45,638 nt of DNA from a virus, in IMG/VR virus record IMGVR_UViG_3300010413_000149, positions 1 to 45,638 of that record; one strand, given 5' to 3'. The notes under the pieces are model-generated. The model was given only the letters and a program-made list of their open reading frames with translations. It made no database searches and was not told the origin of the DNA. Shown piece by piece: positions 1 to 45,638 of this stretch (positions within the stretch are counted from its first letter, which is position 1; each line of letters starts with the position of its first letter). The position numbers were made by a program, and so were the translations under genes.

Positions 1-821
1 TCGAAAGCCTTGTCTATCTTTGGCGTCCAGTGTTGCGCCCATTCGCCAGGAATACCACGCCTGAATGTCGGAGATATTTCTCTCTTCTCCATTAGCATGA
101 CCATACGAAACACTTGAGCATTAACCTTCGATTCTGGAAGGTCAAGTTTGATACTGTTTACTTCGGCCATGCGTTCGTACACATACGTCGCAAACGCTTT
201 AGAGGTAGCGAATGGTTCTAATCGCATATCCTCATAGCGAAGTTTGTGTACCCAATCTACGTCTAACCAGGGTGCGTATTGCTCCCATCTATCGATGATG
301 CCAGGATATTTGTCGATACCTTGTATACAGGCAATTATGCGCTCTTCCTGATTTGGCAATGCACGATATATTTCTTTTCCATCATGCATGACCTTATCGT
401 TTTCGCTGATGACGTGGAAACTCTGAGATATCACCACATCACGCAAATCGCGATAAATGAAAATGACTTGAGCGCCCAAGTGATCCAGAAATTCCGCAAC
501 ATCATCACGGTATCCTGAGTGCGCCTTTAGATAGGTGTTTTCTTGCAACCTAGCTATGCGTTGAAATATCTTTCGATCTTCAACCCATTCGTTGGTCCAA
601 GAATGCCACTTGAATGTACCTGCCCAGGGAAACTTGAACGCCTCTGTTTCGACTAGGCATAATGCCATTATTGCTGCTAAATGGAGTCCAGACTTAGGAA
701 ATCCATTTAGATATAATTTTGGATATACCGTTATCCTCTCATAACCTTCGGGCGCAGGTTCATCAATTTCTTCTGCGCCCGATACGGTTAGACGACCCTC
801 CACTTTTTCACCATCACCCAT
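1..821 (-). CDS. PAPS-dependent sulfotransferase, C-terminus beyond window edge
   Basis: Sulfotransferases move a sulfuryl group from PAPS to hydroxyls or amines of sugars, lipids or proteins. The frame stays open for 273 codons to the window edge. Seen in the translation: the 5'-phosphosulfate loop YLNGFPKSGLHLA (about residues 37-49), the 3'-phosphate site FIYRDLRDVVISQS (about 121-134), a KLRYEDM segment, and the late PAPS-binding motif FRRGIPGEW (about 253-261), equivalent to RKGxxGxW. All core cofactor motifs are intact, so it should be active. The start overlaps the stop of the upstream gene (TAATG), so it is translated with the last tail-fibre genes, i.e. late. The target is not shown. 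Virion tail proteins or a glycan made by the sugar cassette at 20-26 kb are the obvious candidates (inference). The family assignment is firm and the substrate unknown. Confidence 0.9.
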   Translation of the reverse strand, partial: MGDGEKVEGRLTVSGAEEIDEPAPEGYERITVYPKLYLNGFPKSGLHLAAIMALCLVETEAFKFPWAGTFKWHSWTNEWVEDRKIFQRIARLQENTYLKAHSGYRDDVAEFLDHLGAQVIFIYRDLRDVVISQSFHVISENDKVMHDGKEIYRALPNQEERIIACIQGIDKYPGIIDRWEQYAPWLDVDWVHKLRYEDMRLEPFATSKAFATYVYERMAEVNSIKLDLPESKVNAQVFRMVMLMEKREISPTFRRGIPGEWAQHWTPKIDKAF

Positions 822-1222
822 TAACTATTCCCGTCTGTTAATGTAAAGCTAGTAATGGTGAACTGTTGACCAGCAGCAAAAGAATCGTTATCAACAACCA
901 AATCTTCTGCGCCAGTACCAACTGAACCCTGAAGGCCGCACACGGTTCCAGCAGCATTATACAATCTAAAATGATCTGCCGTTCCTGTACCATCTGCCGA
1001 TGCATCCTGCCATGTTCCCGTTAAATCTTTACTGCCAGCAGATGCAGCAGCCATCCAGTCAGCCGGTAATGTTAGTGATGCCAATGTAGTTCCACTATCT
1101 GCCGCTGTACAGCTTGCAGGTTGAGCGCCAGTAAATATTTTAAGAACTGCCGTCGCCCCAATAGTGGCTTCAATTGCATCAAGCCTAGCATTTCTAACTG
1201 CTTCACTAAGTTGAATTGTCAT
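821..1222 (-). CDS. small tail-associated structural protein (conserved phage family)
   Basis: This 133-residue protein belongs to a family I recognise from many siphophages. It has an N-terminal helix (LSEAVRNARLDAIEATIG), then a Ser/Thr/Gly-rich beta region with the characteristic GTWQDASADGTGTADHFRLY segment and an end like FTITSFTLTDGN. In other phages such genes sit among tail-tip and fibre genes, as here, downstream of a giant repeat protein. The exact role is unknown; a small virion decoration or fibre-associated protein is likely. A ribosome site (GGAGGATAAGTAATG) precedes the start. Its stop overlaps the sulfotransferase start, so the two are translationally coupled. Confidence 0.8.
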   Translation of the reverse strand: MTIQLSEAVRNARLDAIEATIGATAVLKIFTGAQPASCTAADSGTTLASLTLPADWMAAASAGSKDLTGTWQDASADGTGTADHFRLYNAAGTVCGLQGSVGTGAEDLVVDNDSFAAGQQFTITSFTLTDGNS

Positions 1223-1237
1223 TACTTATCCTCCAAA

Positions 1238-4200
1238 TTATTTTACAATACTTGTACCGCTTGAACTTTTTACTGTTCCAAATCCACTTGGGCCTTTAAT
1301 TATGCTAGAAATTGGCGTTTCTTCTCCGGTATGAAGTCCTGTAGCGGATAGTGCTAAAATCGCCAACGTTACTGTTGTCGCACCAGTTATTATAATACTT
1401 CCCGTTGCGCTTATTTCCAACTGTTCTAGAGTTATTGCGGCAGAAGCGGATATGTCTAATTCGCCGGTAGCAGCAGATGTAAGGGGGTCTAATACAACAT
1501 CTAGGGCGCTATCAATATAAAGTTTACCACTGGCAGAACAGGTAAGTTCTCCTAATGTTTTAGATAACGCGCCAGTAGATATTATCTGTTTTGTGCCAGT
1601 AGCAGATAATGCAAGCTCGCCTAGTGTTACATTCGCCTGACCTTCGATATCAAGTTCGCCAACACCGGAAGAAATGAGTGCATCTAGCGTTTTGGAGAGT
1701 GTTGCAGATATATCAAGATTACCGGATGCGACAAGCGTTAATGTCTCCAGTATCTTGGTAAGCGTGCCACTGATATCGAGTTCTGCTGTACCCGCGGCAG
1801 TAAGAGGATCTAGGGTTATATCTGCCTGACCAGTAGCGCCAGTTGACCCCGTTGCTGCTAAGGTGAGGGAGTCTAATGTTTTGGCTAACGCTGCTATGAT
1901 ATCTAGTTCGCCAGTAGCAGATAACGTAAGTTCTGCAAGCGTTATGGAAGCGGTGGCGCTGATATCGAGTTCGCTGGTAGACGTGACTATAAGTGACGCT
2001 AGTGTCACGTTTGCTGTTGCTTTAATATCTAGCTCGCCCGTACCAACGGCAGTGAGGGCGTCTAGCGTTACAGATAGCGAACCAGTTGCGCTTGACGTTC
2101 CAGTAGCGGCAAGCGTGAGCGCATCTAGGATCTTGGCTAGTGTGGCTGCAATGTCGAGTTCGCCAACGCCAGCAGCAATAAGCGCATCAAGGGTATTGGA
2201 TAACTGCCCCTCTATGTCAAGCGCGCCGACGCCAGCCGCAGTAAGGGGATCTAGCGTTATGTCGGCAGAACCGGATATTCCACCTTCTATATTGCCTACG
2301 GCCGCGAGTGTGAGCGCGTCAAGAGTTTTGGCTAGAGTAGCGGCAATATCTAGCTCTGCCGTACCCGATGCCGTCAATACGTCCAACGTGGCAGATAGCG
2401 TAGCGGCTATGTCTAGTTTGCCAACGCTTGACAGAGTGAGAGCGTCGAGCGTTTTTGTTAGTGTGGCCGTTATATCGAGTTCGCCGGTGGCGGAGGCAGT
2501 TAGCGCGTCGAGGGTCTTTGCAAGAGATCCGGTCGTTAGAATCGTTCCGGTTGCGGCAAGGGTAAGGACGTCAAGTGTCTTGGATAATGTAGCTGTGATA
2601 TCCAATGACGCCGTAGATACAAGGGTGAGCGCGTCGAGCGTCTTAGATAATATGGCCGATATGTCTAGTGTGGCAGTACCGGAAGCGGTGAGTGAGTCAA
2701 GTGTTTTGGATAGCGTTGCATCAATATCAAGTTCACCAAGTGCGGCGTAATTTGATATTGGTTGCGTGACTAAATTATTTGCGCTTCCAAATACGCCAAG
2801 CCCCGAAACCTGGCCACTGGTTTCAGTTTTGAAATTGGATGCGCTACCATAACTCCCTACGTTGACATTATTTACATAGAGTGTAATTGTTTCGTCATTG
2901 GCTGTTACCACTATCGAGCTATACAAAACAACAGTGCCAGGATCTGTTGTTATTCTTGTGTATGCGCTTGCGCTAACGTATTCCCGAAGCAGAAATACAC
3001 CATTTTGATCGATGGTGATAAACCAATAATTTGTTGTATCCTGTACGCGGAACCTGAACAACATCAATCCGCCAGACGGCAGAAATCCCACGTTAAATCT
3101 AAGTACAAAGTCCGCTTCGTGTATGAATGGATCTGTTTCGCCAAGAGGTCCATCTATTCTGTCTGTGATGGTTCCTGGCAGCAATCTCGCCAGCGTTATG
3201 TTCGCAGAACCTTCACGCGCAACAACATTTGTTGCGGTTGCGGAAAGAGTGACCGAATCTAGTGTCTTTGATAATGATGCATCGATATCTAGTTCGGCTG
3301 TTGCCGCACAGGTAAGAGCGCCAAGAGACTTGTTGAGGGTTGCGGAAATATCAAGTTCTGCTGTACCGGCGACGGTGAGGGCATCCAGTGTAATGTCTGC
3401 CGTACCCTCATTCGGTCCTACATTTTCAGCAGTAGCAGATAGTGTTAGCGCACCAAGTGTTTTGCTTGCAGTTGCAGATATTGCAAGTTTACCTGTGGCC
3501 CATGTAGGAGCTATGGCCTGTATATAGGTAGAACCAACTCCCGCTTTGTATAACGCTGCTCTATCATCGGCGTCAGGAAATGCACCCTGCCAAAAAGCAA
3601 GGTCGTCCATTGCGCCATTGTATTGGAAATTTGCTGCTGGTGCGCGTCCGAGAGTAAACGCCCCAGTATTACTACCTGCGGTGCCAGTATAGGTATCGCT
3701 CTGCGGAGTGGCATCATTGATCTGCATGTATATTGTTTTTGCAGAAGCGTCATGCCAAACACACATCCAATACCAGGTATCTTCAGCAAGTGTTGAAGGC
3801 CACGTTACTATACCAAGTACCGAAGGCGTAGCTGCTCCATCCCATACGTGCGCCTGCGGGGTGTGTACATAACTTAACGAAGATACTACTAGAAACTCTG
3901 TGTATCCAGTCGCACCACCCTTTTGAATAAAGCGCGGGTTAGCAGTAGCAGCAGAGGTTATGTTGAACCAAAATGTAACGGCCCAATCCTGATCGCCAAA
4001 TCGAAGGTCTGCCGTATCGTTGTGATACAGATAATCATTATTTGCGGCGACAAAACCTGCTGCATAGCCATGTTTACCCGTTACCTGATTGGGATCATTG
4101 CCAACAGTAAGGTCATATGTTGCATGTGTATCGTATCGAGTGCCGGACGCTTCCTCGAATTCCCACCAAGCATTAAGTGCTGAAACGGCAGTAGCGGACA

Positions 4201-4732
4201 ATGGCGAAGGAGAACTAAGCGACAAATCGCCTAGTGTAATATTCGCTGTACCTTCAATTCCTGCCGCATCGGGCGCTTCCAATACTGCCCATGACACACG
4301 GTATGTATCTGTTCCCGTTGTCATCGTCGTACCGGAGAAACGCAGCCGCAGATCCGTATAATCTGTGATGGCGTTGGCTTCTGCTTCGGTCAGGTCGTAG
4401 CTGTAGTCTGTCCACGTGCCGCGTGAAACTGGTGAGTTGTCGATACACGTCGCTCGAAGCGTAGCGCCCTCATATAGCCATACACTTTGCTTCTCGCCTG
4501 CGCCGCTACCTGTACTCTGCGCGCGAAACCGCACCGTGTGACCCGTTCCCACACCCGGATCGGTGACAGACCCTAGCTTGACTTCCAGAATCGCATTCAG
4601 CGTTGTGGTCGTGCAGTAGTCTGTGTCGCTGGCGGACGTTTCGTCTAGGTTCGCATATAGATTTGTAGTGTCGCCAACACCAGTCCAGTTTGTCTTGCTG
4701 ATATCACTGGACGGGCGCGCATACTGTGTCAT
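1238..4732 (-). CDS. giant repeat-rich tail fibre/adhesin with two concanavalin-like domains
   Basis: This 1164-residue protein is built from an N-terminal beta domain (about 1-155), a LamG/concanavalin-like domain (about 185-405, starting at LNAWWEFEEASG), five repeats, a second lectin-like beta domain (about 520-660, with LMLFRFRVQDTTNYW) and about 22 further repeats. The repeat is close to LDI-ATLSKTLDALTLSATGE, about 20-21 residues. The regular hydrophobic spacing suggests a beta-solenoid or stacked-sheet stalk (inference). Lectin domains on a stalk fit a receptor-binding or glycan-binding fibre. It starts directly after the stop of the preceding gene. Codon use is uniform, but long reading frames appear on the opposite strand because the repeat length is a multiple of three. 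The call as a tail fibre rests on position and architecture; no catalytic motif is seen. Confidence 0.78.
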   Translation of the reverse strand: MTQYARPSSDISKTNWTGVGDTTNLYANLDETSASDTDYCTTTTLNAILEVKLGSVTDPGVGTGHTVRFRAQSTGSGAGEKQSVWLYEGATLRATCIDNSPVSRGTWTDYSYDLTEAEANAITDYTDLRLRFSGTTMTTGTDTYRVSWAVLEAPDAAGIEGTANITLGDLSLSSPSPLSATAVSALNAWWEFEEASGTRYDTHATYDLTVGNDPNQVTGKHGYAAGFVAANNDYLYHNDTADLRFGDQDWAVTFWFNITSAATANPRFIQKGGATGYTEFLVVSSLSYVHTPQAHVWDGAATPSVLGIVTWPSTLAEDTWYWMCVWHDASAKTIYMQINDATPQSDTYTGTAGSNTGAFTLGRAPAANFQYNGAMDDLAFWQGAFPDADDRAALYKAGVGSTYIQAIAPTWATGKLAISATASKTLGALTLSATAENVGPNEGTADITLDALTVAGTAELDISATLNKSLGALTCAATAELDIDASLSKTLDSVTLSATATNVVAREGSANITLARLLPGTITDRIDGPLGETDPFIHEADFVLRFNVGFLPSGGLMLFRFRVQDTTNYWFITIDQNGVFLLREYVSASAYTRITTDPGTVVLYSSIVVTANDETITLYVNNVNVGSYGSASNFKTETSGQVSGLGVFGSANNLVTQPISNYAALGELDIDATLSKTLDSLTASGTATLDISAILSKTLDALTLVSTASLDITATLSKTLDVLTLAATGTILTTGSLAKTLDALTASATGELDITATLTKTLDALTLSSVGKLDIAATLSATLDVLTASGTAELDIAATLAKTLDALTLAAVGNIEGGISGSADITLDPLTAAGVGALDIEGQLSNTLDALIAAGVGELDIAATLAKILDALTLAATGTSSATGSLSVTLDALTAVGTGELDIKATANVTLASLIVTSTSELDISATASITLAELTLSATGELDIIAALAKTLDSLTLAATGSTGATGQADITLDPLTAAGTAELDISGTLTKILETLTLVASGNLDISATLSKTLDALISSGVGELDIEGQANVTLGELALSATGTKQIISTGALSKTLGELTCSASGKLYIDSALDVVLDPLTSAATGELDISASAAITLEQLEISATGSIIITGATTVTLAILALSATGLHTGEETPISSIIKGPSGFGTVKSSSGTSIVK
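1311..2748 (-). repeat. array of about 22 imperfect 60-63 bp coding repeats
   Basis: In the encoded protein I count 22 successive units, each of the form LDIxATLxKTLDxLTLxATG. Some units have the shorter form GSLAKTLDALTASATG or SADITLDPLTAAGVG. Units vary at the nucleotide level, so the array is old or under selection for protein sequence rather than freshly duplicated. Recombination between units could change stalk length. Confidence 0.85.
2606..2618 (+). repeat. 13-bp word TGACGCC-R-TAGAT, copy
   Basis: Exact copy (G at the variable base) inside the repeat-fibre gene, where it encodes Ser-Thr-Ala-Ser on the opposite strand. Confidence 0.8.
3200..3500 (-). repeat. second short array (5 units) of the same coding repeat
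   Basis: Five units (LAISATASKTLGALTL, TADITLDALTVAG, LDISATLNKSLGALTC, LDIDASLSKTLDSVTL, SANITLARL) lie between the two lectin-like domains. One more degenerate unit (GTANITLGDLSL) lies before the first lectin domain, about 28 units in all. Confidence 0.75.
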
Positions 4733-6058
4733 TTAGCGTATCTCCAATACGTCCATACTGACACCGCAGTTGGTTGATGTACTAATTGCTCTGAGCGCAA
4801 TCACAAACTGGTCCGTATATGGTGCTACGGGATGACTGCCATCTATGTTTAGGAACATGGGATACTCGGACGAGTTCTCTATTTCGAGCATGCCGCGATT
4901 TTGCACACTAGCGGGAACGTAGCCGGAGGATACGGCTATGCCGCCGTAGACTGCCGTTCCGCTTATGTTGTGTTCTGTAATGCTGTCTTGACTTCCACTT
5001 ACCCATGACCCACCACTAACGGATGCGCCCCAATACACATCATAGTGAACCGGCTGCGATGCAGCATATACGCTGATATTGCCTGGGATGATTAAGCCCC
5101 TGTTGACAACGCCATTGAAAGAGAGCTTTGGGCGTATGGCGAGAAGAGGAAGATAGGCCGCATTTGTCACGCTACGAAGCGTTGTTTCGTTAGATACGGA
5201 AAATGACTCTTTGGCGGCAAGATGCACGCCACCCTCTGAGATAACGGAGGAACATATCGCCTGCAATGTTTTGCCGCTTGACAGGGAAGCAGTAGCGGAG
5301 ATTTCGTATCGAATGGGCAGATTGAGCGTCGTCATGTAAGCGTTGGATACAGAGTTCGCGTGCAAGAACTGATGTGCATAGTAGGGTATGCCATCGACGA
5401 TAAAACCAGTTCGCACGCGGCCAACACCTAACCATTCTACATCGATAAAGAAGATTTGGGCCTTAGTGAAGTCGAGTGTATAGCCAGATGGTCCTGTACC
5501 ATCGAATGCATCAATGTTCCATGAAGATTGTGCTATCTCGGTGTCAACAACAGAACCACTAACGCTGCTTCTGCGAACTATGCTGTGGCCGCTATCGCTT
5601 TGAAAGAATATGCCGTTGTCATTGTCAAAGTAACCAACACGTTGACGAAGTTCTGCATCAGCAGAATCCATAACAAATGTAATAAAAATAAGTTGGCTTT
5701 TGCCAGGTTGATAGCGAATGTAATGGCGACTTTGACGAACAATAGAGTCAGATGCTTCGATATATAATTGTGCTTCTGACATAAGTGAATTATGAGAAGA
5801 ACCAGCATTCCCACTAGTATTTGTAATCTTTTCTTCCCAATGGATGCGGTGTTTATTGTATTGAAGTTGCGAATCGAAAAGAGTAACAGGGTTAGATACG
5901 CGAAGACGAGCAAATGCATCAACACTTGCAGAATCAGCAAGCGTTATCGTTCCATCCATACCTAAAGAATTCAATAATGAAGCAAGTCTATCCCACTGAT
6001 CTGGTTCAGTTGAATCCCAATGTATATATGTTGAACGATCATGTTTTTGTAATGGCAT
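4733..6058 (-). CDS. phage structural protein, tail/baseplate region
   Basis: The product is 441 residues if translation starts at MPLQKHDRST, whose ATG overlaps the stop of the upstream gene (TAATG), the same coupling seen elsewhere in this operon. An upstream in-frame Met would add eight residues but overlaps the neighbour by 25 bases. The segment DAFARLRVSNPVTLFDSQ (about residues 50-67) is a hallmark of a large family of phage virion proteins, followed by beta-rich sequence with no enzymatic motif. The family is common in metagenomic siphovirus genomes as a tail or baseplate-associated component. Position between two adhesin-like genes supports a distal-tail role; the precise function is unknown. 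Confidence 0.75.
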   Translation of the reverse strand: MPLQKHDRSTYIHWDSTEPDQWDRLASLLNSLGMDGTITLADSASVDAFARLRVSNPVTLFDSQLQYNKHRIHWEEKITNTSGNAGSSHNSLMSEAQLYIEASDSIVRQSRHYIRYQPGKSQLIFITFVMDSADAELRQRVGYFDNDNGIFFQSDSGHSIVRRSSVSGSVVDTEIAQSSWNIDAFDGTGPSGYTLDFTKAQIFFIDVEWLGVGRVRTGFIVDGIPYYAHQFLHANSVSNAYMTTLNLPIRYEISATASLSSGKTLQAICSSVISEGGVHLAAKESFSVSNETTLRSVTNAAYLPLLAIRPKLSFNGVVNRGLIIPGNISVYAASQPVHYDVYWGASVSGGSWVSGSQDSITEHNISGTAVYGGIAVSSGYVPASVQNRGMLEIENSSEYPMFLNIDGSHPVAPYTDQFVIALRAISTSTNCGVSMDVLEIR

Positions 6059-9024
6059 TATGTTTGTACCAAAACAGTCCAACCCTTACCTTCTAGGCTG
6101 GTTTTACAGGTTAATCCCGTAGAACCAGGTATTGCATTCCCAACAAGATTAACATAGTAAGAACCTGTTTCTCCTGTTGTATCTAATGCGCATAATACAT
6201 TATCGACAGCAGTTTGATTAAGATTCCCATTTCTTGCATATACTGTATGGACTGGAACACCTGTAAGGTCCAATGACGCCAGAGATGAACAATCATCTAG
6301 GTTGAGATAGTACAGCGATGACATATCTGTTGCATCGAAAGACGTAAGACTTGGGCATTCATGTCCATAAAATTCTCCAACATTGGATAGATTGGAAACA
6401 TTTATCGATGCTAATAATGCGCATCCATTTACCTGAACATCAGTAAGTGCAGTATTACTAGATAAATCTAGCGAAGTCAGGCTATCGCAATTGTAGGCGT
6501 ACAACCTTTCTAAAAGAGTGCATGCTGACGTGACTAGAGCGGTAAGCCCGTCATTAAATGCGTATAATCTTGTAAGATCGGATTGATTAGATAAATCAAT
6601 CGATGTAAGCGATGAATTCCCACTAATATCTAAATAGTCAAGAGATGAACTTGTGGGAAGCGTTATTGATGTAAAATCTCCATCAGTTAGATATGCCTCA
6701 ATCAAACTAGACATTGGAGACAAATCAATTGATGTAAGATTATTAAACGAAAGATCGATATATTGTAATGTTGTTATTCCTGATATATTTAGCGTCGATA
6801 GAGAATTATTTTGTAGCCACAATTCTGTCAACACTGTCATATTAGAAACATCTAGCGAAGTAAGTTCATTGTGGTCAAGTTCAAGTGAATCCATGCTTGA
6901 ATTATTACTTACGTCTATAGATGTAAGATGATTATTTCCTAAATCTATTTCTACAAGTGCTGTAAGTTGAGTAACATCTATAACAGTGATTTCATCACTT
7001 GGCATTCTGAGGCGAGTAACATCTGTCGCATTTGTCCAGTCTGCCGCAAAATCTTCGTCATTACTAGCAGATATCGTATGAGAGAATGAGTTTGCACTAG
7101 TTGAAAATCCATCCGTAATTGTCCAAAATCCTGTACTGGATGCGACGACATATGGATCAAAATTCATACTAACGCCGACAAACGAAACACTTCCACTTAA
7201 ATGATGCGTCTCACCAAACAATCCTATGGATACATATCCATAGTGCATCGCATTTACGCTATCTAAATCCCATCCTTCTCCATCAGGTTGTTCTTCGAAG
7301 CGATAAGATACCATTTCATAATCTGTATCTATATTTACTATTGCTTCGCTAACAGATAATTCCTCTCCGTCATATAGGAGAAGATTTATTCCGAAATCTC
7401 CACTTACTTCGTCTGCCTTTATGATTGCTTGAGGAATAACAGCAGCAATATTTATGATGGTATTAGGATTCGGAGTCAGTGGAAGAAGTTCCTCTATTGT
7501 AAATGTATCTATCAACCCTCCGTCTTCTGCCGTATTTGTTGTTGAATCTCCATCATGTGCAGCAGGATCGTCAACACATCTCCAATTTGGAGTATCTCCA
7601 TTTACTGTAAATCCAGCATGTGATCCTGGTCCATCTGTAAGGCCAAATCGAAAATATTTGTACGGCGGTCTTCTCATGACTACCGTTCCAAACGCTTCAT
7701 CTATATAGAAATTATCACTATATTCATCTCCACTAATAGCAGATGGACTCCCACTCATTGAACGTTCTAGCGTTTCATATGTGAAAGAACCTGAATATTC
7801 AAATAGGAGTTCGTCATCGCACCAAACGTTAAAAAGTCCATTGGGACCATCATAGGTGACTGCCCAATGAAACCATCTATCTCCACGAAGAACATCTATG
7901 GATGGTGTAGAAATATCAACGACAGAACTATCGACAATCAGAGAAACTTGACCTAAATCTAAATCAAGTTTCACACCAAATGTAACATCTGTTTCTGCTT
8001 CACTATCAGAATTTAACCAGATAGGATAAGTAATTCCAGATATTCCAGAAAAAAAGTGTGTTGCGCATCTAAGTCTACTAACAGACTTTCCAAAATCTAT
8101 TCCTACTGAATCAGATCCTTGCATCAAATAGGAATAACTACCTGTCTTTGCTTTTGTACTGCTTATTGAGGGAGAACCGCCAGAAAGAATATCGACTTCT
8201 TCTAGACAGCGCATCTCTGCTGCGTACTGTCCGATTCTAGAATATTCATTTTCAACTGGTTCTGAAGGAGATTCATACGCAGGAGCAAGAGCTACAACAG
8301 CACAATATAATTGAGTATCAGGAACAGCAGAAGCAGCAAAACCATACCCAAGTGTTAAGGTTCCTGAAGTGGATAGAATTCCATCATCGTCGCTACCAGT
8401 TGGTTTTCCTACATACCACGCTGATGGGTATGGAGTAAAATCATCTGGATCGACATCATCGTAGGAAAGCTCCGGGTAGTCTTCTGTACAACTTCCAAAG
8501 AAACTTGATATAGCATCAGTAACTACTAAATATCCAGTAGTGGGTAATTCTATTTGCAACAATCTAGGTTGTTCTTGTTCTGTATCCGCAACGCATTCCT
8601 CTGTTCCTTCCAGGACAGTATATGTAAATGAATCACTTATTGCAGTCCAATCAGAAGTTACAGTTGATGCTCCACGAATATGCATAAGACGAGCGTAAAA
8701 AACACCATGCGTTATTGTCGCTTGAACTGTCTTTTGTACCGAATAAACTATTTCATCATTTCCTGTTCCAGAAAAATAAGTAGCGTAACTAGCGTTTATG
8801 CTTGCTACTCTATATCCATCGCCAAGAGATATAGATTCAAGAGCAGTAGTATAAAACGAATGAAACTCCATCGATATTTGAACTAAAGCATTAAGACCAA
8901 CTTGAACTAAAAGTATCGTATCGTATGGCTGAATTGCTTCAGTAAGTTGTATGGTCCCACCATCAACTTCACCCGTTGTACCATCTTGATATATTAAGTG
9001 TGTTGAAAGAACTTCTATCGCCAT
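6058..9024 (-). CDS. lectin-like and leucine-rich-repeat receptor-binding protein candidate
   Basis: This 988-residue protein has an N-terminal beta-rich tail-attachment-like region (about 1-270), a concanavalin/LamG-like domain in the middle (about 285-455, with WFHWAVTYDGPNGLFNVW), another beta region, and a C-terminal third made of about 12-13 leucine-rich repeats. Typical units are LVEIDLGNNHLTSIDVSNNS and LDYLDISGNSSLTSIDLSNQ, period about 21-23 residues. LRRs are protein- or glycan-binding surfaces and are usual in bacterial surface adhesins but uncommon in phage fibres. In this position the protein is probably the receptor-recognition element (inference). The LRR cap ends with LEGKGWTVLVQT, a typical C-terminal LRR closing sequence. 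It overlaps the preceding gene by 10 bases. Confidence 0.78.
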   Translation of the reverse strand: MAIEVLSTHLIYQDGTTGEVDGGTIQLTEAIQPYDTILLVQVGLNALVQISMEFHSFYTTALESISLGDGYRVASINASYATYFSGTGNDEIVYSVQKTVQATITHGVFYARLMHIRGASTVTSDWTAISDSFTYTVLEGTEECVADTEQEQPRLLQIELPTTGYLVVTDAISSFFGSCTEDYPELSYDDVDPDDFTPYPSAWYVGKPTGSDDDGILSTSGTLTLGYGFAASAVPDTQLYCAVVALAPAYESPSEPVENEYSRIGQYAAEMRCLEEVDILSGGSPSISSTKAKTGSYSYLMQGSDSVGIDFGKSVSRLRCATHFFSGISGITYPIWLNSDSEAETDVTFGVKLDLDLGQVSLIVDSSVVDISTPSIDVLRGDRWFHWAVTYDGPNGLFNVWCDDELLFEYSGSFTYETLERSMSGSPSAISGDEYSDNFYIDEAFGTVVMRRPPYKYFRFGLTDGPGSHAGFTVNGDTPNWRCVDDPAAHDGDSTTNTAEDGGLIDTFTIEELLPLTPNPNTIINIAAVIPQAIIKADEVSGDFGINLLLYDGEELSVSEAIVNIDTDYEMVSYRFEEQPDGEGWDLDSVNAMHYGYVSIGLFGETHHLSGSVSFVGVSMNFDPYVVASSTGFWTITDGFSTSANSFSHTISASNDEDFAADWTNATDVTRLRMPSDEITVIDVTQLTALVEIDLGNNHLTSIDVSNNSSMDSLELDHNELTSLDVSNMTVLTELWLQNNSLSTLNISGITTLQYIDLSFNNLTSIDLSPMSSLIEAYLTDGDFTSITLPTSSSLDYLDISGNSSLTSIDLSNQSDLTRLYAFNDGLTALVTSACTLLERLYAYNCDSLTSLDLSSNTALTDVQVNGCALLASINVSNLSNVGEFYGHECPSLTSFDATDMSSLYYLNLDDCSSLASLDLTGVPVHTVYARNGNLNQTAVDNVLCALDTTGETGSYYVNLVGNAIPGSTGLTCKTSLEGKGWTVLVQT

Positions 9025-9698
9025 GAAGGAAACCTGATTGTATTTATATTGAATACAATTTCGAATACACGTCGTAAAGCATACGGCATATAAATCATCA
9101 TGCCCATAAGTCCAGAAGCAAGACCGGCAAAAAATTCATTATGATTACATTTTTTTGGTCCGTCAGGACACATTCCAGGCCAGTTATCATGTCCAAAAAT
9201 ATATAAATAACACAGATTGCACGCTCTTTCGAATTCTATATATTGAAGCCTACCTTCCATGTAATCTTTATATTCATATGCTAACCTATAAATCTGTTCT
9301 GTCATATAAGCAACAAGGTAATCTTTGTTAATTCCAGGCCATGAATCCATTTCCTTCCAACCTATATGAGCACACTCATGAATAGCTGCCTCTATTTGAG
9401 CGGTATTTAATTGTACCCAATTGGTTATACCCCTGTAGCCAAAATTTGCCCATCCTCCACCAGTAACAGAATCCCAATTGTCTACCGTAAATATAGTCGT
9501 AGACAATATGTGATTTCGCATAATATCCGTGAATCCATATTCACGCATTACACGATCACAAAACTGTCTTGCTTTCGGTTGGTCAGAAGGTCTAAAGGTT
9601 GAAGAAGATTCTATTCCATAATGGCATGTGAAATCATTTACCTGGCAATATCTATCCCTAACCCATTTCGAAGTTATGGGTTCTAATTGCGCAGACAT
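9015..9698 (-). CDS. tail-region protein with HExxH zinc-protease-like motif
   Basis: This 227-residue protein has the sequence AAIHECAHIGWKE (about residues 104-116), giving the HExxH motif (H107, E108, H111) of zinc metallopeptidases with a further acidic residue at E116. Another Glu lies in CNHNEFF near residue 185 and could be the third metal ligand. A hydrophobic stretch (GLASGLMGMMIYMPYAL) follows, and there are several Cys pairs (CNLCYL, CPDGPKKC). It lies directly after the tape measure gene, where distal tail or tail-tip genes are found. Either a tail-borne protease that acts on the host envelope or a maturation protease for tail proteins would fit. The motif is seen; the activity is inferred. 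A chance HExxH cannot be excluded. Confidence 0.6.
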   Translation of the reverse strand: MSAQLEPITSKWVRDRYCQVNDFTCHYGIESSSTFRPSDQPKARQFCDRVMREYGFTDIMRNHILSTTIFTVDNWDSVTGGGWANFGYRGITNWVQLNTAQIEAAIHECAHIGWKEMDSWPGINKDYLVAYMTEQIYRLAYEYKDYMEGRLQYIEFERACNLCYLYIFGHDNWPGMCPDGPKKCNHNEFFAGLASGLMGMMIYMPYALRRVFEIVFNINTIRFPSWR

Positions 9699-9700
9699 AA

Positions 9701-12700
9701 TTACACGCCTCCAAGAATCCTCATGATGGAAAAGTCATTGATGACGCCTTGAGATGACGCCGAAGATGACACATTAAGATTGTAGTTATACGTTCTGTTT
9801 GATTCAGGAATTATATTGCCTATGATCGATGCAGGGGATAGTGGCTGTCTAAATCCAGTTATATTGCCTAGACCCGCATTAACGGCAGATTGGACAGCGC
9901 CAGAGATATAAGGGGTTCCTTGTATGATTCCTAGCGCAATACCTTGCGCAAATGGAATACCAAGTTCTCTAACTGCTAATTGAGAAGGAGATCCGGTTTC
10001 GTATTTTTTGCTGAATTCATTGGCCCAATTCTGAACAAATAGTTGTATGGCAGGTTTTACTACACTTTCCCATGTTGTTGGGTCATTGATACCAGCGGCT
10101 ATTCCCTCTGTAAATGAAATCCCAAGTTGATAGCCTACGCCATCACGGTTATTTTCACCATTAGGACCAGTGGTTCCAATAAGAGCCTTTCTTATTCGGG
10201 CAATCATACTGTCATCATTTGTGACAATATACCCAACAACGTCGCTAGTAAGCCCCACAACTTCGTCACCAACGGCATAGCGAATTTCTTTGAAGACTCC
10301 TACGACAACTTCTTTCAGCGCCTTTAGTTCGGATGGAAGTTCTTTTGCGAGTTCTTTTATTGATTCGATGATCGAAAGCGCAAGTTCATTCCAATATCTG
10401 ACTGTTTCTTTATTTATCTCATTCCAGTTCTTGAAGATAACTTTCGCAAGTTCTACTAGGACAAGATTTATTGACGTATTGAATGCAGTAAATCTTCTAA
10501 TGATCGAATTATTTCCTATTCTGGATTGTTCTGTTATTGAACCAAATAATCCAGAAAGTGATTCAGAAATATCTCCACTGAAAAACGCTTTATTGATTCC
10601 GCTTATAACACCCTCACCGATAGGAATACCGATGATATCTTCCATGATTTTTGAAGGAGATTGAATATCAAATTTCTCCTTCAGTTTATTGATTATGTCG
10701 TCACGGAATTTAAGGATCTTGTTTTCAGATTGAACATCTTCTAGAATCAAGCCATTCAGTACGCCTTGCGATATATCTTCTCCAGTTTTTCCTGCTTCTT
10801 CTATGACCCTCTGTCTATAAGAGGTACCAGAAAATACATTCGCAATAGAACCAGCAACATCATCAGATATGTTCTGCAATGATGCATCTGTTTTGTTAAA
10901 TACTTCAGTTGCAAATGTATCAGTATCAGTCTCTTTTAATGCATCGTTTAGACCTTCGTTGATAATGTGTCTAAATCCGGCAAGAGGATTAAATACAAGA
11001 CCCTGATTCGCCCCCTCAACAAATGATTCTGCTAAATCTACTCCACCTTCTTTCCATTGTTCTTTTGAACCAAAGAATCCAGAAAAGTCTCCATTCTTGG
11101 CTTTTTCCATCGCTTCGCCAAATTCCAACTTTATTTGCTGTCTTCCCTCTTTGGAGAACACAAGCTGAATAATTCTTACCGCGTTCTGTAAGAATTCGAT
11201 GAACTGAACTATTTCTTTAACGATGGATGCTATTTCTGCATTGACACGTGTTCTGAAATTCAGAAAGTTTGAAATCCATGCGGCGACAGCCAAAGATATT
11301 ACTACCGTGAGTCCAGCAACAGCACTTGCTAATGCGCCGATTCCTCCACCTATCGCTCCAAATACTCCAAGTATCTTAGAGCCTAGTGAAGCAACCCCAA
11401 GAAGCTGCAATGCTGTCTTAAGTTGTCCTAGTTTGATAATAATATTTGTTGATACAAGGACAGAAGACAGAAGCAAAATACCGCTAGTAGCCTTTTTAAG
11501 ATTGCCAAGTATAGGAGGTTCTTCACCTTTTTCTGTAGGAAATAACTTTAAGAAATCAGGTAAACCTTCGTTTACTGCATCAAGAGCTAGACCAAATTTT
11601 TCCTTTACCAAATCATATTTCTTGGCAACGTTATCTACAGCGGTAGCCCATTCATCTGCTAATTCAGTTGCATTAGGACCACCAGATTCTATACTGGCAA
11701 TCATTTCCTCAAATGATTGGCCTGCTTCCTTTTCCTTTATATTCAAATCATCAAATACGATTACTGCATCGCGAATGGGTTGAAATAGTGCGGCATCGAA
11801 TCCTAAATCGGTAGCTTCGATATCACGTCTTTGGCGATTAAGTTCAATAGTTTGTAGTTGAAGAAGTGCTTGCTGCTTTTCAAACTCTGTAGAATCAGCT
11901 TGATTAAGTGTATAACGAGCGCGCGCTTCATCAAGCCTATCCCGTTCCTCTTCATTCAGAAGCCTAGCAAACTTAATTTGAATATCAAGTTGGCTTTCTT
12001 CTTTCTTGCGAAGACTTTCTATCTCTTTATTGATTCTCTCAATAATCTTTTGTTCGTCAGCAACAAGAGACAATTGTTCATTCTGTAACTTAAATCTTCC
12101 ACGAATAACGTCGAGTTGATTTTCTAGTTCAGATTGAACATCTTTAGCGCCTTCAAGTTGTTTTTCAGAAACATCTACTGCTTCATCACGTTCTGACTGA
12201 AGATTACGAACTCTTTGTTCTGCACGTATTTGTTCTATCTTGGAGCGAGCTTCTTCTCTTCGAAGTGCAGATGCAGCTTCGTTGTTTATTGTCCTAGTAA
12301 GACTAATGATTTCGCGTTGTTCAGAGAATTGCGTTGTCTGTTCGCGAAGTCTATCTAGTTTATCCTGAATAGGATCAATAAGTTCGCTATAGAACTCGAT
12401 GGTTTCATTTAGCTTTTTCTGTGATTCATCTACAGTAGATGCCGCCGAAGCAAGTTCAATATACTTCCTAAGATATTCAGTAGTAGCTTCGCCAGCAGGA
12501 CCAGCAGCAGAACGAATAGCCTTAAACTGAGATTCTGTGACTTCACCAAATTCCCTAAACTGTTCTATTGCAATGACAAGTTCCTCTCTAGTTTTAGAGA
12601 GAATCTTAGGAACATCTGTCTCGCCAATTTCACCTATCGTAGCAAGTGAAGAAAGCCTTCCACTGATAATTCCTGCAATATCATTAATTGCTGAGAAATC

Positions 12701-14917
12701 AGCGTCTTCGAATCCCTTTATATAGTTATTGATTGCAGCAGCGCCGGATAGCGTTAATTCTCTTCCACCCGATATCGAATCAAGAAGACTGTTAAGTTCT
12801 TCATTTACCTTCTTAATAGGTACAGGAAATGCATCTGCGAATCCTTCCCAAAACAGATTAGCTACTTCTTCGCCAGCGGCAGTCATCGGAGCGGGTGCTG
12901 CCTGAGATGCGATATAATCTCCTACTTCATCGAAGTATCCACCCATATAATCGTGGATAATCGCAGGACGTTGCGCCTTAAGCCACCCATCTACCAAGTC
13001 GTCCGCCGCACTAGCTCCACTTTCCTGTAGATTAGCACTATCTACGGCGTCTTCCGTTCCCTCCTTCAGTGCTTTTTTAAGTTCTGAGGTGATAGGTTCA
13101 TATATTGTTTGAATACCGTCGTAAAGACCAGCGCGGTATTCAAACATTGTTTGATAGCCCCACCTATCAATATCAGGAGCGACACGTGGTGGAGATCCAG
13201 GAGCAAGCCAGAATGACAATGTAGAAGCAATGGCGCTAAAGACGGCATTAAGTCCGCTTAGAGCGGCAGTCATTCCACCTGCAAATGCAGAAATAATATC
13301 TCCGCCCCACTGTCCTACAACAGAAATCGTATCTGTTAATGCATTAGAAATTCCAGTATGCACATCAGAAAATGCAGTAACTATTACCTTTAGAGCGTCT
13401 ATGATGCGCTTCGCCATAGTAGCAAATGCGCCAGAAACACCGCCCGTTTCCGCTATCGTAGAAAGAATATCGGTTTTCCATGCGGTATTGAAGGCTGCAA
13501 ATGCAACAATTAGAATTGTTACAGGACGTATAAGTAGTCTTGCAGCCAACGCAAACGCTCCAAGAGCTAATGCCGCCGCAGATAGGACAATAGCTGTAGA
13601 CGTAAATGTTACAATTGCGCGTTTTAGTTCTGGATCAAGTTCTCGCCATGCTTTTATTGTTCCCTGAATACCCTTGATTAAGCGTTCTATTCCATTCTTA
13701 ATGAAATTGCCTATATCTTCGCCCATGACACGAAATAGAGCGATTGTTTCTATGTTGTTAGCAACTTCGATTAGGTCAAGTAACGACTTTCGAAGCGGCT
13801 CGAAAATTCCTTCGAACAATCTTGCAGTTCCTACCTGTTTTAGTTCTGCAAAGGCGCTAATCATACCGCCGATTGTTTCAAAGGCTACACGTTTTCCGGC
13901 ACCTTCAAATTCTCGAAGCGATTGAACAATTGCGGGTATTGTTACATCTGCTGTTATAGAACCTGCTTCAAGAAGAGAATCAAACTCGGTAGTAGCAATG
14001 CCAAGTTGCTTGATAAGAATGTCACGAATAGGGATACCAGCATTACCTAACTGTCGAATTTCTTCACCAGTTAGCTTTCCGCGTGCCTGAATTTGACCAA
14101 GAGCGCGCGCTGCATTTTCAAGTGTTTGTGGGTCAAGACCTACAGCAGCGCCAAGATCAAGAAGGAGAGGTATCAGAGTGCGTGCATCTTCAGCAAGAAG
14201 ACCGTATGCCTGCGCTACACGAAATGCCTGAACAACATCTTTAGATGTAAAGGGGCTTTCAACTGCTATTCTTTGCAACCATATTAGAAGACCCCTGGAT
14301 TCTTTTTGAGTCTGTGCAAGAGCGTCATTAAGGCCGATTGTGTCATCTGCCGCTCGAAGACTGCGCGCCGCAAAGAAATTAAGTGCAAGTTGAGAACGCT
14401 CAAAAAATCTTACAAGATCGACACCTTCAGAAACAATGTTTCTAACAGATATAAGTAGTCTTCTGAATGCGATAACGGCAATACCGCCAATAGCAGTAGC
14501 AAGAGCCAAAGACGCGGTTGTAGTTTGCTTAAATGTGTCTCTTAGTTGACGAAGTGAACGATTTGCTGTGTTGTATTGAGTGCCAAGACGCTGAAGCTGT
14601 CCAGTAAGATTATTTGTTACTAGAGCTAGACCACCAAACGCAGCAGAAAATGTGTTAAGTGATTGCCCGGTAGCAAATATCGCGGTTCCAAGAGTTTGGA
14701 TTGAGTTAGTAAGTTGTTGGAGAGCAAGGAGCGCCACAGAAGGAGCGGCGCTCGCTTGTTGCCAAGCAGCAGCAATTTGCTGTGCAGATGCGTTAATTGC
14801 GGCAGCAGTTTTAGCGGTTTCTGATTGAGCATCTTGCAGACCTTTTAGATATCTTGTGATACCTGCTGAAAACTGCCTTGTGTTAAATTTTGCATCAAGA
14901 CCTATGCTATCAGCCAT
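9701..14917 (-). CDS. tail tape measure protein
   Basis: At 1738 residues this is the longest gene in the window and lies just after the tail chaperones, the invariant place for the tape measure. About residues 160-400 form the conserved tape-measure N-terminal domain, including LTGEEIRQLGNAGIPIRDIL. Hydrophobic, possibly membrane-inserting stretches follow (about 435-476, and a second cluster in the 1200s with GIGALASAVAGLTVVISLAV). Between them lies a long charged coiled-coil region (DRLREQ..., QRVRNLQSERDEAVDVSEKQ). The protein sets tail length and guides DNA entry. At the usual 0.15 nm per residue the tail would be about 260 nm (inference). The start overlaps the second chaperone frame by 8 bases. 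Confidence 0.95.
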   Translation of the reverse strand: MADSIGLDAKFNTRQFSAGITRYLKGLQDAQSETAKTAAAINASAQQIAAAWQQASAAPSVALLALQQLTNSIQTLGTAIFATGQSLNTFSAAFGGLALVTNNLTGQLQRLGTQYNTANRSLRQLRDTFKQTTTASLALATAIGGIAVIAFRRLLISVRNIVSEGVDLVRFFERSQLALNFFAARSLRAADDTIGLNDALAQTQKESRGLLIWLQRIAVESPFTSKDVVQAFRVAQAYGLLAEDARTLIPLLLDLGAAVGLDPQTLENAARALGQIQARGKLTGEEIRQLGNAGIPIRDILIKQLGIATTEFDSLLEAGSITADVTIPAIVQSLREFEGAGKRVAFETIGGMISAFAELKQVGTARLFEGIFEPLRKSLLDLIEVANNIETIALFRVMGEDIGNFIKNGIERLIKGIQGTIKAWRELDPELKRAIVTFTSTAIVLSAAALALGAFALAARLLIRPVTILIVAFAAFNTAWKTDILSTIAETGGVSGAFATMAKRIIDALKVIVTAFSDVHTGISNALTDTISVVGQWGGDIISAFAGGMTAALSGLNAVFSAIASTLSFWLAPGSPPRVAPDIDRWGYQTMFEYRAGLYDGIQTIYEPITSELKKALKEGTEDAVDSANLQESGASAADDLVDGWLKAQRPAIIHDYMGGYFDEVGDYIASQAAPAPMTAAGEEVANLFWEGFADAFPVPIKKVNEELNSLLDSISGGRELTLSGAAAINNYIKGFEDADFSAINDIAGIISGRLSSLATIGEIGETDVPKILSKTREELVIAIEQFREFGEVTESQFKAIRSAAGPAGEATTEYLRKYIELASAASTVDESQKKLNETIEFYSELIDPIQDKLDRLREQTTQFSEQREIISLTRTINNEAASALRREEARSKIEQIRAEQRVRNLQSERDEAVDVSEKQLEGAKDVQSELENQLDVIRGRFKLQNEQLSLVADEQKIIERINKEIESLRKKEESQLDIQIKFARLLNEEERDRLDEARARYTLNQADSTEFEKQQALLQLQTIELNRQRRDIEATDLGFDAALFQPIRDAVIVFDDLNIKEKEAGQSFEEMIASIESGGPNATELADEWATAVDNVAKKYDLVKEKFGLALDAVNEGLPDFLKLFPTEKGEEPPILGNLKKATSGILLLSSVLVSTNIIIKLGQLKTALQLLGVASLGSKILGVFGAIGGGIGALASAVAGLTVVISLAVAAWISNFLNFRTRVNAEIASIVKEIVQFIEFLQNAVRIIQLVFSKEGRQQIKLEFGEAMEKAKNGDFSGFFGSKEQWKEGGVDLAESFVEGANQGLVFNPLAGFRHIINEGLNDALKETDTDTFATEVFNKTDASLQNISDDVAGSIANVFSGTSYRQRVIEEAGKTGEDISQGVLNGLILEDVQSENKILKFRDDIINKLKEKFDIQSPSKIMEDIIGIPIGEGVISGINKAFFSGDISESLSGLFGSITEQSRIGNNSIIRRFTAFNTSINLVLVELAKVIFKNWNEINKETVRYWNELALSIIESIKELAKELPSELKALKEVVVGVFKEIRYAVGDEVVGLTSDVVGYIVTNDDSMIARIRKALIGTTGPNGENNRDGVGYQLGISFTEGIAAGINDPTTWESVVKPAIQLFVQNWANEFSKKYETGSPSQLAVRELGIPFAQGIALGIIQGTPYISGAVQSAVNAGLGNITGFRQPLSPASIIGNIIPESNRTYNYNLNVSSSASSQGVINDFSIMRILGGV

Positions 14918-15137
14918 GCTTTCTGCTCTTTCTTGTCCGCTTCATTTCTTCTTCTCTTACATGGTCATCATATCCCCTGATAAGCTCTTTGGCACGGAAA
15001 AATCCTACCACCATAGCTCTGTCAGTTTTTGACCATGAATAGAATTCAGAGGGCGGAATTTTCATTTCTACCGCAGCGGCAACTTCTTCAAATGTTTGGC
15101 TATAAGCCCATTTCCCTCCTGGAAGTTGCCTTTTCAA
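14910..15137 (-). CDS. tail assembly chaperone, downstream frame (gpT-like), probably made by ribosomal frameshift
   Basis: The frame of at least 75 codons ends over the tape-measure start. Its listed start is a TTG without a good ribosome site. Reading back in the same frame stays open through DPGDWLNPEQLKRQLPGG into the end of the upstream chaperone gene. This is the standard arrangement of the two tail chaperones (lambda G and GT), where the second product is an extension made by programmed frameshifting. Here the shift needed is +1 (equivalently -2), because the upstream stop is GAG-TGA and the new frame begins one base later with GAT. No classic slippery heptamer is obvious. The product would help fold and load the tape measure. 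Confidence 0.7.
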   Translation of the reverse strand: MKRQLPGGKWAYSQTFEEVAAAVEMKIPPSEFYSWSKTDRAMVVGFFRAKELIRGYDDHVREEEMKRTRKSRKHG

Positions 15138-15165
15138 CTGTTCTGGATTAAGCCAATCCCCTGGA

Positions 15166-15714
15166 TCACTCGATGCCGTCTTGTACCGCAGGTTGAAACG
15201 TCTCTTCGGCTATCGCCAAGTCTTCCTCCGATAGACCAGTTAGTTTCATAATTTTCTGGCTTATTGCAAGAATTTCTTCGGCGTTATAGTTAGTCAGAAT
15301 ATACAAAACCCATGCATACTCACGACTTTCTGGAATAGGAATTCCTAGAAATTCCATTCTTCCTAACCACTTATCAGTAACCCAATCGTCGTTGTCGGGT
15401 ACTTCTGTTCCCGACATGAAGATAGCTTTTAGACTGCGATCCATTCGTTCCGAATCGGCATTATCACGCGCTTCTTCATATTCTTTCCAGCGTTCAAGGC
15501 CACCCTCAATCTGTTCTGCTGTCTCTTTATCGCGCATTTCTACTTCTTGAGGGCGCTTATTAAAACCTATATATTCTGTGTATGTGGGTTTCTTAGGCTC
15601 AACAACGCTTCTTGTGATAGTTTGCACAAACAACGGATCGACTGGCTTAAGTCGAATTTTTACATCTTCTGACGTTATAAAAACGTTGTCAGCTTCCTTC
15701 TTCTTTGTAGTCAT
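15166..15714 (-). CDS. tail assembly chaperone, upstream frame (gpG-like)
   Basis: The product is 182 residues from MTTKKKEADN, chosen over a start 19 codons upstream because a ribosome site (AAGAAGGGTC, then AAAA, then ATG) precedes it and the upstream extension would overlap a stable hairpin. It is acidic and helix-rich, with no enzymatic motif (KRPQEVEMRDKETAEQIEGG; GLSEEDLAIAEE). Size and position, between the major tail protein and tape measure and followed by an overlapping second frame, are those of the first tail assembly chaperone. It is needed in assembly but not usually found in the virion. Confidence 0.75.
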   Translation of the reverse strand: MTTKKKEADNVFITSEDVKIRLKPVDPLFVQTITRSVVEPKKPTYTEYIGFNKRPQEVEMRDKETAEQIEGGLERWKEYEEARDNADSERMDRSLKAIFMSGTEVPDNDDWVTDKWLGRMEFLGIPIPESREYAWVLYILTNYNAEEILAISQKIMKLTGLSEEDLAIAEETFQPAVQDGIE

Positions 15715-15736
15715 TTTTGACCCTTCTTGATATTTT

Positions 15737-15790
15737 CCCGCATACATAGACGGGCAGAAGGGTCGTAACAACCCTGTCCATGTATGCGGG
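15737..15790 (-). promoter_or_regulatory. 54-nt RNA hairpin in the leader of the tail chaperone gene
   Basis: On the minus-strand RNA, CCCGCAUACAUGGAC pairs with GUCUAUGUAUGCGGG: 15 pairs with one G-U. A small inner stem AGGGU...ACCCU forms inside it. The hairpin lies between the major tail protein stop and the chaperone start. There is no U-tract, so it is not a typical terminator. The inner strand GACCCUUCU is exactly complementary to AGAAGGGUC, the downstream ribosome site, so an alternative pairing could hide that site. Confidence 0.75.
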
Positions 15791-15806
15791 ATAATAGATA
15801 AATCGC

Positions 15807-17303
15807 TTAGATTGAACCCTTAGCGATATAACCCAAACCACCTTGTGCTTCTCCACAGACGAAGAAGTTCCACGCATCACAGATGTATAGCGAATTGATA
15901 CCAACATTGGTAGGAGTGGTCAACGCTGACCAACTATATCCGCCATCCACTGTCCACAGAACTGTTCCTACGGGAGTTGCATTGTTTGATACTAGAAATC
16001 CAAGATTTTCATTGTACATTTTGAAATCTCGGACTTGACCTACACCAGAACCAGAGAAAGAACGTTCGGTCCAGTTCGTTCCACCATCGATTGTGTAATA
16101 CAGCTTGCCGGAATCATACCCTACCCAGGCACGATTTCTATCAAGAGTAAACACAACTGTTACGTTATTTCCTGCCTCTGCACTAGGACCAGTTACTTGA
16201 CTCCAACTGGTTCCGCCATCGATTGTTTTGGCGATAACGTTTGATGCACCGCCCGCCCAACCTACATCTTCATCTGCGAAGTGAATTGCATTCCAAGCAC
16301 CGGAATGAATTACACCGGATTCGAGAGCGGACCATGTGGCTCCGCCATCAGCAGAAAAGAAGATATAACCATTGTCTAGTCCAGTCCAAATATTGTATCT
16401 ATTTAGAGCAAACAGACTGTGGCGAGTAGGAATATAGTGGTTGTTTCCAGGAATTGTTGCACCAATATCAGCAGTCACCCATGAAGTGCCATTATCATCC
16501 GTATAGGCGACTTCAGCAGGGTTAGCCGCATCAGTTGTTCCACGTGCAACAAGAACGCGTGTGGTATCACGACCAAAATCGAAGCATTCTACTGCAACGA
16601 TATTTTCGTTAGGACCAAATGGGTCAGATGTACATACGACCCACGTTCCACCATTAGTCGTATACATCACATTAGCAGAAGCGCCAGGGGAACCAGCATA
16701 TGCATCAGTTACCGCAAATCCAAGTTCGCATGAATCTTCTGCCGCATACTCAGACGTTCGACAAGCCTCTTCATTGCAGAAAGTGATATCGTTGAAGTGC
16801 GATGTTTCTGATTGAGACTGACGGTTGATAGAAAATTCCTTTAGTCTAAGGAATTCCTCACCTGACACATCGAACGTTTGATCAGAACGTGTCTGATCAT
16901 CAGGCTCGCGTGCGACAAGTCCGCTAAGACCTTCATTTGTCACACGAACCTGGGTCATCATGTACATACGATCCCAGTTAGTAAAGTTATTTGCACGCCC
17001 ACGCTTAGACATATTGATATAAAGCGTAAACGGACACTTAACTCTTTCTAGTTCATCCAAAACATCGGTAATGGATGCTGTAATCGTTGTTGACGGCGAA
17101 CCCGCGGCACCCTGTACAGAATTGACAATCTTGAAGCGCGAAGGACCGGAGGGGTCTTTGCAGTAGATGGGTTCTACGTCGCCCTTCGGAATGTCAATAT
17201 CTCCTACAAGGTGGCAGCCCATAAAGACGGGTAGAGTGTTCGGCCCATCCTTTTGGACCCAAAGGCCGCCCTCGCCTGCTACAAAGTTATGGGCTTCAGC
17301 CAT
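15807..17303 (-). CDS. major tail tube protein fused to a BNR/Asp-box beta-propeller
   Basis: This is a 498-residue protein in the tail-tube position, before the chaperones. The first 190 or so residues fit a tail-tube domain (GDIDIPKGDVEPIY, then ITDVLDELERVKCPFTLYIN). The remaining 300 residues carry at least six Asp-box-like units: YTTNGGTWV, YTDDNGTSWV, FSADGGATWS, KTIDGGTSWS, YTIDGGTNWT and WTVDGGYSWS. These are the S/T-x-D-x-G-x-T-W loops of BNR or Ycf48-like propellers. Tail tube subunits often carry an outward-facing C-terminal domain, commonly Ig-like. A whole propeller is unusual and would coat the tail with several hundred sugar- or surface-binding modules (inference). A standalone propeller protein is a less likely alternative. 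Confidence 0.78.
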   Translation of the reverse strand: MAEAHNFVAGEGGLWVQKDGPNTLPVFMGCHLVGDIDIPKGDVEPIYCKDPSGPSRFKIVNSVQGAAGSPSTTITASITDVLDELERVKCPFTLYINMSKRGRANNFTNWDRMYMMTQVRVTNEGLSGLVAREPDDQTRSDQTFDVSGEEFLRLKEFSINRQSQSETSHFNDITFCNEEACRTSEYAAEDSCELGFAVTDAYAGSPGASANVMYTTNGGTWVVCTSDPFGPNENIVAVECFDFGRDTTRVLVARGTTDAANPAEVAYTDDNGTSWVTADIGATIPGNNHYIPTRHSLFALNRYNIWTGLDNGYIFFSADGGATWSALESGVIHSGAWNAIHFADEDVGWAGGASNVIAKTIDGGTSWSQVTGPSAEAGNNVTVVFTLDRNRAWVGYDSGKLYYTIDGGTNWTERSFSGSGVGQVRDFKMYNENLGFLVSNNATPVGTVLWTVDGGYSWSALTTPTNVGINSLYICDAWNFFVCGEAQGGLGYIAKGSI

Positions 17304-17306
17304 TGG

Positions 17307-17702
17307 TTATACCTCCAGTCGTTTTTCGAAATCTTTAGCAGCCTTTAGAAGCGATGCTAAGTCTAGTCCGAGTGCCGACTTCAGCGCACCGATGACAGCG
17401 TTTGGATTGTTTCGCAAATCATCGGAAGTCCAAATACCCGCACGCTTCAACTCTCTATCTAAGTCTGTTGGAGTGGTGGCAAATTCGATGATTCTGAACC
17501 AGTCAATTCCGAACGGAATACCCATTCCGGGTTTGGATACCCATGCGAAACTTCCCTGTTCAGCTTCTATCTGCGCAAGAGGAATCCATGCTCGCTTTAT
17601 GGTTCCCTCAGCTTGCCATTCCACAAGAACAAGATTGTTTTTGCGGCGAATAATTAAAACCTTAGTAAGTGTTGGATCAAGGGTAGGCAAAGCCACTGGC
17701 AT
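17307..17702 (-). CDS. unknown neck/tail protein, upstream of tail tube
   Basis: The product is 131 residues. I do not recognise the family. It begins with a beta-rich part (LIIRRKNNLVLVEWQAEG...RAWIPLAQIE), typical of a small barrel, then a helical C-terminus (NAVIGALKSALGLDLASLLKAAKDFEKR). Its place between a gp10-like connector and the tail tube is where tail terminator or tail completion proteins occur, so that is the likeliest role. An AAAGGCGGTAA ribosome site precedes the ATG, which overlaps the previous gene by 26 bases. Confidence 0.7.
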   Translation of the reverse strand: MPVALPTLDPTLTKVLIIRRKNNLVLVEWQAEGTIKRAWIPLAQIEAEQGSFAWVSKPGMGIPFGIDWFRIIEFATTPTDLDRELKRAGIWTSDDLRNNPNAVIGALKSALGLDLASLLKAAKDFEKRLEV

Positions 17703-18156
17703 TTACCGCCTTTCGTAAGTGACGTAAAGCAATTGGATACATTTTTCCGCTACGCTTTATAGCAATGGAAGCGGTGAAATTACGTGCGATAATTCCGGGA
17801 AGAGGATGCGAATAATCCATTCGAATTACACCGCCTCTTCCTGGAAAACTTCCTAAGAATCCAGGTATTGTTTTTGGCTCGAAATCTGAAGAAAGTACAG
17901 CATACCTTCTTGTTGTTCCATCGTGGACGTAGCGATAGATATCGTTTGTCGTCCAAGTTTGCCTCACAATTTCATCACTAGAACTCTTGGTCGCCTGTTT
18001 GAAATTAGGTTTGTCATTCCATGTTTCTACAGTCGCTTCGTAATCTTGCTTGATTCCTTTTCCTACTTCTACGGCGGCATCAACAAGAGCTTTATTCAGT
18101 AAAAGAGAAACATTTTTAGGATTAGCCTTCATTTTAATTACATCTACGCTTATCAT
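17677..18156 (-). CDS. HK97 gp10-like head-tail joining/tail completion protein
   Basis: This 159-residue basic protein (VGKGIKQDYEATVETW; RRYAVLSSDF; ARNFTASIAIKRSGKM; then a C-terminal helix ALRHLRKAV) has the layout of the HK97 gp10 or minor-capsid joining family. Those proteins have an N-terminal helix, a central beta sheet and a C-terminal helical arm, and sit between connector and tail tube genes as here. The start overlaps the end of the connector gene by four bases (ATGA). The call rests on size, charge and position; the sequence match is modest. Confidence 0.6.
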   Translation of the reverse strand: MISVDVIKMKANPKNVSLLLNKALVDAAVEVGKGIKQDYEATVETWNDKPNFKQATKSSSDEIVRQTWTTNDIYRYVHDGTTRRYAVLSSDFEPKTIPGFLGSFPGRGGVIRMDYSHPLPGIIARNFTASIAIKRSGKMYPIALRHLRKAVNASGFAYP

Positions 18157-19451
18157 AGCAATCCACCCCTAAATTCAGTACCTTGATTTAGCGTAGATAT
18201 GTATTGCCATGCACGAAATTCACCCATCTTAAATCCAAAAGGAGATTTGAAGATATCCATTGTGGAAAATCTAATATTGAATTCGTTTCTGCTTGACGTT
18301 GTTAGGTCTTTTCGTAAATCTCGAAATAGGCTATCTGCATTTGCGCAAGAACATGGGGAGCGGGATATACGCGCTGTAGCAAGCCAAGCAATGGCACGCG
18401 CCATTTCTTTATCTAAGGGATTTAAGGACCATCCTCTTAGATAATCTTGTCCTATCAATCCAGATTGAAAATACAATCTTACTTGATCTGCATCTCTTCC
18501 CTTCAACCACGCAACCTGTGACCATGCTTCATTTTCTGAATCATACGTCGCAGGAAATGGGGTGATTACACCTCTGTTTGCATCTCTAATGGAAAAGCAT
18601 CCATCCTGTTCTATCAAAGAACACTTACTGCATCCACTTCCTCCACAATACGGGCATATAACTATTGCACCACCGCTATATGATTGATCTTCCCAAAGAA
18701 ATTCTACTGATACCTGACTGGTGTCATTGTAAACACGATAAACATCGACAGTAGAAACAAATGTAGACGCAGATTCTATATCTAATGACTGTAAATTTCC
18801 CGTTGTAGGATAAGCGCCATGCTGATCAGGATCTATCAGATTCCACGCGTCAAACTTAATCGTGGCTATGCCGCCAGAGATAGAAACAGACTTAATGGGA
18901 CGTATTTCCCATGAAGGATTGGCTAATGTTCCAGCATGATAAACGTGGATTTCTGAGGAATCTGTAATGTCAGTGGAAACAGTAATCGTTGCGATCTCAT
19001 TCCACCCATCACTGTCGGCGTCTGAATATACGACGGAGGCGTCTGTTTCTATCTCTGAAGAAGACCTTCTTCCTGGGGATATAATTCTCGTTTTATCAAG
19101 AATCACACCCTTTGTCTTAAGTTGAACATCCATATGATTTCCATAGGATATTCTATTATGACTTTTGGGATAAGAAACAACGTACTGTTCATCCCATTCA
19201 GGTGCTACATAGTATCCTAATACTTTTGCTATTTCTGATTCAGCCTGATAGATGCAATTTATAATTTCTTCATGTGAAACAATATCTTCAGTTGTTTGCC
19301 ATACGTGTCTAGGCCATACGTCTTCACAGGAACCAGAAGTTGTCCAATAATTTGTTCCACTAGCACCCATAAAATGGACAGGATTTATACCTAGTATTTT
19401 TGCATATTCAGGTAAAGATAAATGTGTATAAGGAAATGGTTGCGCATTCAT
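18153..19451 (-). CDS. head-tail connector/adaptor protein with a zinc-ribbon-like insertion
   Basis: The product is 432 residues. The N-terminal part (LSLPEYAKILGINPVHFMG; HEEIINCIYQAESEIAKVLGY) is helical like head-tail adaptors, and a C-terminal helical region (EMARAIAWLATARISRSPC) returns to it. The middle is a long beta insertion ending in CPYCGGSGCSKC (about 266-277), a compact CxxC-x4-CxxC knuckle that probably binds zinc. Adaptors of the gp6/gp15 type are usually 100-200 residues, so this is an enlarged form. It couples by ATGA overlap to the membrane-protein gene before it. The role is inferred mainly from position. Confidence 0.6.
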   Translation of the reverse strand: MNAQPFPYTHLSLPEYAKILGINPVHFMGASGTNYWTTSGSCEDVWPRHVWQTTEDIVSHEEIINCIYQAESEIAKVLGYYVAPEWDEQYVVSYPKSHNRISYGNHMDVQLKTKGVILDKTRIISPGRRSSSEIETDASVVYSDADSDGWNEIATITVSTDITDSSEIHVYHAGTLANPSWEIRPIKSVSISGGIATIKFDAWNLIDPDQHGAYPTTGNLQSLDIESASTFVSTVDVYRVYNDTSQVSVEFLWEDQSYSGGAIVICPYCGGSGCSKCSLIEQDGCFSIRDANRGVITPFPATYDSENEAWSQVAWLKGRDADQVRLYFQSGLIGQDYLRGWSLNPLDKEMARAIAWLATARISRSPCSCANADSLFRDLRKDLTTSSRNEFNIRFSTMDIFKSPFGFKMGEFRAWQYISTLNQGTEFRGGLL

Positions 19452-19753
19452 TTATTAGCAGTTCCCTGAACAAAACATGCTACTGCTGAAAGTGCAAAGG
19501 GCCAGCATAGCCACACAAACCACTGACCAAAAAATAAATATAAAAGAGAGAAAATAAATCCAATCCATATGCTCATGCACCACACGCAAAGAAATAGCTG
19601 TCCTAGAAAGTCTTCTGCGTATGGTTCGCTTAATTCGTTCCATTTCACTCCGGCAATATTTCTTATCCTGACAAACAAAATAAATGGTCCATCTTCCTGA
19701 ACCAGTAAGCTAGATATTCTCCATGTGGCAAGACCTATGATTAGAAAATTCAT
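19448..19753 (-). CDS. DUF1360-type small membrane protein
   Basis: This 101-residue protein starts LIIGLATWRISSLLVQEDGPF and has the core GQLFLCVWCMSIWIGFIFSL, followed by another hydrophobic helix. This is the layout of the DUF1360 family: short membrane proteins with an RxxxLxxxEDGPF-like start and a LxCxWCxSxW motif. Family function is unknown; related phage proteins have been proposed as accessory membrane or lysis-linked factors. The ATG follows a terminator T-tract directly, with no Shine-Dalgarno site, so its expression is a puzzle. It is coupled to the connector gene downstream. Confidence 0.75.
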   Translation of the reverse strand: MNFLIIGLATWRISSLLVQEDGPFILFVRIRNIAGVKWNELSEPYAEDFLGQLFLCVWCMSIWIGFIFSLLYLFFGQWFVWLCWPFALSAVACFVQGTANK

Positions 19754-19793
19754 AAAAAAAGGCGTCTATTTGCTTAGTCAGCAAATGACGCCT
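19754..19793 (-). terminator. intrinsic terminator at the end of the sugar cassette
   Basis: The minus-strand RNA forms AGGCGUC-AUUUGCU pairing with AGCAAAU-GACGCCU around a short loop, with one bulged U, followed by seven U. It lies 23 bases after the stop of the large glycosyltransferase gene and immediately before the DUF1360 start. Confidence 0.88.
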
Positions 19794-19815
19794 GTGTATT
19801 GTTTGTACAAAAATA

Positions 19816-22800
19816 TTATTCTGCTCTAGTAAGAATTCTATTTGCTATCGATACACTACATTTTAGCATATCAGCTAGTCTTTTGGCATCAATTGAAAGC
19901 AGTCCGCTTTTTGTTCTAACGCCAGCATCTTCTAGAATTTTTGCACGTTCTGCGTTAATTCCCCAAATCTTGGTTAAGTCTTCGCGCTCTACAAGACTGA
20001 CGGGAGGTTCAGGTTCTTCGGCTTCCTCTACAAGACTGACGGCATTTTCAATTTGCCTGGGTTCTGGTGGAAGTTGCTGAACTTCTTTCGACTGTGTTGG
20101 AGTGTTAGGCTCTCTTGCAGGTTCTTGTTCAATAATCCTAACCCTATTTCCATATTTCATAGCGTGGCCGCGCGACATCCAAAATCGTTCACCATGAGAA
20201 CGATATCCGTAAAATGTGCCTTCCATGCTTATAGGATGATTTCCTATATTTCCGTCCTGTAGTTCTACTAAAACCTGTTCTCCTGCTGACATTGATTCAA
20301 TATTTCCTGGTGTTGATTGAGGGACATACGCAGGGGTCGGTTGAGGAACGACACGCCTTCTACTTCCACACCCACTACATGCCATAATTTCATCTGCCTC
20401 TCTTTTGTCCGTAAGATATTGTAACAACTTTGAACTCAGTTGTCTACCCTCTTCGCCTGACTCTTCAGGGTTAGCGAGAATACGTCGCATACCTGTATGA
20501 AATCTATAAACAATCAGCGGCCTAGTTATTCGAATAAAACACTTGCCGCGTCTAGAAAGTCTAAGCCAGTAATCCCAATCCTCCCATGATTGCATATCTT
20601 CATCAAATCCACCTATTTCGCCCCACCAAGAAGTAGGATGCAATGTGGATATAAGATTCCAAATATAAAATTGACCATTATTTAGAATGCTAGGTTGCGC
20701 TTGCGCAAGATCGCAATCGTAATCAGGAGTGTTGTATATAACAGTAGCAAGATTTTCGTCATGCTCGATAAGCCTTCCTTGAAATTGAAGTCTATCTAAT
20801 TCCTCCTTAGACGTGTGAGATATAGCCATATAATCTGAATATATAGCTTGTCCTTCATTTTCTATTGCTTGTAGATACATTTCATATAGCGCATCAAAAA
20901 GAAGAGAGTCGTCGCAGTCTAGAAATAGAAGGTACTTTCCCTTCGCTTCCTTCGCTCCTATATTTCTTGCTACCCCAGGTCCAGAACCTTCTTTTGGAGT
21001 TCTAAACCATCTTATATAAGGATATGCGTCTTCGAAATACTTCATATCCTTATTAGGATTATTGTCCAGAACTACAATGGCCTCCCATTTCCGAAATGTT
21101 TGAGCCTCTAAAGAATCTATAGCATTCGTTATATGATTTTCGTGTCCAGGACCAACAGGGATAACTACAGAAATCAAGGGTGCATCATATTGTGGCACTT
21201 CGTGAAATATATTGTTACTAGGTGACGCCATAGATGCAAAAGGATGCTTGCCATCTCTTGTTTCAGGATTCCACGCAAGCCAATCTACTTCTTTATAGTT
21301 TGGGTTTCCTCCTACCGCCCCTCCGAGATGATATCTAAATAGGGGTTGCTGAGTAGCAAGTTTACCGGCATATCCGATAGAACCAAATCTAAGCCATAAG
21401 TTCGCGTCTTCTGAACCGGCACCAGTAGGAGCGTATCGCTGTCTATATCCTCCGAGGCGTACTGCGATATCCCGTCTGAATACACAACAAGTCGGTACCT
21501 GGTTTCTTCGCTTAAGGAATCCATCATAATTGTATTCTTCAGGCCACTCAGACACAGAAATTCTTCCGTCTTGGCTTACTGCCTCCAATTTTGTATAGGC
21601 AAGCCCAATACTAGGATCTATATCTAAAATATTTGTACATTCTGATAGGAATTCTGGTTTTATTTCATCGTCTGCATCTAGGCAACATATATACCTTGTT
21701 TTAGATGCATATATTCCCGAATTGCGCGCATGAGCAACACCTTGCTTTGATTCATTCATAACGGTTACAGTTTTATGGGCGTCTGCCAGTCGTAACGCTT
21801 CACTATATGAATGATCAGTGGAATTGTTGTTTACAATAATTATCTGTTTTGCAGGGCGTGTTTGATTTAATGCGCTATTTACGGCACGCTCAAGAGTTCG
21901 TTCTTTGTTATAGCACGGTATAACTACAGTAATATCACGTGGCTGAGAGTAAAGTTCTATTGCTTTTTCATATGCACTTACTACCTGTTGCGCAGCATTC
22001 TCCCATGTCCATTTCTTCACCATCTCTGCGCCATTATCCCCAAGAATGGAAGAATAATTTAGGCAATAAGAAAGACCTTGGGATAAATCTTCATAATTAA
22101 AACAAGATGCGATATATCCATTTGTTCCATGTGAAACAAGTTCTGTGATATTCCCTTCATCGAAACATAGTATCGGCTTTCTCGAAGCCATAGCCTCTAA
22201 AGCGCCTATGCAAAATGTTTCTTTGGTCGTGGAAAGATATAACTTGCATCTTTGAATGATTTTTTTCATATCGGAATGTTTTTGTATTCCGATAACTTCT
22301 ACATTATCAGGTACTTGCTCTCCACGTGGATAGAATGTAGTAACGAACTTAATGTCAGGAAATCTTCTAGCAAGCTCACGCACAGGAACAGGACTGCAAA
22401 CATCACTATCACGATTCTTATTCCATAGAACATAACCTTCATCTTTTTCATTGTGAATCCATTCTTCTGCATCTATTCCATGAGGAATGACAATAGGATT
22501 CAGATGCATATCTCTTTGTAAGGTCTTTGCTACCCAGGGAGAAGGTACAGTGGTTATTGTGGCGCGCCTGATGCTTTCAGTTACATCACGATTCGCTCTA
22601 TGCTGCCAGTTATATGCGGGGTAATCTGCTGTCCAATATAGTCCATGAAGATGCGAAACAATGGGTGCGGAATTTGCAAACTCCCTGGTCATTCCTGCAT
22701 GAACCGCCTGAACATCAAATTCATCTGATTCCACAAATTCAACATCAAATTTAGGGAGGTGTTCTGCGTACTTTCGAACCAACGTATGTATTCCACTTTC

Positions 22801-22845
22801 TCCTGTCGAAAGATTCAGTGGGTTGGGTGTCATCAAAACTCGCAT
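19816..22845 (-). CDS. three-domain glycosyltransferase (GT4-GT2-GT2) fused to phage accessory domains and HhH
   Basis: The product is 1009 residues from MRVLMTPNPL, chosen because GGAG lies 11 bases upstream; a start 8 codons earlier is possible. Domain 1 (about 1-300) is a GT-B/GT4 glycosyltransferase with PHGID and ETFCIGALEAMASRKPIL. Domain 2 (about 303-530) is a GT2 with VIPCYNKERTLERAV and the metal site CLDADD. Domain 3 (about 556-800) is a GT2 with VVIPVGPG, FLDCDD and the WEDWDYWLRL acid motif. Then come CSGCGSRR (823-829), a small beta domain resembling head-accessory domains of other phages (about 851-909), and a helix-hairpin-helix (about 956-1006, LTKIWGINAERAKILEDAGV). Three transferases in one chain suggest synthesis of a defined oligosaccharide. 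The C-terminal modules may tether it to the virion or nucleic acid (inference). Confidence 0.88.
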   Translation of the reverse strand: MRVLMTPNPLNLSTGESGIHTLVRKYAEHLPKFDVEFVESDEFDVQAVHAGMTREFANSAPIVSHLHGLYWTADYPAYNWQHRANRDVTESIRRATITTVPSPWVAKTLQRDMHLNPIVIPHGIDAEEWIHNEKDEGYVLWNKNRDSDVCSPVPVRELARRFPDIKFVTTFYPRGEQVPDNVEVIGIQKHSDMKKIIQRCKLYLSTTKETFCIGALEAMASRKPILCFDEGNITELVSHGTNGYIASCFNYEDLSQGLSYCLNYSSILGDNGAEMVKKWTWENAAQQVVSAYEKAIELYSQPRDITVVIPCYNKERTLERAVNSALNQTRPAKQIIIVNNNSTDHSYSEALRLADAHKTVTVMNESKQGVAHARNSGIYASKTRYICCLDADDEIKPEFLSECTNILDIDPSIGLAYTKLEAVSQDGRISVSEWPEEYNYDGFLKRRNQVPTCCVFRRDIAVRLGGYRQRYAPTGAGSEDANLWLRFGSIGYAGKLATQQPLFRYHLGGAVGGNPNYKEVDWLAWNPETRDGKHPFASMASPSNNIFHEVPQYDAPLISVVIPVGPGHENHITNAIDSLEAQTFRKWEAIVVLDNNPNKDMKYFEDAYPYIRWFRTPKEGSGPGVARNIGAKEAKGKYLLFLDCDDSLLFDALYEMYLQAIENEGQAIYSDYMAISHTSKEELDRLQFQGRLIEHDENLATVIYNTPDYDCDLAQAQPSILNNGQFYIWNLISTLHPTSWWGEIGGFDEDMQSWEDWDYWLRLSRRGKCFIRITRPLIVYRFHTGMRRILANPEESGEEGRQLSSKLLQYLTDKREADEIMACSGCGSRRRVVPQPTPAYVPQSTPGNIESMSAGEQVLVELQDGNIGNHPISMEGTFYGYRSHGERFWMSRGHAMKYGNRVRIIEQEPAREPNTPTQSKEVQQLPPEPRQIENAVSLVEEAEEPEPPVSLVEREDLTKIWGINAERAKILEDAGVRTKSGLLSIDAKRLADMLKCSVSIANRILTRAE
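21223..21235 (+). repeat. 13-bp word TGACGCC-R-TAGAT, copy
   Basis: Exact copy (A) inside the triple glycosyltransferase gene. Confidence 0.8.
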
Positions 22846-23020
22846 TATGCGAATTACTCCTATAAACAACGTGAAATGAGTGGAATGTACCTATTTGAAT
22901 TGTTCCGCATATTCCGCATTTTGAAATAATTCTTGAACTTGAACCGTCAAAAGAATAAAGTCTGGTTATCCGAGAAGGAAACTTGCATTTTTCACAAAGA
23001 ACAACAGTCTCAAATACCAT
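22751..23020 (-). CDS. small zinc-ribbon protein
   Basis: The product is 89 residues. It has two CxxC pairs, CEKC near residue 9 and CGIC near residue 35, separated by about 22 residues, the spacing of a rubredoxin-like zinc ribbon. The last 30 residues overlap the glycosyltransferase start by about 95 bases and look less constrained. There is no clear ribosome site. The ATG lies inside the end of the preceding short frame (ATGGTATTTGA), which suggests translational coupling. Function is unknown; DNA-, RNA- or protein-binding is the usual role of such ribbons. Confidence 0.5.
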   Translation of the reverse strand: MVFETVVLCEKCKFPSRITRLYSFDGSSSRIISKCGICGTIQIGTFHSFHVVYRSNSHNASFDDTQPTESFDRRKWNTYVGSKVRRTPP

Positions 23021-23168
23021 CTGATATTGATTTTAGAATGTCAAATAAATCTCGATCTTTTTCTTCGTGGTGTTCCATAAATTCAAGTTCAGGATATATA
23101 TCTCTCTTAATAGGCGGTTCTTCTTGTTTTTCTTCTTCAATGCGAGAGCGTATTTTCTCGGAGAACCT
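23010..23168 (-). CDS. short acidic open frame without a standard start, continuing past the dehydratase stop
   Basis: The frame is the same as the dehydratase gene and starts right after its TGA. It reads charged, protein-like sequence (FSEKIRSRIEEEKQEEPP, then KRDIYPELEFMEHHEEKD) and ends over the zinc-ribbon start. The first ATG comes only at 23078 and would give 22 residues. Possible explanations are a rare start codon, readthrough of TGA adding a 52-residue acidic tail to the dehydratase, or a decayed gene. Evidence is weak. Confidence 0.3.
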   Translation of the reverse strand, partial: RFSEKIRSRIEEEKQEEPPIKRDIYPELEFMEHHEEKDRDLFDILKSISDGI

Positions 23169-24362
23169 TCACACAGGAGGATCTCCAGCATCAAATAAAG
23201 AATGAATAACCTGAATCATGTAATCCAATTCGTACTCTGATAAAAACTGATGGCAAGGAACGTAAAAACCATATTCCTCTATCTTTTTTGCCACAGGATA
23301 ATCATCATGATTTATGACTAAATTTGCATAGCATGGCTGATTAAGAAGAGGGAGCATTTCGCGTGATTCTATTCCGTATCCCCTAAGATAATTTATGGCG
23401 ACTTTTGACGTAATATATTTATTTTCACTTACGATGGGAAATACCATAGCAGCAGTATCATAGTCGCTATCTGGCAATTCTTGAAGAGAAATCAAATTAT
23501 CCGCAACCAGGTCTACAAGTTTATCGGTAATGTAGTTTCTATTCTTTTTTCTGTCCCAAATAACAGATTCAATGTGATCTAACTGCGCAAGCCCTATTGC
23601 CGCCTCAAGTTCTGTAATTCTGAAGGAATGACCTATGGAATCAAAACGAAAATGACGCCCTAGATGTGAGGGGTCGTAGAAGCTAGATGTAGGCAATGAA
23701 TCATGCTCTATTCCATGATTAACTAAGGAGCGCATCCGAAGCGCCAACTTTTCATTATCTGTTATTCCTATTCCTCCTACTCCCATTGTAAGAATATGTG
23801 CGATATAGAAACTAAAGCACCCTATATCTCCCCACATTCCTACAGAAGTTCCAGCATGTTCTACAAATAATGTTTCGCAAGCGTCTTCTACAATTCTAAA
23901 ATCGTGCTTATCTGCGATCTTAGAAATGCTAAACATATTGCATGTCATTCCAAATGGGTGCACAGGAACTATGCATACGGTATTTTTCGTGATTTTTTCT
24001 TCAATTAAATCAGGATTTATTGCAAATGTTTTTGGATCAACATCAACAAATACAGGGGCGAGGTTGTTATGTAATACTGCATTCACAGTAGCAACAAATG
24101 TTATAGACGGTACTATAACTTCGCATCCATTTGCCCATTCGTCTTCCTCTTTTAGCGCCTGTAGCGCAACCTGTAGCGATGATGTTCCAGAGTTAGAAAG
24201 AACTCCATAGTGGCCGCTGTGTAGTAATGCGAATCGTGATTCAAATTCTCCGCACATAGGACCATAAGAAATGCGTCCTGATTCTAAGACTCTATTGATA
24301 TTTCTACGGATACTATCTGTAGTTCGAAAATCACCAAGTCTTATTCTGGAAGGTTCTTGCAT
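23169..24362 (-). CDS. PLP-type nucleotide-sugar 3-dehydratase, ColD/E1-like (DegT/DnrJ/EryC1 fold)
   Basis: The product is 397 residues, family-typical length. Residues about 55-65 (LSNSGTSSLQVAL) and VEDACETL (158-165, Asp160 for the PLP ring nitrogen) place it in the DegT/DnrJ/EryC1 aminotransferase fold. The segment that normally carries the PLP-binding Lys reads SFYIAHILTMGVGG, with His189 in place of Lys. That replacement is the known signature of the coenzyme-B6 3-dehydratases ColD (His188) and E1, which remove the C3 hydroxyl of a 4-keto-6-deoxy sugar instead of aminating it. The likely product is a 3,6-dideoxy-4-keto sugar, made in the host cytoplasm. Its partner may be the fucose/colitose-synthase-like gene upstream in the cassette. 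E1-type enzymes need a ferredoxin partner; no FeS cluster Cys set is evident here, favouring a ColD-type reaction. The fold is certain, the subtype likely. Confidence 0.85.
   Translation of the reverse strand: MQEPSRIRLGDFRTTDSIRRNINRVLESGRISYGPMCGEFESRFALLHSGHYGVLSNSGTSSLQVALQALKEEDEWANGCEVIVPSITFVATVNAVLHNNLAPVFVDVDPKTFAINPDLIEEKITKNTVCIVPVHPFGMTCNMFSISKIADKHDFRIVEDACETLFVEHAGTSVGMWGDIGCFSFYIAHILTMGVGGIGITDNEKLALRMRSLVNHGIEHDSLPTSSFYDPSHLGRHFRFDSIGHSFRITELEAAIGLAQLDHIESVIWDRKKNRNYITDKLVDLVADNLISLQELPDSDYDTAAMVFPIVSENKYITSKVAINYLRGYGIESREMLPLLNQPCYANLVINHDDYPVAKKIEEYGFYVPCHQFLSEYELDYMIQVIHSLFDAGDPPV
23653..23665 (+). repeat. 13-bp word TGACGCC-N-TAGAT, variant copy
   Basis: C at the variable base; inside the sugar dehydratase gene, where it encodes His-Leu-Gly-Arg-His in another reading phase. 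Confidence 0.7.
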
Positions 24363-25087
24363 TATATCATTCCTAATTCTTTCAGAATTTCAACATCTTC
24401 ACCATGAAGTTCGCTAAGGAGAAGATTAGAACTATCTCCGCCACGTAATGCTAGTGTATGTCGAACTGGACATAATTTTTCGTTACTAGATTCCCATGAT
24501 TTAGTTCCTATTACGATTAAATCATCACCAAACGATGAAAGCCTTGTTGTTCCAGAAATCTCTACCTGCCACGGCGTTTCATCGGGTATCAGAACCTTTA
24601 GGATATTATTTCTATTCCACAGTCCACACATTAAACTCATGTGATATGCACTATTAGGGTCAGATTTTACCAGTGGAATATGCCCGCACATTCCATAATC
24701 CGCCACTCCACCAGCGTATCTTCTGTCCGTGTACAAATCAGCTTTTATTGTGTATCCGATTTGCCTCATGTAATCAGATAACATATTGACTTCTGTGATT
24801 TTAACAGGTTCAGTAATCCAATAATCTTCAAGCATTAAACAAAATATAGGGTCTTTGAAATGCTGCAAAAATTCTATTACGGCATTAGACCACCTAGATG
24901 CGGGATAATCTTCCATTTTGCCGATAGAATAGAATTGAAAATTAGGGGGAAGTTCAAAGTTAGGGTATGAAAATCCTCCGACAATTACACGCTGCTTTGG
25001 CGACCAGTATTTATTAAACAGATACGAAAACGGTCTAAGAGCGTGCATATAATTATCGGAAGTAAAAACATACACAGGAAAATTCAT
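24362..25087 (-). CDS. probable glycosyltransferase-like protein of the sugar cassette
   Basis: The product is 241 residues. The start (FPVYVFTSDNYMHALRPFSYLFNKYW) and the acidic-aromatic FCLMLEDYWIT motif (about 82-92) resemble GT-A-like proteins found beside sugar genes in phage and bacterial clusters, where such an ED/DxD site would bind metal and nucleotide-sugar. The rest (FGDDLIVIGTKSWESSNEKL) is not recognisable. It sits between the dehydratase and the epimerase with one-to-four-base overlaps (ATGA/TAATG style), so it is in the same operon and likely transfers the sugar made by its neighbours. Confidence in the glycosyltransferase role is moderate. Confidence 0.55.
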   Translation of the reverse strand: MNFPVYVFTSDNYMHALRPFSYLFNKYWSPKQRVIVGGFSYPNFELPPNFQFYSIGKMEDYPASRWSNAVIEFLQHFKDPIFCLMLEDYWITEPVKITEVNMLSDYMRQIGYTIKADLYTDRRYAGGVADYGMCGHIPLVKSDPNSAYHMSLMCGLWNRNNILKVLIPDETPWQVEISGTTRLSSFGDDLIVIGTKSWESSNEKLCPVRHTLALRGGDSSNLLLSELHGEDVEILKELGMI

Positions 25088-25755
25088 CTGTTTTCCTCAT
25101 ACCACCTAATAGTATTTTCCAATCCGTCAACCAGCATTACCTTTGGTTCCCAACCATAATCATGAAAAACCTGGGCTATCCTAAGTTGTCGCCGCATTTG
25201 TCCATCAGGTTTTGTTTTATCATAAACAATTTTTCCATCGAATCCGGTAAGTTCCTTAATTTTATTTGCAATAAAAGCAATGCTTGTTGAAAATCCAGTT
25301 CCTATATTGATAGGATCATAGGGTGTTGGAAGATTTTCTGCTATTCTGATATACGCATCTGCGGCATCATCAACGTAAAGAAAATCACGTGTAGCTTTTC
25401 CACTACCCCACACAACAACTTCTGATTCGCCATTTTCTTTTGCATCAATAAATCGCTTGATTAGAGCGGGAATTACATGCGATGTATTGTCGTCAAAATT
25501 ATCGCCAGGACCATACAAATTTGCCTGTAAGATATGGGCGGATTCCAAACCATATTGTTTGTAGTATGCCTGCTGCATGGCAAGAATAGCACGTTTGGAA
25601 ATTCCATAAGGCGCATTGGTTGGTTCTGGCTTTCCTTCCCATAGATTTTCTTCAACCATAGGAATAGGAGCGTGTTCAGGATATTCGCATACCGAACCTG
25701 CCACAACCAAAGACCATCCATAAACCCTACATGCCTCTACGACATTTATTCCCAT
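25084..25755 (-). CDS. GDP-fucose/colitose-synthase-like epimerase-reductase, C-terminal part (frame-shifted)
   Basis: This holds most of an extended short-chain dehydrogenase. AGSVCEYP supplies the catalytic Ser; PEPTNAPYGISKRA supplies the Tyr-x3-Lys pair. Later landmarks are NLYGPGDNFDDNTSHVIP and VWGSGKATRDFLYVDDAADA. These match GDP-L-fucose synthase and its relative ColC, which epimerise C3/C5 or C5 and reduce C4 of a 4-keto-6-deoxy sugar with NADPH. The true frame extends upstream of the listed Met to about 25857 (EEYPATVGGIGATNEY, then QYFYDNAIMGINV), where it meets the N-terminal part in another frame. Together the two parts make a 316-residue enzyme of normal length. Confidence 0.85.
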   Translation of the reverse strand: MGINVVEACRVYGWSLVVAGSVCEYPEHAPIPMVEENLWEGKPEPTNAPYGISKRAILAMQQAYYKQYGLESAHILQANLYGPGDNFDDNTSHVIPALIKRFIDAKENGESEVVVWGSGKATRDFLYVDDAADAYIRIAENLPTPYDPINIGTGFSTSIAFIANKIKELTGFDGKIVYDKTKPDGQMRRQLRIAQVFHDYGWEPKVMLVDGLENTIRWYEENR

Positions 25756-25792
25756 TATTGCATTATCATAGAAATATTGACCAGCATATTCG

Positions 25793-26032
25793 TTAGTTGC
25801 ACCTATGCCGCCAACGGTTGCTGGGTATTCTTCCTTTATTTGACTTTGTACGATAGTAAAACAAGTCTTTTACTTGATTTTGTGAACGAAGATCGTATAC
25901 ACCACTTTTTACAACATATACCTTTGCGCCAAGCGCCTCTAACTTAGGAACTAGATGGCTTCCTAGAAACCCTTGTCCTCCTGTCACCAGGCATAGCGTA
26001 TTTTTCCACAAGTTCTTCGATTCGTTTTCCAT
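25793..26032 (-). CDS. GDP-fucose/colitose-synthase-like epimerase-reductase, N-terminal part
   Basis: The fragment carries the Rossmann nucleotide loop LVTGGQGFLGSHLV and a good ribosome site (AGAGGACGGT before the ATG). After VKDLF the protein goes out of family sequence and stops. If one base of the run of four A/T at 25858-25861 is skipped, reading continues as DLFTIVQSQIKEEYPATVGG and joins the C-terminal part exactly where the family would. So this is a +1 shift at TTG-TTT-TAC: a sequencing or assembly indel, a true mutation, or programmed frameshifting. The first 29 codons overlap the regulator gene upstream. Confidence 0.8.
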   Translation of the reverse strand: MENESKNLWKNTLCLVTGGQGFLGSHLVPKLEALGAKVYVVKSGVYDLRSQNQVKDLFYYRTKSNKGRIPSNRWRHRCN

Positions 26033-26183
26033 TCATACCGTCCTCTGTGGCTTCCCAAAGCTCGAAAAGTGCTATTCGTATTATGTGTGTTTTGGTTAGG
26101 TTATCATCGATTGCTAACTGTAATGAATCAATGATGTTGTCCATTTCTTCGCTAAACCTGAAGTGGCGTAGTGTTGAAGTCAT
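25944..26183 (-). CDS. ribbon-helix-helix (CopG/Arc-type) DNA-binding regulator
   Basis: The product is 79 residues. The sequence LRHFRFSEEMDNIIDSLQL, then LTKTHIIRIALFELWE has the RHH pattern: one short strand with alternating basic and hydrophobic residues, then two helices. Such proteins bind short palindromes as dimers and often repress their own operon. Here the ATG lies 6 bases after a -10 box (TACAAT), so the first transcribed base would be about the A of the ATG: a leaderless message. A perfect TGTAATTACA palindrome overlaps the -10 box and is a natural operator. The gene's last 89 bases also encode the start of the epimerase in another frame. Confidence 0.7.
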   Translation of the reverse strand: MTSTLRHFRFSEEMDNIIDSLQLAIDDNLTKTHIIRIALFELWEATEDGMNGKRIEELVEKYAMPGDRRTRVSRKPSSS

Positions 26184-26189
26184 TGCCTA

Positions 26190-26217
26190 ATTGTAATTAC
26201 ATTTCTTAATATGTCAA
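26190..26217 (-). promoter_or_regulatory. sigma70-type promoter of the sugar cassette with overlapping operator
   Basis: On the minus strand TTGACA (26212-26217), a 16-base spacer and TACAAT (26190-26195) form a strong promoter. The -35 box overlaps the T-tract of the capsid-gene terminator, so it restarts transcription right after termination. The palindrome TGTAATTACA (26192-26201) covers the -10 box. Confidence 0.8.
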
Positions 26218-26253
26218 AAAGCAAAATGACCTTGCCAAAGCAAGGTCATTTTG
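26216..26253 (-). terminator. intrinsic terminator after the major capsid gene
   Basis: A perfect 14-bp stem CAAAAUGACCUUGC/GCAAGGUCAUUUUG with a four-base loop is followed on the minus-strand RNA by CUUUUUG. It lies just after the capsid stop and before the cassette promoter. Confidence 0.92.
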
Positions 26254-26271
26254 TCGTTTAGAGGGGTAGAA

Positions 26272-27705
26272 CTAGCTGAGGAATGAACCCCAAGTGCTAT
26301 AGTTCTGCGTAGACTGTCCACGTACTGACAAACCACCATCAGCGAAGTAAGGATTATCAGGATACGGGCTACGAAGATGCTGTAGCGGCGTGTAAAGAAT
26401 ATTCTGCAACTTACCGGCAAGATGTGGAGTTCGCAGGATCACACGCGGCTCAATCAATGCCTGTAGATCGAAGCAGTACGATTGATCACGATAGACCCAT
26501 AGGAAACGACCCTCAGTAGTCCAGAAAGGAACACTTGAACGTCCAGCACCAAGACCTGCAAGCTGAGTCTGAATCTGCCGATAATCGATATACTCCCAAT
26601 ATGTCGAAGCAAAGTTACCGCGAATACGAAGCGGAACAAAGTAGACACTAGAAGCATACGAACCTGCGGGTACATTCGCATTTGTAATGTTTGTGTACTC
26701 GTAGATTCCATCATCAGTAATGACAGGATAGCGACGACCGTTGATATCAATGTACATGCCATTGCGCATTGCATCACGCATACTGACATTTACATTATCA
26801 TTGATAACAACAGGATTTGTGCCTGTATCCGTGGTGCATCGATGCGTAAGATATCGACAGGGCCAAACCGCACTAAGTTCTTGCCACAATTCCGGTCGAA
26901 GAACAACTGCCCAAGTCACAGGCAATAGTCCCATTCGTTCCGCATTGTGGTACAGGTAGTATTCCATCATGGAAAGATATTCAACAATATCCTTTGCCGT
27001 TCCATCCACAAGGGAGAAATTGAAATCTTTCACATCAGAATCAGCACCAGGCATAGCCTGGTTTGTGTCGGCGTCTACGTGACCCGTAGCTATTTGAGAA
27101 TCCAACCCAGGAAACTCTTTATAACCTCCACCAGCCGTATTGTTCGTAATAGCGCCCTGCCACATCATCTGTGACAATTTGCGCTGAAACTGAACACCGA
27201 CGCCTACCATTTCAGATTCGACAACCATGTTAAGCATCTGAGCGGGATTCAGATTACTCATATCCATTCCGGTCATACCAAGCATTTCACCGATAAGGCG
27301 AAGATCGGTATTCACGCCACGTTTTTCATGTAGCGTACTGGAAATTTCGATTGTCTGTGTTTCGCGAACGATACGTCCAAAACGAGCAGTAAGCGTACCT
27401 GCTTTCATATACCCTTTAGGAGCATCGTCACAAGGGTATACCTGTTCAGTACCCACAGTATCCGTGAATCCAGTAATGAACCCAAAGCGGGGGTCATCGG
27501 TGTTGGACGGAAGTGCGGGCAGCGCGGCACCAATACCCTGTGGCGTCACATGGGTAGAGATGATATCGGGTTCTTGTCCTACTACAGAAAAAATACCCCC
27601 AGGCTGTGTAAGCATGGTAGCAGTTGATACTGTAGCAGGCGCTTTCGTATGCATCGCCTTCTCTAGCACGCTGGCAAGAGCGGCAATAACTTCCTCGTTA
27701 GGCAT
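26272..27705 (-). CDS. major capsid protein (HK97 fold)
   Basis: This 477-residue protein lies after the protease/scaffold gene and is followed by a strong terminator, as usual for the most expressed head gene. Sequence marks are an N-terminal helical arm, VRETQTIEISSTLHEKRG, a long central part with GVQFQRKLSQMMWQGAITNN (spine-helix region), MRDAMRNGMYIDINGRRYPVI and FVPLRIRG, typical of HK97-fold major capsid proteins of larger siphophages. No furin-like cleavage site is evident by eye. Ribosome site AAAGGAGGCTATA is near-perfect, consistent with very high expression. Confidence 0.9.
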   Translation of the reverse strand: MPNEEVIAALASVLEKAMHTKAPATVSTATMLTQPGGIFSVVGQEPDIISTHVTPQGIGAALPALPSNTDDPRFGFITGFTDTVGTEQVYPCDDAPKGYMKAGTLTARFGRIVRETQTIEISSTLHEKRGVNTDLRLIGEMLGMTGMDMSNLNPAQMLNMVVESEMVGVGVQFQRKLSQMMWQGAITNNTAGGGYKEFPGLDSQIATGHVDADTNQAMPGADSDVKDFNFSLVDGTAKDIVEYLSMMEYYLYHNAERMGLLPVTWAVVLRPELWQELSAVWPCRYLTHRCTTDTGTNPVVINDNVNVSMRDAMRNGMYIDINGRRYPVITDDGIYEYTNITNANVPAGSYASSVYFVPLRIRGNFASTYWEYIDYRQIQTQLAGLGAGRSSVPFWTTEGRFLWVYRDQSYCFDLQALIEPRVILRTPHLAGKLQNILYTPLQHLRSPYPDNPYFADGGLSVRGQSTQNYSTWGSFLS

Positions 27706-27728
27706 TATAGCCTCCTTTCAGCGTACTA

Positions 27729-29243
27729 TTAGACCCTGCCGTTCCGTTGCTTTGCAATGACTTCATTGAGCATAGGAATAGGAGTAAAAGCAGGAGCCTC
27801 GGCGTCCTTTTCCTTTGGTCCGTCATTAGCAAGCGGATCATTAGCGCCAATACGTGCCGCATTAGAACCCACAATCTGACTAGCAATCATTTCGCCAAGA
27901 CTTCGCACAGGAGTATTTTCCTTAGTCTCAGCAATTTTTTCTGCATCAGTCTTTTGTAGGTTAGTAAGTTGCTTTTGAACTTCAGACAGTTCTTTGCGTA
28001 GTTGAGTATTATGTTCGGCCTGAAGATTAAGAGCCGTAATCAAGGGATTGATTGCTTCTGCGACCGCAGTAGCGATTTCTTTCTTGAATTCTGCCATTTC
28101 ATCTTCAGATTCTTCATCAGAAACCTCTTCTGCGTCTTCGGCGTCAATTTCTGCCTGAATCTCAGATTCTTCAGTCTTGACTTCCTCTTCGGCAGTAGGA
28201 GCTTCCTTACTTTCCACTTCACCGTCGAGAGCCTCTTTCGCGCTTTTGACACCTGTTTCAATCTGACTAATCAGTTCGTCAGAGTATCCTAGTTTGCGAA
28301 GATGCTCCTTTTTGTCGTCGGAGATGGGCATACTGTCACCTTCCTTAAGTAGCGTAAATCCTGTCCACTTATTTGCAGCAGCCCACCCCGGAAGCGGGCT
28401 TATTTCCTTAGTGACGTGAAAAATGATTACTGATGGATCGTCTGGATCTCGCACGATAGTTGTAGTAGGCATACCGTGCGAAACTCGAATATCGCCTTTA
28501 TACGCAGCGAGCGATTTTGCGGCGAATTCGAATTCATCATAGACATATCCTGCTGCCATAGCGAAACCGTCAGAGTACGCGAGCCAGTCGGCTTTGCCCC
28601 ACGCACTTCCTTCGATATGCCATTGCCAGAGTTCAGGGTAGTCAACCATTCCTTTGTCCACTAAAGAAGTGAACGCTCGATGTGATTTACTAGAAATGAT
28701 TTCCGAGGGATGGTCATCATCTCTATACATGTTCGAATAAATGGCAAACCAACGCCATTTACCTTCATCTGATTTGAACATCAAGAATTCATTTTTGTCT
28801 TCTTTATGTTCAATTGGGGAAATAGAGGATAAATCTTGTGGAATTTTTTCTTTTCTATTTGGGTTCATTGCAGCTTCTACACGCTGCTGAAATTCACCCA
28901 CAAGACGGTTAAGCGCAGATTGCGTATCTATTGTTTTGTCTTCATAGATATTGCGCACCATAGAACTAAACATATCTGTCAGTTCAAAAACACGCCACGC
29001 AGATTCTTGCGCCCTCTGCTGCGATTCCATTTCTTCAAAGGAAATAGCAGTAGATTTTACTTCCATAGATTCTTCATCGGGCATTGAATCCTCCTTATTT
29101 TCAGAAGCGTATATCGCTGCTATTTGCTTTTGCGCACTTTCCTTGCTTGCATGACAACCCATTACTTTACCGTCATCTTTTTTAATGACGGCATAAGGTT
29201 TATCACTTGAACAAGAACCTGATTTGCTTACTCGATAAGGCAT
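27729..29243 (-). CDS. capsid maturation protease/scaffold protein
   Basis: This 504-residue protein starts with SGSCSSDKPYAVIKKDDGKV and GCHASKESAQKQIAAIYASE, a lead module common to phage prohead proteases. A globular part follows (about 150-330, RWFAIYSNMYRDDDHPSEII, SHGMPTTTIVRDPDDPSVII) and fits an XkdF-like maturation protease. Then comes a very acidic, coiled-coil tail (about 345-470, with ESEIQAEIDAEDAEEVSDEE and LRKELSEVQKQLTNLQ), typical of internal scaffolds. Gene order portal, minor head, this gene, capsid is standard for a protease-scaffold fusion. I cannot point to the catalytic residues with confidence. Confidence 0.75.
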   Translation of the reverse strand: MPYRVSKSGSCSSDKPYAVIKKDDGKVMGCHASKESAQKQIAAIYASENKEDSMPDEESMEVKSTAISFEEMESQQRAQESAWRVFELTDMFSSMVRNIYEDKTIDTQSALNRLVGEFQQRVEAAMNPNRKEKIPQDLSSISPIEHKEDKNEFLMFKSDEGKWRWFAIYSNMYRDDDHPSEIISSKSHRAFTSLVDKGMVDYPELWQWHIEGSAWGKADWLAYSDGFAMAAGYVYDEFEFAAKSLAAYKGDIRVSHGMPTTTIVRDPDDPSVIIFHVTKEISPLPGWAAANKWTGFTLLKEGDSMPISDDKKEHLRKLGYSDELISQIETGVKSAKEALDGEVESKEAPTAEEEVKTEESEIQAEIDAEDAEEVSDEESEDEMAEFKKEIATAVAEAINPLITALNLQAEHNTQLRKELSEVQKQLTNLQKTDAEKIAETKENTPVRSLGEMIASQIVGSNAARIGANDPLANDGPKEKDAEAPAFTPIPMLNEVIAKQRNGRV

Positions 29244-29250
29244 TGTAAGT

Positions 29251-29274
29251 AAAAAGGGGCGTTGTACGCCCCTT
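29251..29274 (-). terminator. intrinsic terminator between minor head genes and protease/scaffold gene
   Basis: The minus-strand RNA forms AAGGGGCG/CGCCCCUU around a five-base loop, followed by UUUUA. It probably reduces, rather than ends, readthrough into the protease and capsid genes; no promoter is obvious after it. Confidence 0.85.
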
Positions 29275-29320
29275 AGATGAACGAATGTTCAGAATCTATT
29301 TTTTGCGAGTATATCACATG

Positions 29321-29560
29321 CTAAGTATTCGTGTCTACATTCTTACCATTTTCTTTTGAAATATGCACCAAAAGTTGATTCATAAAATGTGTAGCAGTAG
29401 ACAGTGGTTCCAACTTTTGCATATCTGGTTCTGACCATAACACAGGATTCCCGTCAGGACCAACAAGAAAAGTTACGTTAATAATAGCAAAACCTTCCTG
29501 GCGGCACGCTTTTGATTGCAATCGTAATACAAATGGTTCCCACTGTTTTCTTATCGTCAT
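29321..29560 (-). CDS. small unknown head-region protein
   Basis: The product is 79 residues (MTIRKQWEPFVLRLQSKACR; AIINVTFLVGPDGNPVLWSE). I do not recognise a named family. The VTFLVGPDGNPVLWSEP segment is a beta hairpin seen in small proteins beside phage head genes. It overlaps the minor head gene by four bases (ATGA), so it is coupled to it, and it is followed by a terminator. Confidence 0.7.
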   Translation of the reverse strand: MTIRKQWEPFVLRLQSKACRQEGFAIINVTFLVGPDGNPVLWSEPDMQKLEPLSTATHFMNQLLVHISKENGKNVDTNT

Positions 29561-30174
29561 AACTTAGGAAATATAAGTCCTTTCCATGTAGACGCACGAA
29601 CCACACACGTATTGCAATGCTCTGCTTCGCCTAAAGTCCACGTGCATTCGTAATGGTCTTCCATATTCTGTATATTCCAGTGACATTGACAGTTTGAAAG
29701 ACATTCTGTAGTTCCATCGCCAGGATAAGCAGGAAGAAATAGACCAAATGCGCCTTGCGCCTTCCCTCTTTCGTAAGATTCACGTGCGGCATTGATATAC
29801 ATGGCCGATCTGGCCTGTATCTGAGCCACAGTTAGATTGCCGCCAGAGATAGCGTTAGCGAACTGGTTCAAAAATGCATACTGGTTACGCAAAACCCATC
29901 CGATTCTACCCCAATCGGATTGCGTCATTCTATCTAATCCGCCACGCGCTATGATGTATTGCACGATATGAGTACGCTTGATAACTTCACGCATTCGAAG
30001 CGTCCACTGTTGTATCGTGATTTCTCCATCAGATAGCGACATAGCAAACATATCCATCTTTAGCATCTGGCTATCAGAATATTTCTGAATATTGCGAAGT
30101 ATGGAACGTTCTGGAAATATACGCCCATCCTTCTTGTAGATATATTCTTCAGGGAAGAACTCCCATTTAGCCAT
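29557..30174 (-). CDS. minor head protein, MuF/SPP1 gp7-like
   Basis: The product is 205 residues. The helical N-terminal part (KMDMFAMSLSDGEITIQQW; NAISGGNLTVAQIQARSAMY) and the Cys/His-rich C-terminus (CLSNCQCHW, ECTWTLGEAEHCNTC) match the phage head morphogenesis family, whose conserved end carries several Cys residues that probably bind metal. These proteins sit on the portal inside the procapsid and enter the host with DNA. It overlaps the portal gene by eight bases, as is usual for this pair. Confidence 0.82.
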   Translation of the reverse strand: MAKWEFFPEEYIYKKDGRIFPERSILRNIQKYSDSQMLKMDMFAMSLSDGEITIQQWTLRMREVIKRTHIVQYIIARGGLDRMTQSDWGRIGWVLRNQYAFLNQFANAISGGNLTVAQIQARSAMYINAARESYERGKAQGAFGLFLPAYPGDGTTECLSNCQCHWNIQNMEDHYECTWTLGEAEHCNTCVVRASTWKGLIFPKL

Positions 30175-32056
30175 CTTCTGCCTGTAATATCCCCGCTATT
30201 GTCGGCGCTGCTTCATCGAATTCAGTGGCAATACTATTGACATATTTCACAAAGTCTTCAGGAAGCGCAGGAAGTGGTTTATCAGAACCACGTGGTGTAA
30301 TCTTTACACCTGGTCCTGCTTTTTCTCCCATAGTTGTGCGATGCCGTGCGGCATTTCGCATATCGGAGCGAGATTGCGGAGTAGCAGGAGTTTGTTCGTC
30401 AGGATTATTTTCCTGGGTATCAGAAGAAGAAGTAGAAGAATTATTTTCTTGTTCTTGCTCTTGTTGTTCTTCCATTTGAATTTCCATTATCTCCTGTTCA
30501 TACATTTCCTGAAGCCTATCTAATGCTGCGATTGCTTGGCGTGCTTCACGCAACGTAGCAGGATTTGACGTTTCATGAATGTCAGAAGAAATATATAGAC
30601 GCTGTTCGTGAATGATTTGAATCGCCTCTTCAGGATCATTCGTCTTTATATTCGTCGGATCATCAAGTTCTAGTGAAAGCCAACGTTTGAAGTCAGAATC
30701 TTCAGACTGGAACAGAAGAAGAACGTCAAGTCCATTAGGAAGCCTGCCATTTACAAGTTCCATATCTTCAAACTGTTCCTGTGATATCTCGCCATTTTCC
30801 ACCATGAGTTCACGTTCTGTTCGAATGTCAGTAACCTGTGAAAGAAGATCGCGTTGTCGCGCTTGGCTGCGAGTATTGCGAATCACAGAACGTTGTTCAT
30901 CCTGATCGTCATCTAGGTAATCCATGTTAAGTTCTAAGTGTGCAGGAAGATAATATTCTTCCATGCGTTCTTTGAACGTTTCGATTACCTCGCTTACACC
31001 TTTGCCACGTCCTTTTCGATCCTGAATGCTGGCATTAGCGCGAGTTTGTCCTTGCAAACCAAAAGATAGCGCCAGATCCAAAAGATCCATTCCAAATGCG
31101 GCGGCAATTTCAGACTTATCCTGCATAACGGCTTCTTCGCGGTCGAAGCCATCAGGTACAGAATTCAAATCAAGCGTAGCAAGTTTCACTTCTTGCGTAG
31201 GAACAGAAGGAGCGATAAGAAGAGTGCCGCCAAAATGCGAACGACTATCGCTATCTAGTTTATATTGCCAAGTTTCTATGGCGTCTTGTAGTGATTTAAG
31301 TGTAGCGCCAACCTGCGCATAAAGAATTTGACGTGGAGGACGTGAACCAAACTTTTCAGAAGAATATCGGTAGATGTCCCATATTTCTTTGGCGGCTTCC
31401 AAGCAACATGACACAGGACATAGGCCAACGCCGTTTAAGTTAGAATCTGGCGAAGGCAAATTCGTCATTTCTATGACGCGTGTGTGGTGTAACTTATAGA
31501 GCGCGCCATCTGTGTGAAGATATATAACTGGAAATTCAGGATTTCTTGTTCGTGTACAGCGTTCCGAATCCATATGAAGGATTCCGACAGGAGCGCCAAC
31601 AATGGGGCCATCTTCTGGTCCACCACCCATAATCTGCATAAATCCGCCATTGTCCTGCGTTACTAAGTCAATCAAAAATTGCTTGAACGCGTGTTTGAAA
31701 CCTTTCATCGGCCCTGTGTTTAGCGTTCCAGAATTACGACGAAGGTCAGTTTCAAATTTCTTGGCAGATTCTACATGCCGCATAATCGTACGGTCGCGCG
31801 CCTGAATTGTAAAAGGAATAGTTACGGCTTTGTTGACAAATGTAGATACTGCTGTTTTTAGTGCTACATTATCAATCCAGAATTCACGAAGATATTTGTC
31901 ACGCGCACGCGACCAGTAAGGTGGAACATCAGAACCAGGGGGAATAATCCAAGAAAGAATAGAGGACGATATACCAGGTCCGGTAGTACCGTCCATCATG
32001 TTCTGAGACAGATCGATTGGAATTTTGTTGTCTATAATTCTGGCGATTTCTGACAT
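30167..32056 (-). CDS. portal protein
   Basis: The 629-residue product lies directly after the large terminase gene. Portal-like features are an N-terminal clip/stem region (DKYLREFWIDNVALKTAVSTF), the segment GILHMDSERCTRTRNPEFPV, then a crown part with AAFGMDLLDLALSFGLQGQT. The acidic, Gln/Glu-rich C-terminus (about 520-560, EIQMEEQQEQEQENN) is disordered. The protein forms the twelve-subunit ring through which the terminase packages DNA. The length is at the large end for siphophage portals. Confidence 0.88.
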   Translation of the reverse strand: MSEIARIIDNKIPIDLSQNMMDGTTGPGISSSILSWIIPPGSDVPPYWSRARDKYLREFWIDNVALKTAVSTFVNKAVTIPFTIQARDRTIMRHVESAKKFETDLRRNSGTLNTGPMKGFKHAFKQFLIDLVTQDNGGFMQIMGGGPEDGPIVGAPVGILHMDSERCTRTRNPEFPVIYLHTDGALYKLHHTRVIEMTNLPSPDSNLNGVGLCPVSCCLEAAKEIWDIYRYSSEKFGSRPPRQILYAQVGATLKSLQDAIETWQYKLDSDSRSHFGGTLLIAPSVPTQEVKLATLDLNSVPDGFDREEAVMQDKSEIAAAFGMDLLDLALSFGLQGQTRANASIQDRKGRGKGVSEVIETFKERMEEYYLPAHLELNMDYLDDDQDEQRSVIRNTRSQARQRDLLSQVTDIRTERELMVENGEISQEQFEDMELVNGRLPNGLDVLLLFQSEDSDFKRWLSLELDDPTNIKTNDPEEAIQIIHEQRLYISSDIHETSNPATLREARQAIAALDRLQEMYEQEIMEIQMEEQQEQEQENNSSTSSSDTQENNPDEQTPATPQSRSDMRNAARHRTTMGEKAGPGVKITPRGSDKPLPALPEDFVKYVNSIATEFDEAAPTIAGILQAEDG

Positions 32057-32065
32057 AATTTCCTC

Positions 32066-33592
32066 TTATGCAAATTCTATATCGCCTAAGATTTCTGCCC
32101 AAAAAGCATAGGCAACAGCATCCGAACGGTCTGTACTACGTTGTATACGCTTTTTAATATCTTCTTTCTTTTCTATCTGTATCCTGCTATTCGACATAGC
32201 AAACCATTTTGGCGTCATAAGTTCGCCAGTCAATTTATCATCAGGCGGCAACGCGACTTGCGAATCATAAGCAGGATCTAGCGCCTCACGAAGTTTCCAG
32301 TAGGCGGCAGAACGCTTGTCTACGAACGCCCACGTATTGGAACGGTCCATCATATCCGTGCGCTCGCGACCATTGAAGTATCCAATACGGTCTGGATATG
32401 TTTCGCGTAGTCTATCATATACACCTGCACCTATACCAACCACGTCAACATTAGCGTGTGCCAGCGGATGACGCCGTAGATGTGGTATGATCTGACCGAC
32501 TAACTTCATCGTATCGTCAATGTGGTGCGTTTCGAGCGATACAATCACGTCGCCAGAACGAAATGCGAATACGGAATCATCTTCACCTTGACGTGCAACA
32601 TCAATTCCGATTTGGTCTATAGTTAGGTGTTCAGAACCCGTTTTATCCATCAGTTCTAACCAGCGTTCGTTAGCTGCTTCAATCCACGGCAGCGGAATAA
32701 CCGAATCCACCTCAGATGCAGCAAATTCGCCACGAACACGATTTTTATATACTGCTGAATCTTCTCCCCATTGTAAGGCACGGTCACGCGCCCACTGTGC
32801 GTTGATACGTCCTGTGGATATGAATTCATCTAGTGTGACATGCCGAACCCACCAATCATGATATCCTTCCTTCCGTGAATGGATATCATAGAATCGTCCT
32901 ATCGGTTCACCAGGCGTCGAAATGGCAAGCCAAGCACAATCGCCGGAGGACATTGCTCCTTCTGCGCTATCCCAGGTGTCTTCCGGTATGATTTTCGATT
33001 CATCAAAGATGTAGAGGACCTTATCCGCATGAGCGCCTTCGATTTTATTGGAATCATTGGAGGCAACGGCAAAGGCTTCGCCAGTTTTTAATTTGAGAGA
33101 ACGACTAAGTAATTCTCTGTTTTCTTTGAATGGTTCGCGTCCTACTTTTTCCCAGTCTACTTTTCCTATCCACTTCTTTACTTCCGGCCATAGATATTTT
33201 GTAAGCTGTCGCCATGCAGAAGCGGTTGTCGGAATTTTCCAGTCGTTGTCTACATCGTTGACTAAGGCAAACCAGATAATAGCCCATGCCGCGAGTGCGG
33301 TTTTGCCAAGTCCGTGTGGACCACGACAAGAAACGCGCTTTTTACTTACAAGCGCGTCAAGAATTTCTAGCTGATATGGATCAGGATGCTTGTCTTTGTC
33401 GAATATTATGCAATCGACAACAAATTGTCCTGGTCTTTTCCTATATCTTTTCCTAAATTTAGCGTACTGCTGTTCCTTTTCACTCTTCGGATTGAACATC
33501 GATGATACGTCTTGTATCATCGAATCCATTACCGACAAGTTTTGAGTAGGATTTAGCAGCGTGCTCAAGGATTCTGGTTGATGTTTCGCCAT
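32066..33592 (-). CDS. terL: terminase large subunit (packaging ATPase and nuclease)
   Basis: The product is 508 residues. Walker A is GPHGLGKT (about 91-98), Walker B is YIFDES (Asp197, Glu198), and the RNase H-like nuclease begins with GIDVARQGEDD (first catalytic Asp about 331). It drives DNA translocation into the capsid and cuts the concatemer. The listed start overlaps the upstream gene by 113 bases and lacks a clear ribosome site; Met22 (33529) or Met32 (33499) are plausible true starts and would put Walker A at the more usual residue 60-70. The TerL call itself is certain. Confidence 0.95.
   Translation of the reverse strand: MAKHQPESLSTLLNPTQNLSVMDSMIQDVSSMFNPKSEKEQQYAKFRKRYRKRPGQFVVDCIIFDKDKHPDPYQLEILDALVSKKRVSCRGPHGLGKTALAAWAIIWFALVNDVDNDWKIPTTASAWRQLTKYLWPEVKKWIGKVDWEKVGREPFKENRELLSRSLKLKTGEAFAVASNDSNKIEGAHADKVLYIFDESKIIPEDTWDSAEGAMSSGDCAWLAISTPGEPIGRFYDIHSRKEGYHDWWVRHVTLDEFISTGRINAQWARDRALQWGEDSAVYKNRVRGEFAASEVDSVIPLPWIEAANERWLELMDKTGSEHLTIDQIGIDVARQGEDDSVFAFRSGDVIVSLETHHIDDTMKLVGQIIPHLRRHPLAHANVDVVGIGAGVYDRLRETYPDRIGYFNGRERTDMMDRSNTWAFVDKRSAAYWKLREALDPAYDSQVALPPDDKLTGELMTPKWFAMSNSRIQIEKKEDIKKRIQRSTDRSDAVAYAFWAEILGDIEFA
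32469..32481 (+). repeat. 13-bp word TGACGCC-R-TAGAT, copy
   Basis: Exact copy (G) inside terL, read there as Leu-Arg-Arg-His. Confidence 0.8.
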
Positions 33593-34250
33593 CTGCGTAT
33601 AGTAGTACGGATTCTTTCAATGCAGCGATAGTTGCCGACATAAGAATCATAACGGATTCTACAGCCACCATCTGCTGCGCCGATTGCATTCGTTTCTGTT
33701 CTGATTCCGAAAGTTTGCGGCGGTGTTCTTGTAGGCGCGTGATTTCTTTCCACTGTACGGCTTCCGAAGAACCTTGGCGGATAAGGCGATTGATAATAGG
33801 AAATAATTTGTTCTGCATTTCCTGATCGCCGTTACGCGTGGCGTTTACCATATCTTTCCACACGTCGCGCAAATCCATCCAGTTATCCGTGGATTCGCCA
33901 GAACCTATATTTTCTACAAGTTCTGATATGCGCGAGTCAGTAAGCGCAATTTCTTCACGAAGTTCAAGAAGATGCGGATCGGCCAAACCTTTTTCATAGG
34001 TTTCGCCTAGTTTCTTTGGTAGAAGTTTACTGTACCTGCCCGTTTTGAACCCCCAAAAATTAAATCCTGTATTCGCCTCTTTTATTGCAAGTATACCTGC
34101 ACCGCCGTGAAAACGACATACGGTAGTTCCTTTCATTGCAGGACATTTGCAACGTTCTCCGGTGGATTTTGTTTTCGCCTTGCATCTTAATGCAGGATGC
34201 CTTGCTTTTGTTATGTCCTCCGCACTAAGGTTGTCTGTTGATTTTCCCAT
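33480..34250 (-). CDS. HGG zinc-finger protein, terminase small subunit candidate
   Basis: The 256-residue product starts with a small Cys/His module, RCKAKTKSTGERCKCPAMKG followed by TVCRFHGGAG (about 22-52). This is the HGG finger common in phage proteins just before terL. The rest is strongly helical (about 90-220, with QEHRRKLSESEQKRMQSAQQ), as expected for a small terminase that forms a ring and recognises the packaging site. It is the gene immediately before terL. The start overlaps the glycosyltransferase gene by 40 bases. The function as small terminase is inferred from position and the HGG finger. Confidence 0.72.
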   Translation of the reverse strand: MGKSTDNLSAEDITKARHPALRCKAKTKSTGERCKCPAMKGTTVCRFHGGAGILAIKEANTGFNFWGFKTGRYSKLLPKKLGETYEKGLADPHLLELREEIALTDSRISELVENIGSGESTDNWMDLRDVWKDMVNATRNGDQEMQNKLFPIINRLIRQGSSEAVQWKEITRLQEHRRKLSESEQKRMQSAQQMVAVESVMILMSATIAALKESVLLYADGETSTRILEHAAKSYSKLVGNGFDDTRRIIDVQSEE

Positions 34251-35638
34251 ATGATATCAATATCGTCTCTCCGCCACAATGCTTCACGCACTACGCGAGC
34301 CAGCGGCATAGATTGATGCGCTAAGTTTGCACGCTTTCGCAGGTTATTAGCAACATCGGAAAGTTTGTAAGAAAGATTAGGGCGCATGGCATCGAAGGTT
34401 GCGTGTACACCTTCGATTGTCGTGTCCTTTGCCGTTCCTTCCAAACGATGCTTGAGTTCCGCTTCATGAAAGATATCTAGATAGCGCCGTACATAGTCTT
34501 GTATAGTAAATTTTAACCGTGCGTGTTCGCTTAAAATTTTTCGCCATTTATTATATTCGGTCGGCCATGTGTCCAGGATATGCGCAATCATGTTTCGTTG
34601 TTCCGTAATTGTGTCGAAGAAGAATGGATAATCTTCTGGAAACAATTCTGGAAATGTAACGCGACGCGGAATTACACATAAATGACCTAGTGCCATTGAA
34701 TCGACAATGGATATACAGTAGGTTTCATGGATTGAATTGATCGTGTTGATTCCGGGTACAGCAATTCGACGTAAGTAATCATCACGTATTGGTTCGTAAG
34801 CGTCTTTGTCAAAATGATAGGGTCGCGTTCGCTGACCTGATGTGTGTGTGGCCCATACTTCGAAATCGTAGCTGGAACGGAGCGGTTCAAAGACCTCAAA
34901 GTATGTGGATTGGGGATCTTTGTAATCTTGAAAGCGGTGGTTGTAGATGAATACGGGTCTATCAGATGTGGTAGCTTCTGGCGCATATGGTTCATTACCT
35001 GTCAGCATTCCAAATAAATTAACTACGGATTTTTCGTGTAGTTTGCTAAGTGACGCCGTAGATAGGTAGTCACCGTAGGTATCCTTAGACATTCGATAAG
35101 CATATTCGGAGGGATATACCACCATGTCGGAGGCGATGCAGCCGGACATTTGAAGTAAAGTTCGGCTAAGTTGAGTTTCAATCTTGTAGGTAAGCGTCTT
35201 GTGCGGAATGTACATCTGTTGCGCAACAAGCGAAGGACGTGCGGTATCTGCCCATACTTTATGATAGCCACCGTAAACCAATGGACCGAGTTCGACTTGT
35301 TGTAAGAAATAGATGTTAGGTCCATAGGTGAGATCGACACGTTTGAAATCTTCGACTGGATATCCGAGCACTGAAGTTTGCATTGCTGTGTCGTAGGACC
35401 ATCGAACAAAGCGTATCCTATCACTTTGCAAACCGTCCGGTCGATATTTGAAGTGTCCACTTCCGAAGTTAGGATCAGGAAACAACACAAGGAATATTGT
35501 GCGTTCTGTTTGTCTGACCAGTTCTGGTAGCACTTGTCGTAGGTAGACATAGCAGGAGTCGGCATTGAGATTTTCCGACTGCGACCAAAATGGTGCAACA
35601 CAGACGACACCGAGTGAATGTTTATCATTAGCTTTCAT
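34211..35638 (-). CDS. GT-B (GT4-like) glycosyltransferase in the packaging region
   Basis: The product is 475 residues. GVVCVAPFWSQSENLNAD at the start, PVFIYNHRFQDYKDPQS at the beginning of the second Rossmann domain and HETYCISIVDSMALGHLCVIP (about residues 310-330) give the two-domain GT-B layout with a donor-binding motif near E-x7-D/E. After about residue 400 comes a helical, basic C-terminal extension (VANNLRKRANLAHQSMPLAR). It sits between small unknown genes and the small terminase rather than in the sugar cassette, so its acceptor may be different: DNA, a virion protein or a host surface polymer. Acceptor and donor cannot be read from the sequence. Confidence 0.75.
   Translation of the reverse strand: MKANDKHSLGVVCVAPFWSQSENLNADSCYVYLRQVLPELVRQTERTIFLVLFPDPNFGSGHFKYRPDGLQSDRIRFVRWSYDTAMQTSVLGYPVEDFKRVDLTYGPNIYFLQQVELGPLVYGGYHKVWADTARPSLVAQQMYIPHKTLTYKIETQLSRTLLQMSGCIASDMVVYPSEYAYRMSKDTYGDYLSTASLSKLHEKSVVNLFGMLTGNEPYAPEATTSDRPVFIYNHRFQDYKDPQSTYFEVFEPLRSSYDFEVWATHTSGQRTRPYHFDKDAYEPIRDDYLRRIAVPGINTINSIHETYCISIVDSMALGHLCVIPRRVTFPELFPEDYPFFFDTITEQRNMIAHILDTWPTEYNKWRKILSEHARLKFTIQDYVRRYLDIFHEAELKHRLEGTAKDTTIEGVHATFDAMRPNLSYKLSDVANNLRKRANLAHQSMPLARVVREALWRRDDIDIIWENQQTTLVRRT
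35051..35063 (+). repeat. 13-bp word TGACGCC-R-TAGAT, copy
   Basis: Exact copy (G) inside the GT-B glycosyltransferase gene of the packaging region. Confidence 0.8.
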
Positions 35639-35966
35639 GCAGAATGTAATCTACTAATTTTTTTATTGCGATATTGTTTTTGCTTGTAGTAACAAGCCTG
35701 TCATCCTTAAGATATCCCTCATGAAGAAGAATTGCCGACTTAATTACTTCCTGCGGATGCTTGTCGTGCTTTCCTTCTAGAATTTCTCCTAGCCATTCTG
35801 CGGCAGATTGCCAGTCATCAAAGATTGTGAATACACCGTTGTAACGGATAGACCACATCGACTTTTCATCGTTGTATTCTATGGTGACATTATTAGGAAA
35901 CTGAGTGATACAACCGTTCGTCCATGCTTTTGATAGCAGTTCTGCTACAAGTTCTTTGTGTTTCAT
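35628..35966 (-). CDS. unknown protein, 112 residues
   Basis: I do not recognise a family. It has a central beta part (CITQFPNNVTIEYNDEKSMW, then IRYNGVFTIFDDWQSAAEWL) resembling small phage proteins with an alternating beta-alpha pattern, and a helical C-terminus ending KKLVDYILHES. The ribosome site context (ATCAAGAAGGGTCAAAATGA) is nearly identical to that of the tail chaperone at 15714. It overlaps the glycosyltransferase gene by 11 bases. Confidence 0.7.
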   Translation of the reverse strand: MKHKELVAELLSKAWTNGCITQFPNNVTIEYNDEKSMWSIRYNGVFTIFDDWQSAAEWLGEILEGKHDKHPQEVIKSAILLHEGYLKDDRLVTTSKNNIAIKKLVDYILHES

Positions 35967-35981
35967 TTTGACCCTTCTTGA

Positions 35982-35994
35982 TGACGCCGTAGAT
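35982..35994 (+). repeat. 13-bp word TGACGCC-R-TAGAT, copy
   Basis: Exact copy (G) in the short spacer between the 50- and 112-residue genes, just upstream of a ribosome site. Confidence 0.8.
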
Positions 35995-35999
35995 ACTGG

Positions 36000-36152
36000 C
36001 TAACTAAACATCGAAACCAACGCCTGACCCACTTCGCGTAGTAACTGTTTTGCCGAATCGAACTGAATCAAAACATCGTAGAAATCATTCTTATAATTGA
36101 GCGTGTGGACAGTTTCCGCCATCCACTTGATTAAGTTGTAAAGAGTATTCAT
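36000..36152 (-). CDS. small unknown protein, 50 residues
   Basis: The short frame MNTLYNLIKWMAETVHTLNY...LIQFDSAKQLLREVGQALVS is preceded by AGGATATCAAG, a good ribosome site seven bases from the ATG. It is mainly helical and amphipathic. It fills the gap between the ParB-like gene and the 112-residue gene in the same direction. No family recognised. Confidence 0.65.
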   Translation of the reverse strand: MNTLYNLIKWMAETVHTLNYKNDFYDVLIQFDSAKQLLREVGQALVSMFS

Positions 36153-36168
36153 CTTGATATCCTAAGCC

Positions 36169-36181
36169 ATCTATGGCGTCA
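36169..36181 (-). repeat. 13-bp word TGACGCC-R-TAGAT, copy (opposite orientation)
   Basis: Exact copy (A) covering the end of the ParB-like gene; the only one of the set on the minus strand. Confidence 0.8.
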
Positions 36182-36788
36182 TCTTTTCGCGGTATTGTTC
36201 CACGCGAGAGCCAGGAACAGAGGAAGCGAGTTCTTGTGCAGCGGCGAATTCAAGATTGTCTATGACGACGCGATAGGAAACGATTGAAGCGGAAGACGGT
36301 GATTCGTAATCTTCAAAATCAACGGAATCATCAACATTGACTGACCACTTCGCCTTGAGTTCGGAAAATTCTTCGTCAGTATAGTAGGTGGAAATCTCGA
36401 AGCCGAATTCGTGAGCATTAGCTTCCAGAATTGCAGGATCAATATTGATGGATCGGACTGCGGAACGATTGAGCATCACGGATGCTTCATTGGACTTGCG
36501 GCGAATTTCAGGGTCGGGCGAGTCAAGATCGAAATTCTTGAGCCGAATATAAACAGGACCTTCGTCGGGGTCATGATCGATTATGCGAGCCGAATTTAGG
36601 CCGAGTTCGGAAGCAACTTGCGTGCGGTGAGCGCCACCTATGAGTTGGTTGTCTTGGTCGAGAACACCGGCTTCGATAAAACCAAAGGATTGCATACTGT
36701 GGGTCAAAAGGTCATGGCCGTCATCAGTATGGACGTTGGCATTATTGGGGTCAAACTTGATATTGGATAGGTCAATTTTTTCGGTCAT
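36171..36788 (-). CDS. ParB-like protein
   Basis: The product is 205 residues. The first 90 or so residues fit the ParB/Srx fold: LSNIKFDPNNANVHTDDG, LTHSMQSFGF and the box GGAHRTQVASELG (about 52-64), equivalent to the GGHRR motif for nucleotide binding. There is no obvious ParB helix-turn-helix. Stand-alone ParB-like proteins are common beside phage terminase genes, where they may be CTP/ATP-dependent DNA binders or nucleases. It is the first gene of the leftward operon, with ribosome site AGAGGACAAAAAT and a strong promoter. One copy of the 13-bp repeat word covers its stop end. Confidence 0.82.
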   Translation of the reverse strand: MTEKIDLSNIKFDPNNANVHTDDGHDLLTHSMQSFGFIEAGVLDQDNQLIGGAHRTQVASELGLNSARIIDHDPDEGPVYIRLKNFDLDSPDPEIRRKSNEASVMLNRSAVRSINIDPAILEANAHEFGFEISTYYTDEEFSELKAKWSVNVDDSVDFEDYESPSSASIVSYRVVIDNLEFAAAQELASSVPGSRVEQYREKMTP

Positions 36789-36814
36789 ATTTTTGTCCTC
36801 TTTCTGGCTGTTTA

Positions 36815-36843
36815 ATCTTAGTGCGACTAAGACATTTTGTCAA
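36815..36843 (-). promoter_or_regulatory. strong sigma70-type promoter with palindromic operator for the leftward operon
   Basis: On the minus strand TTGACA (36838-36843), a 17-base spacer and TAAGAT (36815-36820) form a near-consensus promoter 27 bases upstream of the ParB-like start. The spacer and -10 box contain a perfect 15-base dyad, CTTAGT-CGC-ACTAAG (36817-36831), a likely repressor site. No repressor candidate is evident nearby except the ParB-like protein itself. Confidence 0.85.
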
Positions 36844-37229
36844 CGATTGTGACTACTATTGGTTTTTTGTGATGAAGGTAGGATGATTTTTTGGGGGAAT
36901 TAGGGACGGGTGGGAGGCGGTGCAGTTGCACACATTTTCGTGCCGCCCATATTCGATATTCTGTGAATGTTGCACAAAATTCTGCAACAAAAATTGCTGC
37001 GATTATATGGTGTAGGCGCAATAGAAATTGCGTAGGCAATCCGCAATGATTGTTGTTGGCAAGATTCTATGCAAGTTGCACAAGTTATTCTACACAATAT
37101 GTTGCGCACATAGATAGAACGTGCATTCTATTATGGCATGCGCGCATGCCACACCGCCGTCTATCCTCCTGCGAAATTGACATATTGTCACAACATTTTA
37201 CGTGTCCATTGCAACAACAATTTCTGCAC

Positions 37230-37247
37230 GTGCATAGGAGGATGCAC
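37230..37247 (+). repeat. hairpin with AGGAGG in the loop, copy 1
   Basis: GTGCAT and ATGCAC (6 bp) flank AGGAGG exactly. No open frame follows with suitable spacing, so this is not an ordinary ribosome site. Confidence 0.6.
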
Positions 37248-37314
37248 AGATTGTTTCTTTGCATGCACAGAAAAACTTGTTGCGCACGTGCGGCAAGATT
37301 CTATGATTGTTTCT

Positions 37315-37347
37315 ATGCATGCACAGAAAACTTTTCTGTTCATGCAT
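37315..37347 (+). repeat. near-perfect 16-bp inverted repeat
   Basis: ATGCATGCACAGAAAA pairs with TTTTCTGTTCATGCAT (15 of 16 positions) with no more than one base between arms. Its right arm overlaps the stem of the second AGGAGG hairpin, so the two structures exclude each other. Confidence 0.7.
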
Positions 37348-37358
37348 AGGAGGATGCA
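37343..37358 (+). repeat. hairpin with AGGAGG in the loop, copy 2
   Basis: TGCAT-AGGAGG-ATGCA, the same arrangement as the copy at 37230 and 113 bases from it. Confidence 0.6.
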
Positions 37359-37500
37359 ACGAAAATTTCTGTTCATGCGCAAACATAGTTGCGGATTATT
37401 GCAATCGCACGTGCAAGAAAACTTGTGCAATATCTTGTGAATTCGAAAAGACCTCATTCACAATAACTTGCGTGTCAAGTTGCGCAATGTTTGTTGTATA

Positions 37501-37513
37501 TGACGCCATAGAT
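37501..37513 (+). repeat. 13-bp word TGACGCC-R-TAGAT, copy
   Basis: Exact copy (A) in the non-coding control region. Confidence 0.8.
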
Positions 37514-38279
37514 AGCACAATAAGTTGCAATCGAAAAGCTCGCGCGAGCCGACTTTCATTTGCTTTCGTTTGGTTTCATTTGCTTGCCAAATGTGGCCGT
37601 GCGGCATAGGCAACTTTTCTTGCATTATCTTGTCGCACGTGCAACTTGAATTGTAGGCGCCATATGGCGTTGCAGGAGGCGCAAGGCGCCTATAGGTATA
37701 ACGGCATCCTCCTGCTAGAAACGTGTCGCAGGACGCCATACAGCGCGCCAGAATGGACGCCAGAATGTAGACTGGCGGACGTGTCCGCGCGCGGCGTGAT
37801 CGCGATTTGCACTATTGTCACAAATATGTTAGTCTTGCGGTAGTACTTATGATTTGGCGGTACGGTAGAACGGTATCACGTGCGTTGTAGGCTGCTGTTG
37901 CTGGTGCGTGCACCAGATATCGGCATATGACAATCGAATAGAAATTGCCTACGCCGTGACTGTAGCGGCGCAAGGCGGATACTACCGCAACCGTACCGCT
38001 TGCAAACGGTACGCCAAGCTAGGATGCGGTATCGTAAGACAACCGTGCGGACGCGCCAGAACTATAGGCGCAACCGTATAAGGCGCAGTCGTGACATGTC
38101 CGATTGCGCACATGACAACGCACGATCTTACGGTAGGCGCAAACGGCGGAATTTGGCGGCACACGTGCAAGCGGTAGGCACGACACCGATAGCAGTTCTG
38201 AACTGTAAACGGTTGTGCGATAGGTACGTTTCTTGGCGATTCTATTCTGTATAAGGTGGATGACTTCCGTTTGCGCCTT

Positions 38280-38328
38280 GACCTACGTTTTGATCGTGTA
38301 CGTAGGTCAGCGCGCAACCGTGCGCGCT
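38280..38328 (+). promoter_or_regulatory. two adjacent hairpins before the first rightward gene
   Basis: GACCTACG...CGTAGGTC (8-bp arms, 13-base loop) is followed at once by AGCGCGCA-ACCG-TGCGCGCT (8-bp arms, 4-base loop). They end 33 bases before the start of the first plus-strand gene, and so are leader structures or operators. Confidence 0.65.
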
Positions 38329-38361
38329 GTAATCGCCATATTTCCATAGGAGGAAAACACC

Positions 38362-38856
38362 ATGGCGCGCAGCAAATCGCAGGACACGGAAGTACAGGAC
38401 ACGGAAGTACAGGACACGGAAGCGGCGCAGTCTTGGTCAACCGCAGCAACATTGCTTGACACGTCCACATATCCTGAAACGATTGTCACGGCCTTACCAT
38501 CGCCTACATTTCGCGGAAAAGGCAATGATGCGAACGCACGTTTTCAGGATGCGGCCAAGACTATGGCAGAATTTTTTACCTACGTCCGCGCGGAAGTGCA
38601 CCAAGAAATGCGTTACGTCCGCATGTACGTCACAGATACATTGGCAATCCATGTGATGGTGAAAAGATCCGGTTCGCAATGTCCGCAATGTGGACACGTG
38701 CGGACGGAAGACGGACTATCCGACTGGTGCCACTGTGACGTGGAAATCGACAAGGACGGCAATCGCGCAGGATGCGGATACTGGCGCGGTCAGCCAGAAG
38801 TTAGCAAAGGCAAACGATCTTCGATCAATGCCGCACGTGCCGCCGATCTATTCTAG
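38362..38856 (+). CDS. unknown protein with C-terminal zinc-ribbon-like Cys cluster
   Basis: The product is 164 residues, first gene of the rightward block, with ribosome site AGGAGGAAAACACC. The N-terminus carries three tandem copies of a five-residue unit (QDTEV), encoded by 15-bp repeats. The middle is helical (FQDAAKTMAEFFTYVRAEVH). The C-terminal part holds CPQCGHV, then WCHCDVE and AGCGYW, which can form a zinc ribbon, followed by a basic tail (KGKRSSINAARA). A DNA- or RNA-binding early protein is a fair guess. No family recognised. Confidence 0.8.
   Translation: MARSKSQDTEVQDTEVQDTEAAQSWSTAATLLDTSTYPETIVTALPSPTFRGKGNDANARFQDAAKTMAEFFTYVRAEVHQEMRYVRMYVTDTLAIHVMVKRSGSQCPQCGHVRTEDGLSDWCHCDVEIDKDGNRAGCGYWRGQPEVSKGKRSSINAARAADLF
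38380..38424 (+). repeat. 15-bp tandem repeat, three copies, in coding sequence
   Basis: CAGGACACGGAAGTA occurs twice exactly and a third time ending GCG instead of GTA. It encodes QDTEV-QDTEV-QDTEA, a probable flexible acidic linker. Copy number may vary by slippage. Confidence 0.9.
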
Positions 38857-38887
38857 ACTTTGCCGGTAGTATCTACACGATCAAATC

Positions 38888-38921
38888 GCAGGAGGATACG
38901 CAAGCTTGCGTATCCTCCTGC
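38888..38921. repeat. perfect 34-bp palindrome
   Basis: GCAGGAGGATACGCAA and its exact complement meet with a GC centre (17-bp arms, no loop). It lies between two rightward genes. There is no T-tract, so it is not a classic terminator; it may be a protein-binding site, RNA processing hairpin or recombination scar. The left arm contains AGGAGG. Confidence 0.85.
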
Positions 38922-38944
38922 ACATTCTGTAAAGGATACAGAAC

Positions 38945-39280
38945 ATGCACGCAAACGACGATCTATTCTGTGAATCGCCACAAGAAAACGTGCCTACCAA
39001 AAAGCGTGTCAATCTTGTGCCGCCAAAGACACGATATCCACGATACCGCGAATGTGGCACGGTAAAAGACACGGTAGACAACGTTTTGCGCAATGCCGCA
39101 CGTATTGAAAGTATTGACAAACAATCTTTGCGTGTGGACATTGCGATACGGAAGTGCACAAATCCTGAACTGTCTGAGGTTCTGCAAAGCTTGCAGGATA
39201 TGTTGCGAACAGAACGCAAAGACATAATGGACAGTATCTTTGAAGAACCGAAAGTGTATGATCGGTTCGGTTCGGTCTAG
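38945..39280 (+). CDS. unknown early-block protein, 111 residues
   Basis: The start has ribosome site AAAGGATACAGAAC. The sequence is basic at the N-terminus (PTKKRVNLVPPKTRYPRYRE) and helical towards the C-terminus (LSEVLQSLQDMLRTERKDIM). No family recognised. It is followed within a few bases by a strong terminator, so with the upstream gene it forms a short transcription unit. Confidence 0.72.
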   Translation: MHANDDLFCESPQENVPTKKRVNLVPPKTRYPRYRECGTVKDTVDNVLRNAARIESIDKQSLRVDIAIRKCTNPELSEVLQSLQDMLRTERKDIMDSIFEEPKVYDRFGSV

Positions 39281-39282
39281 AC

Positions 39283-39328
39283 GCAAAAAAAGTTGACTAG
39301 CGGCAAAACGCTAGTCAACTTTTTTTGT
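39283..39328 (+). terminator. intrinsic terminator, bidirectional
   Basis: GCAAAAAAAGTTGACTAGCG pairs with CGCTAGTCAACTTTTTTTG around a short loop. The T-tract on both strands means it can also stop leftward transcription. Confidence 0.92.
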
Positions 39329-39613
39329 GCTTTGAACATGCAAAAAAAGTTGCTAACGTACAATGTAGAATCAAGATACATTGCGCAACTTTACATTTTT
39401 TTCTGGCGACCAAAATAGGATATCGCGTTGACTACACGAAATGCAATAAAAGTTGCGTTTCGTGTCTTTTATGTCACAAAATATCGCAAGGCGCACGTTA
39501 TAGAACATATGTTTCAGAACGTGCGTTCGGTTGACATAAAATAGAACGTGTGTGCTGTTTTGAACTACTGCCTGCAACTTGTGTGCCGCGCTCACAAGTT
39601 TTTTCATGAAAAA

Positions 39614-39661
39614 ATTTTTGGTTTTCCACGTAAAAAAAATCAGGTTCGGGAAAAAATTTTT
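39614..39661 (+). repeat. 48-bp intergenic element, copy 1
   Basis: TTTTGGTTTT-CCACGTA, then A-rich sequence, then GGTTCGGGAAAAAATTTT. The order and spacing match the copy near 44320. Shared parts include the exact core GGTTCGGGAAAAA. Confidence 0.65.
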
Positions 39662-39724
39662 GTAGACAGAAAATTTGGAAGTTAGAAAATATTGTGAGCC
39701 TGTAGTTTTCAAGTGTGTGCAATA

Positions 39725-39772
39725 GAACATAGTCAGCAAAATTATTTTGTGAACGCGTTGTTGACTATGTTC
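39725..39772. repeat. 11-bp perfect inverted repeat
   Basis: GAACATAGTCA and TGACTATGTTC are separated by 26 bases of AT-rich sequence. This may be a split operator or a weak hairpin. Confidence 0.7.
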
Positions 39773-39861
39773 TGCGGCACACATTTTTGGTTTGTGTATG
39801 AATTGTGAATGTGTGTTGCAGATTGTGTTTATGGTGTCGATTTGCGTTTGGCTAACGTAGA

Positions 39862-39874
39862 TGACGCCATAGAT
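39862..39874 (+). repeat. 13-bp word TGACGCC-R-TAGAT, copy
   Basis: Exact copy (A) in the AT-rich spacer, 45 bases before the next gene. Confidence 0.8.
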
Positions 39875-39918
39875 TTAGACACTGTGAATGTGGTGTAATT
39901 CATGAAAGGACACTCAAG

Positions 39919-40155
39919 ATGCAACTAGACAGAAAAGTTAGGTACGATGAAGCGATTCTGTTGCTTCATGACACGATGAAGCGTGAGGACCCAGAATGCA
40001 CGCTTGAAGAAACTAAGCGTGAATACACACGAAATCCTGTCAAGTCATGGAATACAATTCATGGCAGAATTCTTGAAGATGACTACTATGTGCGTACTTT
40101 GAAGAATGTGTTCAATAGTGATGGAAAGAGCGTGAAAGGCACGAAAATTGCCTAA
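39919..40155 (+). CDS. small unknown protein, 78 residues
   Basis: Ribosome site AAAGGACACTCAAG precedes the ATG. The protein is charged and helical (VRYDEAILLLHDTMKREDPE; LEETKREYTRNPVKSWNTIH). No family recognised. Its end overlaps the next gene's TTG start by eight bases. Confidence 0.72.
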   Translation: MQLDRKVRYDEAILLLHDTMKREDPECTLEETKREYTRNPVKSWNTIHGRILEDDYYVRTLKNVFNSDGKSVKGTKIA

Positions 40156-40657
40156 ACGCAAACTTCTGACTTCGTTCAAGCAAACTGACATTACAGAATA
40201 TGTTGTCAGCGATGCCCATCCTCTGGTCAAAGAATTGCGTGATGTAGCTGTAAAGTGGAAAGATTTGCACGCTCAGTTAGATGAAGAACGTGCGAAATGC
40301 AAACCGCCAAGTGCACAGTATGATTTGTCGGCACACTTTGTAGCTGCTAACGAATTCTATTTTCTGCTACGAATTAGCAACAGTCAGGAAGTATTGGACT
40401 ATGTGCATTACTGGCTAAAAGGTCCAGCTTATCAGGACCTTATACATTCTACGTCATACTACGCCATAGTGGATGGTGGTGTAGTATCTCTTGTCGATTC
40501 AAATTCTAGCTACGGAATACTTCGTACACCTATGCATGTAGAACGTGACGTGTATGAACGTTTTCGCGTGACTAGAAAACCGATGGCAAGTTGGATATTG
40601 TCATCCGTACTTCCAACTATCAGTTCAGGCGTAGATTATAGCGAGGACCTAGAATGA
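40148..40657 (+). CDS. unknown early-block protein, 169 residues
   Basis: The best start is a TTG (LPKRKLLTSFKQTD) overlapping the previous stop, with AAAGG eight bases upstream; no ATG occurs until near the C-terminus, so the TTG start is required. It has an N-terminal charged helix region (LVKELRDVAVKWKDLHAQLD) and a mixed C-terminal part (STSYYAIVDGGVVSLVDSNS). No family recognised. It ends in an ATGA overlap with the next gene. Confidence 0.72.
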   Translation: MPKRKLLTSFKQTDITEYVVSDAHPLVKELRDVAVKWKDLHAQLDEERAKCKPPSAQYDLSAHFVAANEFYFLLRISNSQEVLDYVHYWLKGPAYQDLIHSTSYYAIVDGGVVSLVDSNSSYGILRTPMHVERDVYERFRVTRKPMASWILSSVLPTISSGVDYSEDLE

Positions 40658-41076
40658 TTACAATCGCTCTAGAAGTTGACAGTATAGATGAAGACGCGTT
40701 CATGATACGAAATGATCATGACGACAATATCATCATTGCCAACGTAATGCTTGATGGTGATATTTCGTGGTCCGCATGGAAGCCTTGTGATTCTAGCACA
40801 GAATATTGGTGCAAGATGGAAATTGACGGCACTCTGTATGGCCGCATCGGTGACGAAATCGGCAATGTTCAGGACGAAATTGTTGCCATAGCTTGTGTGC
40901 TGCCTGAATATGCTGTCGAATACCTTGATATTCGACGTTACGGCCTACCTGGTATGTCTTCCGTAGTTTTCAGCAGTTTTGTTGACCAAGTGAGTCTAGA
41001 ACAACGAATTCGCTACATCGAAAGTCTTGGTGGCGAACACAGACAGGAAATATCTTATGAAGAGGCTATGGCTTAG
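40654..41076 (+). CDS. unknown acidic protein, 140 residues
   Basis: It is coupled to the previous gene by ATGA overlap. It begins ITIALEVDSIDEDAFMIRND and continues with alternating strands (NIIIANVMLDGDISWSAW), suggesting a compact beta domain; net charge is strongly negative. No family recognised. It overlaps the next gene by 20 bases. Confidence 0.72.
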   Translation: MITIALEVDSIDEDAFMIRNDHDDNIIIANVMLDGDISWSAWKPCDSSTEYWCKMEIDGTLYGRIGDEIGNVQDEIVAIACVLPEYAVEYLDIRRYGLPGMSSVVFSSFVDQVSLEQRIRYIESLGGEHRQEISYEEAMA

Positions 41077-41557
41077 AGGCTCTAACTGTGTTTCAAACTA
41101 TCACGCTGGCAAGGTGAAACACACGATTGTGTACGAAGTAGACGGTGAGCCTGCTCCGATGAATAAGAACAATGAGGTTCTGCTTGTTGAAGGACTTGTA
41201 AGAATACACGCATTCTGTTTGGTAGATAGTCAACAAGTTCAATGGCAAGCCGCTGAGCTTGTACAGCAACTTGGTGGATTCTACTTTGTGCGTGAAGTTG
41301 CACGCGGTGACAGCTTCATATCCGCTAGTGAATACTCAGATGGCGCGCTTGCGGCCTGCGAAATTGCCGCAGAACGCAGAAAAGCGAATTATCAGCCTTA
41401 CGGTGAGCCTAGGCACGTAGGTTCTGGACGTAAGGCGTCAAAGTCTGCCGCAGGTAGAAAATCTACAAGTCGTGCAGGAACTAACAATAAGAAACTTGTG
41501 GATGAAAGCAGAATGCAAGGTGTATTTGATATCTTCAAGTCCAACGCGAAAGGCTGA
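41057..41557 (+). CDS. unknown protein with basic, low-complexity C-terminus
   Basis: The start MKRLWLRGSNC is chosen because AGGAAATATCTT lies correctly before it; an upstream GTG would add ten residues. The product is 166 residues. The first 110 residues look folded (VYEVDGEPAPMNKNNEVLLV), and residues about 120-150 are Ser/Arg/Lys/Gly-rich (GRKASKSAAGRKSTSRAG), a likely nucleic-acid-binding tail. No family recognised. Confidence 0.72.
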   Translation: MKRLWLRGSNCVSNYHAGKVKHTIVYEVDGEPAPMNKNNEVLLVEGLVRIHAFCLVDSQQVQWQAAELVQQLGGFYFVREVARGDSFISASEYSDGALAACEIAAERRKANYQPYGEPRHVGSGRKASKSAAGRKSTSRAGTNNKKLVDESRMQGVFDIFKSNAKG

Positions 41558-41560
41558 GTC

Positions 41561-41929
41561 ATGGCTACAATGCATTTCGAAGGCAAGGTTGTGGGTATTG
41601 ATGACATTTCGTTTGAAGTTTCACTTGATGACAAGGTTGTCGTTTTGCACTTCGGAATACATATTGACGACGATCCACCATCTGTCCTTGAACAGATTGC
41701 TATGGAATGCGCAGGAAGTTTCGCAGTAGATGATGTTCTGAAGTTTGATGACGAAAGTCACTTCGACATGGATTTTTCGTTTGAAGTGATAGAAAAGAAC
41801 GCTGTGAAGTACGATGTGTACAAGTTCATGATGATTGTTGGAAACAACATTATGGACAAAGACGCTCTAAATGAATACGTGCCGCCACGAAATATGTTAC
41901 CGGCAGGCGGCGCACTTGGTTGGAAATAG
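41561..41929 (+). CDS. unknown acidic protein, 122 residues
   Basis: The product is strand-rich and acidic (HFEGKVVGIDDISFEVSLDD; GIHIDDDPPSVLEQIAMECA). It begins three bases after the previous stop and is followed by a strong terminator, so it closes a five-gene unit starting at 39919. No family recognised. Confidence 0.72.
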   Translation: MATMHFEGKVVGIDDISFEVSLDDKVVVLHFGIHIDDDPPSVLEQIAMECAGSFAVDDVLKFDDESHFDMDFSFEVIEKNAVKYDVYKFMMIVGNNIMDKDALNEYVPPRNMLPAGGALGWK

Positions 41930-41950
41930 TGCGCAAGGCTCAGTAAGACA

Positions 41951-41983
41951 AAGGCCACAGGAAATTTCCTGTGGCCTTTTTTT
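41951..41983 (+). terminator. intrinsic terminator
   Basis: GGCCACAGGAAATTTCCTGTGGCC is a perfect dyad followed by seven T. The T-tract runs into ATTGGTAGAA, a word also found after the terminator at 42772. Confidence 0.93.
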
Positions 41984-42029
41984 ATTGGTAGAACGTGTAA
42001 CATTTCACCATAACTAAGGAGTCTCTACT

Positions 42030-42764
42030 ATGCCAGATTATACGCCACAAAAAGATGATGTGATTAGTGTACATTTCGATTCTAGAAAAATGTTTCCTGG
42101 TGAAGTCGGAATGTATGCGGCTGTGCAAAGTCCTATGTATCATGAAGAATTGTTTTCGGCTGTTGACACTATTCACCATAACTACACAAGATTGTGGCTT
42201 GAATTTTGTGTAGAAGAATTCCGTTATCGTGTAGATCCACACTTTTATGTAAGTTCTAGCTCGCTTAGTGCAACGTACGCGTGGTTCAATGTAAAAATGC
42301 AATCTGATAGTGATTACGAAAGATTGCAACCTATTATAGCTTCTATCTTTATCCACGGAATCGAAACCGTGAACAGAACGCGTAATGCTATGGTAGAACA
42401 TATGCATTGGAAAATCATGCGCTACGAAAACACGATACGCATCAATGTTTTCAGTCGTGACGAAACAATGTTCAATTTCGCCATTGAAACAAATCGTGCG
42501 AAGTTGGTCATTACTGAGATGTCAGAACGTGTTGTTGACTTGGCGCAACTTCCTAATTCTATGCTAGAAGATATAAGGTACAAGGATGATGTGTATCTTA
42601 TGTTCGATACTGTGTATGAAAAGAACGAAGACTTCATGACAATTTGGTCTTCATTCCTGGAGGATTTGAGTTGCATCCTCAACTTGTCGAATAAGATTCC
42701 AGAAGATGACAGTGAGGAATCACGAAGTTTGTTGTATAGATGGAAGTTGCAAGAACATCTGTAG
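42030..42764 (+). CDS. unknown early-block protein, 244 residues
   Basis: It has ribosome site AAGGAGTCTCTACT and forms a single-gene unit bounded by terminators. It is strand-rich with many Tyr/His (YRVDPHFYVSSSSLSATYAW; RYENTIRINVFSRDETMFNF) and an acidic, helical C-terminus (NKIPEDDSEESRSLLYRWKL). No family or motif recognised. Confidence 0.75.
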   Translation: MPDYTPQKDDVISVHFDSRKMFPGEVGMYAAVQSPMYHEELFSAVDTIHHNYTRLWLEFCVEEFRYRVDPHFYVSSSSLSATYAWFNVKMQSDSDYERLQPIIASIFIHGIETVNRTRNAMVEHMHWKIMRYENTIRINVFSRDETMFNFAIETNRAKLVITEMSERVVDLAQLPNSMLEDIRYKDDVYLMFDTVYEKNEDFMTIWSSFLEDLSCILNLSNKIPEDDSEESRSLLYRWKLQEHL

Positions 42765-42771
42765 TAAGTTG

Positions 42772-42804
42772 AAGCCACAAGGTGAAAGCCTTGTGGCTTT
42801 TTTT
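42772..42804 (+). terminator. intrinsic terminator
   Basis: AGCCACAAGG-TGAAAG-CCTTGTGGCT followed by seven T and then ATTGGTAGAA. The stem loop sequence TGAAAG differs from the neighbouring terminator, but the 23 bases across T-tract and downstream word are shared. Confidence 0.93.
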
Positions 42805-42859
42805 ATTGGTAGAAGCACATTATTTGCAATGTGTACGAAATACCAGTAAGGAGACTACG

Positions 42860-43249
42860 ATGCCAGAAGTAGAAAATCTAACCGTGAACGTTCGCATGAA
42901 CCACAAGCGCATCGAGGGTGACAAAGTTGTAAAAATCGGATTTGGTCCCGTAAAGTCTGGACGAATCTACTACGATATCTATATTGTAAAGGATGGGGGT
43001 GGAATTAGCGAAACACTATGCCGACGTTGGATTGAAACGTTTGATAAAATCGGTGACATGGTGAAGTTGTTTGAGGAATGGGATCGTGAGCAGGAACGGT
43101 TTCTGCTTCGCATTCCTAGAATCACAGTCAAGAACAATTTGATGGTTGTAGATATTTTGTGTCAGCCACCTGGAATTCCTGATATTCCTGATTTTGTGTC
43201 GTCCGTTGTATTTCGTGCGTTGACTGGAAAGACAATTCACTTCCGATGA
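42860..43249 (+). CDS. unknown protein, 129 residues
   Basis: The start MPEVENLTVNVRMN is chosen for ribosome site AAGGAGACTAC; a TTG frame extends further upstream into the terminator and is rejected. The protein has a beta-rich first half (GFGPVKSGRIYYDIYIVKDG) and a helical end (FVSSVVFRALTGKTIHF). No family recognised. It overlaps a possible start of the next gene. Confidence 0.74.
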   Translation: MPEVENLTVNVRMNHKRIEGDKVVKIGFGPVKSGRIYYDIYIVKDGGGISETLCRRWIETFDKIGDMVKLFEEWDREQERFLLRIPRITVKNNLMVVDILCQPPGIPDIPDFVSSVVFRALTGKTIHFR

Positions 43250-43281
43250 ATTTCTATCAAGACTTACAACAGGAGTTCAAG

Positions 43282-43656
43282 ATGGAATTGCATCAGTTCG
43301 AAACGTATGAATTTGACACCACTCCAATCGATGAACAATGTGTTCAGGTTGGATGCGAAAACTACACGTCATGGGCCAGAATTGAAGCAAGTGCATATAT
43401 CGGACAGATTAGACGTGAATTAGGACATGAGCCTGCTGGAAGTCGTCTTTCCGTTGTATTTTGTCCGCACGATTTTGGTTCGTACGCTCAGATACAATAT
43501 CGATTCGATCCTGAAAATTCTGAGCACTTGGAATACTTTGTGTCACTTGATGTTGGTTCTGAAATATGTTCATTGTGGGACGATGAAGCGAATGCGGAGC
43601 TTAGAAAGACAGGATATATAGTATTCACAGAAAATAACAGCGAGGTGATGGCATGA
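43282..43656 (+). CDS. unknown protein, 124 residues
   Basis: The start at MELHQFETYEF is preferred because of AGGAGTTCAAG right before it. An in-frame ATG at 43246 overlapping the previous stop (ATGA) could add 12 residues. The product is acidic and beta-rich (RLSVVFCPHDFGSYAQIQYR; EYFVSLDVGSEICSLWDDEA). No family recognised. It overlaps the next gene by four bases. Confidence 0.74.
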   Translation: MELHQFETYEFDTTPIDEQCVQVGCENYTSWARIEASAYIGQIRRELGHEPAGSRLSVVFCPHDFGSYAQIQYRFDPENSEHLEYFVSLDVGSEICSLWDDEANAELRKTGYIVFTENNSEVMA

Positions 43657-44000
43657 GCTATGACGTGTATCTTACGGATGAAAGCGGAGGATATGTTTCC
43701 GTACCGGAATTTGAAGATGGTGGCACATATGCTGTAGGCGGTACGGATATTGCGACACTTAATATCACGTACAACTACTGTGAATATCTTGCTCCACTTG
43801 GCGATGGTATGGGTCTTGAATGGCTTGATGGAAAAGTCGCCCAAGATACTATCAATCCGTTGCAAGATTTGGTTAATAGGCTAGGAACTGTTCAGGACTG
43901 TGATTATTGGGCCGCAACGCCTGGTAACGTTGGACACGCCCTGAGCGTACTTTTGTCTTGGGCAAGACAACATCCTGATGCTGTATGGATTGTGGTTTAA
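43653..44000 (+). CDS. conserved phage protein of unknown function, 115 residues
   Basis: The product begins SYDVYLTDESGGYVSVPEFE and has TLNITYNYCEYLAPLGDGMG, then QDCDYWAATPGNVGHALSVL and WARQHPDAVWIVV. I recognise this arrangement (NITYNY start, DYWxxTPGN core, HPDAxWxV end) from short conserved phage genes, but no function is known to me. It is coupled by ATGA to the preceding gene. Confidence 0.8.
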   Translation: MSYDVYLTDESGGYVSVPEFEDGGTYAVGGTDIATLNITYNYCEYLAPLGDGMGLEWLDGKVAQDTINPLQDLVNRLGTVQDCDYWAATPGNVGHALSVLLSWARQHPDAVWIVV

Positions 44001-44020
44001 CTCATAAGGAAAGGATAGCG

Positions 44021-44152
44021 ATGGAAAATTTCTTGCAGATATTTCTGGTAGCATTTCTACTAACTCACATAGTACAAGTATTTGTTACCAAACATCAATA
44101 TGTAGAGCTTGACCCATATATCTTGAAGAACACAGAAGATTATGGGTGGTAG
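44021..44152 (+). CDS. small single-span membrane protein, 43 residues
   Basis: Ribosome site AAAGGATAGCG precedes the ATG. One hydrophobic helix (FLQIFLVAFLLTHIVQVFV) is followed by a short polar tail (ELDPYILKNTEDYGW). It lies between the conserved 115-residue gene and a terminator. The role is unknown; small phage membrane peptides often affect host envelope or superinfection. Confidence 0.7.
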   Translation: MENFLQIFLVAFLLTHIVQVFVTKHQYVELDPYILKNTEDYGW

Positions 44153-44163
44153 CAGGACAGCAG

Positions 44164-44210
44164 AAAATAGCCCTAGAAGTAGACGGTCCTACTTCTAGGG
44201 CTATTTTTTT
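44164..44210 (+). terminator. intrinsic terminator
   Basis: AAATAGCCCTAGAAGTAG and CTACTTCTAGGGCTATTT (18-bp arms) flank a six-base loop and are followed by T7. It ends the unit starting at 42860. Confidence 0.93.
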
Positions 44211-44254
44211 AGGCTCCCACGATACCCAAGTCGTGAGAGGCGTGGATTGTGGGT

Positions 44255-44284
44255 GAAGTGGCGCAGTTGGGCGTGCGCCACTTC
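44255..44284 (+). other. perfect 11-bp hairpin in the spacer before the 153-residue gene
   Basis: GAAGTGGCGCA and TGCGCCACTTC flank an eight-base loop (GTTGGGCG). Upstream, CACGA-N8-TCGTG and CCACG/CGTGG form further short pairings, so 44211-44290 could be a small structured RNA. The spacer 44211-44381 holds no gene. The GCGCAGTTGG word recalls a tRNA D-arm, but no cloverleaf can be drawn. Confidence 0.55.
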
Positions 44285-44319
44285 AGGCGGTAGGTAGTAG
44301 CGCATGAAACTCAAGTTTT

Positions 44320-44366
44320 AATTTTGGTTTTACAGTAGGAAATTTTCGGGTTCGGGAAAAATTTTC
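44320..44366 (+). repeat. 48-bp intergenic element, copy 2
   Basis: ATTTTGGTTTTACAGTA, then A-rich sequence, then GGGTTCGGGAAAAATTTT. It matches the element at 39614 in order and spacing, and ends 15 bases before the next ATG, overlapping the leader and close to the ribosome site. Confidence 0.65.
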
Positions 44367-44381
44367 AAAAAGGAGAAAATT

Positions 44382-44843
44382 ATGGAAAACGAAGAAGAAC
44401 TTTTTTCTACCGCAGAAATTCTTATTTCAAAATTGTTCCCTCCAATTCGCAACAAAGAACTTGCATATATATTTCCGATTCCAAGAGTGGAAATATATAT
44501 GCCCGAAAAAAGAATGTCAACGCTGTATAACATCACAGATAAAAATAATGAGCAGCGCATCATAATAGTCCCTGTAAATTCAAATCCTGATTTTATAAAA
44601 GTAAAGATAGCGCCAGTGTATATGTTTATCAGGAATAACAAGTTGGTCCGCTCCCCCAACAGAGGGTTTTGTTCTAGAGAGGGTGAACCACGAATTATGT
44701 ATGTTCCTGATATTCCAAAGAGTGAATACGGTGACAATGTTATCATTCTTGATGGCGCCGCAGATAAGGAAATTCCAGAAGAAGACCCACATAATGAAAT
44801 TGTTATGTGGATTATCGATAATATTCTTGGTGGTTCACTCTAA
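44382..44843 (+). CDS. unknown early-block protein, 153 residues
   Basis: Ribosome site AAAAGGAGAAAATT. The protein is mixed alpha/beta (FSTAEILISKLFPPIRNKEL; YIFPIPRVEIYMPEKRMSTL) and ends with an amphipathic helix (HNEIVMWIIDNILGGSL). AT-richer than its left neighbours. No family recognised. Confidence 0.75.
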   Translation: MENEEELFSTAEILISKLFPPIRNKELAYIFPIPRVEIYMPEKRMSTLYNITDKNNEQRIIIVPVNSNPDFIKVKIAPVYMFIRNNKLVRSPNRGFCSREGEPRIMYVPDIPKSEYGDNVIILDGAADKEIPEEDPHNEIVMWIIDNILGGSL

Positions 44844-44854
44844 CAGGAGGAAAA

Positions 44855-45361
44855 ATGTCAACGACAGATGTTCCCGTAAACGACAATCCATTTCGGCAGT
44901 TGAATGATGACACGTATCAGTATCGTGGGTGTTTTCTAATCAATACTACACAAGCAAGACCTCTTGGGAACCTAAGAGTGATTATTGTGTTGCCAAATGG
45001 ATTAGTTGAACATTCTACAGACTTTGAAAAAGCAAAAGACATTGTAGATATGTTTATGAATTCTGTATCTACAGGACACGTTGTATTTGATTCTATGAAG
45101 CATAGAATCAAAAAGGTTATCAGAGAATTTCTACCTGATGCAGATGTAGACAGAATGATTGTTGAAGATTACAAACATAGATACCTGTATTGTCACATCA
45201 CGGACCATCACACAATGTACGTTACCGAATCTGATGTATTTGTTAGATTCGAATTCGATGATGAAGTAGCAACATTAGAGGAAGTTGCAGAATATGTAAG
45301 AGATTGTTCGTTCGCAAATGAACTCGCAGGAGTGCTTAGAAAAACTTTCTTTCCAAGATAG
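44855..45361 (+). CDS. unknown early-block protein, 168 residues
   Basis: Ribosome site AACAGGAGGAAAA gives an almost ideal start. The beta-rich first half (NTTQARPLGNLRVIIVLPNG) is followed by a helical region (FDSMKHRIKKVIREFLPDAD) and an acidic end (RFEFDDEVATLEEVAEYVRD). No family recognised. It is in one operon with both neighbours. Confidence 0.75.
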   Translation: MSTTDVPVNDNPFRQLNDDTYQYRGCFLINTTQARPLGNLRVIIVLPNGLVEHSTDFEKAKDIVDMFMNSVSTGHVVFDSMKHRIKKVIREFLPDADVDRMIVEDYKHRYLYCHITDHHTMYVTESDVFVRFEFDDEVATLEEVAEYVRDCSFANELAGVLRKTFFPR

Positions 45362-45370
45362 GAGGAAAAA

Positions 45371-45505
45371 ATGAAAAAGGGAATATATAAGAGATACAGC
45401 AAAGTAAATCAGGCGTGGTTCGTGATGTGGCATCACGAACTTCTGCGGGTGTTCAACGATGAAGAAGAAGCAGACCATTATATCAAAGAATTGCTAAACA
45501 AATAG
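45371..45505 (+). CDS. small unknown protein, 44 residues
   Basis: AGGAGGAAAAA precedes the ATG. The peptide MKKGIYKRYSKVNQAWFVMW...NDEEEADHYIKELLNK is basic at the start and acidic at the end, as in small phage host-takeover or DNA-mimic-like peptides, but no function can be claimed. A GNRA-type hairpin follows it. Confidence 0.7.
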   Translation: MKKGIYKRYSKVNQAWFVMWHHELLRVFNDEEEADHYIKELLNK

Positions 45506-45510
45506 CCGAA

Positions 45511-45528
45511 ACGCCCCGAAAGGGGCGT
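45511..45528 (+). other. short GC-rich hairpin with GAAA loop
   Basis: ACGCCCC-GAAA-GGGGCGT, seven base pairs with a stable GNRA tetraloop, six bases after the small gene's stop. No T-tract follows, so it is more likely an mRNA-stabilising or processing structure than a terminator. Confidence 0.6.
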
Positions 45529-45582
45529 CCAGTCACGATGGCTACGCGACTGTTGAAAATGGCAAGCCAAAAGGAGAAAAAA

Positions 45583-45638
45583 ATGGCTGAAAGACTGTCG
45601 AATGAGAGAATTGAACACGATTTGAAACAACACAAGTT
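45583..45638 (+). CDS. gene start, partial at the right edge
   Basis: AAAAGGAGAAAAAA precedes an ATG opening MAERLSNERIEHDLKQHK, after which the window ends. The ribosome site and continued operon direction support a real gene; nothing can be said of its product. Confidence 0.65.
   Translation, partial: MAERLSNERIEHDLKQHK

Follow-up and report, generated by a model that had tools for sequence, protein, structure and literature searches.

The His-type sugar dehydratases that have been characterised, E1 (RfbH), SpnQ and ColD, differ in how they are equipped: E1 and SpnQ carry a [2Fe-2S] cluster bound by four cysteines, whereas in ColD there is no such cluster and PMP is restored by transamination (PMC8987622). 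Phages are known to carry genes of deoxysugar metabolism, amongst them gmd and fucose synthase genes, which were read as LPS genes (PMC12911398, PMC9602691), and glycans have been described on the capsid and tail-tube subunits of mycobacteriophage virions (Freeman et al. 2023, as cited in PMC12619734).

The stretch analysed here (the window) is a linear IMG/VR virus record of 45,638 bases, which can be assigned to a tailed phage by its terminase large subunit and tail tape measure protein (Table 1). An uninterrupted frame without a stop, including CFSFYIAHILTMGVGG, runs across 23169-24362 on the minus strand and encodes a DegT/DnrJ/EryC1 protein that reads ...VEDACETLFVEHAGTSVGMWGDIGCFSFYIAHILTMGVGGIGITD... 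around the catalytic site. His189 occupies the position of the Schiff-base lysine and Asp160 is the aspartate facing the pyridine nitrogen of the PLP ring, exactly as a preliminary description of this DNA had numbered them, and the ten residues that flank His189 on each side include no lysine. The fold-type I domain spans the full length of the protein (Pfam PF01041, 275.6 bits over 370 residues), and the AlphaFold model has a pLDDT of 83.8, with low values only at residues 187-195 and 219-241. As the protein lacks the four-cysteine [2Fe-2S] motif of E1, it would be ColD-like rather than E1-like by the distinction drawn in PMC8987622. Judged by its sequence, the assignment as a dehydratase, ColD-like rather than E1-like, is well supported, with the enzyme belonging to a new subclade. 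Somewhat more probably than not in our estimation, the gene encodes a PMP-dependent ColD-like 3-dehydratase whose product is transferred by the flanking glycosyltransferases, most likely onto the virion.

Table 1. Features of the window discussed in the text.
Feature	Coordinates	Strand	Remarks
Tail tape measure protein	9701..14917	minus	identified in the window
Presumed head-completion/neck protein	18153..19451	minus	directly after the cassette; homologs at the same place in 12 related contigs
Large glycosyltransferase	19816..22869	minus	1017 aa; GT4, GT2, GT2, Cys-containing linker/domain, C-terminal helix-hairpin-helix
His-type DegT/DnrJ/EryC1 enzyme, putative NDP-4-keto-6-deoxyhexose 3-dehydratase	23169..24362	minus	397 aa; Asp160, Ala188-His189
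Probable glycosyltransferase with a GT-A fold, family undescribed	24362..25087	minus	241 aa; end overlaps the DegT start by one base
GDP-L-fucose synthase-like SDR, broken	25084..26032	minus	N-terminal part in frame 25793-26032, C-terminal part in frame 25084-25755
Presumed major capsid protein (MCP-like)	26272..27705	minus	assigned only from its position following the terminase, portal-like and protease/scaffold-like genes
Portal-like protein	30167..32056	minus	by position; conserved in related contigs; no PHROG match
Terminase large subunit	32066..33592	minus	PHROG 2, E 1.1e-36

Bacterial relatives were sought in 970 genomes from samples of three phyla, each sample being labelled by the phylum of its centre genome. 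The Omnitrophota sample (285 genomes) yielded 3 genomes with members of the subclade to which the window protein belongs (clade A) and the Patescibacteria sample (287 genomes) yielded 8, while the Pseudomonadota sample contained none. These 11 proteins are separated by a clear gap (38-45% identity, 278-334 bits) from everything else in the Omnitrophota and Patescibacteria samples, which scores at most 213 bits. A profile of the subclade, searched against viral contigs, yielded 37 loci, 36 of them with the histidine and nearly all with an identity of 38-49% to the window protein, while scans of viral contigs with the single window DegT or terminase protein returned no close relative. The histidine is kept at the catalytic site of 11 out of 11 bacterial relatives and of all 36 viral ones; counted as distinct proteins, the subclade holds 41 relatives (11 bacterial, 30 viral), and every one has it. 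Since, in addition, the window protein deviates at 5 of 66 near-invariant columns of the subclade, as other members do (0-9), the histidine is due neither to chance nor to decay. We know of no assayed member of clade A.

The catalytic motif alone was discarded as a means of finding relatives. A scan for the histidine followed by a hydrophobic residue gave only canonical RfbH in genomes (L137-L150), and a second motif scan, again missing clade A, gave a separate E1-side phage group (L126-L132). The latter group consists of seven viral contigs with His-type proteins reading S[FM]HAAHIITMGEGG and with DNCDG in place of EDCCD; in one of them (L131), the same open frame carries an HNH-endonuclease-like N-terminal part.

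Most bacterial members of clade A share the signature ED[SA]CE[TS], CFSTYxAH[LI]xxTGVGG, GYSxR and ETRxxxPLxNQP. The C-terminal GN motif near residue 340, present in E1, ColD and the E1/ColD-side sequences checked, is absent from clade A, which has PL[LI]NQP instead, and the near-universal asparagine of GYN.R is a serine. Because both changes are conserved across the subclade they do not resemble decay, and substrate binding may differ from that in E1 and ColD. An E1-like cysteine-rich stretch occurs in the E1-type and in most sequences of a further His-type group (clade B), and is absent from ColD, the window protein and all clade A sequences. Directly before the catalytic His or Lys, His-type sequences have Ala, Ser, Gly or Pro, and Lys-type sequences mostly have Asn or Thr. 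ColD reportedly gained aminotransferase activity only once both its serine and its histidine were changed, which would fit the small residue before the histidine in His-type proteins. Clade B (L174-L185, L133/L151) is characterised by SLYxAHI[IV]xTxEGG, retains the cysteine-rich stretch in most members and comes from Omnitrophota and a plasmid of Solidesulfovibrio magneticus, where TPP-dependent dehydrogenase genes in the operon adjoin a GDP-L-fucose synthase gene.

The gene for the His-type enzyme is the middle one of a cassette, between the genes for a GT-A glycosyltransferase and a GT4-GT2-GT2 glycosyltransferase, that lies between the presumed capsid gene and later head and tail genes. Wherever the genes are present, 18 IMG/VR contigs keep them on one strand in the order portal-like, protease-like, MCP-like, GT-A, His-DegT, large glycosyltransferase, 18153-like and 15807-like; 17 of these contigs are distinct, L218 and L223 apparently being the same phage, no MCP-like match was found in the examined stretch of L217, and L218 ends inside the large glycosyltransferase gene. 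A homolog of the GT-A protein is encoded upstream and one of the large glycosyltransferase downstream of DegT in all 18. The proteins of these contigs are mostly 30-55% identical to those of the window (GT-A protein 31-53%, MCP-like protein 33-55%, large glycosyltransferase 27-44%). The GT-A protein has no Pfam or PDB sequence match, and PHROG gave no more than a single weak match, for a relative; its model (pLDDT 91.7) resembles GT-A glycosyltransferases from the PDB and from viruses (Foldseek E about 3e-6 to 1e-5, TM 0.4-0.6), which makes it a probable member of that class. For the MCP-like protein no family match was found.

Some further features of these proteins are recorded here. The C-terminal end of the large glycosyltransferase (19816-20370, minus strand) contains a small conserved YGY..G stretch, and its helix-hairpin-helix is seen in the window and in L217, L222 and L244. 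The C-terminal half of the protein encoded at 15807-17303 (minus strand) in the structural block resembles a YCF48/BNR-type beta-propeller (PSII_BNR, E 4.5e-12). At 1238-4732 (minus strand), a protein of 1164 aa has many short repeats of the form TLDALTxSATGELDI and, by eye, a LamG-like stretch in its first half.

The terminase is 49% identical to that of Actinoplanes phage phiAsp2 and 48% to that of Streptomyces phage TurkishDelight. The portal-like and MCP-like genes, in contrast, have no match among isolate phages, which points to a mosaic genome, or perhaps to an actinobacterial host. No isolate carries the GT-A gene either. Of the 17 distinct related contigs tested, 16 do not share the window terminase, so either these phages are mosaic or their contigs are incomplete. 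The GC content of window-type loci ranges from 42 to 65%.

That glycosyltransferase genes lie within the structural block of the window is no proof of a virion acceptor. It is the fixed place of the gene in this block that favours the particle as the most likely target, and we propose glycosylation of the virion with a 3,6-dideoxyhexose. We put forward more tentatively, and at somewhat less than even odds, the general statement that widespread uncultivated tailed phages use a fixed morphogenesis-operon cassette, with a dehydratase of an undescribed His-type subclade, to make a rare 3,6-dideoxyhexose and attach it to the particle by two dedicated glycosyltransferases, one of them from an undescribed GT-A family. 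The sugar made by the 3-dehydratase could instead be meant for the host surface, altering O-antigen or capsule in superinfection exclusion or serotype conversion. The dideoxyhexoses of characterised systems do sit in O-antigens (PMC8987622), and phage sugar genes were read as LPS genes in papers on cyanophages (PMC9602691) and Patescibacteria phages (PMC12911398). However, the cassette is fixed after the MCP-like gene of the structural block in 18 contigs, for which late expression is predicted, and no O-antigen polymerase or flippase was detected among the window ORFs scanned with Pfam and PHROG, which cover part of the window; we therefore regard a host-surface target as unlikely. The O-antigen had been assumed as the target in the preliminary description, whereas the position of the gene points rather to the virion.

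Whereas the fold, the histidine, the place in the tree, the missing cysteine motif and the conserved gene order are observations, the reaction, the GDP-sugar, the product and the glycosylated target are inferred, as follows. The 4-keto group of GDP-4-keto-6-deoxymannose would condense with PMP to a Schiff base, His189 would take a proton and thereby let the C3 hydroxyl leave, and hydrolysis would give GDP-4-keto-3,6-dideoxymannose, with PMP being restored by glutamate and neither an iron-sulphur cluster nor a reductase taking part. The substrate would have to come from the host or from genes of the phage outside this record. Reduction or epimerisation of the product would fall to a ColC-like SDR, and the dideoxyhexose so formed would be transferred, most probably to the virion, by the two flanking glycosyltransferases encoded in the same block.

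Indirect support for GDP-4-keto-6-deoxymannose as the substrate of the subclade comes from the neighbours of its genes. In 5 of the 11 bacterial loci (L203, L204, L205, L207, L208) the His-DegT gene directly adjoins a GMD gene scoring above the NCBIfam cut-off (427-535 bits, cut-off 415), and fucose-synthase-like SDR genes are nearby in L209-L212. Loci from large phages (L229-L242, L246, L247, L249) have His-DegT amid GMD, GT11-like and often fucose-synthase-like genes. Of the 12 distinct viral loci outside the capsid-operon group (near-identical groups counted once; L228, L238 and L243 included), 9 have a GMD gene no more than a few kb away. For the window group itself, this substrate would be an extrapolation from the neighbours in its subclade.

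The enzyme might also be a PMP enzyme that acts on a 4-keto sugar other than by simple C3 dehydration, or one whose 3,6-dideoxy-4-keto product is passed to a TPP enzyme that makes a branched-chain sugar of it. TPP-dependent alpha and beta subunit genes are found near His-DegT on the Solidesulfovibrio plasmid, and weak matches to TPP genes occur in the phage loci L233, L234 and L237; since the phage matches reach only 52-58 bits and no TPP gene was seen in window-type cassettes, we consider this improbable.

A fucose/colitose-synthase-like neighbour, as previously reported, does exist, but not as a single open frame (25793-26032 and 25084-25755 lie in different frames). Epimerase matches cover 25874-25990 and 25300-25821, so the frame changes between about 25821 and 25874, and in the stretch between the halves the usual SDR core cannot be read in any frame. 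The C-terminal part scores 220 bits to NF047922. Whether it arose by assembly error or is a real break, the split leaves the contig without an intact SDR core, and the earlier claim that the phage encodes the last two steps towards a colitose-like sugar is not supported. An epimerase/SDR gene in a single frame is present in 9 of the 17 distinct related phage contigs. The reported absence of GMD was confirmed for the contig, and no GMD scoring above the cut-off was found among 18 records, the window included. The window record may be a fragment of a genome.

The broken SDR next to it raises the question whether the His-type gene is itself a decaying or inactive remnant, and no other member of its phage clade has a branch as long as that of its protein (0.94-0.95). 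Given an intact frame, changes at no more near-invariant columns than fall within the range of other members (5 of 66) and a preserved start overlap with the GT-A gene, we think this very unlikely.

Pairwise similarity alone would suggest a different enzyme class. The top sequence matches of the window protein amongst solved structures are Lys aminotransferases (7b0m, 159 bits; GDP-perosamine synthase, 152 bits), with E1 (129 bits) and ColD (111 bits) ranking below, and the NCBIfam scores for PseC (203 bits) and RfbH (181.5 bits; NF011936, cut-off 423) are both far under the cut-off. The model gives similar TM-scores to GDP-perosamine synthase and to E1 (TMq 0.87), and fold comparison cannot tell dehydratases from aminotransferases. 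With the best matches being aminotransferases and the model fitting both types, pairwise similarity does not decide between them.

Phylogenetic trees were built with the catalytic column 189 removed and with modest sampling of Lys-type sequences (14-22 rows). All Lys-type sequences fall on one side of a branch with an SH-aLRT support of 100, and a single change between His and Lys is sufficient, counted without direction as the root is unknown. The His-type proteins form at least three parts, E1/ColD/SpnQ, clade B and clade A. The window protein lies inside clade A with support of 99-100 and outside the ColD sequence clade, and in the bootstrapped tree of 55 rows it groups with 16 phage proteins at 100/100. 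Forcing it to group with the Lys enzymes in that tree costs 70 log-likelihood units (AU p=0.0005), and a histidine that arose independently inside the Lys clade, a scenario prompted by the best PDB hits, is rejected by the trees. A placement among Lys aminotransferases was the result named beforehand as the one that would count against a dehydratase; the same AU value (p=0.0005) speaks against it, and with His189 in place and a phylogeny apart from the Lys enzymes the protein sits on the 3-dehydratase side of the DegT family, as had been claimed. That the protein is a usual sugar aminotransferase, perhaps with its lysine relocated, is already contradicted and scarcely credible: the best sequence and fold matches are aminotransferases, but there is no lysine at or near the site, the histidine is present throughout the subclade and the phylogeny rejects the grouping. 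In the alignment with ColD and E1 that had been proposed, the histidine and the side of the fold family stand, while the closeness was overstated, the protein being part of a third subclade with 181 against 423 bits for RfbH and without the GN motif.

Clade A represents a third group of His-type sugar dehydratases beyond the characterised E1, ColD and SpnQ, and it is linked to an arrangement of genes that divergent phages have preserved in the interval from the presumed capsid gene to the later head and tail genes. Neither clade A enzymes nor the cassette were found in a limited search of the open-licence literature. ColD of E. coli (GDP-4-keto-6-deoxy-D-mannose 3-dehydratase; 2gms/3gr9) shares with the window protein the DegT fold, the histidine in place of lysine preceded by a small residue and the lack of E1-type [2Fe-2S] cysteines, and a GMD gene adjoins those of relatives; the window protein differs in its separate subclade, in lacking the GN motif, in the serine for asparagine in GYN.R and in a match of only 111 bits. 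E1/RfbH (CDP-4-keto-6-deoxyglucose 3-dehydratase; 3bcx) has the same fold (TMq 0.87) and likewise Ala-His at the lysine site, but the window protein lacks its four-cysteine [2Fe-2S] motif and reaches 181.5 bits against a cut-off of 423, and no E3-type reductase gene was identified among the window genes scanned. GDP-perosamine synthase (3bn1/3dr4), which uses GDP-4-keto-6-deoxymannose, is amongst the closest folds and sequences, yet it is a Lys enzyme that transfers an amino group, and the tree test rejects a grouping of the window protein with such enzymes.

Within phages, a parallel is AOV62151 of Synechococcus phage S-CAM7, a phage-encoded His-type dehydratase with GMD and GDP-fucose synthetase genes beside it. 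In contrast to the window protein, to which it is 27% identical, it belongs to the true ColD side and is encoded between metabolic and tail-fibre genes. Canonical RfbH-like (E1/ColD-type) genes occur in at least about 120 IMG/VR contigs; in view of these and of S-CAM7, the novelty for phages was overstated in the preliminary description, whose author knew of no well-described phage that makes a dideoxyhexose. The glycosylated virions of mycobacteriophages provide a precedent for the proposed target; to our knowledge, no dideoxysugar synthesis genes are known in the mycobacteriophage system. If the virion is indeed the target, the acceptor becomes directly testable, and these phages would go beyond borrowing host sugars by making a rare deoxysugar donor with which to coat themselves.
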